Below, in pieces: positions 1-64,000 of a DNA stretch of 64,000 nucleotides. Numbering within the stretch: the stretch's first letter is position 1; each line of letters starts with the position of its first letter. Where the stretch lies: contig DAIDHV010000002.1 of NCBI GenBank assembly GCA_027451905.1, positions 62,001 through 126,000 of the forward strand. Reading direction: 5' to 3'. Below the pieces are notes generated by a model. It ran no database searches. It saw nothing but the letters and a program-made list of their open reading frames with translations, and was not told where the DNA came from. This DNA is from Armatimonadota bacterium. GTDB lineage: Bacteria > Armatimonadota > Fimbriimonadia > Fimbriimonadales > Fimbriimonadaceae. A program made the translations under genes and the position numbers.

Positions 1-1498
1 GCTGCAGGAATTCTCGATCGCCTTTTTCGGTGATTCGTCGGTCAATTTGATAGATCCGCCAAGCAGCCCAAGCATGAACAGGGGGATTAACATCGCCAAA
101 AGCCCACTCATAGGCAGGAATTTGGCCATTGGGGTGCATGTACCACTCCCTTGTGAGAAGGCGAAGCTGCCGTTTTGCAAAAGCAGGATCAATCAGCGCA
201 AATGCAACGGTATGAAACGCCAAATCCCAAGCCGCAAACCATGGATACTCCCACTTGTCTGGCATCGAAAGGACCTCGGCACTGCCAAAATGGCGCCATC
301 GACAATTTCGGCCCGACTTGCGAGATTCAGGAGGAGGAGGCTCACTTGGATCGCCATCTAGCCACCGATTGACGTCATACCGATACAACTGCTTTGTCCA
401 AAGCAAGCCCGCAAAACACTGCCTGTGAACGAGGTTTAAATCTGCTTCGAGACCCGGACTTACGGTCTCATAAAATTCATCCGACTCATGCTGCCTTAGT
501 TCAAACAGGTCTGCAATTTCGGTTAACGAGAGGTTTGGGGCAGATTCTGGTTGAATTGCGAAGTAGCAGACACTGGTTTCCTGAGCCGCCAATGTGATTG
601 CATATCGAGCGGCGGCTTTTGTCCCAACATTAGCAGGATTAACCACAGTGGGATCACCGTTAACAACAAACCGGTGGAAGGCGTCCTTCACATACGGAGT
701 TCGATTAGGCGTTCCGAAAAGCTTTGAGGAATTGGTTTCATTTTCAGTGAAAATCCATTCTGGCTTGCTATAGGCTACAAATCGATGATTGCCGAGCCGC
801 TGGCACTGAACCTGAATTGAATTCCCTCCTTGGTTTAAGGATAACTTTGGGGGCTGAACTTTATTATTCCATGACCATACGTTGGTCATCGCAACTTGGC
901 CTAAGAGATGAATGTTGGCAGCCGAACTGCTGCAGTTTTTAATTTCCACTCGAATGGCAGTTTGATCGGTATCAATCTTTGCATAACTAACCGTAACGTC
1001 AAACCACCCGTCACGAAGTGCTGCCGAATCAACCAATTCGTACTCAGGCTGATACTTGCCGCGGCTCTTATTGGTCGCAACAAGGTCCTCATAAGGATAG
1101 GATTGAATGGGATATTTATACAGTGCCTTCATAAAGGCCCCGCTTGGCAATCCATCAAGGTAATAGTAAAGTTCCTTGACATCCTCGCCATGGTTGCCCT
1201 CGCTATTGGTCAATCCAAACAGACGTTCTTTGAGAATGGGATCCCGCTCATTCCAAAGTCCAATAGAAAAATTGAAGTAGCCACCTTCGTCGCACCACCC
1301 AAGCAGACCATCTTCACCCCACCTGTAGGCACGTGACCGGGCCTGATCATGGGGCAAATAATCCCAAGCCCCACCGTCTGCGGAATAGTCCTCGCGCACG
1401 GTACCCCATTGACGTTCCGCCATGTAGGCACCCCACTTGCGCCAGACTCCGCCTTGGGCGTCGTCTTCTTTTAGGCGCTGAATCTCTGCATCAGCCAT
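1..1498 (-). CDS. MGH1-like (alpha/alpha-barrel) glycoside hydrolase, 3'-truncated by the window edge
   Basis: About 499 codons are open on the minus strand from an ATG at 1498 to the window edge with no stop, so the C-terminus is missing. The N-terminus reads MADAEIQRLKEDDAQGG and is followed by RQWGTVREDYS and AWDYLPHDQARSRAYRWGED. These are typical of the bacterial proteins related to eukaryotic processing glucosidase I (GH63, MGH1-like). Further on are KWEYPWFAAWDLAFHTVAFA and GQIPAYEWAFGDVNPP, both characteristic of the (alpha/alpha)6 catalytic barrel. No signal peptide is seen, so it is probably cytosolic. The likely role is hydrolysis of alpha-glucosides; substrate unknown. Its start overlaps the 3' end of the upstream SDR gene by 8 nt, which implies one operon and translational coupling. 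Confidence 0.85.
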   Translation of the reverse strand, partial: MADAEIQRLKEDDAQGGVWRKWGAYMAERQWGTVREDYSADGGAWDYLPHDQARSRAYRWGEDGLLGWCDEGGYFNFSIGLWNERDPILKERLFGLTNSEGNHGEDVKELYYYLDGLPSGAFMKALYKYPIQSYPYEDLVATNKSRGKYQPEYELVDSAALRDGWFDVTVSYAKIDTDQTAIRVEIKNCSSSAANIHLLGQVAMTNVWSWNNKVQPPKLSLNQGGNSIQVQCQRLGNHRFVAYSKPEWIFTENETNSSKLFGTPNRTPYVKDAFHRFVVNGDPTVVNPANVGTKAAARYAITLAAQETSVCYFAIQPESAPNLSLTEIADLFELRQHESDEFYETVSPGLEADLNLVHRQCFAGLLWTKQLYRYDVNRWLDGDPSEPPPPESRKSGRNCRWRHFGSAEVLSMPDKWEYPWFAAWDLAFHTVAFALIDPAFAKRQLRLLTREWYMHPNGQIPAYEWAFGDVNPPVHAWAAWRIYQIDRRITEKGDREFLQ

Positions 1499-2321
1499 TG
1501 GTAGAAAAACCAGGATAGAGGGTCATGCCGCCATCCACAAATAAAGTCGTTCCCACCAAGTAATCGCTGGCATCGCTCGACAGCCAAACTGCCGCTTGGC
1601 CGATGTCGTCTACAATTCCCACTCTGCCGTAAGGGATCAGTTCCAGCAGCTTCGATTCTGCCTCTGGGGTATCCCAAGCTGACTTATTGATGGGAGTTTT
1701 GATGGCTCCAGGGCCGATTCCATTAACCCTGATCTTTCTTGGTGCAACTTCCTGAGCAAGCGATTCCATCATGAGCTTAATTCCTCCTTTGCTTGAGGCG
1801 TAGTTGAGGTGCCCAGCCCAGGGAATGATCTGGTGGACGCTGCTCATGCAGACAATTTTCCCGTTTGCGGTGCTAACACGGCGGTCGACTTGCTTATCAA
1901 ATTGCTTGACTGCTTCTCTGGCGCACAAAAACTGACCGGTTAGATTGATGCCAATGACCGTGTTCCACTGAGCCAATGTCATGGCTTCGATGGCGGAATC
2001 TCTTTGCAGCCCCGCATTATTGATTAAAATGTCTAGGGCTCCAAACTTCCCAATCACCTCGGAGTACATGCGGATGACGTCCGCTTCTGAACTCACGTCG
2101 GCCTGAGTTATCATCGCCGTGCCCCCGTTGGCAGTAATGTCATCTGCAATCGCTTGAGCAGAATCCGGGTTGACCACATAGTTGATGGCTACGGTAGCCC
2201 CCGCCGCAGAAAGATGACGGGCGACACCTTCGCCAATGCCAGAGTTTGCTCCCGTGACTAAAGCGATTTGACCCTTGACCGGTTTATGGGGATAAAGCAG
2301 GTTGATTTCGGATTGATTCAT
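1491..2321 (-). CDS. SDR family NAD(P)-dependent oxidoreductase (glucose 1-dehydrogenase-like)
   Basis: A 276-residue classical short-chain dehydrogenase. The cofactor motif TGANSGIG lies near residues 23-30, and NNAG follows about 80 residues later. The catalytic set is Ser (CMSSVHQ) with YASSK, and PGAIKTP follows the active site. The ending DGGMTLYPGF is typical of glucose 1-dehydrogenase-like SDRs. The ATG at 2321 is chosen over one 16 codons upstream because the N-terminus MNQSEINLLYPHKPVKGQIA fits the family and a TATACT box (2331-2336, minus strand) lies 9 nt upstream of it. The gene overlaps the glycosidase by 8 nt, so the pair may hydrolyse a glucoside and oxidise the released sugar (inference). 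Confidence 0.88.
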   Translation of the reverse strand: MNQSEINLLYPHKPVKGQIALVTGANSGIGEGVARHLSAAGATVAINYVVNPDSAQAIADDITANGGTAMITQADVSSEADVIRMYSEVIGKFGALDILINNAGLQRDSAIEAMTLAQWNTVIGINLTGQFLCAREAVKQFDKQVDRRVSTANGKIVCMSSVHQIIPWAGHLNYASSKGGIKLMMESLAQEVAPRKIRVNGIGPGAIKTPINKSAWDTPEAESKLLELIPYGRVGIVDDIGQAAVWLSSDASDYLVGTTLFVDGGMTLYPGFSTNG

Positions 2322-2330
2322 GTTCAATTC

Positions 2331-2336
2331 AGTATA
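2331..2336 (-). promoter_or_regulatory. -10 box TATACT for the SDR/glycosidase operon
   Basis: TATACT on the minus strand ends 9 nt before the ATG at 2321. Transcription would begin at or almost at the start codon, and no ribosome-binding site is visible. No convincing -35 element is seen. Confidence 0.5.
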
Positions 2337-2417
2337 GCGAGATGGCGGCTCGACAAGCCCATCCACCATCTAATGCAAAGTTAGCGGCTTAGGTTCCAAA
2401 CTTAATAAACAAACTGA

Positions 2418-4100
2418 ATGGATGATCTTGATTCAAAGACTGTTATTTATGATCCCCTTGTTGAACTAATTCAGCTATACGAAGGTGTAAAAGTTGGGCA
2501 AGATTCAACAGACACCACCGAGGCCCTTACCGTTGAAGAAGCTCTCCAAAAGCATATCGTCAGCGGAACTAAAAAGGGGCTGGAGAGCCGCTTGGAAGAG
2601 GCGCTGGAAACCTACACTCCGTTGGAAGTCATCAACGAAATCCTCTTATCGGGGATGAAAACGGTTGGCGAATTATTTGGTAGCGGCAAGATGCAGCTGC
2701 CTTTTGTGCTACAAAGCGCAGAAACCATGAAGGCGGCAGTGAGGTTTTTAGAACCGAAAATGGAGAAGTCCGACACCAACAATAAAGGATCAATTCTCTT
2801 GGCAACCGTGGCGGGAGATGTTCATGATATTGGCAAAAACTTGGTTGATATCATTCTCTCGAATAATGGCTTCCGGGTTATCAACATAGGCATCAAGCAG
2901 TCTATCGAATCCATTCTTGAAGCGGCGGAAAAGAACAATTGTGATGTAATCGGCCTTAGCGGATTGCTTGTGAAAAGCACAATCGTCATGCGAGAAAACC
3001 TGGAAGTGATGAACGAAAGGGGAAAATCCTCGATTCCCGTCATCCTAGGCGGAGCCGCCCTAACCAGAGGCTATGTAGAGCAAGATTTGCGGGCAATCTA
3101 TAACGGCAAAGTCTATTACGCTCAGGATGCCTTTGAAGGTCTAAACCTGATGGAGTCAATGCCGTCCCTCATTTCTGGTGAATACAGTGAGGCGCCTAGC
3201 AGCCCAGAACGAGTCACGAGCCACCGAACCGATGTCTTTGACCCCTCTTTGTATCAATTTGATGGCACAAAGAGCCAGATCGAGGTTCTCGATACCGTGC
3301 CCCAACGTCCTTTCTTTGGGGTGAAGACTTGGGAAAAATTTGATTCATTTGAAATCTTTAAATATATCAATACAACCGCTTTGTTCCGCGGACAATGGCA
3401 ATTTCGGAAGCAAGACAACATGACGAACCCCGAGTTTGCTCAGTGGTTGCAAGAAAACGTTCAACCCTTGTTCCAGCAAGTTCAGAATCAGCTCGCTGGA
3501 GTTATTGAACCTAAGGTCAAATGGGCGTATTTTCCATGTGGTTCAGAAGGAAATGACTTGGTCCTCTTTACCGAAGATTTGGTTACTGAGCTAGAGCGTT
3601 TTACATTTCCTAGGCAAAGAGATGGAAAGCACCTTTGTCTCGCTGATTTTTACCGCCCGATCGCAGAATTTGATCGACTAGGCGGACCAGATGTTGTGGC
3701 ATTTCAAATTGTCACCATAGGTAACGAGGTGACCAAACTTGAGCGAAAGCTTTATAGCCAGGGAGAATTTCAGCGATACCTTTACGTTCACGGAATGGGA
3801 GTAGAAACCGCAGAGGCGCTGGCCGAATTTTGGCACAAACAGGTGCGTCATGAACTAGGGTTAGACGAGTTTGAACCTGCAACGATGAAGGAACTTTTTG
3901 GAGTTAAATATGCAGGGGCACGGTACTCGTTTGGATATCCCGCGTGCCCAAGGTTAGAGGATCAAGCAAAATTATTTCGGCTTCTAGAACCTGAAACCAT
4001 CGGCGTCAACTTAACCGAAGAGTTTATGATGACTCCAGAACAGTCAACAAGCGCAATCATCTCCCACCATCCTCAGGCTAAGTACTTTAATATCCGCTAA
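2418..4100 (+). CDS. C-terminal half of cobalamin-dependent methionine synthase (cap + B12-binding + reactivation domains)
   Basis: 560 residues matching only the second half of MetH. Residues about 35-115 form the helical cap domain. The B12-binding domain follows, with DVHDIG (134-139; His136 is the expected lower cobalt ligand), GLSGLLV and LGG. The AdoMet-dependent reactivation domain starts around RPFFGV and contains RYSFGYPACP (502-511). The homocysteine-binding and methyltetrahydrofolate-binding barrels are absent, and the reading frame starts cleanly at an ATG where the folate barrel would normally end. It should need a partner supplying the two N-terminal barrels. None is in this window, because the upstream neighbour is the divergent SDR gene. 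Split MetH proteins are known in some lineages; that reading is favoured over truncation but unproven. Confidence 0.88.
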   Translation: MDDLDSKTVIYDPLVELIQLYEGVKVGQDSTDTTEALTVEEALQKHIVSGTKKGLESRLEEALETYTPLEVINEILLSGMKTVGELFGSGKMQLPFVLQSAETMKAAVRFLEPKMEKSDTNNKGSILLATVAGDVHDIGKNLVDIILSNNGFRVINIGIKQSIESILEAAEKNNCDVIGLSGLLVKSTIVMRENLEVMNERGKSSIPVILGGAALTRGYVEQDLRAIYNGKVYYAQDAFEGLNLMESMPSLISGEYSEAPSSPERVTSHRTDVFDPSLYQFDGTKSQIEVLDTVPQRPFFGVKTWEKFDSFEIFKYINTTALFRGQWQFRKQDNMTNPEFAQWLQENVQPLFQQVQNQLAGVIEPKVKWAYFPCGSEGNDLVLFTEDLVTELERFTFPRQRDGKHLCLADFYRPIAEFDRLGGPDVVAFQIVTIGNEVTKLERKLYSQGEFQRYLYVHGMGVETAEALAEFWHKQVRHELGLDEFEPATMKELFGVKYAGARYSFGYPACPRLEDQAKLFRLLEPETIGVNLTEEFMMTPEQSTSAIISHHPQAKYFNIR

Positions 4101-4163
4101 AAGGGCCCATCCGCTAACCGCTAATTATGCTTATCTGGGCGTATATTGCGCCGAGACAGTTCC

Positions 4164-5168
4164 CTAACAAGGGGCAACGGAGCCATCACTGGGGACTTGA
4201 ACTTTGTCTTTGCTTCCACCTTTGTTTGATCCATCATTGGGCAGTTTCCGCAATAAGAAGGTCAAAAAGACAAGGGTGCCCGCAATATTGAGAACCTCAA
4301 ACCAGCCCTTGAGGGCAATCGAGACAATATTTAAAAACAAATAAAATGTGACTGAACCCAGCACCCAGCCTCTGATGTTTGTGCCTTCTTTCCATTCAAG
4401 GGCCTCAAGAAATGGCAGAGCAACAAAGCCAATCCCTACAACAAAGGTTAGGGCTATAAATAGCGAAACGGGGATGTTTTTGATGAAGCCAAATTCCAGC
4501 AAAAAGTAAATCAGCCAGGACCCAAAAATCCACCAAAAGGCAAATTTTACGGAGCGAACTTTTGGCCTTGGAAGCTTTACATTCCGCAGAAGATAACCAA
4601 GCGTCACCGCGCATCCACAAACTACCAAAACCAACCCAATCTGCTCGAAAGTCACTGCAAAGTGAAGGAAAAGGCGGAATAAAACTACAAAAAACAGCAA
4701 CACAATGCTTAAAACGAGGGCTCTTTTCTTTGTCAACCAAGAGAGTTCCGCTTCTATGGGGAAGAACATTTCGGTTAAAATAATCGGCAGCAGAGTGCTT
4801 TGAATGGCATGGTAATTTTGAAGATGAAAGAGCCAGGTCCATTCCACTCCGTGGACCTGTCCATAGAATTTCATCCAACCCAAATCCTTCCAATTGGGGT
4901 TGAACCAACTTCCCACTGTAAGCCCTTCGACTAACGCCCCCGTCATGCCACAAATGGCAAACAAGCTTAAATAACCTCCTTTGAACGTCTTCCAAATTTC
5001 CCGCGCAAAGATTGCGGATGAGCCGTAGACAGCAACTTGTCCAAGAAAAGCAAGTGGATTCAGCCACTGGATAACCAGGGTATTGCCAAGGACTACTTCG
5101 GCAATAAACGGGGCAAGAACTAGCAAACAAAGGTAAGGCTTGAGGGTTTGCCGATCATTTGGAGACAT
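4164..5168 (-). CDS. Polytopic integral membrane protein of unknown function
   Basis: 334 residues with roughly nine hydrophobic segments covering most of the chain, ending in a charged, glycine-rich tail (DGSNKGGSKDKVQVPSDGS). Aromatic loops such as FNPNWKDLGWMKFYGQVHG lie between segments. I do not recognise the family; a transport or lipid-modification role would be a guess. The start ATG at 5168 is preceded on the minus strand by TATCTT 11 nt upstream, with TTTATA 17 nt before that, a plausible sigma-70-type promoter. No strong Shine-Dalgarno sequence is visible. It converges with the MetH half-gene and is divergent from the methyltransferase. Confidence 0.7.
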   Translation of the reverse strand: MSPNDRQTLKPYLCLLVLAPFIAEVVLGNTLVIQWLNPLAFLGQVAVYGSSAIFAREIWKTFKGGYLSLFAICGMTGALVEGLTVGSWFNPNWKDLGWMKFYGQVHGVEWTWLFHLQNYHAIQSTLLPIILTEMFFPIEAELSWLTKKRALVLSIVLLFFVVLFRLFLHFAVTFEQIGLVLVVCGCAVTLGYLLRNVKLPRPKVRSVKFAFWWIFGSWLIYFLLEFGFIKNIPVSLFIALTFVVGIGFVALPFLEALEWKEGTNIRGWVLGSVTFYLFLNIVSIALKGWFEVLNIAGTLVFLTFLLRKLPNDGSNKGGSKDKVQVPSDGSVAPC

Positions 5169-5300
5169 GTAGATATTTTAAGATATCGAACACCATATTC
5201 TTTATAAATTGAATCAAAAGTCCTATTTCATTTAAATTTTATGATTTTGCCGCGCAAGATAATAGCCGCTCCTGGAGTCTGGTTTACTGGATGGTAGCTC

Positions 5301-6020
5301 ATGAACATTCAGGAATCCGCGTTTCTTGACGATAGTGCCGATTGGGGAGCCAAAATGGCGATCCACTACGACAAGCGGGTGCGAGAACGATTTCCGATCT
5401 ATGATGAACTTCTGGATCAAGCCATTGGGTGGATTCAATCTAAATTGAAGGATGATGCCTCCATCATGACCCTCGGCGCGGGTACGGGAGAGGAAATCAC
5501 GCGAATGGCAAAGGCACGGCCCCATTGGAGATTTGACGGGTACGACACTAGCCCGAATATGCTGCAAATGGCGAACGCTAAATTCAGTGATCACGGCTTG
5601 TCGGAACGAGTGACCCTCCATTTAGGCAGCGTGGATAAACTGGATTCAAAACAGTTTGATGGAGCGACATCTTTGCTGGTCCTTCATTTTTTTGAGGACA
5701 ACGAAGACGGCAAGCTTTTTGCGCTGAAGCAAATTCGGAGCCACGTTTCCCCTGGCGCACCTTTGGTTCTGGCCGACGTTTTAGGATGTTTAGACGAGCC
5801 CGATTTTGAGTCTCAGTATCAGCAAATGAAGCAGATTGTGATGAACCAGGTGGAAGACAAAAATCATTGGGAGAAGCACTACGATGCGATTCGAGAAATG
5901 GTCAAGTGGGCAACCCCAGAGCGGCTGCTTGAATTGGCAAGCAGCGCTGGTTGGAAGCTAGAAAAGGAGCTGTTTTCTTGGCATTGTTTGCACCTTTACG
6001 GGTTCATCGCTGGGGAATGA
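5301..6020 (+). CDS. Class I SAM-dependent methyltransferase
   Basis: 239 residues. The SAM-binding motif I is MTLGAGTGEE near residues 55-64, followed by the acidic motif II in FDGYDTSPNMLQMA. A later strand reads PLVLADVLG. This is the small stand-alone methyltransferase fold (UbiE/Trm-like class), and the substrate cannot be told from sequence. The ATG at 5301 has GGATGG about 5 nt upstream as a weak ribosome-binding site, and GATAAT further upstream could be a -10 box. It is a single gene between a divergent membrane protein and an exported glycosidase. Confidence 0.85.
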   Translation: MNIQESAFLDDSADWGAKMAIHYDKRVRERFPIYDELLDQAIGWIQSKLKDDASIMTLGAGTGEEITRMAKARPHWRFDGYDTSPNMLQMANAKFSDHGLSERVTLHLGSVDKLDSKQFDGATSLLVLHFFEDNEDGKLFALKQIRSHVSPGAPLVLADVLGCLDEPDFESQYQQMKQIVMNQVEDKNHWEKHYDAIREMVKWATPERLLELASSAGWKLEKELFSWHCLHLYGFIAGE

Positions 6021-6107
6021 ATTTGTCTTTACCAAATCTTGGTTTCAAGCAGCGGATTGGCTTTATAAGAAATTCTGTACCCTTCACTCAAGGTCATTTC
6101 ATCCTGC

Positions 6108-6113
6108 TAAACT
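6108..6113 (+). promoter_or_regulatory. -10 box TAAACT directly before the glycosidase start
   Basis: TAAACT ends 8 nt before the ATG at 6122. TTCACT lies 19 nt upstream of the box. There is no Shine-Dalgarno sequence between them, so the transcript would be leaderless or nearly so. Confidence 0.5.
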
Positions 6114-6121
6114 GAAGCGTC

Positions 6122-8281
6122 ATGCTCAATGGCATCGAAGCTTCTCTGGCCGTGTTAGCCATCTCTACAATTGGTCTTGGCCAGGATTGGCTGATTCATT
6201 CCACTCGGGCACCCGCCGCTATCCATTTTAGTGAATCTCAGCATCAAGTCACCCTATCCAACGGCCTCATTTCAAGAACCATTTTGTTAAGCCCCAATGC
6301 GGCCACGATCAGCTTTGAAAATCTGACCACCAGAGAGCAGTTTGTGCGGGCAGTTGGTCCCGAAGCTAGCCTTGTGGTCAATGGGAAAAAAGTTGAAATT
6401 GGCGGCCTAACCGGTCAGCCAGATCAAGGATTTTTGTTGCCTAGCTGGCTGCCTCAACTCAAATCAATTCCCGGTTCCATGAGTTTCACCGGCTATGAAA
6501 TTGGAAAACCAACTGCCCCCTTTGATTGGAAGCCTGCTAGGCAAAGTCACAGCAAGTGGGGTGGCTCGAGCTCAAGTTGGCCACCTTCCGGAGTTCGACT
6601 AGACCTTCATTTTGAATCAAAATCAAAGCCATTTCAGGGATTAAAGGCAACCGTAAGATACGAGCTCTTTGATGACATGCCGGTGTTGATGAAGCAAATC
6701 ATTATCACCAACGACGCTAAAAAAACGGTGAGAATTGATTCTTGGACAGTAGAGCGCCTTGCCCTTACCGAAAATGAATCCATAGTAGGAGACGCCCAAG
6801 ATTGGCGCAGACCTGATCTCTTTCTCACCAGCGACTATAGCTTTGGCGGCGACACACCCGAAAACTCAAACCGCGTGGAGCAACTGGATCCAGATCCAAG
6901 TTACACAAGCCAGGTTAATTACAACCTAACAACCCCTTGCCTTCTGAAGTGCAAGCCAAAGCTGGGGCCAGGGACCTATCTGAATCCAGGTCAGTCGGAA
7001 GCCTCGTTTCGGGTTTATGAACTTCTTTATGACTCAACCAATCGCGAGCGAAGAGGACTAGAAGTTCGAGAATTTTACAAGAAGATGGCACCATGGAGCC
7101 AAGAAAATCCCCTCATGCTGCACCTGGTGGCCAGTGACACCAAAACCGTAAAGGAGGCAATTGATCAATGTGCTGAAGCCGGATTTGAAGTTGTGATTCT
7201 TAGTTTTGGATCCGGCTTGAATATGGAAGATGTTTCACCAGCAAACATCGCCAAATTTAAGGCACTTGCCGATTATGCCCATTCGAAAGGCATTGCCATC
7301 GGTGGTTATTCCCTACTGGCAAGTCGATCGATTGATGCTGCCGACGATGTCATCAATCCCAAAACCGGAAAACCTGGGGGGGCAATTTTTGGCAACTCAC
7401 CTTGCCTAGGTAGCAAATGGGGAATTGATTACTTTAAGCACCTAAAGACGTTCTTTGAAAAAACTGGATTCGACCTGCTAGAAAATGATGGAAGCTATCC
7501 GGGCGACGTTTGCGCTTCGACAACTCATCCTGGCCATCACGATTTAGAAGATTCTCAGTGGACACAATGGAAGCAAATCACCGCGTTTTATCAGTGGTGC
7601 CAGGGCCGAGGCATCTACCTCAATGTTCCTGATTGGTACTATTTGGCGGGATCTAACAAGAGCGCGGTGGGTTACCGTGAAGACAATTGGTCTTTGCCTC
7701 GAGATTTGCAGCACATCCATAATCGCCAAAACCTTTATGACGGCACGTGGGAAAAGACGCCCTCTATGGGTTGGACCTTTGTGCCGCTTGTTCAGTATCA
7801 CGGGGGCGGCGAGGCTGCCACGATCGAACCGTTGAGGGATCACTTGTTTGATTACGGGCAGTTCTTGGCAGAAGATTTAAGCTACGGAGTTCAGGCATGT
7901 TACAGGGGAATTCGCCTTTATGACTCGCCCCAGACCCTAGATTTGGTGAAAAAGTGGGTGAACTGGTTTAAAGCCCACCGTGCCATTTTGCAGTCCAACG
8001 TCATCCACCTTTGGCGTCCTGATGGGCGACAGCCAGATGCCGTGTTGCATGTCAATCCTCACCTCGACGAGAGAGGGTTGCTCATGGTGTTTAATCCGCT
8101 TAGCCATGAGGTCACTTTCACTGTTGAGGTCCCTTTGTACTATGCAGGGCTTTCTGGCAGATGTCGGGTGTTTGATGAGCATGGTCACCAATCGGTGCTA
8201 AAGCTTGATTCGCTTTGCAAAGGAAAACTAAAAGTTACGGTGCCGGCCCTGGGCCATTTTTGGTTTATTTTCAAGAAGTAG
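6122..8281 (+). CDS. Exported glycoside hydrolase, clan GH-D-like (alpha-galactosidase-type barrel)
   Basis: 719 residues beginning with a signal peptide (SLAVLAISTIGLGQ, likely cut before Gln). An N-terminal beta-sandwich (about 30-330) carries FENLTTREQFVRAVGPEA and a long strand-rich stretch. A TIM-barrel-like region from about residue 345 contains EAGFEVVILSFGSG, YAHSKGIAIGGYSL, FDLLENDGSYPGD and GIYLNVPDWYY. The DLLENDGSY strand probably holds a catalytic acid, by analogy to the DYLKxD strand of GH27/GH36 enzymes. A C-terminal beta domain ends LGHFWFIFKK. The family-level call is tentative because I cannot place it in a numbered GH family. It probably releases sugars in the periplasm or outside the cell. 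Confidence 0.68.
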   Translation: MLNGIEASLAVLAISTIGLGQDWLIHSTRAPAAIHFSESQHQVTLSNGLISRTILLSPNAATISFENLTTREQFVRAVGPEASLVVNGKKVEIGGLTGQPDQGFLLPSWLPQLKSIPGSMSFTGYEIGKPTAPFDWKPARQSHSKWGGSSSSWPPSGVRLDLHFESKSKPFQGLKATVRYELFDDMPVLMKQIIITNDAKKTVRIDSWTVERLALTENESIVGDAQDWRRPDLFLTSDYSFGGDTPENSNRVEQLDPDPSYTSQVNYNLTTPCLLKCKPKLGPGTYLNPGQSEASFRVYELLYDSTNRERRGLEVREFYKKMAPWSQENPLMLHLVASDTKTVKEAIDQCAEAGFEVVILSFGSGLNMEDVSPANIAKFKALADYAHSKGIAIGGYSLLASRSIDAADDVINPKTGKPGGAIFGNSPCLGSKWGIDYFKHLKTFFEKTGFDLLENDGSYPGDVCASTTHPGHHDLEDSQWTQWKQITAFYQWCQGRGIYLNVPDWYYLAGSNKSAVGYREDNWSLPRDLQHIHNRQNLYDGTWEKTPSMGWTFVPLVQYHGGGEAATIEPLRDHLFDYGQFLAEDLSYGVQACYRGIRLYDSPQTLDLVKKWVNWFKAHRAILQSNVIHLWRPDGRQPDAVLHVNPHLDERGLLMVFNPLSHEVTFTVEVPLYYAGLSGRCRVFDEHGHQSVLKLDSLCKGKLKVTVPALGHFWFIFKK

Positions 8282-8354
8282 CCTTGCAACGCACCAAGAG
8301 GGTGAACTACGGACTGCTTTATGCTATTGATCCTGCTGGATTAAGGTTTCTCCG

Positions 8355-8391
8355 CTGGGAGAGCGTCCCGCTTGTATGCGGGAAGGTCAGG
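8355..8391 (+). pseudogene. tRNA remnant: D-arm/anticodon-arm-like fragment
   Basis: GCTGGGAGAGCG followed by a hairpin TCCCGC-TTGTAT-GCGGGA and AGGTCAGG. The D-arm and variable-region parts match the intact tRNA-Ala at 8419. Acceptor and T arms are missing and the hairpin loop has 6 rather than 7 nt, so it cannot be a working tRNA. The same hairpin stem recurs at 8750 and 17613. Confidence 0.65.
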
Positions 8392-8399
8392 CTTTGGTA

Positions 8400-8405
8400 T
8401 AAACT
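8400..8405 (+). promoter_or_regulatory. Likely -10 box (TAAACT) of the tRNA-Ala gene
   Basis: TAAACT, overlapping TATAAA, lies 13 nt before the mature 5' end of tRNA-Ala, the right distance for a short pre-tRNA leader. No obvious -35 element is present. Confidence 0.4.
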
Positions 8406-8418
8406 CGTTGTAAGTTTC

Positions 8419-8494
8419 GGGGGATTAGCTCAGCTGGGAGAGCGATTGCATGGCATGCAATAGGTCAGGGGTTCGAGCCCCCTATCCTCCACCA
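8419..8494 (+). tRNA. tRNA-Ala (anticodon GGC)
   Basis: 76 nt including an encoded CCA. The acceptor stem GGGGGAT pairs with ATCCTCC and contains a G3:U70 wobble pair, the identity element of alanine tRNA. The D arm is GCTCAGCTGGGAGAGC. The anticodon stem ATTGC/GCAAT encloses a 7-nt loop ATGGCAT with anticodon GGC. The T arm is GGGG-TTCGAGC-CCCC. All four arms close, so it should function. It sits at the left edge of the GIY-YIG/restriction island and its 3' half is repeated at 8768. Confidence 0.95.
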
Positions 8495-8651
8495 AACTCA
8501 ATATTCATTTGTTTTTTGTTTACATCCTTTGGAGTAAAAAAGCAGCCAAGTTTTATGTTGGTCAATCCTCAGATGTTCAAGACCGCCTGGCTAGGCACAA
8601 TAGAGGATCTTCAATCTCGACAAAGTCCGGCCGACCTTGGAAGTTGGTTTA
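8462..8651 (+). repeat. Direct repeat, copy 1 (tRNA 3' end plus GIY-YIG 5' part)
   Basis: 190 nt repeated at 8768-8957, an offset of exactly 306 nt. I see two differences: C/G in the tRNA acceptor stem, and A/G inside the GIY-YIG gene. The repeat runs from AGGTCAGGGG in the tRNA through codon 48 of the nuclease gene. Such identity indicates a recent tandem duplication or recombination between cassettes. Confidence 0.93.
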
Positions 8652-8760
8652 TCAAGAATTGTTCCCAACCCGTAGCCAAGCCATTCACCGAGAGCGTGAA
8701 ATCAAAGGTTGGAAATCCGCAAAGCGAATTCAAGAACTTGTCGGAGAGCGTCCCGCTTAA
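8509..8760 (+). CDS. Small GIY-YIG nuclease (copy A), ending inside a tRNA-like sequence
   Basis: 83 residues, the usual size of stand-alone GIY-YIG (UvrC N-terminal-like) nucleases. FFVYILWS holds the first catalytic Tyr (VYI), FYVGQS is the YIG strand (Y-V-G), and RLARHNRG and PWKLVYQE follow, with the R/E set in SQAIHREREIKGWKS. It starts at a TTG 14 nt after the mature CCA end of tRNA-Ala, with no promoter or ribosome-binding site between, so it is probably on the tRNA transcript. The last six codons plus stop (GERPA-stop) are encoded by GGAGAGCGTCCCGCTTAA, the D-stem/anticodon-stem part of the following tRNA remnant. Family members are DNA endonucleases; the natural target is unknown. 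Confidence 0.88.
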   Translation: MFFVYILWSKKAAKFYVGQSSDVQDRLARHNRGSSISTKSGRPWKLVYQELFPTRSQAIHREREIKGWKSAKRIQELVGERPA

Positions 8761-8800
8761 GGCGGGAAGGTCAGGGGTTCGAGCCCCCTATCGTCCACCA
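8743..8800 (+). pseudogene. 3' half of a tRNA gene (cassette border)
   Basis: Starts with GGAGAGCG (3' part of a D arm). It continues with hairpin TCCCGC-TTAAG-GCGGGA, variable AGGTC, a complete T arm GGGG-TTCGAGC-CCCC, and ATCGTCCACCA. The acceptor half ATCGTCC has no 5' partner upstream, and the anticodon loop is too short. The first 18 nt double as the end of GIY-YIG copy A. Confidence 0.82.
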
Positions 8801-8957
8801 AACTCAATATTCATTTGTTTTTTGTTTACATCCTTTGGAGTGAAAAAGCAGCCAAGTTTTATGTTGGTCAATCCTCAGATGTTCAAGACCGCCTGGCTAG
8901 GCACAATAGAGGATCTTCAATCTCGACAAAGTCCGGCCGACCTTGGAAGTTGGTTTA
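8768..8957 (+). repeat. Direct repeat, copy 2
   Basis: Second copy of the 190-nt repeat at 8462-8651. Identity stops abruptly at codon 48 of the second GIY-YIG frame, which marks the recombination joint with the restriction island. Confidence 0.93.
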
Positions 8958-9117
8958 CGAAGAAGCCTTCGCGACCCGAAGGCAGGCTTTTTACCTAGAA
9001 CGGGGAACAATGCGGCACGATTTCTATGAGTTTGGCCGGCTCGCAGATGCACTATCGCTGGACGCAACCCTTCTGTTCAAGCGCTTCATAGATGAATTAG
9101 AGCAGCATTGGCAATGA
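8815..9117 (+). CDS. Chimeric ORF: GIY-YIG N-terminus fused to a helix-turn-helix regulator C-terminus (copy B)
   Basis: 100 residues from the same TTG start as copy A. Residues 1-48 differ from copy A by one residue and carry VYIL and YVGQS. Residues 49-63 (EEAFATRRQAFYLER) still resemble a GIY-YIG protein but are not copy A. The rest (LERGTMRHDFYEFGRLADAL, then LDATLLFKRF) has the layout of the last helices of XRE/HTH_3 regulators, where an ERG-x-R-x-DxxEF segment precedes a DxxxLF helix. It is probably a by-product of recombination at the island border and lacks the usual GIY-YIG C-terminus. It converges on the restriction operon, ending 43 nt from it. The regulator assignment is by eye. 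Confidence 0.6.
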   Translation: MFFVYILWSEKAAKFYVGQSSDVQDRLARHNRGSSISTKSGRPWKLVYEEAFATRRQAFYLERGTMRHDFYEFGRLADALSLDATLLFKRFIDELEQHWQ

Positions 9118-9159
9118 TTTCCATAGGCTCCCAGCCAAAATCAGCCTTACCCCTTATAC

Positions 9160-9564
9160 TCAAAACTTAAACTCTGCGACCAAACTTTCTAACGACCGGC
9201 TCGTGTCAAAAGCGTCGTGTGGGATAAGCACATACCTCCAAGGCTTTCCACCATTTGCTGACTCATATTCAGTCGCTCGATCGCACCACTCGCGTGCCGC
9301 CTTCGCTTTGGCCAATACGACGTCGTCCGTCACCTCCGAGGCGTCCTTCGGCTCGCAAAGTAGCTTGATGGTCTCGGTTTCGACCACGAAATCCGGTTCA
9401 TAGGGGATGTCGCGATTATAGAAAATCTGGAACTGCTTCGGCGCAGGCTTGAACCACCGAACGCCATCCGTGTCTTCCAGAATGCGCGCAAACATCAATT
9501 CGCCCTCGTAGGACTGGAACTTCTGGACCGGATAGAGGCACCGTTGAAAACCACCAAAAGCCAT
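9160..9564 (-). CDS. Severed C-terminal nuclease domain of the type III restriction enzyme Res
   Basis: 134 residues from the first ATG after the nonsense codon at 9613-9615, in the same frame as res; sixteen further codons (VRDFRSPVADKSAIRK) join it to the stop. FGGFQRCLYPVQKF and RWFKPAPKQFQIFY match the end of type III Res subunits. The PD-(D/E)XK core is visible as PD at 57-58 (YEPDFV) and E71-P-K73, followed by AREWCDRATE. The catalytic residues are therefore intact, but the domain is detached from the helicase. Either res is inactivated, or this domain is made separately from the internal ATG, or the TAG is read through. Convergent with the chimeric GIY-YIG frame. Confidence 0.82.
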   Translation of the reverse strand: MAFGGFQRCLYPVQKFQSYEGELMFARILEDTDGVRWFKPAPKQFQIFYNRDIPYEPDFVVETETIKLLCEPKDASEVTDDVVLAKAKAAREWCDRATEYESANGGKPWRYVLIPHDAFDTSRSLESLVAEFKF

Positions 9565-9612
9565 CTTGCGAATCGCGCTTTTGTCAGCAACCGGGGATCG
9601 GAAATCGCGAAC

Positions 9613-11802
9613 CTATTCGCCAAACGGCAACTCGACGGCCAGTGGTTTCAGGGTCAGAGTCCCCGGTGTGACCTGCACATCAAACCCGTCTTGCTTCTCC
9701 CATGAGTGCTCTTGCATCTGGGCGTGAACAGTCGCCGCTAGGCTCTTCTGGTGATACTGTAGGACGTTGCGAACGTCGTCCTCCGAACTCAAGTAGCCTC
9801 GAACATGCGCCACGACCTGACCGGCAAGGTCATAAAGCAGGTCCGCTTGGCTGTCGTAATGCACATCGTCAAAGTCGATCAGATTCCGTACGATGTAGTT
9901 CTCCAGGCGATCTTCTTGAACGCCGGTTGGATCGGTGATGAGTTTGGCCCGTTCTTGCGTTCGTAGCCACTGAATGAGAATGTCCTTTGCCACCGGCTGA
10001 GGCCGAACCGGCGCCAGATTGAGCCGGAATGAGTTGAACCCGCTCGTCACCTCGCCACGTGGGATGACGACAATTCGGGGAATGGAAATGGTCCGATCTA
10101 CGAATTCCTGAACGGCCTGCTTGACAACCTCCTGAACCTTTGGCGCGTCGAACATTTCCTCCAACGTGCCTTGATCCGGTTGGTAGGTAGCGATCACTTC
10201 TCGGACGATCTTCGCTTGAACGTCGGGGTTCATCAAATCCGCCGATCTCGGAAGGGTTGTGATCGTTTTGGCGACGGCTTGGGCCGCTTCTGCCAGCTTT
10301 TGTTCCGCTGGATTCTGGAATGCAAAGCCGGGTTGAGTGCCGGTTCCTTCGGTGGCAACTCGGGGACGATAAACAGGCTCAACGGCAATCACCTGGGGCT
10401 TCTGCGTAGGAATGTCGCGTCCGACCTCGACGCCACGGCGGATGATCGAATTCGGATCGTTGGCCCGCTCGATCAACTCTTGGAAACGCTCATGGGCCGA
10501 CACGAACAAGGTATCCAGTTCTTTCTTGCCGGTTCGCTTGCCATAGGGCAACCGCAGGCCGCGACCAAGGGTCTGCTCGGTCAGAATCTCCGATGCCGAC
10601 GCCCTCAACGGAACGATGGTGAACAGATTCGAGACGTCCCAGCCTTCTCCGAGCTTGTTGACGTGAATGACAATTTCGGTTGGCTCGTTCGCATCCTCGA
10701 CTTGGAGCAACCGTTGGACCATGTCGTCTTTCAGTTCGCCCGACTGGTTCGAGTGGACGACGGCGACCCGTCCGGTATACCGACCTTCGAAGAATCCGTC
10801 GCCTTGGATGAACTCGAAGAGTTGGTTGGCATGGGTGGTGTCCTGAGCCACCACGAGCATGAACGGCTTCACCAACGGCTTGTCGTTCTCCAGCGCATAG
10901 ATTTGCAAGTCGGCCTTGACCTTTTCGTGAGCATGAACACCGTCCTCCAGCATCAGCTTTTCTAGCTGATCCCTGGGCACGTCCTTGGGCTTGAAGTCTT
11001 GGCGCGTGAGAGCCGCAGCTTCCTTCACGAATCCGTCTTCAAGGGCCGCAGAGAGAGGATAGGAGTAAATGACGTTCCTGAACCCCGAGGACCCGGCACC
11101 TGTGCTTCGTGCCGTGGCCGTGAGTTCCAGACCGAGAATCGGCTTGAGTTCGTTGATCGCTTTGATTCCGGCCGACGCCCGGTACCGGTGGGCCTCATCC
11201 ATCAAGAGCACCAGGTCAGGCAAGCCCGCGAGGTATTCGAAGTAGCTCTTGCCGATGTACTCCGAGAGTCGCTTGATGCGCGGAGCCTTTCCTCCGCGAA
11301 CTTCGGAATTGATCTTGGAGACGTTAAAGACGTTGATGACCACGTCATCGAAGAGCTTGGTTTCGCGGACTCCCCGGCCTTCCTCGTACGTATCGCCGGT
11401 CACCACGACGGGAGGGCTGACGGCAAACTCGGCGATGCCTTGGAACACGTACTTGGGAGTGTTTGGCGTGAAGTCTCGAATCAGCTTCTCGTAGATCGTC
11501 AGGTTTGGAGCGAGCACGAAGAAGTTGCGGACCCCGTGCGCCTGAACCAGATAGGTGATGAACGCACCCATGAGCCGCGTTTTGCCAACGCCGGTGGCCA
11601 GTTCGAAGCAGAGAGAGGGAAAGTCACGCTCAAAGTCTTTGACATGGCTAAATTCGTCGCTTACGCGCCGTAACGCCTGCTCCAAGTCCTGGACCTTCGT
11701 GAGTTCCAGAATCTCTCCCAACCGAGCTAGCAGTTCAAGCGATTCGCGCTGAGGTTTGCGGAGGCTGAGTCGTGCGCTGATGGCATTCACGAATCGATTC
11801 AT
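9613..11802 (-). CDS. Type III restriction enzyme Res subunit, helicase part (ends at a premature TAG)
   Basis: 729 residues. Superfamily 2 helicase motifs are Walker A ATGVGKT (69-75), DEAH (202-205), TATAR, and the C-terminal helicase lobe with VIHVNKLGEGWDV and EQTLGRGLRLPYG. The chain stops at ...VELPFGE with TAG, but the frame continues for 150 codons with the expected nuclease domain (9160-9612). Full length would be about 880 residues, normal for Res. Its ATG overlaps the mod stop by 4 nt. Res translocates on DNA with ATP and cuts with Mod at unmethylated sites; without its nuclease it should not restrict. The operon is visibly richer in G+C than its surroundings, consistent with transfer. 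Confidence 0.9.
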   Translation of the reverse strand: MNRFVNAISARLSLRKPQRESLELLARLGEILELTKVQDLEQALRRVSDEFSHVKDFERDFPSLCFELATGVGKTRLMGAFITYLVQAHGVRNFFVLAPNLTIYEKLIRDFTPNTPKYVFQGIAEFAVSPPVVVTGDTYEEGRGVRETKLFDDVVINVFNVSKINSEVRGGKAPRIKRLSEYIGKSYFEYLAGLPDLVLLMDEAHRYRASAGIKAINELKPILGLELTATARSTGAGSSGFRNVIYSYPLSAALEDGFVKEAAALTRQDFKPKDVPRDQLEKLMLEDGVHAHEKVKADLQIYALENDKPLVKPFMLVVAQDTTHANQLFEFIQGDGFFEGRYTGRVAVVHSNQSGELKDDMVQRLLQVEDANEPTEIVIHVNKLGEGWDVSNLFTIVPLRASASEILTEQTLGRGLRLPYGKRTGKKELDTLFVSAHERFQELIERANDPNSIIRRGVEVGRDIPTQKPQVIAVEPVYRPRVATEGTGTQPGFAFQNPAEQKLAEAAQAVAKTITTLPRSADLMNPDVQAKIVREVIATYQPDQGTLEEMFDAPKVQEVVKQAVQEFVDRTISIPRIVVIPRGEVTSGFNSFRLNLAPVRPQPVAKDILIQWLRTQERAKLITDPTGVQEDRLENYIVRNLIDFDDVHYDSQADLLYDLAGQVVAHVRGYLSSEDDVRNVLQYHQKSLAATVHAQMQEHSWEKQDGFDVQVTPGTLTLKPLAVELPFGE

Positions 11803-13454
11803 TCGGCCTCCTCCGCCTCAGCATCCGCAAAGAGCCCGCCTAACTGATCGGCCTTATAGCCGAGCTTCTTTACCCTCTCTTCGTATTCGTTCCAGTCCCA
11901 CTGGCACTTGTGGAGGACGGCCTTGGGAATCTTCTTAACCGTCAGGTTCGGGAAGGCGTCGGGATTGCCCCGGAACGCCGCGCAACAAATGAGGAGCGTT
12001 CGTTCGTCTCCCACTTCCTCGCTGATCGCCGCGAGTTGCTCATGGGTCAGCGTTTGAGTCGTGACGTAGACGAAGTCGGTGTCCGTGCTCCTGCCGTGCT
12101 GCCAGTAGACTTCTTCACTCGGAGCGTAACTAAAGCCTTCGAGTTTGCAGACCGCTTCGGCCAACATCTCGCGGTTGAACTCCGGGTTGATGACCTCGTT
12201 GCCATACTTGTCGGTCGCGATGAGAGATGGTGCAAGCCGATAGTAGCGGAACCCACCTCCACCCTTCCAATCGACGGCCTTCGTGATGCCACCTGAATCC
12301 TCGCCGTCGATCACCTTACGCAGTCGCGGAATGATGTGGGTGTGGCAGTGCTCGCCAAGCTCAACCATGATCCAGCGACGCCCCATCTTGTGAGCAACCG
12401 CGCCAGTAGTCCCCGAACCACCAAAGGAATCAAGTACCAAGTCTCCTCTTGCCGTGCAGATATCCAGAGTTCTTGCAACCAGGTCTTCGGGTTTAGGTGT
12501 GTCGAATTCAGGAACACCCTTCAGCAGAGCTTTTAGGTGGGACTTTGTTTGGCGTGTTGTATCCAAGTCTGCCCAAATTGTGGGGTATGGCTTCTTCGGA
12601 TATGTAGGAGCGTATTCCCGGGTGTACGGCACCCACGTTCGGCCAGCCTCCTTTTCCCTTTGCTTCCAAACAAGGGTTCCGGCCTTTCTATGCTTTTCGA
12701 CTGCCTTTGGACTACAAGCCCAACGGGCCTCTCTTCCATCATCATGCAGAGGAAACACAGTCGAACCATCCGGAGCCTCGACCTCGAAGTACATTGTTGG
12801 CCGATCCGTACGGAGACTGTTCTTGCCGTTCTTCTTTAGCAGTCTGTCTCGATAAGCTCGACCGTCCTCTGCAATGTTCGGATAAGCGTCAAGAATGGAG
12901 TCGTCACCAAGCTGAGCGAGGTTGACCGCCTTTGAGTTCTTGGCATACGCCAGAACGAAGTTGTGGTTGGACGCCACGGGAACCTTGTTGTCGTTTGGAC
13001 TATCGACGTTCCGCCAAATGAAGGTGAATAGAAAGTTCTTTCTGCCAAACACCTCATCCGCCATCACCTTAAAGTAGTGGGCTTCCGTGTCATCGAGTGT
13101 CGCCCATAGAACACCGTCTTCGGCGAGAAACCTGTACAGAACTTCTACCCGATCTCTAAGCAAGCTAAGCCAAATCGAGTGCTCCAAGTTGTCGTCGTAA
13201 TGCGTGAACGCTTTGCCCAGGTTATATGGCGGGTCTATGAAGATGCACTTCACCTTACCAGCGAACTCTTGCTCCAACGCCTTGAGCGCAAGAAGGTTGT
13301 CCCCAAAGATCAATCGGTTGTCGAAGACGTCGTTCTCGGAAACTCGCCGATCCGCGTGATACGACTTCTCCGGGTCTTCCAGCAGAATCCTCGGCTCCAG
13401 CTTTGGACGAACCTCCTTCCCAACCCACGTCAGTTCCAACCTGCCCTTACTCAT
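11799..13454 (-). CDS. Type III DNA methyltransferase Mod (N6-adenine)
   Basis: 551 residues. The catalytic motif is DPPYN (74-78) and the SAM-binding motif is FGGSGTTG (344-351), in the catalytic-before-SAM order of the beta class used by type III Mod proteins. The target-recognition region lies between them (about 150-320). The C-terminal part (RYYRLAPSLI, then INPEFNREMLAEA) is typical of Mod proteins paired with Res. It should methylate adenine in a short asymmetric site and guide Res. It overlaps DUF3800 upstream and res downstream by 4 nt each, so the operon is tightly coupled. The gene looks intact, so methylation may continue even if restriction is lost. Confidence 0.93.
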   Translation of the reverse strand: MSKGRLELTWVGKEVRPKLEPRILLEDPEKSYHADRRVSENDVFDNRLIFGDNLLALKALEQEFAGKVKCIFIDPPYNLGKAFTHYDDNLEHSIWLSLLRDRVEVLYRFLAEDGVLWATLDDTEAHYFKVMADEVFGRKNFLFTFIWRNVDSPNDNKVPVASNHNFVLAYAKNSKAVNLAQLGDDSILDAYPNIAEDGRAYRDRLLKKNGKNSLRTDRPTMYFEVEAPDGSTVFPLHDDGREARWACSPKAVEKHRKAGTLVWKQREKEAGRTWVPYTREYAPTYPKKPYPTIWADLDTTRQTKSHLKALLKGVPEFDTPKPEDLVARTLDICTARGDLVLDSFGGSGTTGAVAHKMGRRWIMVELGEHCHTHIIPRLRKVIDGEDSGGITKAVDWKGGGGFRYYRLAPSLIATDKYGNEVINPEFNREMLAEAVCKLEGFSYAPSEEVYWQHGRSTDTDFVYVTTQTLTHEQLAAISEEVGDERTLLICCAAFRGNPDAFPNLTVKKIPKAVLHKCQWDWNEYEERVKKLGYKADQLGGLFADAEAEEAE

Positions 13455-14353
13455 TTCTTTGGGTTCGCCCGGACCGGGGCCTTGTCCTCATCATGTTGTG
13501 GTTCCCACCACCAGAAGTTGACCGGGTTTGCTGGGTTTGGCGTCTTTAGCATCTTGCTTGACTTCAAGGAGACTCCAAGCCGATTGGCCTTGCAGCCTTC
13601 GTTGAACTCATGAAGAAGTTGGCATCGCTCTCGGTCTGCTCCGCTTAGCTTGATTTCATCGTTCTCCGATGACTCGAAAAGGACGTCTTGAATCTTGCCC
13701 TCACGCCACGCTTCGAGCTTCCGAAAGTGCTCGCGGGAGTAGATCGCCATGCCGACGTGAAGATCGGCCAACTGCACTAAGGGTTCGGTTTTCGACGAAA
13801 CAGGCTCAATACTGTGAAGCTTGAACCAATCCCAAAACTCGACATGAATCGTGCCTTCGGTAAGCAAGTCCTGTCGAACTGAGCCTCCAACAGACATACG
13901 GTCCAGCCATTCGTGGACGTTGTTCCACTTCATGAGAGCATTCTGATCCGGATGTAGTTTCCAGACTGCTTCATTCGGCCAGCGTCTGACAAGCATCGCC
14001 TTGCATAAGTGGTGATACATTCGATGCAGGTTCTCGACATCGTCTCTGCCAGGTAATTTGTGCCGACTGTCCTCGGTGTCCCATGACAAGACATCTACGC
14101 GAAGTCGGCCGGCCTTAGCCCAGTCGAGCGATTGCTTGGCCCATTTCCCAGCGCAGAAGCGCTCCTTTGCGCCGTTGAGTTCCTTCCAGTGGACCTCCTT
14201 GACGTTTGATTCCTCACGTAGGGTAGCCAACCTGTTCGAAAGTTCTTGCCGGCATTGAGCCTTCAGGGAGACGATGGCGACTCCACGAAACCGCCCCGTA
14301 TTATGGTGGCTTTCGTCGGCAAACGCAACGTGAGTGGGCTCAACGTTGTCCAT
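13451..14353 (-). CDS. DUF3800-like protein (RNase H-like fold) inside the restriction operon
   Basis: 300 residues. The start HVAFADESHHNTG has the FADES motif (11-15) of DUF3800 proteins. SKTEPLVQLADLHVGMAIY, around residue 195, matches the second conserved acidic motif (QLAD...G). These acidic residues fit an RNase H-like nuclease core. The ending is lysine- and tryptophan-rich (NFWWWEPQ). It overlaps the helicase by 14 nt and mod by 4 nt, which argues for a shared role in defence. DUF3800 genes recur next to restriction and helicase genes in other genomes, but I know of no established biochemical role. Confidence 0.78.
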   Translation of the reverse strand: MDNVEPTHVAFADESHHNTGRFRGVAIVSLKAQCRQELSNRLATLREESNVKEVHWKELNGAKERFCAGKWAKQSLDWAKAGRLRVDVLSWDTEDSRHKLPGRDDVENLHRMYHHLCKAMLVRRWPNEAVWKLHPDQNALMKWNNVHEWLDRMSVGGSVRQDLLTEGTIHVEFWDWFKLHSIEPVSSKTEPLVQLADLHVGMAIYSREHFRKLEAWREGKIQDVLFESSENDEIKLSGADRERCQLLHEFNEGCKANRLGVSLKSSKMLKTPNPANPVNFWWWEPQHDEDKAPVRANPKK

Positions 14354-17216
14354 CAGCTGTTGCCTCCTCGAGTTCCCAGGCTAAGGCGATGAGCGGATTT
14401 GCCTCGACCTGCTGCTTAAGTTGAGCTTCGACACCGTCGATTAGGGCTTCCTTCCTCGCGTCGATGTCGTCCTGAGCCTTGTACAGTTCAAGTTGCTTCC
14501 GGTCACGTTGCTTCTCAACGTCGCGTAGTTCCTTCTGGATGGCGAGTTTCTGATCAAGGGCTTGGGCCACCCGAAACTCCTTCTTAAGTTGGTTGACCCG
14601 CGCTCGCAAGTCTTTGATATCGACCTCCAAGCCATGCTTTAGGTCGTCGGCCCAGCGTTCTAGCTTGTCGATCTCGTCGGTAAAGAAGGACGTGTTTCGG
14701 GTTTCCCGCTCCCCTAGCGCCAGGGCTTGCGCCTTCTCCACCTGCTCCCTCATGACGCCTTGCGCATCTTCCGGGATGAGGGCCGGTTCCCAACCTTGGG
14801 CAGGCAGTCCGAGCAACGCCTTGGCGAACTTCCAATGGAGGGGATTTCCTGCATCGTCGGTCGCAGCAAAGAGTAGACGTTCCTCCTCATCAACATCGGA
14901 CGTGATCGCGAGCTTCGAAACGACCAGGTGCCCGCGTTTGCCGACATGCGGCTCGACTTCGACGTTACGCCCGTGGGAAGGGTCATAGTTGAAGATCAGG
15001 TGCGCGGGTCCTAATTGGCGTTCCTTGGCCTGTCTGAGGATGGCCTCAGCCAACGGGTGACCCAGCCGAAGAGTGCGCGTTCCTTCTGATCCTTGCCGGG
15101 TCAGCATGACGTACCGACCGGGTTCAATGTGATCCCACCCGTCCGGCACGGAGTGGAGGGTGAACTCGCACTGCGCGTCGTCAAAGTCCGCGTGGTCTGC
15201 CAGTTCAGCTTTGGCAAGCCGGTAGAGCAAAGACTCCAACTCTCCCATGTGCGCTTCCGCTTCCTGCTTCCGAAGCCGTAGCCGCTTACGCACGGTCTCG
15301 TCAAGATTCGCCAAGACGTCTTGCTCGACCTGCTTCATTCGGTGTTGGATCTGTTCTTCCAGTTCGGATTGGAGAGCATCAAAGGCTTCGTCAATCTCGT
15401 CCCGCGTCCGGCACGTTTGGTAGATATCGAGAATCCGTTGCTCGAAGTCAACCCCGGATTCAAGGGCACCCAGCACTTCGTCAGAAGAACCGAAGACGCC
15501 GTCAAAGAGCTTGAACTTCTCGTTGAGCAGATCGAAGACCCTCATGTCGGCTTCGTTTGCCCGATTCAGGAAATTGATGACGACCACGTCATGCTTTTGA
15601 CCATACCGGTGACATCGGCCAATGCGCTGTTCAATACGCTGAGGGTTCCAAGGCAGGTCGTAGTTCACAACCAGGCTACAGAATTGAAGGTTGACGCCTT
15701 CTGCCGCCGCTTCGGTCGCAATGAGAATGTCTTTGTTGAGCTTGAAGTCTTCGACAAGTGCCGCCCGAAGGTCCACGGCCTTGTTTCCTGTGACTACTCC
15801 TTCACCCTTGTGCCGTTCCAGCCAAGCCTTATAGATGGCACCGGATCGGTCGTCGGCATTCGTTCCGTTCACCGTTAGGAATCGGTCGGCGTATCCGTTC
15901 TCACTTAGGAGGTTGACCAGATATTCCTGAGTGCGACGACTCTCGGTGAAGATCACGGCCTTTTGTGCCGCGCCGAGTTCTTCGAGCTTGGCAAAGCCGC
16001 TCCGCAGGGCTTCGAGGAGTGCGTTGCCCTTGGCGTTGACCGTAATCGACTCAGCTAGCTTTCGGTATTGGGCGAGCTCCTGAAGCTCGGCGAGGATACG
16101 TTCGGTATCCGTAGGTTCGACGCCTTCAGCCCCCTCATCACCGACGGGGTGCAGTTCCTCAGCAATTTCATCCAACGTCTCAAAGTCATCTTCGAGCGAC
16201 CCGGTGATATCCGGGTTTTTCTCTTTGATTCGCTCGATCATTCGACCAAGCGTCTGGCCAATGGCGAATGTCGATGACGCCAATAGCTTTCGAAGGACAA
16301 GCGTCATCAGCTTCCGCTGGCTTGCGGGAAGGGCCTGAATGTCGTCGCGCTGGAGGTACTCCGACACAAGCATGTAAAGGCGTTGTTCTTCGTCGGTCGG
16401 AGTGAAGTCCTGGGCGATGGGGATTCGCGCTGTGAATTTCACGTACTCCTGAACTTGCCTTCTCAGGGTTCGCTGGCAAATGGGTTCAAGTCGGAGTTTG
16501 AGGTCACGCAGTTCGCGTTGTTCGAGTGGCCCTCGCATATAGCGGGCCTTGAATGCGTCCACGTCGCCAAAGATGTGATCGTCTACCAGACTCACAAGTC
16601 CGAACAATTCCAATAGGTTGTTCTGAAGTGGAGTCGCCGTAAGCAGCACGATTGGCCGATGGCTGACCGCCCGTTTGATCGCCGCCGCAATCTTGTTTCC
16701 GGGCTTCCAAACATTGCGGAGCCGGTGCGCTTCGTCGATAACCACCAAGTCCCACGGCACCGACAGCACTTGGGTTTCCTTGCTCTGGACGAAGTTGTAC
16801 GAACAAATGACCACCTGGTCTTGCGGCCTCAGAGGGTTCTCACCGGCTTTGTTTCTGGTGTTGAATTCCTTTCCGTCAAGGACGAGAGAGTCTAGGTGGA
16901 ATTTATCGCCGAGTTCCTGCGCCCACTGCTTTCGGAGAATGGTCGGGCAGATGACGAGAATCTTGCGCTTGCGTTCGGCCCAGAGCTGGGAAATGAGCAA
17001 TCCGGCTTCGATGGTCTTGCCGAGTCCAACTTCGTCTGCCAAAATTGCGCCACGCGACAACGGAGATCGGAAGGCGAACAAAGCCGCGTCTACCTGATGC
17101 GGATTGAGATCGACCGTGGCACTGTAAAGCGACGCCCCCAATTTATTTGGATCGTCAGATGCACTCCTCCGAGTCAGCTCGTGAGCAAAGTAGCACGCAT
17201 GATAGGGTGTGAGCAT
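14340..17216 (-). CDS. SNF2-family helicase/ATPase leading the restriction operon
   Basis: 958 residues. Walker A is DEVGLGKT (61-68), followed by DEAH (161-164), LLTATPLQNN, LIATEAAAEGVNLQ and QRIGRCHRYGQ. This is a complete SNF2-type motor resembling RapA-like and DISARM DrmD-like helicases. The C-terminal third has a beta-rich region, then a charged coiled coil (about 840-930, EIDKLERWADDLKHGLEVDI onward). It probably remodels or translocates along DNA for the Mod/Res complex. The ATG at 17216 is the first start after an upstream region with TATCCT 15 nt before the ATG as a possible -10. No DrmA, DrmB or DrmC gene is present, so this is not a complete DISARM system. Confidence 0.88.
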   Translation of the reverse strand: MLTPYHACYFAHELTRRSASDDPNKLGASLYSATVDLNPHQVDAALFAFRSPLSRGAILADEVGLGKTIEAGLLISQLWAERKRKILVICPTILRKQWAQELGDKFHLDSLVLDGKEFNTRNKAGENPLRPQDQVVICSYNFVQSKETQVLSVPWDLVVIDEAHRLRNVWKPGNKIAAAIKRAVSHRPIVLLTATPLQNNLLELFGLVSLVDDHIFGDVDAFKARYMRGPLEQRELRDLKLRLEPICQRTLRRQVQEYVKFTARIPIAQDFTPTDEEQRLYMLVSEYLQRDDIQALPASQRKLMTLVLRKLLASSTFAIGQTLGRMIERIKEKNPDITGSLEDDFETLDEIAEELHPVGDEGAEGVEPTDTERILAELQELAQYRKLAESITVNAKGNALLEALRSGFAKLEELGAAQKAVIFTESRRTQEYLVNLLSENGYADRFLTVNGTNADDRSGAIYKAWLERHKGEGVVTGNKAVDLRAALVEDFKLNKDILIATEAAAEGVNLQFCSLVVNYDLPWNPQRIEQRIGRCHRYGQKHDVVVINFLNRANEADMRVFDLLNEKFKLFDGVFGSSDEVLGALESGVDFEQRILDIYQTCRTRDEIDEAFDALQSELEEQIQHRMKQVEQDVLANLDETVRKRLRLRKQEAEAHMGELESLLYRLAKAELADHADFDDAQCEFTLHSVPDGWDHIEPGRYVMLTRQGSEGTRTLRLGHPLAEAILRQAKERQLGPAHLIFNYDPSHGRNVEVEPHVGKRGHLVVSKLAITSDVDEEERLLFAATDDAGNPLHWKFAKALLGLPAQGWEPALIPEDAQGVMREQVEKAQALALGERETRNTSFFTDEIDKLERWADDLKHGLEVDIKDLRARVNQLKKEFRVAQALDQKLAIQKELRDVEKQRDRKQLELYKAQDDIDARKEALIDGVEAQLKQQVEANPLIALAWELEEATADGQR

Positions 17217-17352
17217 TGACTCGACGTGTACAGGATACCTTTTGCAGGATAATCACCTTAACGCTCAACTCGATTTGCGGTGGCTTTTGCCCTTTGGTTT
17301 CATCGGGCTAACTCGGTTCATACATGCTCGGTTGCAAATCGCGTCCAGGAAT

Positions 17353-17363
17353 CTCCACCAAAC
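17353..17363 (+). repeat. tRNA 3'-terminus match CTCCACCAAAC before GIY-YIG copy C
   Basis: This 11-nt string is identical to the end of tRNA-Ala and its flank (8487-8497). In both places a GIY-YIG gene starts 11-14 nt after the CCA. No other tRNA sequence remains here, so it looks like the left border of a third cassette. Confidence 0.55.
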
Positions 17364-17371
17364 ATTTGCAC

Positions 17372-17623
17372 TTGTACTTTGTTTACATTCTTAGGAGTGA
17401 AAGTTCTGCCAAATACTACATTGGCCAATCTGCTGGCGTACCAGATCGCTTAGCCCGTCGCAATCGAGGGAATTCCGCGTCGACGAACTCCGGTTGGCCC
17501 TGGAAGTTGGCCTACCAAGAGCCCTTCCCTAACCGTAGCCAAGCCATCTTCCGACACAGTGAAATCAAAATGTGGAAATCTGCGAGACGCATTCAAGAGC
17601 TTATTGGAGAGCGTCCCGCTTAA
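17372..17623 (+). CDS. Small GIY-YIG nuclease (copy C)
   Basis: 83 residues from a TTG, exactly the length of copy A. YFVYILRS and YYIGQS are the GIY and YIG strands, followed by RLARRNRG, PWKLAYQE and RIQELIGERPA at the end. It is diverged from copies A and B, so it was not part of the recent tandem duplication. Again the last codons and the stop (GGAGAGCGTCCCGCTTAA) are the first 18 nt of a tRNA-like remnant. It lies on the opposite side of the restriction operon from copies A and B. The conserved Glu/Arg region is slightly altered (FRHSEIKMWKS where copy A has HREREIKGWKS), which may weaken catalysis. An ATG 16 codons upstream is possible but adds non-family sequence. Confidence 0.82.
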   Translation: MYFVYILRSESSAKYYIGQSAGVPDRLARRNRGNSASTNSGWPWKLAYQEPFPNRSQAIFRHSEIKMWKSARRIQELIGERPA

Positions 17624-17649
17624 AGCGGGAAGGTCAGGGGTTCGAGCCC
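17606..17649 (+). pseudogene. tRNA remnant at the right border of the island
   Basis: GGAGAGCG, then hairpin TCCCGC-TTAAA-GCGGGA, then AGGTCAGGGGTTCGAGCCC, after which similarity to the tRNA stops before the acceptor stem. It is the same structure as 8743-8800 except for the loop base and the truncated 3' end. Confidence 0.75.
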
Positions 17650-17741
17650 TCAAAGCCGAGGTAGCTTGTTGAGATCAAAAGGTTGGACTAGCTAAATCAG
17701 GCTCAAGGGCCCGCTTCCGAACCAAGCATTGAACTCCCCAC

Positions 17742-17747
17742 TATAAT
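17742..17747 (+). promoter_or_regulatory. Consensus -10 box TATAAT 6 nt before the GH116 start
   Basis: A perfect TATAAT followed by GTAGCG and then the ATG at 17754. Initiation 6-8 nt downstream of the box would fall on the start codon, so a leaderless mRNA is expected. No Shine-Dalgarno sequence is present. Confidence 0.6.
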
Positions 17748-17753
17748 GTAGCG

Positions 17754-20700
17754 ATGAGTGTGGAGGACGGAATCAACCGAAGGCAATTTTTGGCACTGAC
17801 TAGTAGCACCGCGATCGCGGCGGCAGTCCCGAGACCCAACCTGAAATTCAGCAGCCTTTGGCCACCAATGAAGCAAGCGGGACCAACCCTCCACATCATT
17901 CCCGAATCTAAGAACTTTAGCCCCGAATGGTTGGAATCACTCACCAATGATTCTCATCCCCACGTCTTCCAAGGCGATGAATTGAAATTCATTGGAATGC
18001 CGATTGGAGGCATCTGTTGCGGACAAGTCAATCTGGGAGGCGACGGCCGACTTTGGCTTTGGTCAATATTTAACCAAATTACGTTTGGAGTTGCCAACAA
18101 AACCGTGGCGTACAATGGCCAAAACCTTGGCCCCTCCGGCGGTGCAAATTATGTAGACCCACCCACCCAAATTCATCCATTTCAACAAGGGTTTTGGGTT
18201 CGGTACTCCCATAACCAAAAAACCGAAACTCGAAGCCTTGATGAGGACGGCTGGTCTTCCATAAGATTCACCGGCGAGTACCCGATTGGATTTGTTGACT
18301 ACCAAGATCAAGATTGCCCACTCAAAGTCCACTTAGAAGCCTATTCGCCATTTGTTCCTCTTCATACCGATCAGTCTTCTTTGCCGTGCGTGGTTATGAA
18401 GTACACGGTCGACAACTTAAGTTCTGATCCGATTCAGGTTGAACTGGGAGGGTGGCTCCAGAATTTCATTGGCGGAACCGATGCGCACGCAGAAAATAAT
18501 GTCCAGCGAGTACTTGAATGGCGCCAAGAAAACGAGTTTGCCATCGCAATTTGCAAATTGCAGCCAATTCCAGCGCCCGATGCCAAGCCAGAAATCATCT
18601 TTGAAACTTTTAACAACAGCAGTTATCGCAACTGGAAGGTGGAAGGTGAGGCTTTTGGTCCCGGTCCCATTGAGGTTGCCAAAATGCCAAGGTATCAGGG
18701 CGATGTTGGCGCGGTAGGCAACCGCATCGCATGCTCTCACAATGCAAGAGACGGAAGAAACGTAGAGCAGGCCGATGCCCTGACCGGCAAACTCACAAGC
18801 CGGCCCTTTACCATCAACCGAAAGTACATTGCGTTTTTGATTGCGGGAGGAAACCATCCCCATCAAACTTGCATTAACCTGGTGATTAACGGCCAGATCG
18901 CGCGCACTCAAACCGGTCAGAACTCTAATGTTCTCACGGATGCCGCCTTTGATGTTACGGAGTATTACGGCCAAACGGCTCATCTTGAAATTGTTGATTC
19001 CGCCACCGGCGCTTGGGGCAATATCTCGATTGACCACATTGTTTTTACCGACATTTGGCCCTCTCAAGCCGTGTTAGACCGTCGAACAAATGGAGGGACA
19101 ATGGCCCTCAGTTGTTTGGAAGGAGGCAAAAGCATCCAATTTGCGGTTGGAGAGAGCTTGGATCAATTCACTAAAATCGGTTCAGAAAGGCTTTCCCAAA
19201 GCACCACAAATAAGCCTTTTCTAGCCTATATCGGCAACACAAAATCAATTCCTGCCCATGGGTCGGCCACATTGACCTTTGCCCTTTCGTGGTCTTTCCC
19301 CAATTTGACTTTGCCCCTCCTCGGCAAAGTTGGGCACTTACCTTCCACCAGATTTCAAGACCTCGTCAAGCTGACTCGCCACTTAGCGTCAAACAAAGCA
19401 GAGTACGATCTGACCAAAAAATGGCATGACACTTGGTACGATTCCACCCTTCCGCGGTGGTTCTTGGATCGAGTCATGGGCAATACGGCAACGTTATCAA
19501 CCATGACCTCCACTCAATTCAGAAATGGCCGATTCTATGGGTGGGAAGGCATAGGCTGCTGTGATGGTACTTGTGGCCATGTGTATCAATATGCTCACGC
19601 CATGGCAAGGCTCTTCCCGGATCTAGAACGATCGGTGCGAAAGATGGTTGATTTTGGAATTGCCTTTCATCCTGATTCTGGGATCATTGATTTCAGAGGC
19701 GAATATGGCGAGGGATACGCGGTTGATAGCCAAAGTGGCTATGTTTTGCGTGCCTACCGCGAACACCAAATGAGCGCGGATTCAAGATTCTTAACCCAAT
19801 TATGGCCCCGCATCAAAAAGGCATTGGGCTATATGATCCAACAAGATGGCAAGCAATCGGGACTGCTTACCAACCGACAGCACAACACGTTGGATGTTGA
19901 TCTTTATGGACCCTCGTCCTGGCTTTCCTCTTTGTATCTTGCCGCCCTGCAAGCAGGAGAGCTGATGGCAAAAGAGATGGAAGACCTTGATTTTGCCAAG
20001 CAGTGCCAAGAAATCCTCTCAAACGGATACAAAAACTTTAGTAAGACCCTTTGGAATGGCAGCTACTTTGTCTCGAAGCCAAGCCCAAATCATCCCAATT
20101 CACTTCAATATGGAGACGGCTGCGAAGTTGACCAAGTTATGGGCCAAGCTTGGCTATATCAAATCGGCTGTAAAAATCGACTGTTTGATAACAATCAAAC
20201 CTTAAGCGCTCTCAAATCCATTTACAAGAACAATTTTCTGCCCGACGTTGGCCCTTTTCGCAAGAAGTACGAAGCCGGACGCTGGTTTGCTTTGCCCGGA
20301 GAAGGCGGGCTGGTTATTTGCACATTTCCTAAACATGATCGCGAAGCAATTCTTGGTCCAAACCCAACATGGGCATCCATGTATTTTAATGAGTGCATGA
20401 CCGGATTTGAATATGAAGCAGCTAGCCACATGATTGCGGAGGGCTTGGTTCAAGAGGGACTTGCCGTTATTCGGACCGTGCACGATCGGTATTCGCCTCA
20501 AAAAAGAAATCCTTGGAATGAAGTGGAATGCAGTGACCATTACGCTCGGTGCATGGCCGTCTATGGCGCCTTTATCACCTTAACTGGGTTTGAGCATCAC
20601 GGTCCTCAGCAGCATCTTGGATTTGATCCAAAGCTTAGCCCAGAGAAGTTTCGATGCGCGTTCACGGCTTGCAATGGTTGGGGCACTTACCACCAGGAAA

Positions 20701-20996
20701 AACTTGGGAATGGAATGCACTACCGCCTTCAACTTGTCCATGGTGAGCTTCTATTAAAGACCCTGACCTTAAGGCTTCCACCAGACTCCCAGTTTTCTCA
20801 TTTTCAAGTGATCCTTGGCGGCAATCCGGTTGGCAAAGTGCAAGTTGAGGAGGTTGAAAATGAGTCGACTCCGGCTTTAACCAATGGCAACTCTCATCAA
20901 TTGCCGGCCCAACCGGCAGGGGCTCTGGTTAAACTGACCTTGCCTAGCTCGGTTCTGCTATCAGAAAAGAATTTGTTGCAAGTGTTGCTGAGCTAA
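17754..20996 (+). CDS. Exported GH116 (GBA2-type) beta-glycosidase with an inserted beta-sandwich domain
   Basis: 1080 residues with a Tat-type signal (NRRQFLALTSSTAIAAA). The N-terminal beta domain has FIGMPIGGICCGQVNLGGDG then RLWLWSIFN, a GBA2/GH116 hallmark. The C-terminal (alpha/alpha)6 barrel contains YGWEGIGCCDGTCGHVYQYA, DVDLYGPSSWLSSLYLAALQ, TWASMYFNECMTGFEYEAAS and NPWNEVECSDHYARCM. Between about residues 265 and 435 an extra domain (FETFNNSSYRNWKVEGEAFG, then FLIAGGNHPHQTC and LEIVDSATGAWG) resembles the beta-sandwich modules found with GH32-like enzymes. That gives about 170 extra residues. Family members cleave beta-glucosides or beta-xylosides; the true substrate is open. It is followed by a GH38 gene, also with its own close -10 box. 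Confidence 0.86.
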   Translation: MSVEDGINRRQFLALTSSTAIAAAVPRPNLKFSSLWPPMKQAGPTLHIIPESKNFSPEWLESLTNDSHPHVFQGDELKFIGMPIGGICCGQVNLGGDGRLWLWSIFNQITFGVANKTVAYNGQNLGPSGGANYVDPPTQIHPFQQGFWVRYSHNQKTETRSLDEDGWSSIRFTGEYPIGFVDYQDQDCPLKVHLEAYSPFVPLHTDQSSLPCVVMKYTVDNLSSDPIQVELGGWLQNFIGGTDAHAENNVQRVLEWRQENEFAIAICKLQPIPAPDAKPEIIFETFNNSSYRNWKVEGEAFGPGPIEVAKMPRYQGDVGAVGNRIACSHNARDGRNVEQADALTGKLTSRPFTINRKYIAFLIAGGNHPHQTCINLVINGQIARTQTGQNSNVLTDAAFDVTEYYGQTAHLEIVDSATGAWGNISIDHIVFTDIWPSQAVLDRRTNGGTMALSCLEGGKSIQFAVGESLDQFTKIGSERLSQSTTNKPFLAYIGNTKSIPAHGSATLTFALSWSFPNLTLPLLGKVGHLPSTRFQDLVKLTRHLASNKAEYDLTKKWHDTWYDSTLPRWFLDRVMGNTATLSTMTSTQFRNGRFYGWEGIGCCDGTCGHVYQYAHAMARLFPDLERSVRKMVDFGIAFHPDSGIIDFRGEYGEGYAVDSQSGYVLRAYREHQMSADSRFLTQLWPRIKKALGYMIQQDGKQSGLLTNRQHNTLDVDLYGPSSWLSSLYLAALQAGELMAKEMEDLDFAKQCQEILSNGYKNFSKTLWNGSYFVSKPSPNHPNSLQYGDGCEVDQVMGQAWLYQIGCKNRLFDNNQTLSALKSIYKNNFLPDVGPFRKKYEAGRWFALPGEGGLVICTFPKHDREAILGPNPTWASMYFNECMTGFEYEAASHMIAEGLVQEGLAVIRTVHDRYSPQKRNPWNEVECSDHYARCMAVYGAFITLTGFEHHGPQQHLGFDPKLSPEKFRCAFTACNGWGTYHQEKLGNGMHYRLQLVHGELLLKTLTLRLPPDSQFSHFQVILGGNPVGKVQVEEVENESTPALTNGNSHQLPAQPAGALVKLTLPSSVLLSEKNLLQVLLS

Positions 20997-21111
20997 CTTG
21001 ACTTGAACCCGGTAATTTCCCAATACGGAAGACAAGTCAATCTGGACACTTTGGCTGCAATTTCTAAACACAGTTGAAAGATGCCATCGGATTGTCCACA
21101 TTAGGGCATAC

Positions 21112-21117
21112 TAGAAT
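21112..21117 (+). promoter_or_regulatory. -10 box TAGAAT 8 nt before the GH38 start
   Basis: TAGAAT, five of six consensus bases, is followed by CGCACTCA and then ATG at 21126. No Shine-Dalgarno sequence is present. This supports an independent, near-leaderless transcript for the mannosidase. Confidence 0.5.
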
Positions 21118-21125
21118 CGCACTCA

Positions 21126-24100
21126 ATGAACCGGCAATCATCTGTGCGGACTGGCGCAACCGCTTCAAAAACACTTATCCTCGCTCTTTCCACTGTCGGA
21201 ATGCTCACCATTGGCATCGCCTATGCCCACTCACACAGCCCTTCTAGTCCCAAAAAGGCTACAGGACTTACCCCCAAAGCTAAGCTCAAAAAAGAGATCG
21301 CTTTGGGATCGGTACCCACGCTAGACTTCCCTACAGCTTCCAAAAAAGCAAAGTCTAAAAAGCAAGCCAAAATAGGAACGCTCTACGTTATTGGCTACTC
21401 TCACCTAGATACGGAATGGTGCTGGTCTTACCCCCAAGTCATTGGCGAATTTATCCAAAACACTCTTGACCAAAACTTTGCCCTATTCCAGAAGTATCCC
21501 GATTACGTTTTTAACTGGACTGGTTCAAATCGGTATAGGTTCATGCAAGAATACTATCCTCATCGGTTTGCGGAGCTTAAGAAATATGTTGCAGAAGGCA
21601 AGTGGTTCCCGGCCGGTTCTTGCATCGAAGAAGGAGACGTCAACAGCCCCAGCGAAGAAGGTTTGGTTCGGCAAGTTCTGTACGCCAATGAGTATTTCCG
21701 CAAGGAGTTTGGCATGGCCAGCACTGAATTCATGCTTCCTGACTGCTTTGGGTTTCCGGCATCCCTTCCTTCCATCCTTGCCCATTGCGGACTCAAAGGA
21801 TTTTCAACTCAAAAGCTAACTTGGGGTTCGGCTGTAGGAATTCCATTCAATGTTGGTGAGTGGGTTGGCCCCGATAACCAAATGATTACGGCAGCTCTCA
21901 ATCCGGGCAGCTACACAAGCACCATTGATGATGACCTCTCCAAGGATCCCTATTGGGTCAATCGGCTTAAAAAAGATGTAGCCAGAAGCGGCGTTGGCGT
22001 TGATTACCATTACTACGGGACTGGTGATCGAGGCGGAGCCCCTGATGAGCAATCGGTTATCAACATGGAAAAATCACTGCACGGTGATGGACCGATTCGC
22101 GTGCTCGCCGGCCCTGCCGACGCTATGTTCAATAAGCTCACCGCAAGCCAAAAGCGTGCGCTCCCCCATTATAAAGGCGACTTAGAATTGACTTGGCACA
22201 GCTGTGGATCTCTAACCTCAGAAGGGGCCATGAAGCGGTGGAATCGCAAGAATGAATACCTAGGTGACTACGCCGAGAAATCTTCGTTGGCTGCTGCCTG
22301 GTTGGGTGCTCAACCCTACCCATACAACCGCATCACCGATGCCTGGCTAAGATTCTTGCCCGGACAGTTCCACGATCTCATGGCAGGAACCGCGATCCCT
22401 CGAGCCTATAACTTTGCATGGAACGATCAAATTTTGGCAATGAACGAGTTTGCTGATGTTATTGATCATTCGGTGGGTGCTGTGTCTCGAGGCTTGGATA
22501 CCAACGTTCCTACATCAGATTCTGCCTCTGTCGTGGTCTACAACCCGCTTTCCATCCAGCGGCAAGATATCGTTGACGCCGATGTCACATTTCCCAAAAA
22601 TGCTCCTCGCTACGTTCGAGTTGTGGGGCCCAATGGAGAAGCCGTGCCAAGCCAAGTGGATGGCAGATCTGGGAACACCCTTCATGTGGTGTTTCTTGCC
22701 ACTGTTCCTTCCCTTGGGTTCGCCCACTTCTCGGTAAACCCCGCCAAAACTGCTTATCCCAAAAATACGGGTCTGAAGGTCACCGACACTGAGCTTTCCA
22801 GCCCTCGATATTTGGTCAAGATCAACAAAGCAGGGGATGTTTCTAGCATTTATGATAAGAAAGTTCAACGAGAGCTCCTTGCCGCTCCTGCTAGGCTTGC
22901 CTACCAATATGAAAACCCTTCGGCGTGGCCGGCATGGAACATGGATTGGGAAGATCAAAGCAAGCCGCCAAGGGGCTATGTCCATGGACCAGTTCAAGCC
23001 AAGATCGTAGAGGACGGTCCGGCTAGAGTTTCGTTGGAAATAACCCGCCACACACTGGGTTCTATTTTTCATCAGACACTACGACTAGCGGCTGGTTCTG
23101 CCGGTTCACAAGTTGTTTTTGATACAAAAATTGATTGGCAAGGCAAACATACCGCCCTCAAGGCAACCTTTCCGCTGACCGCCAGCAATCCTAATGTGAC
23201 TTACAACCTAGGCCCTGGCACGATTCAACGTGACACCAACAACCCAAAGCGGTATGAGGACTTGTCTCATGGCTGGTTTGATCTCACCGACACATCTGGC
23301 AAATGGGGCACAACAATCCTTGATGATTGCAAGTACGGATCCGACAAGCCCAATAACAACACGGTTCGTTTGACCCTCATTTACACACCTGGCACAAGGG
23401 CTGGATATCAGCATCAAGGCTGCCAAGATTGGGGCAGAAACATCATGACCTACTCTGTAGAGGGCCATGATGGCAGTTGGAGGAATGGGGATGCCCAGTG
23501 GCAAGCCGCACGGCTTAATCAGCCCTTGCTTGGCTTCCAAACACCGACCCACGGTGGACGCCTCGGTCAATCCTTCTCCTTTGCGTCGGTAAATTCGAAG
23601 CAAGTTTCAATCGAAGCGATGAAGAAGTCAGAAAAAGGCAACCACATCGTGGTTCGGTTTAACGAGCTGCTTGGCGAAAACGCCAAAAACGTGGTGCTGA
23701 AATTTGCAGCCCCTATCAAGTCGGTTGAAGAAGTCAATGGACAGGAGTTCAAGATTAGCCCAACCGGACCAATGGCACTGCGAAACGGGAAACTGGTTTT
23801 CTCGATGACTCCCTATCGTCCAAGAGCGTTTGAGGTGACCCTTGCCAGCGATTCTCACCCTGCCACAGCACCAACCAGCACTCATGTTGCGCTGCCTTAC
23901 AACGTTTCGGTGGAAAGTTCTTGGAGCCACAAAACCGATGCTAGGTTCGATTCTCAAGGTGATTCCATCCCTGGTGAAATGATGCCTTCCCATATCAAAA
24001 GTGGCGGGATATCGTTCATGATGGCTGGTCACAAGGCGGGAGAGCTCAACGCGGTGGCATGTGAAGGTCAGACCCTTCACATACCGGCCGGTAAAAATCG

Positions 24101-25592
24101 CAAGCTGTACTTCCTTGCCGCTTCTTCGGAGGGCGACATTGCCGGCGCCCCGTTCCGAGTTGGCTCTCAAACTGATTCGATTCCTATCCAAAACTGGGAT
24201 GGGTTTATCGGCCAATGGGACAATCGGCTTTGGGGTGGTCATGTTCCCAAACTTACCTATGACTGGCATAATCCGCTCATCGGTCTAGTTCCTGGATTCA
24301 TCAAGCGAGACCCAGTTGCTTGGTACTGCGATCATCACCGCAAGGCAGACGGAACCTTTGATATCTACAAATTCTGCTATCTCTTCCGATACAGTTTGGC
24401 GGTGCCAAATGGCGTCAACAAAGTGACCTTGCCTAACCTGCCTCAGGTTAAGATCATGGCTGCATCGGTATCTGATGATCCCAACGACACTGCCAAGCCG
24501 ATCCAGCCACTATATGACGTGCTCAAGCGCAAGAATGAGTATGGTCCCATGATTTCGCCTCAGTCAGGCTCTTTTGATCATGAGATCAAGGTGCGCTTGT
24601 TCCACACCTTGTACTGGACGCCGTCTGAACAGCTCCACTACACTCTTGATGGAACAACTCCTTCTGCCAGTTCGCCGATCTACACCAAACCTTTTGATTT
24701 AGATGGGCCAGCAACGGTTAAGGTCGCTGAAGTTGATAGTTCTGGGTTGGCATCAAGCGTCACTACCGCTCATTTTTCGGTGAATGATACGGTGGCGCCA
24801 ACCGTCACAAGTTGCCTTTCCATGAAGGGCGTTCCAGAAGTTGATGTGACTTTTTCTAAGCCACTCGACGTTAAGGCGGCTAGCAACCCCAGCAATTACA
24901 GCATTGCTGGGGTTGGATCTCCCAGTCAAGTGATCCTTTCATCCGATGCAGAATCAGCAAAGCTTGTTTTTGATTCAGCCTTAAGCGACAGCAATAGTTC
25001 CATTACTTTTTCGAACCTAACCGATCAGTCTCCTAACGCAAACAAGTTGACATCCGATCAGGCACAGATCAGTCAAATCCAACCTGTTGTCAGCCTGCTT
25101 TCGAAGCGAACCTTTGATGGCACCGCCTCGACAACATACAGAAAGGATGAACCTAACCTACCAACTGGGGCTGCCCAACCTTGGACAATTAACATGTGGG
25201 TCAAGGTCAATCAAACCCCTGATGACCTGACGCCGATTGCGGGGTTTGGAACCTGCCAAGATGATGGTGGCCACCAAAGGTATCTTTGTGCGTTCACCGG
25301 CAACCTTCATTTCTGGGGCTCTAATATTGACGTCACAACCAACCAAGGGTTCACTGTGGGAAGCTGGCAAATGGTCAGCATCACCTACACGGGAAAAACA
25401 ATCCGTATCTACAGCAATGGCCAACTTGTTGGTAGCGAAGCGGCTGGGTTGGACGTTGCCAAGCCGGTGGTTAAGATGGACCCCAGCAATCCATGGGGAA
25501 ATGGACACATGTTCAAGGGAGAGATCAAAGGGTTCACTGTCTACGATTCTGCCCTTCCCCAGTCATTTATTTCTGCCCTCTACCAGAAATAA
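21126..25592 (+). CDS. Exported GH38 alpha-mannosidase with C-terminal accessory domains
   Basis: 1488 residues with an N-terminal hydrophobic signal (LILALSTVGMLTIGIAYA) and a Lys/Ser-rich linker. The catalytic domain has SHLDTEW (His93 and Asp95 as zinc ligands) and LPDCFGFP with Asp206 in the expected nucleophile position. The mid-domain carries QFHDLMAGTAIPRAYN, followed by the large GH38 beta region. The C-terminus adds a chitobiase/hexosaminidase-C-like module (LHYTLDGTTPSASSPIYTKP), an Ig-like module (TVTSCLSMKGVPEVDVTFSK) and a LamG/concanavalin-like module (WTINMWVKVNQTPDDL). These probably hold the enzyme on insoluble glycan. It acts on alpha-mannosides outside the cytoplasm. A strong hairpin terminator follows. 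Confidence 0.9.
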   Translation: MNRQSSVRTGATASKTLILALSTVGMLTIGIAYAHSHSPSSPKKATGLTPKAKLKKEIALGSVPTLDFPTASKKAKSKKQAKIGTLYVIGYSHLDTEWCWSYPQVIGEFIQNTLDQNFALFQKYPDYVFNWTGSNRYRFMQEYYPHRFAELKKYVAEGKWFPAGSCIEEGDVNSPSEEGLVRQVLYANEYFRKEFGMASTEFMLPDCFGFPASLPSILAHCGLKGFSTQKLTWGSAVGIPFNVGEWVGPDNQMITAALNPGSYTSTIDDDLSKDPYWVNRLKKDVARSGVGVDYHYYGTGDRGGAPDEQSVINMEKSLHGDGPIRVLAGPADAMFNKLTASQKRALPHYKGDLELTWHSCGSLTSEGAMKRWNRKNEYLGDYAEKSSLAAAWLGAQPYPYNRITDAWLRFLPGQFHDLMAGTAIPRAYNFAWNDQILAMNEFADVIDHSVGAVSRGLDTNVPTSDSASVVVYNPLSIQRQDIVDADVTFPKNAPRYVRVVGPNGEAVPSQVDGRSGNTLHVVFLATVPSLGFAHFSVNPAKTAYPKNTGLKVTDTELSSPRYLVKINKAGDVSSIYDKKVQRELLAAPARLAYQYENPSAWPAWNMDWEDQSKPPRGYVHGPVQAKIVEDGPARVSLEITRHTLGSIFHQTLRLAAGSAGSQVVFDTKIDWQGKHTALKATFPLTASNPNVTYNLGPGTIQRDTNNPKRYEDLSHGWFDLTDTSGKWGTTILDDCKYGSDKPNNNTVRLTLIYTPGTRAGYQHQGCQDWGRNIMTYSVEGHDGSWRNGDAQWQAARLNQPLLGFQTPTHGGRLGQSFSFASVNSKQVSIEAMKKSEKGNHIVVRFNELLGENAKNVVLKFAAPIKSVEEVNGQEFKISPTGPMALRNGKLVFSMTPYRPRAFEVTLASDSHPATAPTSTHVALPYNVSVESSWSHKTDARFDSQGDSIPGEMMPSHIKSGGISFMMAGHKAGELNAVACEGQTLHIPAGKNRKLYFLAASSEGDIAGAPFRVGSQTDSIPIQNWDGFIGQWDNRLWGGHVPKLTYDWHNPLIGLVPGFIKRDPVAWYCDHHRKADGTFDIYKFCYLFRYSLAVPNGVNKVTLPNLPQVKIMAASVSDDPNDTAKPIQPLYDVLKRKNEYGPMISPQSGSFDHEIKVRLFHTLYWTPSEQLHYTLDGTTPSASSPIYTKPFDLDGPATVKVAEVDSSGLASSVTTAHFSVNDTVAPTVTSCLSMKGVPEVDVTFSKPLDVKAASNPSNYSIAGVGSPSQVILSSDAESAKLVFDSALSDSNSSITFSNLTDQSPNANKLTSDQAQISQIQPVVSLLSKRTFDGTASTTYRKDEPNLPTGAAQPWTINMWVKVNQTPDDLTPIAGFGTCQDDGGHQRYLCAFTGNLHFWGSNIDVTTNQGFTVGSWQMVSITYTGKTIRIYSNGQLVGSEAAGLDVAKPVVKMDPSNPWGNGHMFKGEIKGFTVYDSALPQSFISALYQK

Positions 25593-25596
25593 CCCC

Positions 25597-25637
25597 AAAA
25601 TGAGCAGCGGGCGATGAACCCGCTGCTCATTTTATCT
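25597..25637 (+). terminator. Rho-independent terminator after the GH38 gene
   Basis: A perfect 15-bp stem AAAATGAGCAGCGGG / CCCGCTGCTCATTTT (25597-25611 and 25619-25633) with a 7-nt loop and a short T-rich tail. It separates the mannosidase from nuoD. Confidence 0.85.
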
Positions 25638-25668
25638 TCAGCATCGGTAGACTGAAAGAGGCTTTAAG

Positions 25669-26889
25669 ATGACCACACCTCAGACTTTCATGCCTTCCAC
25701 CGAAACCGTGTTTGATCGCATTGGCGAGAACACGATGGTCATCAACATGGGTCCTCAGCACCCAAGCACCCACGGCGTTTTAAGGGTGATTTGCGAACTA
25801 GAGGGCGAGACCATTGTTCAGTGCAAGTGCCAAATCGGCTACCTCCATACAGGAATGGAGAAAGAAGCCGAATACCAGCAATACCTCAAGTGCGTTGTGA
25901 TGACGGACAGGATGGATTACTTGAACGCAAATGGCAATAATTTGGCTCATGCACTTGCTATAGAAAAGTTGCTTGAATGCGAAATCCCTAAACGAGCCCA
26001 ATATCTGAGGGTCATCCTTGCTGAACTTAGCCGAATTGCCTCTCATCTAGTTTGGCTTGGAACCCACGCCTTGGATTTGGGTGCCATGACTCCTTTTTTC
26101 TATGTTTGGCAGCAAAGGGAGCTTATTCTTGATCTTTTTGAAATGATGAGCGGCGTCCGGATGATGCCCTCCTGGATCGTACCGGGCGGACTGCGAGCCG
26201 ATATGCCAGACGGCTGGGCTCAAAAGCTGTATGGGTTTCTGGATCAGTTCTTACCCGAGCTCCAAACCGTCGAGGGGCTTTTGGTGGAGAATCCAATTTG
26301 GAAAGAACGAACCTATAATGTTGGCATCCTCAGTGCAAAGCAATCGAAGGATTTAGGCTGTTCGGGGCCAATTGCAAGGGCAAGCGGAGTGGAATTTGAC
26401 CTTCGGAAGAACTGCCCCTACAGTAGCTATGAGGATTTTGATTTTCTAATTCCGATTGGCTCCAAGGGAGACGTGTACGAACGGTTTTTGATCCGCATTG
26501 CGGAAATGAAGGAAAGCTGCAAGATTATTCGTCAAGCCATTGATGGGCTGCCGGAAGGAGCGGTGCGCACAAGTGACCGAAAAGTTGCGCCTCCTCCTCG
26601 TGAAGAATTGGATACCTCCATGGAGTCTTTGATCCATCACTTCAAGCTCTATACAGAAGGATTTAGGCCCCCAATCGGAGAAGCGTATGCCGCTGTAGAG
26701 GGCCCTAAGGGTGAATTGGGCTTTTATGTGGTTTCCGATGGGACTAACCGGCCCTACCGGTGGCACTGCCGGCCCAGCTGCCTCATGAATCTAAAATCCC
26801 TTGAGGTTTTAGCAGTTGGCAGACTTGTTGCAGACGTTGTTGCCATCATCGGCTCCATCGACATCGTGCTTGGGGAAATTGACCGCTAA
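25669..26889 (+). CDS. nuoD: NADH-quinone oxidoreductase subunit D
   Basis: 406 residues, full length for the 49-kDa/NuoD subunit of respiratory complex I. INMGPQHPSTHGVLRV (25-40) is the diagnostic N-terminal motif of the quinone-binding subunit. GYLHTGMEKEAE, ELSRIASHLVWLGT and a C-terminus IDIVLGEIDR are also as expected. It works in the peripheral arm, at the membrane junction where quinone is reduced. AAAGAGG lies 7 nt before the ATG and TAGACT further upstream could be the -10. nuoE follows with one base between stop and ATG, so the two are co-transcribed. The other nuo genes are not in this window. Confidence 0.97.
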   Translation: MTTPQTFMPSTETVFDRIGENTMVINMGPQHPSTHGVLRVICELEGETIVQCKCQIGYLHTGMEKEAEYQQYLKCVVMTDRMDYLNANGNNLAHALAIEKLLECEIPKRAQYLRVILAELSRIASHLVWLGTHALDLGAMTPFFYVWQQRELILDLFEMMSGVRMMPSWIVPGGLRADMPDGWAQKLYGFLDQFLPELQTVEGLLVENPIWKERTYNVGILSAKQSKDLGCSGPIARASGVEFDLRKNCPYSSYEDFDFLIPIGSKGDVYERFLIRIAEMKESCKIIRQAIDGLPEGAVRTSDRKVAPPPREELDTSMESLIHHFKLYTEGFRPPIGEAYAAVEGPKGELGFYVVSDGTNRPYRWHCRPSCLMNLKSLEVLAVGRLVADVVAIIGSIDIVLGEIDR

Positions 26890-26890
26890 A

Positions 26891-27505
26891 ATGAGTGACC
26901 TCATCGGGCTGCAAACCTTATCAGAAAAGCCAACAAGGCTGGATCAAAGCCAATTAAAGTTAAACTTTAGCGAGGCGGCCGTCTCTCAACTCGAGGAAAT
27001 AAAGAGCCATTATCCCTCCGAAAAGGCTGCCATCTTGCCTGCCCTTTGGATCGCCCAACGAGAGTACGGTGGATTCTTGTCTTCTGAGGCCATTGCCGAA
27101 GTTGCTCACCGCCTCCATCGAGCCTACGCGGAGGTGGAAGGAGTTGCTACCTTTTACTCGATGTATAACACAAGGCACAAGCCGGGAAAGCACAAACTTG
27201 AAGTTTGCACCTGTCTTTCTTGCCACGTAAACGGTGCCTACCGCATCTTAGACCTCATCGAAAAAAAGCTCGGCATTCGTCCAAACGAGACTACAGAAGA
27301 TGGTCTCTTTACATTGGAGGAAGTTGAATGCCTCAATGCATGCGATCGAGCAGTGGTCATGCAAGTTGGAGATAGCTACTACGGTCCATTGACAGAATCC
27401 TTGCTGGATACGATCATTGCTGATCTCAAATCTCGAACTGAATCAACCGTTATTCAAATGGCAGATGAGATTGTAAAGGTCCACCTGCCAGAATCTGCTG
27501 TGTAA
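26891..27505 (+). CDS. nuoE: NADH-quinone oxidoreductase subunit E (2Fe-2S)
   Basis: 204 residues with the thioredoxin-like ferredoxin fold of the 24-kDa subunit. The 2Fe-2S cysteines are C106 and C111 (VCTCLSCHVNG) and C147 and C151 (VECLNACDRA), the standard Cx4C...Cx3C set. The N-terminal helical region includes LPALWIAQREYGGFLS. The start at 26891 is chosen because an earlier in-frame start would lie inside nuoD. It hands electrons from the flavin site of complex I to the cluster chain. The C-terminal tail after residue 180 is longer than usual and acidic. The stop codon overlaps the -10 box of the next transcript. Confidence 0.95.
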   Translation: MSDLIGLQTLSEKPTRLDQSQLKLNFSEAAVSQLEEIKSHYPSEKAAILPALWIAQREYGGFLSSEAIAEVAHRLHRAYAEVEGVATFYSMYNTRHKPGKHKLEVCTCLSCHVNGAYRILDLIEKKLGIRPNETTEDGLFTLEEVECLNACDRAVVMQVGDSYYGPLTESLLDTIIADLKSRTESTVIQMADEIVKVHLPESAV

Positions 27506-27508
27506 ACT
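27503..27508 (+). promoter_or_regulatory. -10 box TAAACT overlapping the nuoE stop codon
   Basis: TAAACT contains the nuoE TAA stop and lies 7 nt before the ATG of the mini-ORF at 27516. It would give the GT-C gene its own near-leaderless transcript. Confidence 0.4.
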
Positions 27509-27515
27509 AAAGCCC

Positions 27516-27551
27516 ATGCCCAGTTCCTCTCCGTCGAGGCCAATTCCATGA
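27516..27551 (+). CDS. Possible 11-residue leader ORF overlapping the GT-C start (ATGA)
   Basis: ATG at 27516 encodes MPSSSPSRPIP and stops at TGA 27549-27551, which overlaps the ATG (27548) of the next gene. A -10 box lies 7 nt upstream, so the mini-ORF would be at the very 5' end of the mRNA. No ribosome-binding site precedes the large gene, so coupled translation is plausible. Expression is not shown. Confidence 0.4.
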   Translation: MPSSSPSRPIP

Positions 27552-29479
27552 TTGGGTTTCTGGCATCTGTGTTTTGCTGTCTCTGCGCTTGCGGGCTTGG
27601 ATTACTGGTTCTCAAGCGGTGGATTGGCCACTTGGATCCCGCCGCTCAGGTTGGCATTTCTGGCCTTGTTGGAATAACGGGCTTAGGCACCATCACCCTG
27701 TTTATTGGCATCGTTCCCGACGGTCTGCGGTGGGGCAAGTTCCCCATGATTGCGTTGGTGTTGCTTGGATTTTGGAGCTTGATGCGGCAAAAAGACATCC
27801 TAAAGGGCACCAAAGGGCCTCAAGGTTCGCAGCTGTTTTGGGCAGGTTTGATCGCCTTTGGGTCGCTCTTTTCTTTAGTAGGCGTTTTAACCCCGAGCGT
27901 CGCTACCGACTGGGATTCCATTGCTTACCATATGGCAGTTCCTAAGATATATGCGATTGCGGGATCAATTCATCGAATCGTTTATATCCATCACTCCAAT
28001 TTCCCTTCTGCCATAGAACTGCTTTTTACCTGGGGTATCTTGCCGTTTGGCCAATCCTGGGCAAAAACGATCCTTTGGATGAGCAGCCTTTACGGCACTA
28101 TTGCCCTCTACGGATTGGTTCGCCGCAAATACGGTCCCAAAGCGGCCTGGATTTCGGCAGCTTCGTTTTACACGGTTCCAACCGTGATATGGGAAAGCGG
28201 AACCGCTTATATCGATGTTGTTCATGGCCTACTAGGTGGCCTAGCCGTCCTCTTGTTTATGTCTGCTTTGGAAGACGGTGACCATGCCCTACCCAACACC
28301 ATTCTTGCCGGAGTTTTGCTGGGGTTTGCCTGTGGAACCAAGTACACCGGTCTTGTTACAGTTGCTCTTGCTCTTTTTGTGTTCGGGGTGGCCGCATTAG
28401 TCCTGAAAAGAAAATCTTGGCTTAAGCTTTGTGGGCTGGTGGCCCTGATTGCCTTTCTGGTTGGCGGATGCTGGTACATCAAAAATATCATCTTGCAAAA
28501 GAATCCGGTTTATCCTTTTGCCTATGAAACCTTTGGAGGAAAGAACTGGGATGAACGCCGTGCCCAGATTTACCACAAGGAGCAGCTATCTTTTGGGGTC
28601 GGAGTTTCCACTCACGGCAAACACTGGCAAGAACTGGGCCATGCGTTGTTCGGCCTTGCCTACCAGCCAGGAAGGTATGTCAACCCCATGCAAACCGAAG
28701 GCGGCGGGTATCCGAATGGTGCGCTTGGCATTGGTCTTTTTGCAGGAATCCTATTTTGGTGCTTTATACGGAAGCCTCAAAAGCTTGAATCCGGCCTTCT
28801 TGGGTTTTGTGGAGTGACATGCCTTATGTGGTTTGGTTTAAGTCAGCAAAGCCGATACTTAACGGACCTGCTTCCCATTGGTGCATTTTTAGTGGGAGAA
28901 GCCGCCGTTTCCGGTCGTCTCGGCAACTTTGTTGTGACCTTGTTGGGCCTACAGGGGCTTTATTCCCTAGGGATGGAAAAGCTAACCGTTGTCGATCCTG
29001 GTCTGCCGGTGGTCTTGGGAAAAGAATCTAGAAAAACCTATTTAGAGACGGACTTGCCCTACTATCAGGCAGTGGAAGATATGAACGCGCAGCCAGACAA
29101 ACCCCGAGTTGCCCTATACGATCAGGTTTTTGGCTATTACCTGAACATTCCATACTTTTGGGCCAATCCTCCACACTGCACCGTGATTCCCTACGATTCC
29201 ATGAAGTCGCCTCAGGATTATGTGGCGGGACTTGAGAAGCAAGGGATTTCCTTGATTTATGTGCAATATGTTGATCCCAAGCATGATCGGGACTTTGCGG
29301 ACGCCCTTGGAATTACAGGTTCACCTCACCCGTTACCAGCCGATCTAAGCACAAAATGGAGCGAAGACTGGGTTCAAAAATGGAAGCCCTTGCTAGTTGG
29401 ATCCGTTCTGGACCATTCTGTAGTTCCCATAAAGTTCTACCGCTTTGGCGCCCTCTTCCAAATTCAGACCTCCCAATAA
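27548..29479 (+). CDS. Polytopic GT-C-type glycosyltransferase (GT39/ArnT-like)
   Basis: 643 residues with about 11-12 transmembrane segments in the first 450 residues and a soluble C-terminal part. The first large loop after two or three segments has TPSVATDWDSIAYHMAVPKI, matching the loop Asp-containing motif of polyprenol-phosphate-sugar transferases. IHHSNFPSAIELLFTWGIL and CGTKYTGL are also in that style. It probably transfers a sugar from a lipid carrier to an acceptor on the outer side of the inner membrane. There is no close ribosome-binding site; the ATG overlaps the stop of the mini-ORF at 27516. An ordinary family assignment beyond GT-C is not secure. Confidence 0.75.
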   Translation: MIGFLASVFCCLCACGLGLLVLKRWIGHLDPAAQVGISGLVGITGLGTITLFIGIVPDGLRWGKFPMIALVLLGFWSLMRQKDILKGTKGPQGSQLFWAGLIAFGSLFSLVGVLTPSVATDWDSIAYHMAVPKIYAIAGSIHRIVYIHHSNFPSAIELLFTWGILPFGQSWAKTILWMSSLYGTIALYGLVRRKYGPKAAWISAASFYTVPTVIWESGTAYIDVVHGLLGGLAVLLFMSALEDGDHALPNTILAGVLLGFACGTKYTGLVTVALALFVFGVAALVLKRKSWLKLCGLVALIAFLVGGCWYIKNIILQKNPVYPFAYETFGGKNWDERRAQIYHKEQLSFGVGVSTHGKHWQELGHALFGLAYQPGRYVNPMQTEGGGYPNGALGIGLFAGILFWCFIRKPQKLESGLLGFCGVTCLMWFGLSQQSRYLTDLLPIGAFLVGEAAVSGRLGNFVVTLLGLQGLYSLGMEKLTVVDPGLPVVLGKESRKTYLETDLPYYQAVEDMNAQPDKPRVALYDQVFGYYLNIPYFWANPPHCTVIPYDSMKSPQDYVAGLEKQGISLIYVQYVDPKHDRDFADALGITGSPHPLPADLSTKWSEDWVQKWKPLLVGSVLDHSVVPIKFYRFGALFQIQTSQ

Positions 29480-29635
29480 AAAAGGGCCAGGCTAATTATC
29501 TGCAGGGGGTATAAGGTGCCCAAAAATGTACTGAGCCCACAAAAAGTGGATACCGGAAAAAAAATTCGCTAATTTCTGTTCTCAATGCAACTTCAGAACC
29601 ATTTTCTGAATTGCGGCATTTAGGAATTGGCAAAG

Positions 29636-29659
29636 ATGCCAATCCGGGACACATCATGA
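29636..29659 (+). CDS. Possible 7-residue leader ORF overlapping the ferritin-like gene start (ATGA)
   Basis: ATG CCA ATC CGG GAC ACA TCA TGA encodes MPIRDTS. Its stop overlaps the ATG at 29656. AGGA lies about 10 nt upstream of the mini-ORF, while the main gene has no ribosome-binding site of its own. Confidence 0.35.
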   Translation: MPIRDTS

Positions 29660-30414
29660 CAGAGGAACTTATTCAAGCCGATTTTGATCGGCGTCAACTG
29701 CTGAAAGCAGCCGGCATATCCGTTGGATCTTTGGCACTGGGCGGCATCCTAGCGGGGTGCGGTGGCAGTGGTACAAGCTCTTTAAGCTCCAATATGGACT
29801 CAACCATTCTTGGAGCCGCAAAAATTGCGGAAGCCTTAGCAACAACAATGTACACGGGGATCATAAACGGCCCTATTTACACCAGTCTTGCTGGCAATGC
29901 ACCGGATCAGAATTATCTGACCGCGGCACGAGACGAAGAAATGTACCACTATAACCTGCTGAAGTCGAACACCGGCAACACCGATGCGCAAACAACCTAC
30001 CACTTCCCTACCGGAATGTTTACAAACCCGACAACGACAATGAACACCTTGGTGACCTTGGAAGAGGCATTTATTGCTGCTTACATGATCGGAGTTTCAA
30101 CTTTCTCAACAAGTGCACTTAAGGTTTTAGCCGCCCAGATTATGGGGGTGGAGGCCGAGCATAGGGTTTTGGCAAGAATTATTGCCAATGACCTTGGGCT
30201 ATCCACCACAACCGGTCTTTCTGGAAGCCCAGAAAGCGTGACTCCATCGAACAACTCAATCTACGAGAGCACCTTTGGGTTGAGTCAGATTAGCCAGGTT
30301 GTCACCGCGTTGACTCCGTTCCTGAGCCAATCGAGCACGAATTCGGTAGCAGCTACGTTTAATCCCGCATACGTTCCCACAACTCAAAACCTATACGGAA
30401 ACCCTCCCTCTTAA
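29656..30414 (+). CDS. Exported ferritin-like domain protein (Tat signal plus lipobox)
   Basis: 252 residues. The N-terminus has a twin-arginine motif (DRRQLLKAAG) and then LGGILAGC, a lipobox whose Cys would be lipidated, so this looks like a Tat-exported lipoprotein. From about residue 50 a four-helix ferritin-like (Ferritin_2 type) region follows, with ARDEEMYHYNLLKS, TLVTLEEAFIAAYMIG and AQIMGVEAEHRVLARIIAND. These place Glu and His residues where a di-iron site would be. The C-terminus is Ser/Thr/Asn-rich. Function of such exported ferritin-like proteins is largely unknown. The preceding 176-nt gap shows only a possible leader ORF and no clear promoter. Confidence 0.82.
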   Translation: MTEELIQADFDRRQLLKAAGISVGSLALGGILAGCGGSGTSSLSSNMDSTILGAAKIAEALATTMYTGIINGPIYTSLAGNAPDQNYLTAARDEEMYHYNLLKSNTGNTDAQTTYHFPTGMFTNPTTTMNTLVTLEEAFIAAYMIGVSTFSTSALKVLAAQIMGVEAEHRVLARIIANDLGLSTTTGLSGSPESVTPSNNSIYESTFGLSQISQVVTALTPFLSQSSTNSVAATFNPAYVPTTQNLYGNPPS

Positions 30415-30437
30415 ATAGAATTTAAGTTGGCGGTTTA

Positions 30438-30470
30438 AAGGTTGGGGGCAAATGCCCCCAACCTTCTTAT
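30438..30470 (+). terminator. Hairpin terminator between convergent genes
   Basis: A perfect 13-bp stem AAGGTTGGGGGCA / TGCCCCCAACCTT (30438-30450 and 30453-30465) is followed by CTTAT. It ends the ferritin-like gene and could also serve the minus-strand gene ending at 30521. Confidence 0.75.
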
Positions 30471-30520
30471 CGGAAAAAGCCATTATGTGGGTCGACAAAT
30501 GCGATAAACCGCTACATATC

Positions 30521-31396
30521 CTAAGGTTTCTTCTTCCCGGTATTTGGCTTGATGCCAAGCTTCTTTTCATTCTCAACATTGGCTTCCATTGATTGATAGC
30601 TATACAAATACCAATTGACGTTCCGCAGATCAGTTCCCGATAAACGCATAGAAGCCGCAGTTAATGTGGCAACGGCCGCCTTGAAGTTCAGCATCAGGCC
30701 CTCTGCGCGGGCCTCTTGAATGATGCAAAACACATTGTCGGGGGCGAATTTTACAGCAAAGGCATCGTACTGAGCTTCAAGGGCATAGTCCCAATGGATG
30801 CTTCCGAAACGATCAATACCTAGGTAGCAAAGAGCGGTGACGCCGTTCTTGGTTGTTGGCTTAGGTGCCGACATGCCATTGTTAGGGTTGCCAACAAGTG
30901 CATCATAATGACCCACTTCCTTTTTGGCTCCAGCTAAATTGCCGTGTTTGAGATCAATCAAACCCTGCAGAGCATGGTCGACCCCATAGACATCGGTCCA
31001 CAGGGTCTTCCGCTTTATCCACTTGAATACCTTCAGAGCTTCTTCAACGTGACCGAGCCTGAGGGCTGCACTTGCGAAGACGTTTCCAAAATCACTCCAA
31101 TTGGCTTGGGATGTAGAACAAATTGGGTTTTGGTTCCGATATTCCTCATAGTATTCTCTGCCAAGCAGATACACATCCATGATTTTTCCCTTCTTGTAAC
31201 GATCTGTAAGGTCTAATGTCCGGGAAAGTTGATTGTCAACTTCCCTCTTTTCCGCAGGGGTGAAAGGACCGACATAGGTAACTCCATATCTGCTAAACGG
31301 ATCAAAGACTTTGTGATGTCCAGCAGATGGCGGATTTTGATGAGTTTTTGATTGGGCTTGCGCCAGCGCAAGAGCTACGAAAATGAAAAGTGACAT
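30521..31396 (-). CDS. Exported TPR-like protein of unknown function (paralog 1)
   Basis: 291 residues with a short signal peptide (MSLFIFVALALAQAQ). The rest is helical with alternating small residues, as in tetratricopeptide proteins (FASAALRLGHVEEALKVFKW, HALQGLIDLKHGNLAGAKKE, YALEAQYDAFAVKFAPDN). No catalytic motif is seen. It ends in a Lys/Pro tail (GIKPNTGKKKP). A second copy lies at 32404-33285, clearly homologous across its length; the C-terminal 80 residues are the least similar. AAAGGA about 12 nt before the ATG is a weak ribosome-binding site. It follows 31418-32236 by 21 nt and is probably co-transcribed with it. Confidence 0.7.
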   Translation of the reverse strand: MSLFIFVALALAQAQSKTHQNPPSAGHHKVFDPFSRYGVTYVGPFTPAEKREVDNQLSRTLDLTDRYKKGKIMDVYLLGREYYEEYRNQNPICSTSQANWSDFGNVFASAALRLGHVEEALKVFKWIKRKTLWTDVYGVDHALQGLIDLKHGNLAGAKKEVGHYDALVGNPNNGMSAPKPTTKNGVTALCYLGIDRFGSIHWDYALEAQYDAFAVKFAPDNVFCIIQEARAEGLMLNFKAAVATLTAASMRLSGTDLRNVNWYLYSYQSMEANVENEKKLGIKPNTGKKKP

Positions 31397-31417
31397 GATT
31401 TTTGATTCCTTTTGTAT

Positions 31418-32236
31418 TTAACTTCCTGTATTAGAATTGACGAGGGTCCAAGTTGGATGAAAACAAGTTGGAAGGGATCCGTTGCCTTGGACAGAACCAG
31501 AACTCAATGCCCACGCACTGTTCGTGTAGGTTGCGGTTCCACCCCAACTCCAGCTAACGTAGGCGATGGGCACATCGCAGACATTAGGACCAGGAGGGCG
31601 GTACATAAGATACATTCTTGCGCTGTCACTAACGGTAGCTCCTGTTTCCGGCGACCCATTGTTGACTCGCGTGAGAGTGACCCATGGCTCATCTTGAGCG
31701 TTGATGGTTTGCCCGTTGGCAGCAAAAGTCCCTGGTGGATCAAACGGGTAGGGGTAGTCATTGTCGAGACCCCACTGATTGTTATCAGGCGGTAAATACT
31801 GAGAGCCATTCTGGAATGTTTCAATGCGGCTGGGGTCGATGAGCTGAGCGAAAAAGAAGACTCCGCCACCACCATATTGGCTCGGAGTGGTTACAGAACT
31901 GGGAAATGCAATTCCGCATGTGTGATCACCAGCATAGCCAATCGTGAAACCATAGAGGGCAAGCTCGGTTGGATTTCCCGCTGGCAGTAACTGGGCACTA
32001 CCGGTTACGCTACTCATCTTGTTATTGGGAGGGTCAAGCATCACCTGGGAGGCGAGAGGAATGGTGAGAACCTGCCCCCCTGCCGTCACAGATGCGGTGC
32101 ACTGAACCGTTTCCTTTGTGCTGGCCCCGCTCGTCGAGCCTGCAAAATAGAACCCGGTTTGGGAAGTATTGGATGGCACCCATGGAAGGACATATGACCT
32201 GTCCCCAAGAGTTGACCCACTTGTAATATCAGACAC
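31418..32236 (-). CDS. Unrecognised protein, probably missing its N-terminus (start supplied by an IS end)
   Basis: 272 residues starting at a GTG. The body is Gly/Ser/Asn-rich and beta-like (GQYLPPDNNQWGLDNDYPYP style) with a C-terminus MYLMYRPPGPNVCDVPIAYV then SWSWGGTAT. There is no signal peptide, although its partner protein is exported. Its GTG lies inside the end of an IS fragment (32229-32400), just after AAAGGAGGTTC, a near-perfect ribosome-binding site. In frame, a TAA stop lies 9 nt upstream. I infer that the 5' end was replaced by the IS. A homologous C-terminal fragment lies at 33307-33530. The function is unknown. Confidence 0.6.
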   Translation of the reverse strand: MSDITSGSTLGDRSYVLPWVPSNTSQTGFYFAGSTSGASTKETVQCTASVTAGGQVLTIPLASQVMLDPPNNKMSSVTGSAQLLPAGNPTELALYGFTIGYAGDHTCGIAFPSSVTTPSQYGGGGVFFFAQLIDPSRIETFQNGSQYLPPDNNQWGLDNDYPYPFDPPGTFAANGQTINAQDEPWVTLTRVNNGSPETGATVSDSARMYLMYRPPGPNVCDVPIAYVSWSWGGTATYTNSAWALSSGSVQGNGSLPTCFHPTWTLVNSNTGS

Positions 32237-32400
32237 GAACCTCCTTTAGTGTAGTCATTGTTGGGTTATAGGGAAGAAGGGAGGACGAAGTCCGACCGGA
32301 TTCCCTATAACCCACGGCGAACTTGGATGGCGGTATGTTGCCTAAAGCCGAATGGGGGCGAAGATTGTTGTAAGAGTCAATCGCTTCACTGGGTTGCGCC
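32229..32400 (-). mobile_element. 3' remnant of an IS3/IS481-type transposase gene
   Basis: Minus-strand frame reading SEAIDSYNNLRPHSALGNIP then PSKFA. YNNLRPHSALG is the well-known end of the rve (DDE) domain in IS3-like OrfB proteins. Only the last 50 or so codons remain, ending at TGA 32229-32231, and the left limit is the stop of the paralog gene at 32404. The remnant splits the two copies of the duplicated unit and contains a 13-bp inverted repeat. Confidence 0.78.
32263..32313. repeat. 13-bp perfect inverted repeat within the IS remnant
   Basis: GGGTTATAGGGAA (32263-32275) and TTCCCTATAACCC (32301-32313) with a 25-nt spacer that itself contains GGAC-GAA-GTCC. It lies inside the transposase reading frame. 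It may be an IS end structure or a terminator-like hairpin. Confidence 0.8.
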
Positions 32401-32403
32401 AAT

Positions 32404-33285
32404 CTATGGCTTGCCCTTTCCTCCATTCGGCTTAATGCCCAGCTTCTTCTGGCGCTCCGCAAGCACTTCTGCCTGGGAGGCCCCGTACCTCACGTCAGTA
32501 AGTAGCCACTGACCCTTGCCAGAAGTTACCCTGATGCCTTTAGACATGGCAGTAACCGCCTCTTTGTACTTGTGATCAAGACACAGTGAATTTCCAAGTT
32601 GAAAGTAGCAAAATGCATTCTTTGGTGCATATTTCACGGCAAGGGCATCGTACTGAGCTTCAAGGGCAAAGTCCCAATGGATGCTTGCATAGCGATCAAT
32701 ACCTAGGTAGCAAAGAGCAGTGACGCCATCTCTTGTTGTTGGCTTTGGTGCGGGCATACCGACGTTAGGATTTCCTACAAATTCTTCATAATGGGCCACT
32801 TCCTTTTTGGCACCAGCTATGTCACCGTGTTTGAGATCAATTAACCCCTGCAACGCATGGCTTAAACCGTCGTCATCAAACCCCCGAAGTGGTTGCCTCT
32901 TGAGCCATGCGAGAACACCAATCGGCTCTTCTGTATGACCGAGCCGGAGTGCAGCTTGGGAATATATCTCGCCAAAATTGTCCCAGTTTATTACAGAGGT
33001 AGAACAAATTGGCTTTTGCTTCCGATATTCCTCATAGTATTCACGGCCAAGCAGATACACATCCATGATTTTCCCCTCCTTGTACCGCTCTTTTAGGTCT
33101 GCCGTCCTCGCAAGTTGCATATCCACATCCTTAGTTTCTGCCGGTGTAAATAGACCTACATAGGAAATTCCGTACTTGCTATTTGCTGGAAAAGGCTTCC
33201 AATTCTGGCCCAAATTCGCCGGTTGCTTCTGAGTTTTTGATTGGGTCTGCGCTAACGCAAACGCTACGAATATGAAAAGTGACAT
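32404..33285 (-). CDS. Exported TPR-like protein of unknown function (paralog 2)
   Basis: 293 residues, paralogous to 30521-31396. The signal peptide MSLFIFVAFALAQTQ is nearly the same, and shared blocks include KGKIMDVYLLGREYYEEYR, LQGLIDLKHGDIAGAKKEV and GVTALCYLGIDRYASIHWD. The C-terminal third differs (MSKGIRVTSGKGQWLLTDVR). The upstream sequence with AAAGGAATC before ATG is shared with paralog 1, so the duplication included the promoter-proximal region. It follows a fragment of the partner gene by 21 nt, the same spacing as in the other unit. Confidence 0.7.
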   Translation of the reverse strand: MSLFIFVAFALAQTQSKTQKQPANLGQNWKPFPANSKYGISYVGLFTPAETKDVDMQLARTADLKERYKEGKIMDVYLLGREYYEEYRKQKPICSTSVINWDNFGEIYSQAALRLGHTEEPIGVLAWLKRQPLRGFDDDGLSHALQGLIDLKHGDIAGAKKEVAHYEEFVGNPNVGMPAPKPTTRDGVTALCYLGIDRYASIHWDFALEAQYDALAVKYAPKNAFCYFQLGNSLCLDHKYKEAVTAMSKGIRVTSGKGQWLLTDVRYGASQAEVLAERQKKLGIKPNGGKGKP

Positions 33286-33306
33286 GATTTTTGATTCCTT
33301 TTGTAT

Positions 33307-33530
33307 TTAACTTCCTGTATTAGAATTGACGAGGGTCCAAGTTGGATGAAAACAAGTTTTGGTAGGGCCATTGCCTTGGACAGAGGCTGAACTCAATTCC
33401 CATGACGAAGCACTGCTCAGGTAACTAGCCGTCCCGCCCCAACTCCAGTTGACGTAGGCGATGGGCACATCACACACATTATTACCTGGCGGCCGGTACA
33501 TAAGATACATTCTTGCGCAGTCACTAACGG
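33307..33530 (-). pseudogene. C-terminal fragment of the paralog of 31418-32236
   Basis: The frame reads VSDCARMYLMYRPPGNNVCD, then VPIAYVNWSWGGTAS, and ends TCFHPTWTLVNSNTGS, nearly the same as the end of 31418-32236. Upstream of about 33530 the frame continues but similarity stops, so only the last 75 or so codons survive. Confidence 0.72.
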
Positions 33531-34178
33531 AGACCACGCATGAAAAAAGCCTGAACTGCATTCCAATTGCCCACGGCAACAGCCCTCTTAAGGGTGAGTC
33601 GCCGAACCGAACCAGAAATAACCTAAACGAAGAGCAATCTGTGATCCGACCCAACTTCACATTAGACGAACATTACCCAGAGAATTATACATATACCGAT
33701 GGATTTTGCACAATAAACTTCCTTAGAATTCAAGAATCGCAATGCGCTGCGCTCGGTGGCTCAATTGGTCATCACGTCAAAAGTATTTCTCTACTGCAAA
33801 GCATCGCACACTGTCATCTATCGCAAGGCGGACCTTATTCAGCTTGCAACCATTAGCTCAACCCATTGATATTTCTTTCAGCCATTTCTACCACCATTGT
33901 ATTTTGCGAATGACAGCGGATTGCATGCCTCAAAATTCTTAACTGACCTTCATTAGGATGTAGAGGAATGTTTCCTAGGCTTCCGGCTACTTTTGGCTGC
34001 GGGATTTTTAGTTTGTTGATGAGAAGAATCCAACTTCATTGTCAGAAATCCGGTTGATGGCTAAAACAGTTGGGAATAGGTGCCTTTTCCGTTTTCTTCA
34101 AAAAAGCACCAGCCTCTGGATAGAACTTCCCTGGTTTTACGTACGTCTTACAAAGAATCCTTTTTCATTCAATGCATT
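33531..34178. other. 648-nt stretch without a recognisable gene
   Basis: Open frames here (for example 33461-33856 plus) have no recognisable motif, and several overlap the fragment of the duplicated gene. The sequence probably holds debris from the duplication, plus the upstream region of the prepilin-like gene, where I see no clear -10 or ribosome-binding site. Confidence 0.5.
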
Positions 34179-34934
34179 ATGTTTAAGAAACCGGTTCAAG
34201 CCTTTACTCTCATTGAACTTTTGGTAGTTATTGCGATCATTGCAATACTTGCCGCCATTCTATTTCCGGTATTTGCCCAGGTTAAGGCGGCGGCAAAAAA
34301 AATTGCTTGCCTAAGCAATATGAAGGAAATTGGCTTGGCATCAACCATGTACGTCACTGACTATGATGGGGTTTTCCCTCAAACTAAGCGGACCGACGCA
34401 AACCCTGCCGTGGATGACAATGCCGGTCAAATCGAGAATCCCGACATCGGCTCTGTGTTTGCGATGATTTACCCCTATACAGGAGGAGGAACAATCAATC
34501 CAAACACATTAAGCACTCAAAAATTGTTTATGGATCCTGCCGATCCTGATCCTTGGGGTAGCCAATGCCAAACCATCAATCCTGGCGGCCCCAATGTGAT
34601 TAGCTACCTGATCAACGGGTACTTTGTTTGGGGACTAACTGAATCGGAAGTACCAACTCCTGCAAGCACGATTTATTTTGCAGAGCGCAGAAGCGTAACC
34701 GTTAACGGTGTTCCTGCCTACTGCGATGATATTTATCATCCCTGGTTTAATACCCAAAACCCAGTCTCACCGGATTTAGAAATGGACCAAAATATTGGAG
34801 CTATAGCCGCAACAAGGCATCTTGGTAAGGCTAATTACACTTTCACAGATGGCCATGCTCAGACCTTGGATTGGTTTCAGACCTATTCACCTCCAAACGT
34901 AAACCTTCATGCTTTGGTCCAAGTTGGTGAGTAG
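34179..34934 (+). CDS. Type IV pilin-like (prepilin) protein with H-X9-DG C-terminus
   Basis: 251 residues. A short basic leader (MFKKPVQA) and FTLIELLVVIAIIAILAAIL form the classic prepilin cleavage/methylation site and N-terminal helix. It is followed by FPVFAQVKAAAKKIACLSNM, as in the pilin-like (DUF1559-related) family expanded in Planctomycetes and Armatimonadota. The C-terminal RHLGKANYTFTDGHAQTL is the family's H-x(9)-DG motif. The ATG at 34179 is chosen because it puts the cleavage site 8 residues in; 33 upstream codons are open but atypical. It is probably a minor pilin or pseudopilin in the cell envelope. Confidence 0.92.
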   Translation: MFKKPVQAFTLIELLVVIAIIAILAAILFPVFAQVKAAAKKIACLSNMKEIGLASTMYVTDYDGVFPQTKRTDANPAVDDNAGQIENPDIGSVFAMIYPYTGGGTINPNTLSTQKLFMDPADPDPWGSQCQTINPGGPNVISYLINGYFVWGLTESEVPTPASTIYFAERRSVTVNGVPAYCDDIYHPWFNTQNPVSPDLEMDQNIGAIAATRHLGKANYTFTDGHAQTLDWFQTYSPPNVNLHALVQVGE

Positions 34935-34941
34935 AAAAGAA

Positions 34942-35052
34942 ATGGTTATGAGCAATTTAGCTTCCGAAATCATTAGAATCGCCCTCAAGCAAGCTTCCAC
35001 TTTGCTTGACGCGTGGATTACGGTCCCTGTTGGAAGACGGAATTTGATTTAG
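34942..35052 (+). CDS. Small ORF after the prepilin gene (36 residues, doubtful)
   Basis: ATG at 34942 encodes 36 residues (MVMSNLASEIIRIALKQAST, then LLDAWITVPVGRRNLI). It starts 7 nt after the prepilin stop with only an A-rich sequence upstream. Its stop overlaps the end of the convergent oxidoreductase gene by 4 nt. No homology is recognised; chance is possible. Confidence 0.25.
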   Translation: MVMSNLASEIIRIALKQASTLLDAWITVPVGRRNLI

Positions 35053-36359
35053 AACCGATCAACCGCGCAGTATTGGGCTATTTTTTGGTTGGAGACACCA
35101 TCTAAATGGGGAACCTCTAGCTTTGGCATCTCGCCGGTCCCTGTCATTTGTCGGCTCAAAATCAAACCCGTCACGGGTCCAAGGCTCATCCCCATCATTC
35201 CGTGGCCTGTGCCTATCCAAACGTTGCTATATTTTTGACTGTGACCAATATAGGGCAAACCATCAGGAGAAAGTGGCCGCAATCCTGCGCTTACGGTTTC
35301 TGATCCTTCCATGGCCTGCTGAAATTTAGGCATAAACGAGGGTATTGAGGCGCGAATGGCCTGGATTTTAGAGGTCCTCATGCCAATTTGCCCAATTGGA
35401 GATGGGGAACCAATCTCCATTGTCCCCGCAAATCGTATCCCCTTTGCCATCGGCGTCACCGCAACTCTGGCCTCATGAAGCAAGCAGCATGCCCCCATCG
35501 GCTGAGGAGGCTGCTCCACTGTAAAGCTATATCCTTTACCTCCAACCAAAGGTAGGGAGATCCCTAAGTTCTTAGCAAGCCGCGAACTCCACGATCCGCC
35601 CGCAATCACAAATTGATCCGCCGCCAAAGTCTTGCCCTGAAAGTGAACCCCGCTGACTTGATCACCAGCCGAGTCAAACCCTTCTACCTCTGCATTCCAA
35701 ATAAAAGCCACGCCAAGTTCCATTAGCTTCTTTCTGATTGCCGTCATAAACAGAACGGGGTCGAAATGGCAATCGTCCAAATGGTGAACTCCTCCTATGA
35801 CTTCAAAAGTGACCTTGGGCTCTCTGATCCTGATCTCTTCTTTTGAGACAAGCTCCGCACGAATCCCGAGTTTTTTTGCCAAATCGACAGTGTGAGACTC
35901 CTCTTGAAAAGCTTTTTCGGTTTTGCAAAAATTAAACAGCCCCCTTTGAAACACCTGGAACTCATGATCCAACTCAACTTCCAGCTCAAGAAATCGGCTA
36001 CGGCTCAGCATGTGCATTTTGCCTAAAACCGCTTCCTTTTCTTCGATATTTTTTTGAAGACAACTTTTTATAAATTTCATATACCAATCCACCAAATCCT
36101 TTTGGGGCATCAGTGAAAGAGTCAGCGGCCCATTTCTAGTAAAGATCAACTTTCTGGCTGCAAATAGCATAGATGCTGTGGCCAGTGGAGTCACGTGGCT
36201 AGGAACAATCATTCCCGCATTGAGGCTGCTGCAGCCGATTGAATCGGGATGGGTTGCCTCGATTACCGTGACTTCTACTCCCGATTTGGTAAGTTCATAA
36301 GCTGTGCACAACCCGATGACACCGCCTCCGATAACTATGGCGGATAAGTTTTGGCTCAT
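35049..36359 (-). CDS. FAD-dependent oxidoreductase of the D-amino-acid dehydrogenase (DadA) family
   Basis: 436 residues. The N-terminal Rossmann motif is VIGGGVIGLCTAYEL (10-24), then VIEATHPDSIGCSSLNAGMI, the DAO-family FAD site. The C-terminal part has SAGLRPLSPDGLPYIGHS and WIGTGHGMMGMSLGP, typical of DadA-like enzymes. Such proteins oxidise D-amino acids or related amines and pass electrons to the respiratory chain. The ATG at 36359 is the natural start with the Rossmann fold next to it; CATTCT 7 nt upstream is a weak -10. It stands alone beside tRNA-Pro. Confidence 0.9.
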   Translation of the reverse strand: MSQNLSAIVIGGGVIGLCTAYELTKSGVEVTVIEATHPDSIGCSSLNAGMIVPSHVTPLATASMLFAARKLIFTRNGPLTLSLMPQKDLVDWYMKFIKSCLQKNIEEKEAVLGKMHMLSRSRFLELEVELDHEFQVFQRGLFNFCKTEKAFQEESHTVDLAKKLGIRAELVSKEEIRIREPKVTFEVIGGVHHLDDCHFDPVLFMTAIRKKLMELGVAFIWNAEVEGFDSAGDQVSGVHFQGKTLAADQFVIAGGSWSSRLAKNLGISLPLVGGKGYSFTVEQPPQPMGACCLLHEARVAVTPMAKGIRFAGTMEIGSPSPIGQIGMRTSKIQAIRASIPSFMPKFQQAMEGSETVSAGLRPLSPDGLPYIGHSQKYSNVWIGTGHGMMGMSLGPVTGLILSRQMTGTGEMPKLEVPHLDGVSNQKIAQYCAVDRF

Positions 36360-36418
36360 GATTGAGAGAATGGAACTGGACCTTGAGGAGATTCCCTCAA
36401 ACCTTTAAACAAAGAAGC

Positions 36419-36495
36419 TGGTCGGGGCGACACGATTCGAACGTGCGACCTTTTCCACCCCATGGAAACGCGCTACCAAGCTGCGCCACGCCCCG
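36419..36495 (-). tRNA. tRNA-Pro (anticodon GGG)
   Basis: 77 nt on the minus strand with encoded CCA. The acceptor stem is CGGGGCG / CGCCCCG, with the C1 typical of bacterial tRNA-Pro. The D arm is GCGCAGCTTGGTAGCGC. The anticodon stem TTTCC/GGAAA encloses loop ATGGGGT with anticodon GGG. The T arm contains GTTCGAATC. All arms pair. Confidence 0.95.
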
Positions 36496-36582
36496 ACACT
36501 CATTTAATAGTACCAACTTCTTGCCCACCCCCATGAACTTTGCTGAGGGACGAACATAGGGAGCAGGCGCCGACAAACTCAA

Positions 36583-36612
36583 ATTGCAAGTGGTTCACTC
36601 CCATTTTAGAAT
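36583..36612 (+). promoter_or_regulatory. Promoter of the envelope-assembly cluster
   Basis: TTGCAA (36583-36588), an 18-nt spacer and TAGAAT (36607-36612). Initiation near 36619 would leave a leader of about 16 nt before the GTG at 36636. Confidence 0.5.
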
Positions 36613-36635
36613 TTAGCACGTCAAACTATACAGAA

Positions 36636-39600
36636 GTGGGAAGACTCCGTAGTATTCGGTTTGTCATTGCCTGGGTTCCAATTGCTCTGGTTGGATTCTG
36701 GGGATTCAGCTTCCTGCACATGGTTCTGCTGACCACCTTTGCGCCAGGGCTACCCTTTTCCGTCATTTTTCATACTCAAGGTGGCAACTTAACTTTAAAA
36801 GGAGACTCCTTCAGTTTGCAGCCCAGAGCGGGCATTTACCAATTCGACAACTTGCAACTCTATGATCCTCACCACAAACTTCTTGCCTCCGTCAAGAACT
36901 TGGCAATAAGAGGCCCGTCTCTTTTCCACCTTTCAGATGGTCCCTATCAGATTCGGGCTAGGAACGGATTTGTAAGGCTAGTGAGGTCCAAAAATGGGCA
37001 GTTTCAATTTCAAAAATACCTGCCTAAAAAAACTTCATCACGGTCTGCGATTGCCACAGACTTTCACGCCAATACCATTCGAGTTCTGTACCAAGACAAC
37101 TCCGGTACGGCTCCTTTTCAGCAAGATGCGGTTCTGTCTCATATTCAGTTCTCCAGTTTTCAGGGTTCTTACCTTGGTGCGGCGCAGGCAAAGCTAGCCA
37201 ACGTTGGCCAATTAGGAGTGAGTTTTGCACTACCGAAAAATGGAAGTTTGCAAGTCATTGGCAGAAAAGCACGCTTATCTCTTTATCAAGTCCCCGCCCC
37301 GCTGCTTACGTTGTTACAAAAACAAAATCCAACTTTGCTAGCTCAGGCCCACTTCAAGACTCTGCTTCTTACTGGAAACTGCCAAGTTAACCGCACGCCT
37401 TCTGGCAAAATATCCGGTGATGCTCAATTTGTGTTTGATGCCCAGAATCCGGGTTATAAAATCTACAAAGCCAACACTTTTGAGTTTAGAGGTACCGCTT
37501 CCCTTGGTGCGGTAGATGCGGTTCAGGGCCTTGCTACTGCCAAGACAAACGGGTCTATCGTAAGGTCCCAGGTTCAAGCCAATTGGACTCACGGCCTGTA
37601 CGTGTCCGGACGGTTTCAAACACAGTCGGCTTCCCTCCAGCAGCTTTTGGCGGATGCACGGCAATCAGCGATTAGCCATCTCCAGGCAAATTCCATTCGG
37701 GCCACGGGAGATTTCCAGTATTCTCGGCAAAACGGGTTTTGCCTTCAGTCAAACGGCAATATCCAAACCGCTTCCTATCAGGGTAACAGCCTCAGCAACA
37801 TTGGGGTTCGAGCCAGTTTTCAAAACCACGTGGTTCGATTTGATGCCCAAGGTGTGTCTCCACGATTGGGCCCTGTTTCTGGGAAAGGATATTATCAAGT
37901 TAAGTCCAGTTTCTTATCTTTATTCATAGATGCAGACCATACTCATTTAGACAAGTTAGAGGCCCTGCTTCCCGATCAAACCAGAAAGGAAACTCAACTG
38001 TCGGGTCCAGCCGACGCCGAGGTCAACATTTCTGGCCCCATTCAAGATCTTCATGCCAGCTACAGGGCCGAAGCAACGGGTCAAATATCGAGCTCTCGGC
38101 TCACTCGTCCAGTTGAAATCCAGGGCCTTGCCCTCATTGGAAGCTATCAGAAAGGAATTGCCAATGTGCAACGACTTTGGCTCAAAACCAACTCTGGCAC
38201 AGCCTGGGGTCACGGCGCTTACTCACTAAAGTCCAAAACGATATCAGCGGCATTAGATGGAAGAGCCTTCCCTCTTAATCTGGCTAGCGTTGACCTTAAT
38301 GGCTACGGCTCTCTCTCGGGCTCTGTCTCGGGAGCGATCAATAATCCAAAGTTTCTTGGAAAAGTTGAAGTTTACGATGCAGAGTATAAAGGAAACGGCG
38401 TTACAATAGCTCATGGCAATGTTTCCGCAAGTCGGTCCAACATTCAAATTTCAAATTTCGAAGCCCTCCGAAGGGCAAGCCTTATTAGTGGAAACCTTGG
38501 GTTGGACCTCAACACAATGGGCATCAATGGAGCCCTGTCCGGGCAAAAACTATGGATGGCAGATTTCTTCGGCAATAATTTTCTGGGTGCCTTTTCTGCC
38601 TCGGTAACTAATCTCTCAGGAACCTTAACTGATCCTCATGCCCACATTGTTGCGTCTGGGTCCAACCTATTCGCCAAAACTATCCCCCTTAAGCAAGCGG
38701 CAGTCATGGTGGATATTAACCACCATCAAATCAGCCTTACATCATCTTCCCTCAGCCTCAATCCCGGTACTTGCACCCTCACCGGAAATTACAATTGGAA
38801 GTCAGACGAAGGCTCCGGTGTCCTCACATCAACCCATCTTGACTTTGGAAAACTCCTTGCTGAAGGCCTTCCGAGCGAGGATTATCACTTTGCCGGTCAA
38901 TTGAATGGATCTTCTCACTTTGATTTCTCGAAAGCAGGCATCAAAAAGGCAAGCGGCAGTGGGACCATTGCCAATGCGGCTCTGAATACTGCCCCTGTCG
39001 GTGATGGTCCATGGAACTTTGACTACAGCAAAAAGGCATTAACGGGAAACATACAAATTTCTCATGAAATGACCTTCTTATCCTTAGAAAATGCCAAACT
39101 TTCTGACTTCCAATCTCAAAACGGGCCCCATCTTAGCGGCACACTGTTGGCAAGCAGTATCTCGCTTGCCAACTTAAAAACCGCTCTTCAGCCTTTGGTC
39201 AGCCAGCTTCCTGGCTCGACCCAAAGAAAACTCTTTGGGGTCGATGGGCTCCTTCAATCGGAAGTAGATTTTTCCGGAGATCTCAACGATCCAAACCATT
39301 TTGAAGTCCAAATTCCCGCCTTCACTGCCAGCAATTTAGAGCGATCCAGCACTCAGTTTGGCACCGTCAACTTAACTGGCAGCCTCAAAAATGGCGAATA
39401 CCAAATTCAGAACGGAACCTATGCCGATGGTTCAGCTTCGGGATCATTTGACCTTGATTTGATCCCCAACAAATCGGTTAAAGCAGACGGAGAACTGGAT
39501 GGCTTTAATCTATCTAAACTACTCACATTCTTCCCCCAAAGCCCTTCACTGAATGGAATTGCGTCGGTCAGCTTTGTGGCTTCTGGCAATCCCAATAATC

Positions 39601-41246
39601 CAAAAGTGCGCGCTTCCGCCCTCGCCCAAAACATCAGCTATGGAACCAAAACAACCGTTTTCGGGCTGAATCTTGATGATATCAGAGCCAACAATGGTCT
39701 ACTGACCGCTCAGGGAGACCTCACCTACAATGGATTTGTAGGCAAAATCAAAGGCTTATTGCCCTACCAATTTGGCAGTGCAGACCCAAAATCTACGGTA
39801 GCTTCCGCCAACATTTCCCTGGATAACCGACCCGTTCAAGACTTGCAGCCTTACTTCCCTGAGCTTGCAAGCAAGCTGGGGGCAGGAAGTTTTGGAGGCC
39901 ATCTTGAAGTCCAAGGAACTGACGTCAATAATGCAATCAGTCAGGTTCAGCTAACGGGGCAGTTGATCGCAGAGGGCACGAACTTAGGATTTCAGGTCCC
40001 TCAATCTCTGTTTAGCTCTGATTCCAAAAAGTACCTCCCGCTCAACACAAAACTGGCAAAATATCGGCTATCGGCAAACATCGTCAACGGTCAAATAGCC
40101 GCTAACTTAGAAGCTAAAAGTTCAGAGGGTGGCACAATCCATGCCTCCGCAAAAACAACTCTTTCAGGGCTAGACGCGGCGCTTTCTCAAGGTTCTAGAC
40201 TCAAACCTGGCTTTATCTGGGAAAGCCCGCTCTCCGGCAAGGTCCAGCTGTCGAACTTTGCTGTGCGGGAAAACAACGCCGATCTTTCCACTTCCGGCCA
40301 CGTGAACGGAACCATTGACTTGGCAGGAACCCTTAAAAAGCCGGTAATTGGTGGTGAACTGCTCGTCAGCAATCTGTCCACAACAATTCCCGCCATCACC
40401 CCAAGCCAAACGACTTCTTCGGCGCCAACTATTGATCCGAGCTTCGACGTTAAATTTGGAATTACTGGCATCGGCACCATCAAAACCGCACTGGCTTCCA
40501 TTGGAATGACGGGGGTCGGAACCTTAAAAGGCACCCTATCTAACCCAGCCATCAACGCAAACCTGAACGTGGCAAAAGGACAATTTCGACTGCCAGGAGG
40601 GGTAGTAAGGCTGCAGCCAGGAGGCACTGTAACTGGGATTTATGCCGATAACGGATTGGGCCTGCCAACTGCCCAACTGCTGATCGATATCTATGGTGAG
40701 ACCCACGTCACCGCCGCACCATCTCCTGATCAGATTCAAAGATACGATGTCAGCCTAGAAATCCATGGTGATCTGATGGACCCCAACAACGTGCAGATTA
40801 GTGCCTCTAGTGACCCACCGGACCTTAGCCAAACCGAGATCCTAAACTTGCTGGGCAGAACCGACATCTTAAATGCCCTCAACGGGACGTCTTCCTCGCG
40901 CCAGGGTGCCCTACAAAACGCTCTCACCGGATACGCCCTGCCCACATTGCTAGAGCCAATTACATCGTCTCTTGCCAAAGGGCTGGGCCTTGACTATTTA
41001 AGCCTTGAATACGATCCCTTCGGTCAAACATCTGTGCTGCTGGGAAGGCAATTGGGGGGCGGATTCTCGATCTCGCTTCGCAGGCAAATCTCGGCTCCCA
41101 TACCAGGCTTTCCCCTTTATTACGACTATCGCCTGAATTACCACCCTGCTTTTCTTGGCCAAAGATTTCGGAGTTTTAATTTCTTGCTTGGCACCGACCA
41201 GCAAAACCTTTGGAAAGTCGGATTCCAGTACAGTATCAGATTTTAG
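36636..41246 (+). CDS. TamB/AsmA-like translocation and assembly protein
   Basis: 1536 residues from a GTG (an in-frame TTG at 36540 would add 32). One N-terminal membrane anchor (RFVIAWVPIALVGFWGFSFL) is followed by a very long, Gly/Ser/Asn-rich beta-repeat body. The C-terminal domain holds DLSQTEILNLLGR, LGLDYLSLEYDPFGQTSVLL and ISAPIPGFPLYYDYRLNY, the end of the TamB (DUF490) family. TamB-like proteins span the periplasm as beta-taco bridges and work with Omp85 proteins in outer-membrane biogenesis or lipid transport. The next gene is BamA-like, which supports that role and shows that the cell is diderm. GTG is preferred because it follows a promoter and places basic residues before the membrane segment. 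Confidence 0.88.
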   Translation: MGRLRSIRFVIAWVPIALVGFWGFSFLHMVLLTTFAPGLPFSVIFHTQGGNLTLKGDSFSLQPRAGIYQFDNLQLYDPHHKLLASVKNLAIRGPSLFHLSDGPYQIRARNGFVRLVRSKNGQFQFQKYLPKKTSSRSAIATDFHANTIRVLYQDNSGTAPFQQDAVLSHIQFSSFQGSYLGAAQAKLANVGQLGVSFALPKNGSLQVIGRKARLSLYQVPAPLLTLLQKQNPTLLAQAHFKTLLLTGNCQVNRTPSGKISGDAQFVFDAQNPGYKIYKANTFEFRGTASLGAVDAVQGLATAKTNGSIVRSQVQANWTHGLYVSGRFQTQSASLQQLLADARQSAISHLQANSIRATGDFQYSRQNGFCLQSNGNIQTASYQGNSLSNIGVRASFQNHVVRFDAQGVSPRLGPVSGKGYYQVKSSFLSLFIDADHTHLDKLEALLPDQTRKETQLSGPADAEVNISGPIQDLHASYRAEATGQISSSRLTRPVEIQGLALIGSYQKGIANVQRLWLKTNSGTAWGHGAYSLKSKTISAALDGRAFPLNLASVDLNGYGSLSGSVSGAINNPKFLGKVEVYDAEYKGNGVTIAHGNVSASRSNIQISNFEALRRASLISGNLGLDLNTMGINGALSGQKLWMADFFGNNFLGAFSASVTNLSGTLTDPHAHIVASGSNLFAKTIPLKQAAVMVDINHHQISLTSSSLSLNPGTCTLTGNYNWKSDEGSGVLTSTHLDFGKLLAEGLPSEDYHFAGQLNGSSHFDFSKAGIKKASGSGTIANAALNTAPVGDGPWNFDYSKKALTGNIQISHEMTFLSLENAKLSDFQSQNGPHLSGTLLASSISLANLKTALQPLVSQLPGSTQRKLFGVDGLLQSEVDFSGDLNDPNHFEVQIPAFTASNLERSSTQFGTVNLTGSLKNGEYQIQNGTYADGSASGSFDLDLIPNKSVKADGELDGFNLSKLLTFFPQSPSLNGIASVSFVASGNPNNPKVRASALAQNISYGTKTTVFGLNLDDIRANNGLLTAQGDLTYNGFVGKIKGLLPYQFGSADPKSTVASANISLDNRPVQDLQPYFPELASKLGAGSFGGHLEVQGTDVNNAISQVQLTGQLIAEGTNLGFQVPQSLFSSDSKKYLPLNTKLAKYRLSANIVNGQIAANLEAKSSEGGTIHASAKTTLSGLDAALSQGSRLKPGFIWESPLSGKVQLSNFAVRENNADLSTSGHVNGTIDLAGTLKKPVIGGELLVSNLSTTIPAITPSQTTSSAPTIDPSFDVKFGITGIGTIKTALASIGMTGVGTLKGTLSNPAINANLNVAKGQFRLPGGVVRLQPGGTVTGIYADNGLGLPTAQLLIDIYGETHVTAAPSPDQIQRYDVSLEIHGDLMDPNNVQISASSDPPDLSQTEILNLLGRTDILNALNGTSSSRQGALQNALTGYALPTLLEPITSSLAKGLGLDYLSLEYDPFGQTSVLLGRQLGGGFSISLRRQISAPIPGFPLYYDYRLNYHPAFLGQRFRSFNFLLGTDQQNLWKVGFQYSIRF

Positions 41247-41508
41247 GCTTTTCTATCATTTTTCTTCATTTCATTGTTATAAAATTTCAGTGCACTTCTC
41301 CAAAAAACTCACTGGTATTTCTAAATTTGCCTCAGTGCGTTCAACATGCTCGAACCTGAAAAGTTAGTTAGTCAACCAAGCAGAAGTGAAACCAGCACCC
41401 ATGACTAGGCGTCTATCGCCCAGTGAATGCGACGGGATTTCCCAAGACGGGTAAAGTTTCCAGACAAGTATTGCGCACATACTTTTTGCGCGCGGCCACA
41501 GTTTGACC

Positions 41509-41529
41509 ATGGAGTGGAATCAAGAGTGA
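41509..41529 (+). CDS. Possible 6-residue leader ORF overlapping the BamA start (GTGA)
   Basis: ATG GAG TGG AAT CAA GAG TGA encodes MEWNQE. Its stop overlaps the proposed GTG start of BamA at 41526. CATACT lies 25 nt upstream of the mini-ORF. The GGAG inside it could instead act as a distant ribosome-binding site. Confidence 0.3.
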   Translation: MEWNQE

Positions 41530-43367
41530 ATCTAAAGTTCGGCCAAGTTGCCGCAACTGCGATATTATTTTTTGCAGTTTTAACAATCGCCTTTGGGCAA
41601 TCGTCTGGGTTTTCTCAGTTTGATCAAAGTTCCGGCTCGTCGCAGTTAACCGGGGTTGTCAAGCAAATCATTGTCAAAGGCAACAAAGTAGAATCCACCG
41701 CAGGCATTCTCGCCATCATGCGAACCAAAGTTGGCAAGCTGTTCAGTCAAGATCAACTGGATGCAGACGCAAGTGCCCTCTACAGCCTTGGCGTTTTTGC
41801 TAAAAAGCCCCTCATAACCGCTGATCACAACCCAGATGGAACCTTTACAGTGACGGTGGAAGTTGTAGAAAATCCCATTATCAAAGAGATCAGAATCGTT
41901 GGCAACTCCGCAATTAAGACAGCCGAGATTGAAAAAGTTTTAACCCTCAAAGTTGGGCAAATCTTTGATTCCAAGCAAGCCTCAATCAGTTCAGACGCCA
42001 TTGCTAAGCTTTACCAAAAGCAGGGCCTGTTTGCTTTGGCTCAGATCACAACCTTGCCAGAATCTCCCCAGACTTTAGATGTAGAAGTCATCGAGCAAAG
42101 CGTGGGCGCCGTCACCGTAACCGGAAACTTGCGTACCAAAAAGCGAGTCTTTGACCACCTAATTCACACCAAGAAAGGTCAGGTTTTCAACATCAACAAG
42201 TGGGCCAGAGACATGAAACGGCTCCAGGATACAGGTTGGTTTTCACAGGTCAAGCCTACTGCCCAGCCTGGTTCTGCCCCCAACTTAATTGATCTTGCGG
42301 TTGGGATCACTGAGCAGCGCACCGGCCAATTTCAGTTTGGTGTTCAAGTTGATCCAACCAGCTCTTTTGCCGGCTTTGTTCACTTCGTAGAATCCAACTT
42401 TGATGGCACGGGCCAAAGCATCGGAGCCGGTTTTACTCAGGGCACCGCTGGCGGAGGACCCAGCGTTGATCTTTCTTACAGCAACCCGTTTATTGATAGC
42501 TCGAACACCAGCATGAGCGTAAGGCTGTATTCCGATATCATCTACCGGTTTACAAACAGCCTCTTTGGCGGTTCTACCGTACCGACCACTGCCAATGAAT
42601 ACAATGAGCGCCATACGGGCGGCACAATCGGCTTTGGAAGGCAAATTGGCATTGACCAAGTTGCCAATATCTCAACAAGGATCGAACAGGTCACTACAAA
42701 CAACCTTAACACAACCTCGGGAACTCAGTTCATCCAACAAGATGGCTCGATTGCTTCCATTAACTTGGGATACACCGATGACAGACGAGATGTTGCCGAC
42801 AACGCCTCCCGAGGCGACGTTTTGCAGCTTAACTTAGAGCCTGGTTACAGTAACATCACCAACGTGGGAGGGCTACTTGCCGGATCCTATGTTGGGTCAT
42901 CGTACTTTGCCAAAATCTACGGTGATTACCGAATCTATTACACTCCCGACAAGCCACGAACCATCAATGACCTCCAGGCTCCCAAGCACGTTTTTGCTTT
43001 CCGATTAAGGGCAGGAACCATTCTTGGAAATGTGCCCTTCTTCGAGCAGTTCTTTGCCGGGGGTGCCGACACAATCCGTGGTTACGATGAAGACCGATTC
43101 TGGGGCAAAAGCGAGTTACTATTCACTGCCGAATACAGGTACCCGCTTCAAAAGAGCCTCAGCTTGATTCCCTTCGTAGACTACGGAGGTGCTTGGGGTG
43201 GCTACGGTACCGTCAACAACTTCTCCCAAAGCAACAATTTCTCTCTTCATTTGGGCTACGGAATTGGGCTTGCTTTCCAAACCAGTTTTGCCCCCATACG
43301 CATTGACTTTGGCGTCAACGAAAATGGAGGCACTCGCACCACATTCCTGATTAGCAGGAACTTTTAA
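41526..43367 (+). CDS. bamA: BamA/Omp85 outer-membrane protein assembly factor
   Basis: 613 residues from a GTG (33 more in-frame codons upstream are less likely, because the GTG puts a signal peptide at the N-terminus: LKFGQVAATAILFFAVLTIA then FGQ). POTRA-type repeats follow: IKQIIVKGNKVESTAGILAI, IKEIRIVGNSAIKTAEIEKV, and VGAVTVTGNLRTKKRVFDHL. The C-terminal half is the Omp85 beta-barrel, with the lid motif FAGGADTIRGYDEDRFWGKS (VRGF-like) and the ending IRIDFGVNENGGTRTTFLIS then RNF, an aromatic C-terminus. It inserts beta-barrel proteins into the outer membrane. The upstream TamB-like gene is separated by 279 nt with no clear promoter. Confidence 0.93.
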   Translation: MNLKFGQVAATAILFFAVLTIAFGQSSGFSQFDQSSGSSQLTGVVKQIIVKGNKVESTAGILAIMRTKVGKLFSQDQLDADASALYSLGVFAKKPLITADHNPDGTFTVTVEVVENPIIKEIRIVGNSAIKTAEIEKVLTLKVGQIFDSKQASISSDAIAKLYQKQGLFALAQITTLPESPQTLDVEVIEQSVGAVTVTGNLRTKKRVFDHLIHTKKGQVFNINKWARDMKRLQDTGWFSQVKPTAQPGSAPNLIDLAVGITEQRTGQFQFGVQVDPTSSFAGFVHFVESNFDGTGQSIGAGFTQGTAGGGPSVDLSYSNPFIDSSNTSMSVRLYSDIIYRFTNSLFGGSTVPTTANEYNERHTGGTIGFGRQIGIDQVANISTRIEQVTTNNLNTTSGTQFIQQDGSIASINLGYTDDRRDVADNASRGDVLQLNLEPGYSNITNVGGLLAGSYVGSSYFAKIYGDYRIYYTPDKPRTINDLQAPKHVFAFRLRAGTILGNVPFFEQFFAGGADTIRGYDEDRFWGKSELLFTAEYRYPLQKSLSLIPFVDYGGAWGGYGTVNNFSQSNNFSLHLGYGIGLAFQTSFAPIRIDFGVNENGGTRTTFLISRNF

Positions 43368-43377
43368 ACAAGACATT

Positions 43378-43995
43378 ATGAAACTTTCACAACTCGGCTG
43401 GATTATTTCTGCAGCCATGATAGGAGGAATCCTCACAACCGCATTTCGGCAAAAGCCAGAAAAGATTGGCTTTGTTGATTTTGGAGCCGCATTCTCTGCC
43501 AGCACCCTTAAGCAGCAGGAAGAGGCTCAATTTCAGGCAAAAGCTCAACAGCTTCGCGATGCCCTGAACTTTGCCTCGCTGAACTTGGTATTTTCTGGCC
43601 AGCAATTGCAAGAATTCCAAAAACTGGTGCTTGCGGATCCGCAAACCCCAGCCGATGCCGATGCCCTGAAGAAGCTCGAGGCAGACGTCAGCGCTTCCTC
43701 CAAACTGTTTGACCAACTCCAGCAAAAGTCGGCACCGACTCCCCAAGATACAGCCCAACTCAACGATCTTGCAAATCGGCACAACAACACCTACAACTCT
43801 CTCAATAACCTCCAAGGGACTTTCTCGAACTACATGGCAAACTTCAAGCAGAAGCAAGCTCAAGATGCCTCCGACAAAATAGAAGCGGCTGCCGAGAAAA
43901 TTGCGAAAAAAGAAGGTTTCACCTTAATTTTTAGTGATAACAGCGCAGTTTATGGTGGCGAAGATATCACCGATCAGGTGGCAAAGGCCCTTTAA
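43378..43995 (+). CDS. OmpH/Skp-like periplasmic chaperone (first copy)
   Basis: 205 residues with an N-terminal membrane/signal segment (LGWIISAAMIGGILTTAF). KIGFVDFGAAFSAS begins the Skp-type core strand, followed by a long coiled coil (about 40-170) rich in Gln, Ala and Lys, then GFTLIFSDNSAVYGGEDITD, the conserved OmpH C-terminal strand. It should hold outer-membrane proteins unfolded for BamA. It starts 10 nt after bamA and is followed at 14 nt by a paralog. Its ATG has no ribosome-binding site, so coupling to bamA is likely. Confidence 0.85.
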   Translation: MKLSQLGWIISAAMIGGILTTAFRQKPEKIGFVDFGAAFSASTLKQQEEAQFQAKAQQLRDALNFASLNLVFSGQQLQEFQKLVLADPQTPADADALKKLEADVSASSKLFDQLQQKSAPTPQDTAQLNDLANRHNNTYNSLNNLQGTFSNYMANFKQKQAQDASDKIEAAAEKIAKKEGFTLIFSDNSAVYGGEDITDQVAKAL

Positions 43996-44009
43996 AAGGA
44001 GACAGCAAA

Positions 44010-44654
44010 ATGAAAAAGAAGATTAATTTGAACTTTGACACCCTTGGATGGGTTGTCGCCGCGGTGATCGGCATTGGCGTTCTGAGCTCTGGATTTGCCC
44101 CGACAACCGAATCCTATGCCAACGTAGACATGGCAAGCCTCATCGATAACAGCAACCCCGGTAAGGCGGTTCAGGCCCAGCTGAATGACGCTAAACAATC
44201 GAGACTAGATTTGCTTCAGTTCATGTACCAAAACCGAGTCATGACTGCAGATCAGGTTCAGCAATTGTCAAAGCTTTGGCTAGAGGATAATCCTCCCGCA
44301 GCCGATCAAGCCACTTTGAAGTCACTCAAGACTCAAATCATGGCTGCTTCTAAGGCCTATGAGGATTTGCAGGCCAAAACAACCCTTTCTGCCCAAGACC
44401 AAACTGCACTGGCGACTGATAAATCTGAAATTCAGGCAACTTCCAGCGCCATTAGTCAAATGGCGCAGCAGTTTAACCAAGATATGCAGCAAATGCAACA
44501 GACCAGTGCGTCCGGCTTACTGGCCAAGGTGAAGGCAGCGGTGCAATCTGCAGGCAAAGCCCAGGGATATACGGTTGTGTTTGGCAAGAATTCCGCACCC
44601 TATTGTGACCATGACATTACTCAGACCGTCATGGATGCCCTCAACAAAGGATAA
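44010..44654 (+). CDS. OmpH/Skp-like periplasmic chaperone (second copy)
   Basis: 214 residues: a basic start (MKKKINLNFD), membrane/signal segment (GWVVAAVIGIGVLSSGFA), then YANVDMASLIDNSNPGKAVQ, a long helical coiled coil and the closing strand GYTVVFGKNSAPYCDHDITQ. It has the same architecture as the preceding gene but is strongly diverged, so the tandem pair is old. AAGGAG lies 9 nt before the ATG, one of the few clear ribosome-binding sites here. A terminator follows. Confidence 0.85.
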   Translation: MKKKINLNFDTLGWVVAAVIGIGVLSSGFAPTTESYANVDMASLIDNSNPGKAVQAQLNDAKQSRLDLLQFMYQNRVMTADQVQQLSKLWLEDNPPAADQATLKSLKTQIMAASKAYEDLQAKTTLSAQDQTALATDKSEIQATSSAISQMAQQFNQDMQQMQQTSASGLLAKVKAAVQSAGKAQGYTVVFGKNSAPYCDHDITQTVMDALNKG

Positions 44655-44675
44655 TTAACGGGTCCGCGATCTAGC

Positions 44676-44723
44676 TCCCTGTGAGACGCCAACTGCAAGG
44701 CATTTCACAGGGATCTTTTATTT
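44676..44723 (+). terminator. Terminator of the bamA-skp cluster
   Basis: A 9-bp stem TCCCTGTGA / TCACAGGGA (44676-44684 and 44705-44713) is followed by TCTTTTATTT. It lies between the second Skp gene and the convergent DinB-like gene. Confidence 0.75.
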
Positions 44724-44736
44724 CTGGAAATCCTTA

Positions 44737-45204
44737 TCAGCGGAAATTGGCCATGATTCCCGCCATATGCTCCACATGATACAAATCATGGGCAATCATC
44801 AATCGCAGGCAATCGGCAAGAGACAGGTCCCCTAATACAGGGTGATGACCTGAATGCAGAAATTGCTCAGGCTCAAGTTCTTGGCACTTGGCAATCGTTT
44901 CTTGCCGATGTCTCAGAAATTTCTCCGACTCGTGGACAGGGTTGGTCACGTTGTAGTTTGCAAGGCCAGGCATAGCATCTTCGTCGATAATCTCAATGGG
45001 TTGGCCGTCGCTTTTGGCTAACTCTTGAATTCGCCTTAAAAAGTAGGGCTCCAACTCAGCAAGGTGAGCCACATCTGCGCGGAAAGAAAATCTGTCTGGA
45101 TTTGGGGCCACGCTATAGACCGATTCCGGCGCCAAATGGCACAAAGACATGATTGCAGAAGGTCCTAAACTGAGTTGAGAAAGAATCAACTTATGAAGCA
45201 TCAT
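44737..45204 (-). CDS. DinB-like four-helix bundle protein (first)
   Basis: 155 residues. The pattern of helices and His residues matches the DinB/YfiT superfamily: FSFRADVAHLAELEPYFLRR (His in helix 2), ESEKFLRHRQETIAKCQE and SLADCLRLMIAHDLYHVEHM with the HDxxHxxH C-terminal motif. Together these would form a metal site. Related proteins are thiol S-transferases (for example bacillithiol-dependent) or of unknown function. No ribosome-binding site is obvious before ATG 45204. It sits downstream of a strong terminator for the gene at 45281. Confidence 0.8.
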   Translation of the reverse strand: MMLHKLILSQLSLGPSAIMSLCHLAPESVYSVAPNPDRFSFRADVAHLAELEPYFLRRIQELAKSDGQPIEIIDEDAMPGLANYNVTNPVHESEKFLRHRQETIAKCQELEPEQFLHSGHHPVLGDLSLADCLRLMIAHDLYHVEHMAGIMANFR

Positions 45205-45220
45205 TCAGTTCATACCCAAT

Positions 45221-45253
45221 AAAGGGACGCAAGCACAGTGCTTGCGTCCCTTT
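45221..45253 (-). terminator. Terminator of the repeat-protein gene
   Basis: AAAGGGACGCAAGC / GCTTGCGTCCCTTT (45221-45234 and 45240-45253), a perfect 14-bp stem with a 5-nt loop. It is T-rich on either side (TTTATT on the minus strand). Confidence 0.85.
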
Positions 45254-45280
45254 ATGAGATTTATTTTGCAAATATTGGGG

Positions 45281-46078
45281 CTAAGCCTGAAGGTCGACCC
45301 CTCTGCTGCTGACCGCGGCAGGCGCAGGAACACCAGCCGGGGCAACCGCAGAACTTGTCTGGGATAGACCAGACGTTCCAAACATATCGGCAAAAGCCTT
45401 GATGAACTTGTCATTCACAGAGCCATTTCGATCAAAGATTGGAAAGCCAGCAATGACGTTAGCCTGAAGCTTTTGGGAATTTGTTAAGTTGGAAACTGAG
45501 TTTGAACTGGTTTTTGATGAGGACGTGCTCAGAGCACCCCCGCTTCCAGCGACAGCAGCGCCGTTGGAACTAATAGTTGTGGTCCCTGGAAGTTGGCCCC
45601 GTAGAATTGGATCACTTGGAGGCTTGATCGTTGTGGTTGACGTTGGGCCTGAGCTTCCAGCAAGCACAGGATCGTTGGGAGCAGAAACCGTGCCCGGCAG
45701 AGTTCTATGCAAGACAGGATCACTTGGAGGCTGGATTGTCGTGGTCGACGTTGGGCCTAAGCTTCCAGCAAGCACAGGATCGTTGGGAGCAGAAATCGTG
45801 CCCGGCAAAGTTCCATGCAAGACAGGATCACTTGGAGGCTTTATTGTCGTGGTCGACGTTGGGCCGGTAGGATCTTGCACCGTGTAGCCAAATTGCCCTC
45901 TCGTTCGGCTTGTTCTTCCTGACTGGTTGGAGCCTACAAACTCTTTAATCTGGCTAATGACTGAAGCAAAAAGCTGAGGATTCTTTTTTGACAATCTCTG
46001 AAGACCGGCCTCTAGGCCCTTGTCTCCATCTCCATCTGCGCGGGCTACATTGGCGATACTATTTGTCGAGTTAATCAT
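45281..46078 (-). CDS. Low-complexity repeat protein with three 36-residue tandem repeats
   Basis: 265 residues from ATG 46078; an in-frame TTG at 46129 would add 17. There is no signal peptide. An N-terminal helical part (GLEAGLQRLSKKNPQLFASV) precedes three 36-residue repeats beginning GPTSTTTIKPPSDP (the third degenerate), a Ser-rich linker, and a C-terminal region with FPIFDRNGSVNDKFIKAFAD. The Pro/Thr/Ser repeats look like an extended spacer. No family is recognised. TAGAAT lies 25 nt before the ATG on the minus strand, with a weak ribosome-binding site between. It is the only gene between its terminator and the divergent hydrolase. Confidence 0.6.
   Translation of the reverse strand: MINSTNSIANVARADGDGDKGLEAGLQRLSKKNPQLFASVISQIKEFVGSNQSGRTSRTRGQFGYTVQDPTGPTSTTTIKPPSDPVLHGTLPGTISAPNDPVLAGSLGPTSTTTIQPPSDPVLHRTLPGTVSAPNDPVLAGSSGPTSTTTIKPPSDPILRGQLPGTTTISSNGAAVAGSGGALSTSSSKTSSNSVSNLTNSQKLQANVIAGFPIFDRNGSVNDKFIKAFADMFGTSGLSQTSSAVAPAGVPAPAAVSSRGVDLQA
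45539..45865 (-). repeat. 108-bp coding tandem repeats (three units)
   Basis: Two near-identical 108-bp units and one degenerate unit. Each encodes GPTSTTTI(K/Q)PPSDP(V/I)L and a following APNDPVLAGS part. Slippage or unequal crossover would change repeat number in frame. Confidence 0.85.
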
Positions 46079-46214
46079 ATTTCGAGTTGAAACTCCGTTA
46101 ATGATTCTATCGGACTGAGAAACTATCAACTTTACTAGTTTTTAAGCAATTATTTAGAAACATCAAAATCCGGAAACACCAGAAAGTGCAAGACCGTGTA
46201 ATCTTTCATCTGAT

Positions 46215-48062
46215 ATGATATTGCCGCCGTGGTTTCAGTTCTCATCTCCCGCAATCCAAGGAAGTGCTCAAACCAAAGTCTATCAATCTGCCCAATTCAC
46301 TAAGCTTCAATACATGATTCCCATGCGAGATGGAGTCAAGCTTTGTTGCATTGCCTATGTTCCCAAAAACGTCCCTGGACCTCATCCCATTTTGCTGGAG
46401 CGCACACCTTATAGCGCAGGCCCCTATGGAGAGGACTTTCGTGACATGTACCGACAGGACTATATCAAAGCAGGATTTATCCTTGCCTACGAGGACGTCC
46501 GTGGCAAATACCTCAGCCAAGGAACGTTTGAAGACGTCCGGCCAGAACTGAGCCAGCACACCAAACCCACCGAAGTTGACGAATCTACCGATACAGCCGA
46601 TACAGTTGCCTTTTTAATTAAACACGTTCCCGACAACAACGGCAAAGTAGGTCTGACCGGTATTTCGTATCCGGGATTCTATGCAGAAATGGGAGCCATC
46701 AATACCCCGTCGGGGCTTGCTGCCGTTTCACCCCAAGCTCCAGTAAGCCAATGGTTTAAGGGAGACGATTGGCACCATAACGGTGTTCTTTTCTTGCAAG
46801 ATGCCTTTGATTTCATGAGCTGGTTTGGCACCGTAGATCCTAAACCATCACCGATCCACAATGGAATTTCAATCAATCGGCACGGATTATCTGCCTACGA
46901 CTTTTACCTAAAGACAGGAGCAATGCCCAATTTTGATAAGGACTACTACAAGGGCAGAATCCCGTTTTGGAATCAAGTTCTCAGGCACGAAACCTACGAT
47001 TCTTGGTGGAAGGCAAGAGCGGCAGGGCCCCATCTTAAAAATGTATCTTGCCCCATGCTTTTTGTTGGCGGACTCTTTGATGCAGAAGATATGTATGGCG
47101 CCCTCCACAGCTACGCTGATGCAAAGCGTCAAAATCCCCATACAACGGTTGACTTAGTCATGGGGCCTTGGTTTCATGGCATGTGGGCCTATGGTGCTGG
47201 CTCTAGCTTCGGGCAATTGGATTATGGCCAAACCACCGCGTCATGGTTCCGAAAGAACATCGAACTGCCATTTTTTGAAAGGTACTTAGAAGGAAAGACC
47301 AACGTCAAGAAAATTGCTCCCGTCACCATCTATGAAACCGGTGCCAACAAGTGGAGACAATTTGATCAGTGGCCACCAAAAGGTGCAACTCAAAACCAGC
47401 TCTTCCTTGGGCCAGACAAAGAGATTCTTCCAAAGTCTAGTGAGATATCGGGGAGAAACGAGTTCGTCAATGATCCTGCCAACCCAACCCCCTATTTAGC
47501 CGACTGGAGCACATCCACTCACCGACCAACAACCTACATGGACGATGACCAAACTTGGGCGAGCGAACGCAAAGACGTGCTTACCTTTGAGTCTGGCCCT
47601 TTAATCAAAGATTTGGTGATGGCTGGTCCTATCAATGTGAAATTTTGGACGTCAACCACTGGCACAGATGAAGACTTGGTTGTCAAGGTGATCGATGTCT
47701 ACCCTAGCAACACAGAACAAAAGAATCCTGACGGAGACTCGATGGCAGGGAAAGAGATTATGATTCGAGGAGACATTATGAGGTGCAAATTTAGGCATTC
47801 TTTTACGGTGCCAAAAGCCATGACTCCTGGCAAACCGACCTTGGTTTCATTTCAACTGAATTCCGTATTTCATGACTTCCGCCCTGGCCATCGCGTCATG
47901 ATTCAAATTCAGGGCGACTGGTTCCCTCTTTGCAATCGAAACCCCAATACCTTCACAAACATTAACACCGCACCGGATTCCGCTTACCATAAGGCAACCG
48001 TGTCCCTTTACTATGGGCGGCAGTATCCATCTCAGATCACGTTTTTGGTTTTGCCAAAGTAA
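46215..48062 (+). CDS. CocE/NonD (X-Pro dipeptidyl-peptidase S15-type) hydrolase
   Basis: 615 residues. MIPMRDGVKLCCIAYVP is the usual start of the alpha/beta-hydrolase domain. GLTGISYPGFY contains the nucleophile Ser151, and LVMGPWFHGMWAYGA holds the catalytic His. From about residue 400 the C-terminal jelly-roll-like domain (FESGPLIKDLVMAGPINVKF then WTST) is typical of S15/CocE enzymes, and the end RHSFTVPKAMTPGKPTLVSF also fits. It hydrolyses an ester or amide; the substrate cannot be predicted. About 30 residues lie before the family start and no clear signal peptide is seen, so the start at 46215 is uncertain. TATGAT overlaps it. Confidence 0.86.
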   Translation: MILPPWFQFSSPAIQGSAQTKVYQSAQFTKLQYMIPMRDGVKLCCIAYVPKNVPGPHPILLERTPYSAGPYGEDFRDMYRQDYIKAGFILAYEDVRGKYLSQGTFEDVRPELSQHTKPTEVDESTDTADTVAFLIKHVPDNNGKVGLTGISYPGFYAEMGAINTPSGLAAVSPQAPVSQWFKGDDWHHNGVLFLQDAFDFMSWFGTVDPKPSPIHNGISINRHGLSAYDFYLKTGAMPNFDKDYYKGRIPFWNQVLRHETYDSWWKARAAGPHLKNVSCPMLFVGGLFDAEDMYGALHSYADAKRQNPHTTVDLVMGPWFHGMWAYGAGSSFGQLDYGQTTASWFRKNIELPFFERYLEGKTNVKKIAPVTIYETGANKWRQFDQWPPKGATQNQLFLGPDKEILPKSSEISGRNEFVNDPANPTPYLADWSTSTHRPTTYMDDDQTWASERKDVLTFESGPLIKDLVMAGPINVKFWTSTTGTDEDLVVKVIDVYPSNTEQKNPDGDSMAGKEIMIRGDIMRCKFRHSFTVPKAMTPGKPTLVSFQLNSVFHDFRPGHRVMIQIQGDWFPLCNRNPNTFTNINTAPDSAYHKATVSLYYGRQYPSQITFLVLPK

Positions 48063-48071
48063 ACGCCAAAG

Positions 48072-48114
48072 CTGCCATTCTTCAGTAGATTCAAGATCTC
48101 AAGAAGAATGGCAG
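48072..48114. terminator. Hairpin between convergent genes
   Basis: A 12-bp stem CTGCCATTCTTC / GAAGAATGGCAG (48072-48083 and 48103-48114) with a 19-nt loop. It has no strong T-run on the plus side, so termination efficiency is uncertain. Confidence 0.55.
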
Positions 48115-48134
48115 TTAGAAGTTGGATACCCCCC

Positions 48135-48611
48135 TTAGGGCATTTCCTTATCGCCATACAAGGTCTCAATGTACGCGATTTGGCCCTGATGGTAGTTGTA
48201 GTTCCATAGTGGATAGCACATCTGCTCGGCATTGGTAAAATCTCTGCCGCCATCAAAGGGAAGCCACTTTGTGTCTTTGAGTTTGTCATCCGGAAATGCG
48301 GCTACAAACTCCACAAACTTGGCAAGCTTTGCTTTTCCGATTTCATAGCACTTTTCAACTGAGGTCCACTCGCTCTTTTCCGCTTCATAGGCAGCCATTG
48401 ATTCTTCGCTAAAGCTTGGCGGCTCGGTTGAACTCATAATTTCAACTGCCCAGTCAGGACACTTCGTAAGTTCATGAAGGATATTTATAACCGTTCTTCC
48501 TTCATTAAGCGGCTTCCACTCCAACTTATCAGGCTTAACGTGCCTTGCATACTTAAAGGCTGCCTCAAAGGCTTCCTTAGTTGATTCAATAATGTAGTCT
48601 TGATACTTCAT
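48135..48611 (-). CDS. DinB-like four-helix bundle protein (second)
   Basis: 158 residues of the DinB_2 type. VINILHELTKCPDWAVEIM provides the helix-2 His. QMCYPLWNYNYHQGQIAYIE carries the C-terminal NxxHQGQI motif, with His in place of a metal ligand. A clear ribosome-binding site AAGAGG lies 5 nt before the ATG. TATACT further upstream on the minus strand is a possible -10. It is only distantly similar to 44737-45204. Function unknown, perhaps metal-dependent thiol transfer. Confidence 0.82.
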   Translation of the reverse strand: MKYQDYIIESTKEAFEAAFKYARHVKPDKLEWKPLNEGRTVINILHELTKCPDWAVEIMSSTEPPSFSEESMAAYEAEKSEWTSVEKCYEIGKAKLAKFVEFVAAFPDDKLKDTKWLPFDGGRDFTNAEQMCYPLWNYNYHQGQIAYIETLYGDKEMP

Positions 48612-48774
48612 CGTTTCCTCTTAATCGTCTTTTAGTAGACGTACGTATAGTATATCATAGAATTGGTTAAGATGTGCTTAGCTAAGGGAAATATGTCCTT
48701 TTTTGTGAAGGTAAACAACGCTGCTGTATGCGGAGCGATGCAAGAAGTCCTAGGACGTACAGGCCAACAGAAGG

Positions 48775-50952
48775 CTAAACGTCATCGGCCCAGTCCAAAT
48801 CAACTGCCTGAGGAACTCCCCGAAAGAGCATGTCGACCTCGGTGGGAGAAAGCAAGACATCTCTTGGCTTTGCCCCCTCCTTTCTTCCAACAATTCCCCT
48901 TTCTTCCATGCTGTCCACCAGTCTTGAGGCCCGTTGAAATCCAATAGAAAACTTCCTTTGAAGCATTGATGTTGATGCCTGGCCTCGATCGGCTACCCAC
49001 CTAACCGCTTCTTCCCACAGCACATCAACGCCTTCATCTCCTCCTGAGGAATCGCCTCCGTTTCGGCCGTCGCCGGGAACATCCACTGGTTCCAACGTGT
49101 ATTGAGGGGATTCTTGATCTCTCCAGAAAGAGCAAACCGCGTCAATCTCGCTTTCACTAACGAAGCACCCTTGGATACGCACCGGTTTGCTGGCATCTAT
49201 CGGCAAAAACAGCATGTCTCCTCTGCCAATTAACGATTCAGCCCCTTTTCCATCCAAAATCGTTCGGCTATCTATCTGAGAAGAAACCGTAAACGCAATT
49301 CTGGAAGCGATATTGGCCTTGATCGTGCCCGTGATGACGTCTACACTTGGCCTCTGTGTGGCAATCACAAGGTGGATTCCAGTTGCGCGGGCTAATTGAG
49401 CCAACCGGCAGATAGAGCTTTCGACTTCAGCCGCGGCTTGCATCATCAGGTCCGCAAGTTCATCAATGATGACCACGATATAAGACATTCGCTCATTGAA
49501 GCTTGCTTTTTCATTCCATCCATCAATGTTGCGCACGCCCGCTTCACTAAACAGGTCGTAGCGTCTATCCATTTCTCTCCAAACCGCTCGAAGCACGCCA
49601 GGCGCTTCCTTGACGTCTCGAATGACAGGGCACATTAAGTGAGGAATCCGGTCAAACAGGGTGAGTTCAACTCGCTTGGGGTCAATCATTACCAACCGCA
49701 AATCCTTGGGAGTGTTCCGCATCAAAAGGCTTGTAATGATTGTGGAAAGGCCAATGGATTTGCCTGAATTGGTAGCACCACCGATGAGCAGGTGAGGCAT
49801 TCTTGTGAGATCGGCGTATTTGTTTTCTCCGCTCACATCTTTTCCAAGTGCCACAACCAGCCGGCTGGGGTTGTCTATAAAAGAGTGATCTTCGGCTAGC
49901 TCTCTCAAAAACACCTTGGTTGGAGTTTTATTAGGAACTTCAACCCCGATCGCGGCTTTGCCAGGGATAGGAGCTTCGACCCTTACCTGGCCAGCGGCAA
50001 GGTTCATGGCAATGTTATCGGCCAGACCCGTGATTCTTGCAACGCGGATGCCTGGTCCAAGCTGGATCTCATACCGCGTAATTGTGGGGCCTGTGGCAAC
50101 CTCAACTACATTGGCATCAATGTTAAATTCATCCAGAGTGCCTTCTAAAATCTCGATGTTGCGCTGCATCTCTACTTTAGAGCGCACACTTTTTGCGGGC
50201 GGCTCAACTAAAAGAGAAAGCGGAGGCAACCGATATCCTTCCTTGGGCATGCTAATATCAGTAGCAAGCGTCGGCCCTTTTTCTTTATCCATCCCCCACT
50301 TGACGGGTGCCTTCTTAGATTCACTTGGCGCTTCTTCTTCCAGAGGATTGTCTTCACTGATAAAGGCTTTCTTCAAGGGCTTGCCGTCCACCACTGCAAG
50401 GGTGGGAGACTTGGCTGGTTTGGGCTGACGCAATGTTTTCAACCAGCCCCCAATGGACTTGACTGGCATGTTGATGCAAAGTAGAGTTCCAATCGCAAAA
50501 AAGGCGCCCAAAGCCACCACTCTCGCGTCGCCTAATAAGGATGTTAGTCCCCAAGAAAGGATCGCACCAATGTAGCCACCTCCATTAGCAACCACCTTTG
50601 GATCAAAGTAGTCACCTTGCAAATTACCTGCCACCGACGCAGTGAATGTTGCAAAAATGATGATCATTCCTATCGAGAAGCGTCGAATCCCTTGAGGATG
50701 CCTTCTCATGAAGGTGTAGATACCGGTGGCGACGAGAAGCGGTGGGAAAGCCCATGCAGCGCGTCCGCAAAAGTCCCTTAAGATTTGAGAAGTCAGGGAG
50801 CCAATGATTCCTGCGTTAGGCAAGGCTAGGGAGACTCCAAGGATCAGGGCAAAGGCAATCATAGCGATTGCAAGAGTGTCTGCAACCCAATGACTATGCT
50901 CGGTGAGTACCGAACTTGACCGGCCAGTGGCCTTCCTTGCGCTTACCTTCAT
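48775..50952 (-). CDS. ftsK: DNA translocase FtsK/SpoIIIE
   Basis: 725 residues, compact for FtsK. Four membrane segments lie in the first 165 residues. A linker and the alpha domain (YRLPPLSLLVEPPAKS) follow. The motor has Walker A IGGATNSGKS (390-399), MIDPKRVELTLFD and VIIDELADLMMQ. The gamma domain near the end has TSMLQRKFSIGFQRASRLVD then SMEERGIVG, which recognises polar sequences. It pumps chromosomal DNA at the division septum. The ATG at 50952 has no ribosome-binding site and overlaps the stop of a 12-residue ORF. The promoter is shared with the divergent AspT-type gene. Confidence 0.95.
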   Translation of the reverse strand: MKVSARKATGRSSSVLTEHSHWVADTLAIAMIAFALILGVSLALPNAGIIGSLTSQILRDFCGRAAWAFPPLLVATGIYTFMRRHPQGIRRFSIGMIIIFATFTASVAGNLQGDYFDPKVVANGGGYIGAILSWGLTSLLGDARVVALGAFFAIGTLLCINMPVKSIGGWLKTLRQPKPAKSPTLAVVDGKPLKKAFISEDNPLEEEAPSESKKAPVKWGMDKEKGPTLATDISMPKEGYRLPPLSLLVEPPAKSVRSKVEMQRNIEILEGTLDEFNIDANVVEVATGPTITRYEIQLGPGIRVARITGLADNIAMNLAAGQVRVEAPIPGKAAIGVEVPNKTPTKVFLRELAEDHSFIDNPSRLVVALGKDVSGENKYADLTRMPHLLIGGATNSGKSIGLSTIITSLLMRNTPKDLRLVMIDPKRVELTLFDRIPHLMCPVIRDVKEAPGVLRAVWREMDRRYDLFSEAGVRNIDGWNEKASFNERMSYIVVIIDELADLMMQAAAEVESSICRLAQLARATGIHLVIATQRPSVDVITGTIKANIASRIAFTVSSQIDSRTILDGKGAESLIGRGDMLFLPIDASKPVRIQGCFVSESEIDAVCSFWRDQESPQYTLEPVDVPGDGRNGGDSSGGDEGVDVLWEEAVRWVADRGQASTSMLQRKFSIGFQRASRLVDSMEERGIVGRKEGAKPRDVLLSPTEVDMLFRGVPQAVDLDWADDV

Positions 50953-50987
50953 CCTACGGTCCTAGCCGATGACCAATCCTTGGTCAT
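50949..50987 (-). CDS. Possible 12-residue leader ORF overlapping the ftsK start (ATGA)
   Basis: On the minus strand, ATG at 50987 encodes MTKDWSSARTVG and stops at a TGA overlapping the ftsK ATG (50952). A perfect TATAAT ends 10 nt before the mini-ORF ATG, so it lies at the 5' end of the transcript. It is the clearest of five such cases in the window. Confidence 0.45.
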   Translation of the reverse strand: MTKDWSSARTVG

Positions 50988-50997
50988 CTCTAGCCAC

Positions 50998-51003
50998 ATT
51001 ATA
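50998..51003 (-). promoter_or_regulatory. -10 box TATAAT of ftsK in a divergent region
   Basis: Perfect TATAAT on the minus strand, 10 nt before the leader ORF. The same bases read CATTATAG on the plus strand, so both directions may start here; only 67 nt separate the two genes. Confidence 0.55.
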
Positions 51004-51019
51004 GCCCGAAATTCATGAA

Positions 51020-52675
51020 TTGACGCAAAATAGATCATTGGAAGCCTTTTTTGTTCATAATCCCCTAGCCTTTCTATTCCTTATATGTGGCGTTGGATAC
51101 GGTATTGGCAAAATCCACTGGGGGAAAAAGGGGCCAAAGCTTGGAAGCGCAGCCGTCATTTTTGTGGGCCTCTTTTTTGGTGCCATAGACCCTAAATTCC
51201 AGCTGCCCACATTTGTAGGATCGTTGGGGTTGGTATTTCTGATGTATGCGGTTGGCAGCCAATCCGCAAGCGGGATTACGGGTTCCTTGCATGGCAAAAA
51301 CCTTAAGCAGTTGATTTGCGGGTTGATTGTGATTCTTGGGGCGGTAGCTCTCGTCAGCCTGTGCAGTCCACTGATCGTCCAGCACGGTGGGTATCGCGCC
51401 GCCGTTTTTTCGGGCATTTTATCCAACTCAACCGGACTTGCTGCCATAGAAGATGCCCTTAGAATCTCAGGGGCTTCTGGTCAGGCCCTGAAGCCACCGA
51501 TTGTGGCCTTTTCTTTAACCTATCCTACTTCTCTTTTCATTCCTATCCTTGTGGTGCCTCTTGCCCAATGGTTTTCTCATACAAGTCTCAAAGCGGAGGC
51601 TGAATCTGATCCGGAATATGTTCAATCTCACCTGCCTTTGCGCAATGCAGTTGTGCTGGTCACATTGCCCAGCGCGGTAGGAAGACGACTTGACTCCTTT
51701 GTTGATGGCAACGGCAGAATTCAGGTTGTCTACGGTGAATTAGTGCGCGGTGACCACCGAGACCTTGCTGCCGGCAAAACGGCCTTAGCTCTTGATGACC
51801 AAATCACAATTGTGGGAACCCAGCCAGAAATCGATTCTTTTGCAAAATTGGTTGGAGAGATTTTGCCAGTTGATCCTGCCCAGATCGATACTTTTGAGCT
51901 AAGGCGAGTTGTTGTTTCTAAGCCAGACGTTACAAACCTAACATTGCGATCCTTAAGACTGATGCAGTCGTTTGGTTTTAAGATCACAAGAGTTAGGCGG
52001 GGAGACTTGGAATTTGTGCCCGATGAAAACACCAAACTAGAACTTGGCGATCGCATCCGCATTCTAAGCCTTCGAGAAAACTCAAACCTGATTAGAGGCT
52101 TGTTTGGAGATTCTATGACCGCTCTTGGCGAGGTAGACATCTTTGCCATCAGCACGGGCATTATTCTTGGCGTCCTTCTTGGCTCTCTCTCTTTGCCCCT
52201 GCCAGGAGGCCTGTTTTTGAGGCTGGGACTTGCCGGAGGGCCCCTTTTATCCGGCTTGCTGCTCTCTAGAATCGGACGCACCGGTCCTATTGTGTGGAAA
52301 ACTCCTGACCCTGCCATTCGGGTCATCTATCAAATTGGCTTGGTCTTCTACTCGGCTTACCTTGGGGTCCAAGGCGGTGATTTGCTTTGGTCAACCTTAA
52401 AGGAGGGCTCTGGCATTGCTTCTGTCCTCTTGGCAATTTTCATTGGGCTTGTCCTTGGTCTATTTTGCCTTTGGCTTGCCTGCAAGGTGTTCAAGATGAG
52501 CCTCAATCGAGCTCTTGGCGTCTACTGCGGAGTGCTCACCCAGCCCATTGTCTTAGACTATGTTGAAGGCGTTGCCGGAAACGAGATGGCATCAGCACCC
52601 TTTGCGGCTCTTTTTCCTGCTTGTTTGGTCGTCAAAATTGTTCTAAGCCAAGCCCTGCTCTACTTTTTGAAGTAA
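51020..52675 (+). CDS. AspT/YidE-type transporter with TrkA-C domains
   Basis: 551 residues with about ten membrane segments split into two halves. The central soluble region has two TrkA_C-like units (RNAVVLVTLPSAVGRRLDSF and TFELRRVVVSKPDVTNLTLR). This is the aspartate:alanine exchanger (AspT/YbjL/YidE) layout. Each half contains a conserved polar motif (GILSNSTGLAAIEDAL and GVYCGVLTQPIVLDYVEG). Its substrate is unknown. Start is a TTG at 51020; ATGAATTGA at 51015 forms a two-codon ORF ending on it. The next genes are convergent. Confidence 0.88.
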   Translation: MTQNRSLEAFFVHNPLAFLFLICGVGYGIGKIHWGKKGPKLGSAAVIFVGLFFGAIDPKFQLPTFVGSLGLVFLMYAVGSQSASGITGSLHGKNLKQLICGLIVILGAVALVSLCSPLIVQHGGYRAAVFSGILSNSTGLAAIEDALRISGASGQALKPPIVAFSLTYPTSLFIPILVVPLAQWFSHTSLKAEAESDPEYVQSHLPLRNAVVLVTLPSAVGRRLDSFVDGNGRIQVVYGELVRGDHRDLAAGKTALALDDQITIVGTQPEIDSFAKLVGEILPVDPAQIDTFELRRVVVSKPDVTNLTLRSLRLMQSFGFKITRVRRGDLEFVPDENTKLELGDRIRILSLRENSNLIRGLFGDSMTALGEVDIFAISTGIILGVLLGSLSLPLPGGLFLRLGLAGGPLLSGLLLSRIGRTGPIVWKTPDPAIRVIYQIGLVFYSAYLGVQGGDLLWSTLKEGSGIASVLLAIFIGLVLGLFCLWLACKVFKMSLNRALGVYCGVLTQPIVLDYVEGVAGNEMASAPFAALFPACLVVKIVLSQALLYFLK

Positions 52676-52734
52676 AGCAGGGTCAATCCTATCTGGCATT
52701 CGCCGTATCGTCAACCTGCCTTCAGACCCTTGCT

Positions 52735-53604
52735 CTACTTTGGCAGCAAATAGGTCACTTTGGCATTTTGCCTTAGCTGAGATAGGATGATTTGGCTTTC
52801 TGAGCGGACGAATTCCTTTTTGAGGCTTGCAAGCTCGGCAGGTGTTGCCGAACTACCAAGCGCATCAATCTTAAAGATTTGAAATCCATAAGAGGTTTGC
52901 ACTGGCTTGGTGTAACTTCCTGGTTTTAAGGTTCTCAGATCTTGCTGGATTTCAGCAGGAAATGCGCTAATCATCCTCCAACCCAACTTTCCACCATCTT
53001 GCAGAACATTGGGTGGCGCTCCTGTTGCCTTAAGAATGTCGATCCACTTGATGCCTAGCCCAAGCTCTTTGTATCCATTGTTGGCTCGGTCTGCCGCATT
53101 GGCAACCGAACTTGCGGCCTGATCCTTGGCTCGAAACACGGCAGTAGAAACATCAACAAAATCGGAGGGGTTGAACTTCTTCAGCGCCATTTTTGTTGCT
53201 AAAACTTCAATCTTCGAGCGAAGGTAAAGACGGGTCAAAGGAAATCCTTCTTGGGTTAGATACTCGACTGCACTTTCATTGGGGGCAGGATCATTAGCCT
53301 TTTTTTGCTGTTCAACTTGTTCAATGTCGTGGGAAAGCCTTTCTAGAATCTCCGCGCTTGTCGCGCTGACTCCTTCCTTTTTGGCTTCTTGCTCCACAAT
53401 TTTGAGGCCAACAACTTCCTTGATTGCCTGAGGACCCATCCAATTCCATAGATAAGATTCAACATCACCAGCCTTGACTGCCTGGCCGTTGACGGTTGCA
53501 ACGACAGTGCTTGCACTAGGAGCAACTGGCGGCTTGGCTGCCTTAGATAAATCCTGCGGCTTCTGACTCTGAAGAATGGATGCGATGAGGATTGGAAAAA
53601 ACAT
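52735..53604 (-). CDS. Exported SurA/PpiC-type peptidyl-prolyl isomerase-like protein
   Basis: 289 residues with a short signal (MFFPILIASILQSQ). The N-terminal SurA-like helical part has ATVNGQAVKAGDVESYLWNW and a long charged helix. The C-terminal parvulin-like region has LQDGGKLGWRMISAFPAEIQ, DLRTLKPGSYTKPVQTSYGF then QIFKID, which matches the GdLGwf...L..G.vS.pv.t..G...i pattern of PpiC domains. It probably folds exported or outer-membrane proteins. AAAGAG lies 8 nt before the ATG. MoxR lies 61 nt upstream in the same direction. Confidence 0.85.
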   Translation of the reverse strand: MFFPILIASILQSQKPQDLSKAAKPPVAPSASTVVATVNGQAVKAGDVESYLWNWMGPQAIKEVVGLKIVEQEAKKEGVSATSAEILERLSHDIEQVEQQKKANDPAPNESAVEYLTQEGFPLTRLYLRSKIEVLATKMALKKFNPSDFVDVSTAVFRAKDQAASSVANAADRANNGYKELGLGIKWIDILKATGAPPNVLQDGGKLGWRMISAFPAEIQQDLRTLKPGSYTKPVQTSYGFQIFKIDALGSSATPAELASLKKEFVRSESQIILSQLRQNAKVTYLLPK

Positions 53605-53664
53605 TTTGCTAACTCTTTAATACGAATGTGTTGAATTCGATTGCGCCGACACTTTAGACGACAC

Positions 53665-54612
53665 TTATCGGGGTACGGTTTGCCCCGAAATAATTTGCTC
53701 AATAATTTGGTCAGAACTTAGCCCCTCAACCTCTGCTTCCGGGCGAAGGACAACGCGGTGCCTCAAAACAGGCAGCGCCAACTCTCGAACATCATCGGGA
53801 ATGATATAGTTTCTACCCCGGATCTGGGCTTGGGCTTTGGAACAGTTCAGCAGGGCGATGCCAGCTCGAGGTGACGCTCCGTAAAGAAGATCTCTGGCTT
53901 GCCGAGTTGCGGTTAGTAAAGACTGAATGTAATTGAAAATCTTGTCTTCAACCGTTGTCTCCTGAACGGTTTTCTGCATCGCTTGTAGCTCTTCTAAACT
54001 GACCACTTGGCGGAGACCCACCGAGTTCAGGTCTTGAATTTTAAAACCTGCGTGATGCCTCCGCAGAACATCCACTTCAAAATCTGGGGTTGGATATCCT
54101 ACCAAAACCTTCATTAAGAACCGGTCTTGTTGGGCTTCTGGCAAAGGATAAGTTCCCTCGTAATCAATTGGGTTTTGGGTTGCCATCACCAAGAAAGGAG
54201 GAGGCAGAGGCAATGTTTCGCCATCGATCGTAGATTGGCGTTCTTCCATCGCCTCTAGCAAAGCGGCTTGGGTTTTAGGAGGAGTTCGGTTGATCTCGTC
54301 AGCAAGAAGAATCCCTACAAAAATGGGCCCCTTTCTCAAATCAAAGGTCTGGGTTTGTTGGTTGTAAATCCTCGTCCCGATCACGTCGCTGGGCATGAGA
54401 TCAGGAGTAAATTGAACTCTTCCAAAGTTAATCCCAAGCGCCATTGAAAATGACCGCACCATCAGTGTTTTTGCAACCCCCGGAACTCCTTCTAGCAAGC
54501 AGTGGCCATTTGCCAAAATCGCGGTGAAGAGTTGAGATAAACTTTGATCTTGACCGGCTATAACTTTCCGGACTTCGTTAAAAACCTCTTTAGATTTTGC
54601 CTCGACATCCAT
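53665..54612 (-). CDS. MoxR-family AAA+ ATPase
   Basis: 315 residues. Walker A is EGVPGVAKT (41-49), Walker B region is ADEINRTPPKTQAALLEAME, sensor 1 is MATQNPIDYEGTYPLPEAQQ then DRF, and ASPRAGIALL is the sensor-2 region of MoxR. MoxR ATPases usually chaperone metal-cofactor or envelope protein assembly together with DUF58 and VWA proteins. Those are not adjacent here; the next gene is the PpiC-like foldase. TATTAT lies upstream as a possible -10. Confidence 0.93.
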   Translation of the reverse strand: MDVEAKSKEVFNEVRKVIAGQDQSLSQLFTAILANGHCLLEGVPGVAKTLMVRSFSMALGINFGRVQFTPDLMPSDVIGTRIYNQQTQTFDLRKGPIFVGILLADEINRTPPKTQAALLEAMEERQSTIDGETLPLPPPFLVMATQNPIDYEGTYPLPEAQQDRFLMKVLVGYPTPDFEVDVLRRHHAGFKIQDLNSVGLRQVVSLEELQAMQKTVQETTVEDKIFNYIQSLLTATRQARDLLYGASPRAGIALLNCSKAQAQIRGRNYIIPDDVRELALPVLRHRVVLRPEAEVEGLSSDQIIEQIISGQTVPR

Positions 54613-54712
54613 TCCCCATCATTTTACGTGAAACCGAACTTTGTCATAATAGCGAGATTGGTCAGGCACAATTCAAAGCCATTCCTATTTCTTGAATCAA
54701 CCTGTAATTGAA

Positions 54713-54742
54713 ATGCCATATAGTAAGGATTGCCTGAAATGA
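54713..54742 (+). CDS. Possible 9-residue leader ORF overlapping the ABC-exporter start (ATGA)
   Basis: ATG CCA TAT AGT AAG GAT TGC CTG AAA TGA encodes MPYSKDCLK. The TGA overlaps the ATG at 54739. The ORF contains AAGGA, which could also be a ribosome-binding site 9 nt before that ATG. Confidence 0.35.
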   Translation: MPYSKDCLK

Positions 54743-56466
54743 ATCATAACAGCGTGGGCTCTGGTGGAAGAGCTCAGGGAACTTGCCGACCATCACAAGC
54801 CCTGTACTTCTTGTGGAAATCCCAGCTTCGCAATAATTTTAAACGAACGGCAACTTCTCCGCGCAGGTTGTTAACCGTTATTGTTTTTGTTGCCTACGTC
54901 AGCATCATGTTGGTCACTTGGATTACGGGAATTACCAAAACGAGCTCTCACTCAATCCAAACGAAGCAAGAACTGCTGAGGATCATCCCGTTTACAATTC
55001 TTGGTGCCCTTTGGCTTATCGCACTGATGGGAATTAGTAGTTTTGGAAGCACTTTTCAACTAGCAGAAATTGAGGTTCTCTTTCCAACCCCGATTCCACA
55101 AAAATCGGTCTTTGGCTACCGCATTTTAAGGACTCTGGCTGCCAACCTTGCCCTTACCCTCTTTCTAAGGGTTGTGTATGGCATCCGTAATGCCTTTGTC
55201 TTTAATTCCACAACCGTAAACCACGTTCCGATTGCAAATTTTGTCAACGTTCTGTTCCTTGCCATGATCCTGCAGGCTGTATTATCAACCTGCTTGGGCT
55301 ACTGTTACGCCATTTTTCTGCGCAGAGATACCCCGCTGGTTGCTAAGATCGAAAAAGCAGTGCAATGGGCGATCGCCGCTATTATTTTAGGCACTGGGGT
55401 GACAACTTGGTTTCTGGTCCTTCATCTTGGAGCCCTCAACGGCTTAAATTTGATGACGAACAACCCTTTGGTCAAAGTTGTGCTATTCCCTGCCCAGTTT
55501 GGAACCTGGATGGTCTTGTCTCCCATTTACGGGTTGCAATGGCTAGCATTTGGCCTGCTTGGATATGTTTTGATCTCGGGAGCCGCATTCTACTTCAGTG
55601 CCACCAATCTTGATTGGTTTTACGACATCAGCGCAAGACGGGCAGACGTTCTTGGCAAAAGGATTCAACTTCAGCGCTCCGGCAATATCCGTGGCCTCAC
55701 TCAAGAAATGATCAAGTCAGGAAAAATCAAGGCCCGTGGAAGGAGGTTGGGGGAAAATATCCGTGTCCAAGGCAACGCCAGTTTTGTATGGCGAGAAATC
55801 GTGTTAGCGGCCAGAAGATCACCCTTTGTTACCGGAATCATTATTGTTGTCGGTACTTTTTATGGTTCTATCCCTGTTATCGTGTTTGGGCTTTCCAACT
55901 CCGATCTTCCCTATCATTATCATCCTGAAGTCACTTTGGCGATGCTGATGGGAATGCAGGCTTTGGGCATTTTCTATGCGATGGCAATTTTAATTCAAAG
56001 TGGAATCCCTTACTTCATTGCCCAAACTGAACTGATTAAATCCCTGCCTTTTTCCTGCACAAGAATCTTGGCAATGGAAGTTATTTCGAAGGCGTGGTTA
56101 CCAGTTATCATCGTGCCGATTTCATGCATCGTTGATGTGATTGTTCAGCCGTCCTCAGTTGAGGTCGCATTTGCGGCACTCATATTTTCTCCAACTGTTA
56201 GCTTTTTATTCTCTTCCATCTGGTACTTTGCCTACCTTGTTCTGCCCGACTACGGAGATGCGGCTCAGAGGCTGTTGCGGGGGTTGCTAGCCATGGCAAT
56301 CGTTGTTGTGGCCTCTACGCCGGTGGTAGGTGCCCTGGTTCTTGGCTATTTGGTGGGAGGGCCGATCCTTTGCGGAATTTTGGGGGCGACCGTGGCAGCC
56401 GCGATCACAGTTGGTTTTGTGTATCTTGATGGCAGACAATACGAGAACCTAGTTCTCTCGGAATAA
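54739..56466 (+). CDS. Putative ABC exporter permease-like membrane protein
   Basis: 575 residues with about a dozen membrane segments. The N-terminal SQALYFLWKSQLRNNFKRTA then ...PRRLLTVIVFV and the middle segment ENIRVQGNASFVWREIVLAA then RRSPF match the Putative ABC exporter (YhaP/ABC_export) family. FGSTFQLAEIEVLFPTPIPQ KSVFGYRILR is the conserved cytosolic stretch that follows the second membrane pair. No ATPase subunit is adjacent. ATG 54739 is preferred over an in-frame TTG at 54730 because of the AAGGA at 54725-54729. Confidence 0.8.
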   Translation: MNHNSVGSGGRAQGTCRPSQALYFLWKSQLRNNFKRTATSPRRLLTVIVFVAYVSIMLVTWITGITKTSSHSIQTKQELLRIIPFTILGALWLIALMGISSFGSTFQLAEIEVLFPTPIPQKSVFGYRILRTLAANLALTLFLRVVYGIRNAFVFNSTTVNHVPIANFVNVLFLAMILQAVLSTCLGYCYAIFLRRDTPLVAKIEKAVQWAIAAIILGTGVTTWFLVLHLGALNGLNLMTNNPLVKVVLFPAQFGTWMVLSPIYGLQWLAFGLLGYVLISGAAFYFSATNLDWFYDISARRADVLGKRIQLQRSGNIRGLTQEMIKSGKIKARGRRLGENIRVQGNASFVWREIVLAARRSPFVTGIIIVVGTFYGSIPVIVFGLSNSDLPYHYHPEVTLAMLMGMQALGIFYAMAILIQSGIPYFIAQTELIKSLPFSCTRILAMEVISKAWLPVIIVPISCIVDVIVQPSSVEVAFAALIFSPTVSFLFSSIWYFAYLVLPDYGDAAQRLLRGLLAMAIVVVASTPVVGALVLGYLVGGPILCGILGATVAAAITVGFVYLDGRQYENLVLSE

Positions 56467-56551
56467 TGAATATTGTTACAAAGGAACCAAACGGTAAACT
56501 TTTAACCTTGGAACCAAGGAGTCTTGAGTCCTGTTTGAGAAAGGTGTGGCA

Positions 56552-57757
56552 GTGAGTACAGTACAGCCCAAGAGAAGGGCTAGAAAACGGCTGAGGATTC
56601 GAGGCGCCAGCAAATTAGCGCTTGGTTTTGTGGTGATTGTTGGCCTTGGATATGCATTCTGGACCTACGGAATTGGTGGCTACCTGAACTCAATGAAGTT
56701 TAGCCCTCCTGCCCCTGGCTCGGTAAGTCTCATGGCCCTGAGCCCCAAATCTGGCTACCGAATTAAAATTATCGATCAAATTGCCCGGCTAACCGCGGCT
56801 GGAAACGGCAGTTTTCAGGCTTCCTCGGAAAATTTAGGCTTGGGGGGCGGATCCGGTGACGATAAGCAGCCTTCCCTGCCTCTCAACGACCTCATGGGCA
56901 CCCTCCGAGGAGATCCAGACTCCGCGACAAGGTTTGTGATGTCTTTGAATAGTCTCACTGCCGAGCAAATGGACAACAATGCCAACGATCCCGAAGGCGG
57001 CTGGCCCACCGTTCGTATAAGGTGGACAGCAGACCAAATCAAGCAGGCCCTCGGTGGAAATCAAGCCCTACAGAAAAAGCTAGTCAATGATTTAAACATG
57101 AACCTGGATGGAACGCCGCTTGCCCAGGTGAACTACCAGTCCATAGAATCTGGGATCATCGTTGAAACTCCAGGCACATTAAAAGTTGTGGTTAATGGCA
57201 AGCCTCTTCAAATTCCGGTTGTGGTCTCTCGACCCTATCGCCCATCTATGATCCTAAGCGTGATGCGGGATGTTGATGCCCATCCGTCTCAGAACTTTTC
57301 AAGCGACAAAAGATTGGGTACTTACATTCAATATGCCAAGGCAACCCTCGCGGGCAAGGTCCAAAAGGAGAACATTGCCGAGGCACTGACCAAACTCATT
57401 GCCCCGTCTGGCATCGAAAAGTATCTATCCAGTGCTGAGAATGTTATTGACGCGGCTACGGTTGTGATTTCCAACAAGCAAATTAAAGGGGCAACCGAAT
57501 CGGTGAGTTCAGAATCAGGCCATCCAATTTACACCCTCAATCTCAACCTCACACCAAATGGCAGGCTTAGACTCTGGAAGTACTCCCACTTTCACCATGG
57601 AAACCAGCTTCTGCTTGTGTCCCACGGAGTCGCGATTGCCGCACCAATTATTCGCACAGACCTGTTTTCTTCTCAGGTCACAATAGGAGAGATGAAGGAT
57701 AAAAATCTTGTTGATGATGCGATAGCCTCCATTAACGGCCAGCCGCTTCCCAATTAG
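56552..57757 (+). CDS. Membrane-anchored periplasmic protein with a SecD-head-like C-terminus
   Basis: 401 residues from a GTG 7 nt after AAAGG (an in-frame GTG at 56546 adds two). A very basic start (QPKRRARKRLRIRG) precedes one membrane segment (LALGFVVIVGLGYAFWTYGI). The remaining 350 residues are extracytoplasmic. The C-terminus HGNQLLLVSHGVAIAAPIIR then TDLFSSQVTIGEMKDKNLVD resembles the P1-head ending of SecD (GKVxxAPxIxxxxxGxxxIxG) before its membrane part. Here the protein ends without the SecD membrane domain. Function unknown. It is clustered with an exporter permease and lipoproteins. Confidence 0.65.
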   Translation: MSTVQPKRRARKRLRIRGASKLALGFVVIVGLGYAFWTYGIGGYLNSMKFSPPAPGSVSLMALSPKSGYRIKIIDQIARLTAAGNGSFQASSENLGLGGGSGDDKQPSLPLNDLMGTLRGDPDSATRFVMSLNSLTAEQMDNNANDPEGGWPTVRIRWTADQIKQALGGNQALQKKLVNDLNMNLDGTPLAQVNYQSIESGIIVETPGTLKVVVNGKPLQIPVVVSRPYRPSMILSVMRDVDAHPSQNFSSDKRLGTYIQYAKATLAGKVQKENIAEALTKLIAPSGIEKYLSSAENVIDAATVVISNKQIKGATESVSSESGHPIYTLNLNLTPNGRLRLWKYSHFHHGNQLLLVSHGVAIAAPIIRTDLFSSQVTIGEMKDKNLVDDAIASINGQPLPN

Positions 57758-57829
57758 ATTGCCTACTCAACTCAGCCTTGAACCGTTTCATCGGCTTGAC
57801 CCATCTAATCACTACTCACTGCAAAAACG

Positions 57830-58735
57830 ATGTCTTTTCATAAAATTATAAAAACGGCTTTTCCACTCGGAGCCTGTATCTTATTGATAGGCTGCAAGGC
57901 AGCATCAACTGGGAAGACCACTCCTTCAGTTGATCCAGGGCCCAGCTCCGCATCGGGGGGGCAATCAGCAAAGAGCGGGACCAACAATCCTGTGAACCCA
58001 GTTGTACCCACCTCATCAACCGCCTCCAAGACCGCAACCACCAATTCTTCCGGTCCAGATTCTAGTTCTGCAAGCAGCCCGAGCTGGGTTTCCAATCCAG
58101 ACCTACCCCTTAGCGAGGTTCCCGCTTCTCTCACAAAACTATCATGCTATCGGTATTTTGGTTTGAACGGTAAGCCCCAAAAAATCAATCTTACTTTTTC
58201 CAATGGCAACCCAACTTTAACCGGCACCACCTCCATTCATCTCAAGAAAGTAACCAGCAGTACTGCCGACTTTGTTCTCCAAAGGAGTGGACACATCGGC
58301 TCAGTGCTAGGAGATGACTATATTGAACTGAGGCCAGATGGAATTTATGATATTGGAAATTCAAAGCTGACTTTAAAGCATCCCATCGTTGATATGCCCT
58401 CGGACCTGAAAATTGGATACAAATGGTCAAGTGATGGCACCACGAAGATCGAAGGTATCCAAGTAAGGCAGACGATGAATTTTTCGGTAAAGGGTCAAAA
58501 AACAATTTCTGTTCATGGCAAGAATATGAAAGCGATTGTGTTAGTTGGGTCTGGAACAGAGGCCAAGCCGACTGTGGTTTCCCACATTAGCGTGGAAGTT
58601 TATTGCGTCCCCAATTACGGTGAGATTTACCAAAAGTACTCGGACGTGGTCAAGGGCCAGCCTGCCGTAACCATGGTCTACCAATTGGACTCCCAATCAG
58701 CAACCGCCAAAAAAGCGAGTCAACGAGCAAAATGA
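57830..58735 (+). CDS. Lipoprotein of unknown function
   Basis: 301 residues. The signal peptide ends in a lipobox (CILLIGC) so Cys22 is likely lipidated. A Ser/Thr/Pro/Asn-rich linker of about 80 residues follows, then a beta-rich domain (ASLTKLSCYRYFGLNGKPQK, LRPDGIYDIGNSKLTLKHPI). No known motif is recognised. Its last codons overlap the next gene by 4 nt (ATGA), so the two are coupled, and the next gene encodes a similar beta-type secreted protein. Confidence 0.75.
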   Translation: MSFHKIIKTAFPLGACILLIGCKAASTGKTTPSVDPGPSSASGGQSAKSGTNNPVNPVVPTSSTASKTATTNSSGPDSSSASSPSWVSNPDLPLSEVPASLTKLSCYRYFGLNGKPQKINLTFSNGNPTLTGTTSIHLKKVTSSTADFVLQRSGHIGSVLGDDYIELRPDGIYDIGNSKLTLKHPIVDMPSDLKIGYKWSSDGTTKIEGIQVRQTMNFSVKGQKTISVHGKNMKAIVLVGSGTEAKPTVVSHISVEVYCVPNYGEIYQKYSDVVKGQPAVTMVYQLDSQSATAKKASQRAK

Positions 58736-59355
58736 TTGGACTCACCGCTTTCCTTGTGCTTCAGGCCGCCCCTTTGACCACAAATCCCTACTTTCCTATG
58801 ACCCCTCAATCTAAGTGGGTTTATAAGTTGGGAGGTCAGGTAGAGGGTGAATTTATCATGCGCTCTATGGATCCGGTTGAAGATACGCTTCGGACCGACG
58901 GCACTATGGAGTCGATCTTTCATATCTTTTCTAATGGAGAACTCACCGGCAAGGTTGGATACGAAATTAAAGATAACGCGCTCTACATTGTTTCTGGCGC
59001 CAATGGATTACCAATTCCTCCCCGCAAAGTCATGGTTTTTGCTCCCGACGTCAATTGGGATTACTACCTCAATGCAAGCGCGGTGATTTCCACACCAGCG
59101 GTTCATGTTATGAGTTCGACTAAAGATGGAGGCATGCAAACTTGGCTTGGCACTCCCCACCAAACTCTCATTTGCACCTCGGAAATGAAACTTGGAAAGG
59201 GCACGGTTTTGGATATGTTTCAGGTTAGCACCTATGCAAAAGGGATCGGATTGGTTAAGTTTGTGCAGTACGGAAAGCAAGGAAAAAAGAAAATCAACAC
59301 AACCCAAGACCTGACTTCATTTACACCTGGCAAGTCTAAAGAGATTAAAAATTAA
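58732..59355 (+). CDS. Small secreted beta-rich protein, coupled to the upstream lipoprotein
   Basis: 207 residues with a short signal (MIGLTAFLVLQAAP). YFPMTPQSKWVYKLGGQ is the kind of start seen in secreted proteins that measure out as lipocalin- or DUF-type barrels. The remainder is strands with a final Lys-rich tail. Family not recognised. The start overlaps the upstream lipoprotein stop. Confidence 0.7.
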   Translation: MIGLTAFLVLQAAPLTTNPYFPMTPQSKWVYKLGGQVEGEFIMRSMDPVEDTLRTDGTMESIFHIFSNGELTGKVGYEIKDNALYIVSGANGLPIPPRKVMVFAPDVNWDYYLNASAVISTPAVHVMSSTKDGGMQTWLGTPHQTLICTSEMKLGKGTVLDMFQVSTYAKGIGLVKFVQYGKQGKKKINTTQDLTSFTPGKSKEIKN

Positions 59356-59413
59356 ACCTCTTTCACCCCTTGTATTTTTGATTGCTTGCTCGATCAACCC
59401 GATAGAAAAGTAG

Positions 59414-60541
59414 ATGATAGCAACTTCCGATTCTAGCCAAGTTCGGGCTAAAATGAGAGGCGACCAAGTTTTTGATGGTTGGTTAGTGCTATCGGCTTGC
59501 CTGCTCCTCTTTTTTGGTCTCTTGTCTTTATATAGCCAAGGAAGAGCCAACCATGAGATTTTCTTCAAAAAGCAAGTCATCAACATTGTCATTGGACTCA
59601 TTCCTGCCGCTGCTTTTGCCTTTATCAACCCCAAATTACTAAGCCGACTTTCTCCCGTTCTCTACTGGGTCTCGGTTGCGGGCCTTCTCTTGGTTCTTAA
59701 AGTTGGACAAAGCCGAAATGGAGCCGAAAGATGGATCAATCTAGGGTTTTTTCAATTTCAGCCCAGTGAAATGGCGAAGCTGTTTTTGATCATTGCCATT
59801 TCTACTTTTTTTGCCAATCGAATTGATAGCCTCAAAAAGCCCTCAACTTTTCTGCTCAGCCTCGCCTATGTTGGTTTGCCGATGGCCCTGATTGCCAAAC
59901 AGCCTCATTGGGGGGCAACGATGGTTGTTTTCTTCATTTGGGCATGTATATGTGTAGCCGGCAGAGTTCCCCCTAAGTTCCTGGTCTTGACCGCGCTTGT
60001 GGGCTTTCTTGTTCTCGGCGGCTCTTTTCTGTTCCCAAGAATCTTTCCGCGTGTGATCCACGGGTATCACGCCAACCGGCTCGACGCGTTCCTTGGTCGC
60101 AGTGCGGAGAAGGGTTCTAACTACCAAACCGATCGCGCCATGATCGCGTTTGGCAAAGGCGGCATTATCGGCGACGGGTTTGATCGAGGCACCCAGGGAC
60201 CTTTTATCCCTGAACAAGAGAGCGACTTTATTTTCACAGTTCCCGGTGAAGAGCTTGGACTGTTTGGCTGCACTCTGATTTTGATTTCGTTTGGGTTCTT
60301 TTTTTACCGAATTTGGCTCATTATGGTTTGGGCCCAAGAACCCTTGTATCGAATGATGGCAGGCGGCATTCTTGGCCTCTTTTTGGTTCAGACTTTTGTG
60401 AACCTATTTATGGTGATGAAACTCCTCCCCGTCATCGGCTTGTGGCTGCCATTTATGAGCTATGGTGGCACCGCAATTTGGCTCTGCATGAGCGCGGTTG
60501 CCCTTGCCCTGAATATCGAGCGGCAGTCTAGCCGCATTTGA
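59414..60541 (+). CDS. rodA: SEDS-family peptidoglycan polymerase RodA
   Basis: 375 residues with about ten membrane segments. RWINLGFFQFQPSEMAKLFL (GxxQPSE signature), HANRLDAFLG, QTDRAMIAFGKGGIIGDGF then GTQGPFIPEQESDFIFTVPG EELG, and LPFMSYGGTAIW are all SEDS motifs. The GTQ-x3-IPE-x2-DFIF stretch and compact N-terminus favour RodA over FtsW. It polymerises glycan strands during elongation. No class B PBP or MreBCD gene is adjacent. The ATG at 59414 follows a weak A-rich upstream sequence. Confidence 0.92.
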   Translation: MIATSDSSQVRAKMRGDQVFDGWLVLSACLLLFFGLLSLYSQGRANHEIFFKKQVINIVIGLIPAAAFAFINPKLLSRLSPVLYWVSVAGLLLVLKVGQSRNGAERWINLGFFQFQPSEMAKLFLIIAISTFFANRIDSLKKPSTFLLSLAYVGLPMALIAKQPHWGATMVVFFIWACICVAGRVPPKFLVLTALVGFLVLGGSFLFPRIFPRVIHGYHANRLDAFLGRSAEKGSNYQTDRAMIAFGKGGIIGDGFDRGTQGPFIPEQESDFIFTVPGEELGLFGCTLILISFGFFFYRIWLIMVWAQEPLYRMMAGGILGLFLVQTFVNLFMVMKLLPVIGLWLPFMSYGGTAIWLCMSAVALALNIERQSSRI

Positions 60542-60583
60542 TGCTAAGACCTCAAGTTTGATTTCTGCCGGAAAGAACAGGGC

Positions 60584-60589
60584 TATACT
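60584..60589 (+). promoter_or_regulatory. -10 box TATACT 7 nt before the beta-helix gene
   Basis: TATACT followed by AGGCTTC and then ATG at 60597, with no ribosome-binding site: another near-leaderless start. Confidence 0.55.
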
Positions 60590-60596
60590 AGGCTTC

Positions 60597-62729
60597 ATGA
60601 GTTCTGTTTTTAGGCTGATTCTTGTGTATATTTTAGGATCATTTTCTTTAATACATCAGCAACTTACCCAACTTCCCGCGTCTGGGGTGATCCATCAAAA
60701 CCTGACCCTGAACGGAGGGTATTTGACTCGAGTTCCAACCGCAAATGGTGCCGCGGTGACCATTTCTGGAAGCAACACGGTGGTTGATTTTGGAAATGCG
60801 ATTGTTCGCAGCTCCCCTCACCCCCGGCAAAATTTGGAATCCAAAACAGGGGTGGGAATCCTTATTGAAAACTGCCGAAATGTCACTCTGAAAAACGTGA
60901 GGGTTTGGGGCTATCAAACCAATATCCTAGTCAAAAACTGCCAAAACATCACCTTAGATGGAGTTGACGCTTCCTATTCGAAGTCTGACTTAATGAAGCA
61001 AAATGGCAGACACATCGATAGTTTCTTAGATTTGCGCTCTCTGAGGGCTTGGGAATCCTACGGATGCGGGATTCGAATCAATAACTCATCGGATTGCTCA
61101 GTCCAAAACAGTGAGGCTAGCGATTCACAAAATGGAATCCTCTTAGAAAACTCAGATCATTGCAGGATTATCAATAATACTTGTATGTTTAATTCAGGTT
61201 GGGGGATTGGATTGTGGCAGTCCAAGAGCAACATTATTGACTGGAACCACCTCGACTTCTGCAACCGCCGGTGGGGTTCAGGCTGGGGCGGAGATGCGGC
61301 TGCCTTGGTACTTGCCAACAACTGTCATAAAAATGTCTTTTATGGCGATTCGATGACCCACTCTGGAGATGGATTTTTCCTTTCCGATAAAGTCAATGGC
61401 GGCTTTAGCGAGGCTGACCACAAATTCCACTTTCTGGGCGGATCAAACGACAACATTATTGCCGACTGCGATGGTAGCTATGCATCAGCAAACGCCTTTG
61501 AAGACACTTTTTCTGATCGAAACATCTTCCTCTACGATCAAGCCAACAACTCTCGCTACGGTTTCTGGATTGGCTTTTCCAATGACACCGTTATTGGCTA
61601 CAGTTCAATCCAGGACAATGGAGTTGATGGCATTGCCGGCGGCCAGGGCGCAAGAACACGAATTGAATCCGATACATTTGCTCAAAATGGTCACAAAGAT
61701 GGTGAGTTTTGGTCGGACGGCGGCATTGTTAGTATCCAAAAGCCTTCAGCCGACATCGAAATCCAAAATTCGCCTAAATCCGAGCCAGGTTCTTACCTTT
61801 TCACAAATTCATCCGGCATCGTCTACTCACAAGCCAATTCTAGCCCTCAAATTTTTGGAAACCCTTCCCCTCAGACTCCAAAGCCAGGGTCGGTGGATCG
61901 GGTTAAAAATCGAATCCAAGCCCTTTTAGATTCCCAAGAGGACCTTAAACCTCACGGCTGGCAATTCTATGGAGAAACAAAAATGCCAAAGTCAGACAAA
62001 TGGCTTTGCATTAGCAAGTACGGACCGTTTGATTTTCGGCATCAGTTAGCTGCCATTCACCGCACTTCTCGGCGTTTAAACCTCAAACTACTGCACCTTG
62101 GATCTGTGGTTGAGTGCCCCAATGATCTCCAGTTCGGCGTCCCTCCAAAGCAAGATGAAATTGTCGTCTTGCCCAAGAATTCTCACTACCCAAAGTCAAA
62201 GTATCTGCCGTATTCAATTTCGTTGGCAAACGCCCAGATGCATCAAACTCAGGTGATATCCGGCGTCTTTGAGAGTCAGGACTGGCTGGCGCAATGGTAC
62301 CCATCCACGGCAGCGCCTGATTTTGCCAAATCAGGGAAAGGGCCAACCCTTGATGAGTGGCATCAGCTACTGCAAGGCAGACCTACCTATCAATCGAGGG
62401 TTCATACGCTTTCGGCAAGACCGAGCACGGGTGATTCGCCAACCGAACCAAATGAGGGCCTCGTTTTAGCAGCAAAGACCGCCTTTATCGTGCCAACCGG
62501 AGTCTTCAAGTTCAAAATCGTTGCCAATGGCCCAGTGCAGTTCTTTTTAGATGGCAGCCTCTGCACAGCCAACCAGAACCTAGGCAAATCCTGCCAAGTG
62601 GAAGTTACGAAGAATCTGATTGCGGGGGCTCATTGGGCGCTTCTGACCTTTGCCAAAAATTCTCCCGACGCATCCGTACATCTAAACTGGCACCTTGAGC
62701 CACTAGTTCCGACCGCCTCCAAAAATTGA
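60597..62729 (+). CDS. Exported right-handed parallel beta-helix protein
   Basis: 710 residues. An uncharged signal segment (LILVYILGSFSLIHQQ) is followed by repeated short strands of the PbH1/NosD type from about 40 to 400: NVTLKNVRVWGYQTNILVKN, CQNITLDGVDAS, DCSVQNSEASDSQNGILLEN and HCRIINNTCMFNSGWGIGLW. Such proteins are polysaccharide lyases or binding proteins; no lyase active-site Lys/Arg can be assigned by eye. The C-terminal 250 residues form a different beta-like domain (PTGVFKFKIVANGPVQFFLD). The ATG at 60597 is chosen because of the adjacent -10 box, over an upstream ATG at 60558. Confidence 0.82.
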   Translation: MSSVFRLILVYILGSFSLIHQQLTQLPASGVIHQNLTLNGGYLTRVPTANGAAVTISGSNTVVDFGNAIVRSSPHPRQNLESKTGVGILIENCRNVTLKNVRVWGYQTNILVKNCQNITLDGVDASYSKSDLMKQNGRHIDSFLDLRSLRAWESYGCGIRINNSSDCSVQNSEASDSQNGILLENSDHCRIINNTCMFNSGWGIGLWQSKSNIIDWNHLDFCNRRWGSGWGGDAAALVLANNCHKNVFYGDSMTHSGDGFFLSDKVNGGFSEADHKFHFLGGSNDNIIADCDGSYASANAFEDTFSDRNIFLYDQANNSRYGFWIGFSNDTVIGYSSIQDNGVDGIAGGQGARTRIESDTFAQNGHKDGEFWSDGGIVSIQKPSADIEIQNSPKSEPGSYLFTNSSGIVYSQANSSPQIFGNPSPQTPKPGSVDRVKNRIQALLDSQEDLKPHGWQFYGETKMPKSDKWLCISKYGPFDFRHQLAAIHRTSRRLNLKLLHLGSVVECPNDLQFGVPPKQDEIVVLPKNSHYPKSKYLPYSISLANAQMHQTQVISGVFESQDWLAQWYPSTAAPDFAKSGKGPTLDEWHQLLQGRPTYQSRVHTLSARPSTGDSPTEPNEGLVLAAKTAFIVPTGVFKFKIVANGPVQFFLDGSLCTANQNLGKSCQVEVTKNLIAGAHWALLTFAKNSPDASVHLNWHLEPLVPTASKN

Positions 62730-62750
62730 CCGGACTTCGGTAACCTGTCC

Positions 62751-62756
62751 TAACGT
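62751..62756 (+). promoter_or_regulatory. -10 box TAACGT with TTGACC upstream
   Basis: TAACGT ends 7 nt before ATG 62764. TTGACC (62726-62731) lies 19 nt upstream of the box, slightly long spacing. No ribosome-binding site is present. Confidence 0.45.
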
Positions 62757-62763
62757 TTCGACA

Positions 62764-64000
62764 ATGTTGTTTAACATCCTCTCTACCCTCCTATCCCAAC
62801 CTCTAGCAACCGCAAATCAAGATCGGCCCCGCCACCACGCGATTGAGAGGATGATCCGAGAACTTTCCCAGCCGTTTTGCTACTTTTCTCATCCAACCGA
62901 TCAAATCGGATTTGAAGGTTGCCCAAAAGCAACGATCGTCACCTACGATGGAGCATTTGTCACTGCTTATGGAGAGCTTTCCTTTTATGCAGGTCTGCAT
63001 CACAAATTGGTACCAATCCACCACCGTGTGAAGACTTTCTACCATGGATATATTCCAGTCTTAGAATTCACTACTGAGCGCAATGGCTTGAAATATCATT
63101 TTGAGGCTTTTTGCACACCCCCTGGCCTCAAAGCAACCATGGACCCTGTCACTTTTATTCAGTGCAAAGTTACGAACATGGGTCCTACCGAAATCAAGAG
63201 CCAATTTGGAGCCAATTTTGGTGCAACCGATTCTATGGTCAACGCCGATCCTAAAAATCCTGGGTTTTTGGATCAAAGAAAAACCTTGAATGATGCCCTG
63301 GGTGCTCAAAGGTCTTCCCACTGGAATACCGATCAGTTCATGAATGAGCCTTTGTTCCAGCAAAGTCCTCTTCACGCGATCGCGGTGAAGAATGAGGTCG
63401 AAGTGAATGGCCACCTCGTGTTCATGGGGCCCCAAGAAGGCATCTGGGGCATGCCAGATTATGCAAGCCAGCTAAAGGAGGCATCGGTTGAATACAAAGT
63501 GGATCTGATGCCTGGCAAGTCAACTGAGCTTAGGTTTAAACTTCCCGATATTCCTGTTGAACTGAGCCACAAAAATACAATCAGAACGATTGAGCAAAGC
63601 CACTACGCAGACTATCGAGAGAAGACCATCGAGTACTGGCGAAACCGGATCGATGGTGATCTTCATCTTTCAGTTGATGACCCCAAGGTGATGAACACCT
63701 TCAAAACAAGCCTTGTTAATGATCTCATCTCGACCGAAGTTAATCAAGATGGCAATACGTACCAGCGGGTCAACAAGATTCAATACGACTACATGTGGAT
63801 TCGAGACAGCGCGTTTATCGTGCGCAACTATGATCTTTTAGGAGACTTTGCCCTTGCCAAAAAAATTCTTCATGACTTCTTGGTTTGGAAGAACGGAAAG
63901 CCGGTAGAGTTCTTTCAGCCAGGAGCACCTCAACCCAAAGGGGCACGGCTCTCGGTTCAAGATGACTATTGGGGAGAGGTTTTGTGGGCGTTTGGAGCCT
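62764..64000 (+). CDS. Exported alpha/alpha-barrel glycosidase, 3'-truncated by the window edge
   Basis: 412 codons open to the window end. A short signal (FNILSTLLSQPLATA) precedes an N-terminal beta-sandwich of about 250 residues (FCYFSHPTDQIGFEGCPKAT, then VTFIQCKVTNMGPTEIKS). The catalytic region begins with QRVNKIQYDYMWIRDSAFIV RNYDLLGDFALA, typical of six-hairpin (GH15-/MGH1-like) glycosidases, where the W-x-R-D motif precedes the first barrel helices. The C-terminus and probable catalytic acids lie beyond the window. Together with the enzyme at 1-1498 it makes two alpha/alpha-barrel glycosidases at the edges of this window. Confidence 0.78.
   Translation, partial: MLFNILSTLLSQPLATANQDRPRHHAIERMIRELSQPFCYFSHPTDQIGFEGCPKATIVTYDGAFVTAYGELSFYAGLHHKLVPIHHRVKTFYHGYIPVLEFTTERNGLKYHFEAFCTPPGLKATMDPVTFIQCKVTNMGPTEIKSQFGANFGATDSMVNADPKNPGFLDQRKTLNDALGAQRSSHWNTDQFMNEPLFQQSPLHAIAVKNEVEVNGHLVFMGPQEGIWGMPDYASQLKEASVEYKVDLMPGKSTELRFKLPDIPVELSHKNTIRTIEQSHYADYREKTIEYWRNRIDGDLHLSVDDPKVMNTFKTSLVNDLISTEVNQDGNTYQRVNKIQYDYMWIRDSAFIVRNYDLLGDFALAKKILHDFLVWKNGKPVEFFQPGAPQPKGARLSVQDDYWGEVLWAFGA

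Follow-up and report, generated by a model that had tools for sequence, protein, structure and literature searches.

Very small GIY-YIG nuclease genes next to bacterial tRNA and tmRNA genes: a probable homing-like element family with palindromic tRNA remnants

The free-standing GIY-YIG homing endonuclease SegB, known from T-even phages (PMC13096335; review PMC2988022), cleaves within tRNA genes and promotes tandem tRNA-segB repeats that include a C-terminally truncated copy (PMC13096335). With a GIY-YIG gene beside tRNA genes it is the nearest known system to the genes described here; it differs in that SegB is phage-borne whereas the present family is chromosomal, in that its neighbours show no tRNA isotype preference, and in that a palindrome in the anticodon arm has not been described for it. 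Group I intron endonucleases (TIGR01453) align in the GIY-YIG motif region, but the nuclease described here reaches only 24.2 bits against a cut-off of 56.05, and no Rfam intron was found in the window, i.e., the whole 64-kb stretch of DNA that was analysed. For small GIY-YIG proteins of the UPF0213 type we know of no linkage to tRNA genes. These are likewise single-domain proteins and provide the best sequence match among solved structures (PDB 1zg2, 1ywl); in contrast, a group of the nuclease tree (see below) that is not linked to tRNA genes has another C-terminal half. Genomic islands that integrate into tRNA genes by a tyrosine recombinase share the tRNA target, the partial tRNA duplication and the restoration of an intact tRNA, but the present cassettes have no integrase, measure approximately 300 bp and carry a hairpin in the anticodon arm. 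REP palindromes with their Y1 transposase (RAYT) resemble the cassettes in combining short palindromes with the gene of a small single-domain enzyme. The earlier note had stated that integrase and transposase are missing, and this is borne out: the window has no PF00589 match (four tyrosine integrases are encoded elsewhere in the genome), and Y1 transposases were found neither in this genome nor in two other unit-carrying genomes (G055 and G057). RAYT and integrase were thus rejected as mobilisers, Y1 being absent from the genome and integrase from the window.

The source genome comprises 2.87 Mb in 37 contigs. An intact tRNA-Ala(GGC) lies at 8419-8494 on the forward strand (ARAGORN, Rfam); no second GGC copy was found in the genome. 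This tRNA is followed on the same strand by the gene of GIY-YIG nuclease A (8509-8760; 83 aa), which has a TTG start 14 nt past the tRNA and a stop codon within a hairpin. GIY-YIG B (8815-9117, +) duplicates A in tandem until approximately position 8996 and continues with a piece of a different GIY-YIG sequence and an unrelated tail, so that it is a chimera; the unrelated tail gave no Pfam match. The A-B pair arose by a recent tandem duplication, and the switch at approximately 8996 would fit the expectation for recombination or conversion tracts. Nuclease C (17372-17623, +) shares 70% identity with A, also has its stop codon within a hairpin, and is preceded by a tRNA 3' tail, AATCTCCACCA (17350-17360, +). 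Apart from A, B and C, no relatives were found in the genome. As the earlier note had claimed, the genes start 11-14 nt past tRNA 3' ends: the gap from CCA to start is 14 nt for A, 14 nt for B (counted from the CCA of a remnant) and 11 nt for C (counted from AATCTCCACCA). The tRNA-tail pattern was seen twice in the window versus 0.00 times expected in shuffled windows, and the arrangement recurs in many genomes, which excludes chance. A 719-aa gene lies to the left of the locus, and the search for its homologues gave matches.

Three tRNA remnants accompany the cassettes. Copies A and C both end, as had been noted before, in a remnant starting GGAGAGCG, with GGAGAGCGTCCCGC reached at 8743 and 17606, respectively. 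The remnant behind A (8743-8800, +) consists of GGAGAGCG, a hairpin (8751-8767) replacing the anticodon arm, and tRNA nt 44-76 (8768-8800; 97% match). The one behind C (17606-17649, +) consists of GGAGAGCG, a hairpin (17614-17630) and tRNA nt 44-62 (100% match; called by Rfam as a partial tRNA), its acceptor end being lost. A remnant of the upstream type (8355-8391, +) corresponds to decayed tRNA nt 16-51, with part of the D-loop and D-stem of tRNA-Ala, a hairpin (8366-8383) and AGGTCAGG. The window contains three TCCCG..CGGGA palindromes, which are exactly those of the three remnants.

In related loci, the nuclease gene usually has, at its far end, an incomplete copy of the tRNA that it adjoins, and in 27 of 38 pairs this copy scores that tRNA above every other isotype. 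A palindrome of the form TCCCGn...nCGGGA occupies exactly the place of the anticodon arm (nt 27-43) in most of the remnants found. The tRNA match ends at nt 25-27 and restarts, gapless, at nt 43-45 in nearly all remnants that were scored, their flanks being scored independently of the hairpin pattern. The hairpins measure 15-19 nt, the mode of 17 being the natural length of an anticodon arm; their own sequence pattern served to find them, and certain loci were counted more than once. Pair 1, the first one inside TCCCG..CGGGA, where the search did not demand pairing, is Watson-Crick in 38 of 38 cases with three pair types; the palindrome is therefore maintained as a structure.

The element occurs in two mirror forms. 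In the D form, an intact tRNA is followed by a short spacer, the nuclease gene, GGNAGAGC, the hairpin and tRNA nt 44-76. In the U form, a leader is followed by tRNA nt 1-26, the hairpin, RGGTC (to approximately nt 51), a spacer, a leader and the intact tRNA; here, too, a nuclease gene may be present (L036, L041 and L050). Remnants of the 5' half and of the 3' half both occur around one tRNA. Several copies have the nuclease stop codon within the D-loop or hairpin part, and the unit is therefore very compact. Complete examples were found at a tRNA-Pro (genome G060) and, as two tandem units, at a tRNA-Lys of Algoriphagus aestuarii; A. pacificus has one unit, with extra palindromes, so that the copy number differs between the two species at the same tRNA cluster. 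Tandem units are thus seen in the window (A and B), in G060 and in Algoriphagus. Half-tRNAs with a hairpin also flank intact tRNAs at loci L067, L069-L077, L079, L086, L087 and L090; some loci hold them in tandem arrays, and they are present also in genomes that have no strong nuclease copy. Regarding remnants that do not adjoin a nuclease gene, the link with nuclease presence in the genome was weak (p = 0.10). Additional TCCCG..CGGGA or TTCCG..CGGAA palindromes were observed inside the hairpin or T-loop of remnants (L045, approximately 5230-5330; L235, approximately 1730-1800; L047, approximately 2300).

The encoded proteins match PF01541 with E-values of 3.4e-18 (A), 6e-13 (B) and 1e-7 (C). 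The features of the GIY-YIG superfamily are present, Y5, Y16, G18, R26, H30 and E50 being conserved in 90% or more of 18 members. A separate C-terminal DNA-binding region was not found; Pfam gives the catalytic domain alone, covering residues 1-73 of the 83 aa. The comparison of A with C yielded a dN/dS of 0.13 at a dS of 1.48, a value made rough by near-saturation, and the nuclease gene is under purifying selection. Decayed copies carrying stop codons occur as well (L009, L017 and L020).

Relatives were searched with A alone and with the 18-member alignment, covering at most 291 genomes from the phylum, and 14 loci from other phyla were added; after removal of duplicates and fragments, 136 usable loci were left. 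A tRNA or tmRNA gene lies within 250 nt of the GIY-YIG gene in 57 of these, on the same strand in all 57, versus one tRNA in 92 kb at a distance of 1000-1400 nt. Within the set from the same phylum, 44 tRNA or tmRNA genes were counted at most 250 nt upstream (29 kb) versus 1 in the next 116 kb. The tRNA that adjoins the element is intact in the window as well as in most linked loci, i.e., the host gene is left whole. The only exception to the same-strand rule was seen outside the census, at the end of a viral contig (L235, 1389-1464), where a tRNA-Ala lies on the strand opposite to the nuclease. Thirteen GIY-YIG genes are located approximately 80-230 nt downstream of a tmRNA gene on the same strand (L152, L154, L156, L157, L158, L160, L163, L169, L186, L198, L208, L210 and L060), several of them with palindromes between tmRNA and gene, e.g., TTCGACGCG..CGTCGAA and CCTGAGCTTGTCGAAGG. 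The earlier note had named a random position relative to tRNA ends and a gene order fixed across the family as observations that would speak against its reading. The distances of the census place the clade far from random, and the order is not fixed: any relative of the gene was found in 44 of 151 relatives, a strong one in only approximately 18 of these. A search for empty sites in two genera by means of proteins flanking occupied tRNA loci (an 846-aa gene by tRNA-Val in G055 and a sulfatase by tRNA-Ala in G063) found no unoccupied allele; its one match, in G043, had no tRNA nearby. Among mobile replicons, matches were obtained in 15 of 50,697 phage records and 1 of 72,556 plasmid records (best identity approximately 42%), and a phage or plasmid origin was rejected because almost no relatives occur there. 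In the three viral contigs in which a relative is present, the nuclease gene has tRNA sequence or hairpin remnants next to it.

A tree of 113 proteins was computed; its columns are few and many of its forks lack resolution. One clade of 58 rows contains tRNA-linked members from the phylum of the window, Acidobacteriota, Bacteroidota, Verrucomicrobiota, Nitrospirota and Uhrbacteria. Leaving aside one subclade of 17 rows, an intact tRNA or tmRNA is near in 33 of the 41 rows. A further subclade is found mostly behind tmRNA. The group with the different C-terminal half, placed elsewhere in the tree (35 rows), has no member linked to tRNA or tmRNA. The nuclease tree predicts the tRNA isotype, and lineages stick to isotypes: 21 isotype changes were required versus a mean of 34.6 in shuffles (0 of 500 as low), a test that is partly confounded by inheritance within lineages. 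Within the family of the source organism alone, 4 changes compare with 6.6 (5 of 1000 shuffles; 13 rows). The clade at tRNA-Ala is found on both GGC and TGC tRNAs in four genera (five genomes) and therefore does not represent one inherited locus.

Between B and C lies an island of four genes, all on the reverse strand: a type III res gene (9160-11802) broken by an in-frame TAG (9613-9615), a type III mod DNA methyltransferase gene (11799-13454), a gene for a DUF3800 protein (13451-14353) and a gene for a DrmD-like SNF2 helicase (14340-17216). With mod and res adjacent, the genes qualify as type III restriction-modification. DISARM was considered and rejected, since the DrmD_b equivalog gave 688 bits versus 950 and the other island proteins had no best match to a drm model. 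The island is indeed richer in G+C, as the earlier note had observed (55.5% versus 48.4% in the rest of the window, where 8.1-kb blocks range from 47 to 50%), and its genes have a GC3 of 0.63-0.69 versus 0.50-0.56 in their neighbours. Genes for GH116 and GH38 glycosidases follow to the right (17754-25592). The same note had described the cassettes as bracketing the island; a role of the island as their cargo was not supported. The closest relative of the island, in genome G064, has nucleotide similarity spanning 9178 to 17216 and an intact res homologue (L131; a single 881-aa frame), stands in other surroundings, and has ends free of GIY-YIG genes and tRNA remnants. The bracket is therefore a single case, and the island is not part of the unit. 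Neither a GIY-YIG gene nor a hairpin remnant was found in the stretches of approximately 20 kb that hold related operons in G064, G055, G137 and G092, and the island was accordingly rejected as regular cargo. In G055, a related DrmD-like gene begins approximately 120 nt after a tRNA-Leu(TAG) (L132, 5330-5537). The bracket reflects one event, probably a capture at a recombination-prone tRNA locus; the island would have entered later than the cassettes, most likely by recombination within or between cassettes at tRNA-Ala.

The ~80-residue GIY-YIG genes next to tRNAs have the appearance of a hitherto undescribed family of very small selfish mobile elements. In the explanation that we favour, and consider reasonably probable, each cassette is a minimal free-standing element of approximately 310 bp resembling a homing endonuclease gene, which has the tRNA gene as its niche and keeps one working tRNA. 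The nuclease would be expressed by read-through from the tRNA promoter and would cleave a tRNA gene that is still unoccupied, the cut falling most likely within the anticodon arm or close to it. An occupied copy would then serve as the repair template, with the flanking tRNA halves as homology, so that the nuclease gene is pasted in and one complete tRNA is left, at little cost to the host. The palindromic pseudo-anticodon arm would mark the end of the element and turn the leftover half into a dead and presumably uncut site, and unequal repair would give rise to tandem copies such as A and B. The proposal of the earlier note that the nuclease itself drives site-specific invasion of tRNA genes thus stands as regards a site-specific association at many tRNAs in several phyla, free of integrase and transposase; the cutting of tRNA genes and the copying by repair, and with them mobility, we infer, with support from the closest studied analogue, SegB. 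Several observations speak against homing: no unoccupied allele turned up in the flank searches in two genera, the intact tRNA beside the element retains the presumed target, the protein is a catalytic domain with no recognisable DNA-binding domain, hairpin remnants are also present in genomes that have no strong nuclease copy, and inheritance within lineages partly confounds the isotype test.

In a rather unlikely alternative, mobility resides in the palindrome, a REP-like hairpin inserting at tRNA anticodon arms, perhaps via replication or via template switching at a cruciform; GIY-YIG would then be its processing nuclease or a passenger. Hairpin remnants that do not adjoin a nuclease gene, the absence of a strong nuclease copy from 7 of the 15 genomes that show the hairpin pattern, the extra palindromes inserted in remnants (L045, L235) and the palindromes that also accompany tmRNA-linked genes would fit it, but the isotype tracks the nuclease phylogeny, the genome has no Y1 transposase, and TCCCGAT palindromes are scarce across the genome, the 16 genomes having 0-17 sites, many of them at tRNAs. 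A genome-wide REP family was rejected as the main driver because of these few copies. Slightly less probable still, the nuclease might be kept for a benefit to the host or the tRNA locus (tRNA gene amplification or defence), its tRNA neighbourhood serving expression and not homing. SegB amplifies tRNA genes against tRNA-cutting defences (PMC13096335), and both the purifying selection and the adjoining restriction island would agree with such a role; against it, one complete tRNA plus dead halves is no functional tRNA amplification, the distribution is patchy, and copies decayed by stops exist (L009, L017 and L020). That the cassettes are leftovers of ordinary integrative islands targeting tRNA 3' ends, with integrases lost and GIY-YIG as passenger, appears improbable. 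The tRNA site, the half-tRNA duplication and the adjoining G+C-rich island are what such leftovers would show, but a cargo-free unit of 300 bp, which has an exact anticodon-arm palindrome and lacks an integrase, recurs across several phyla and at many isotypes, and remnants of both halves surround one tRNA.

Going beyond the homing-like element favoured above, we tentatively raise a more specific version, to which we give distinctly less credence: the 80-aa GIY-YIG protein might recognise the anticodon arm, as duplex DNA or as a cruciform, and rebuild it as the palindromic end, each insertion producing one working and one dead tRNA. The elements would then form a new class, among the smallest autonomous elements, with isotype-specialised lineages (including one for tmRNA) in approximately six phyla, seeding tRNA fragments beside real tRNAs.

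Cellular tRNA-linked GIY-YIG units were not found described in open-access full texts, the scope of the search. The 2006 survey of the superfamily uses the word "tRNA" three times, in passages silent on insertion at tRNA genes. The GIY-YIG nuclease and the tRNA as target are already known, and homing is probably the working principle; to the extent that it could be checked, their combination with an anticodon arm replaced exactly by a palindrome, with half-tRNAs of both kinds and with isotype lineages is new. With a gene of 249 bp, the hypothesis lends itself to a direct test. If true, free-standing nucleases of the homing type have adapted to tRNA and tmRNA genes in bacterial chromosomes and not in phages alone, using target sites that exist in every genome. 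The family would also be a source of the tRNA fragments found next to real tRNA genes, offer a natural collection of nucleases that differ in tRNA-gene specificity, and open a route to tandem repeats and island capture at tRNA loci that needs no integrase.
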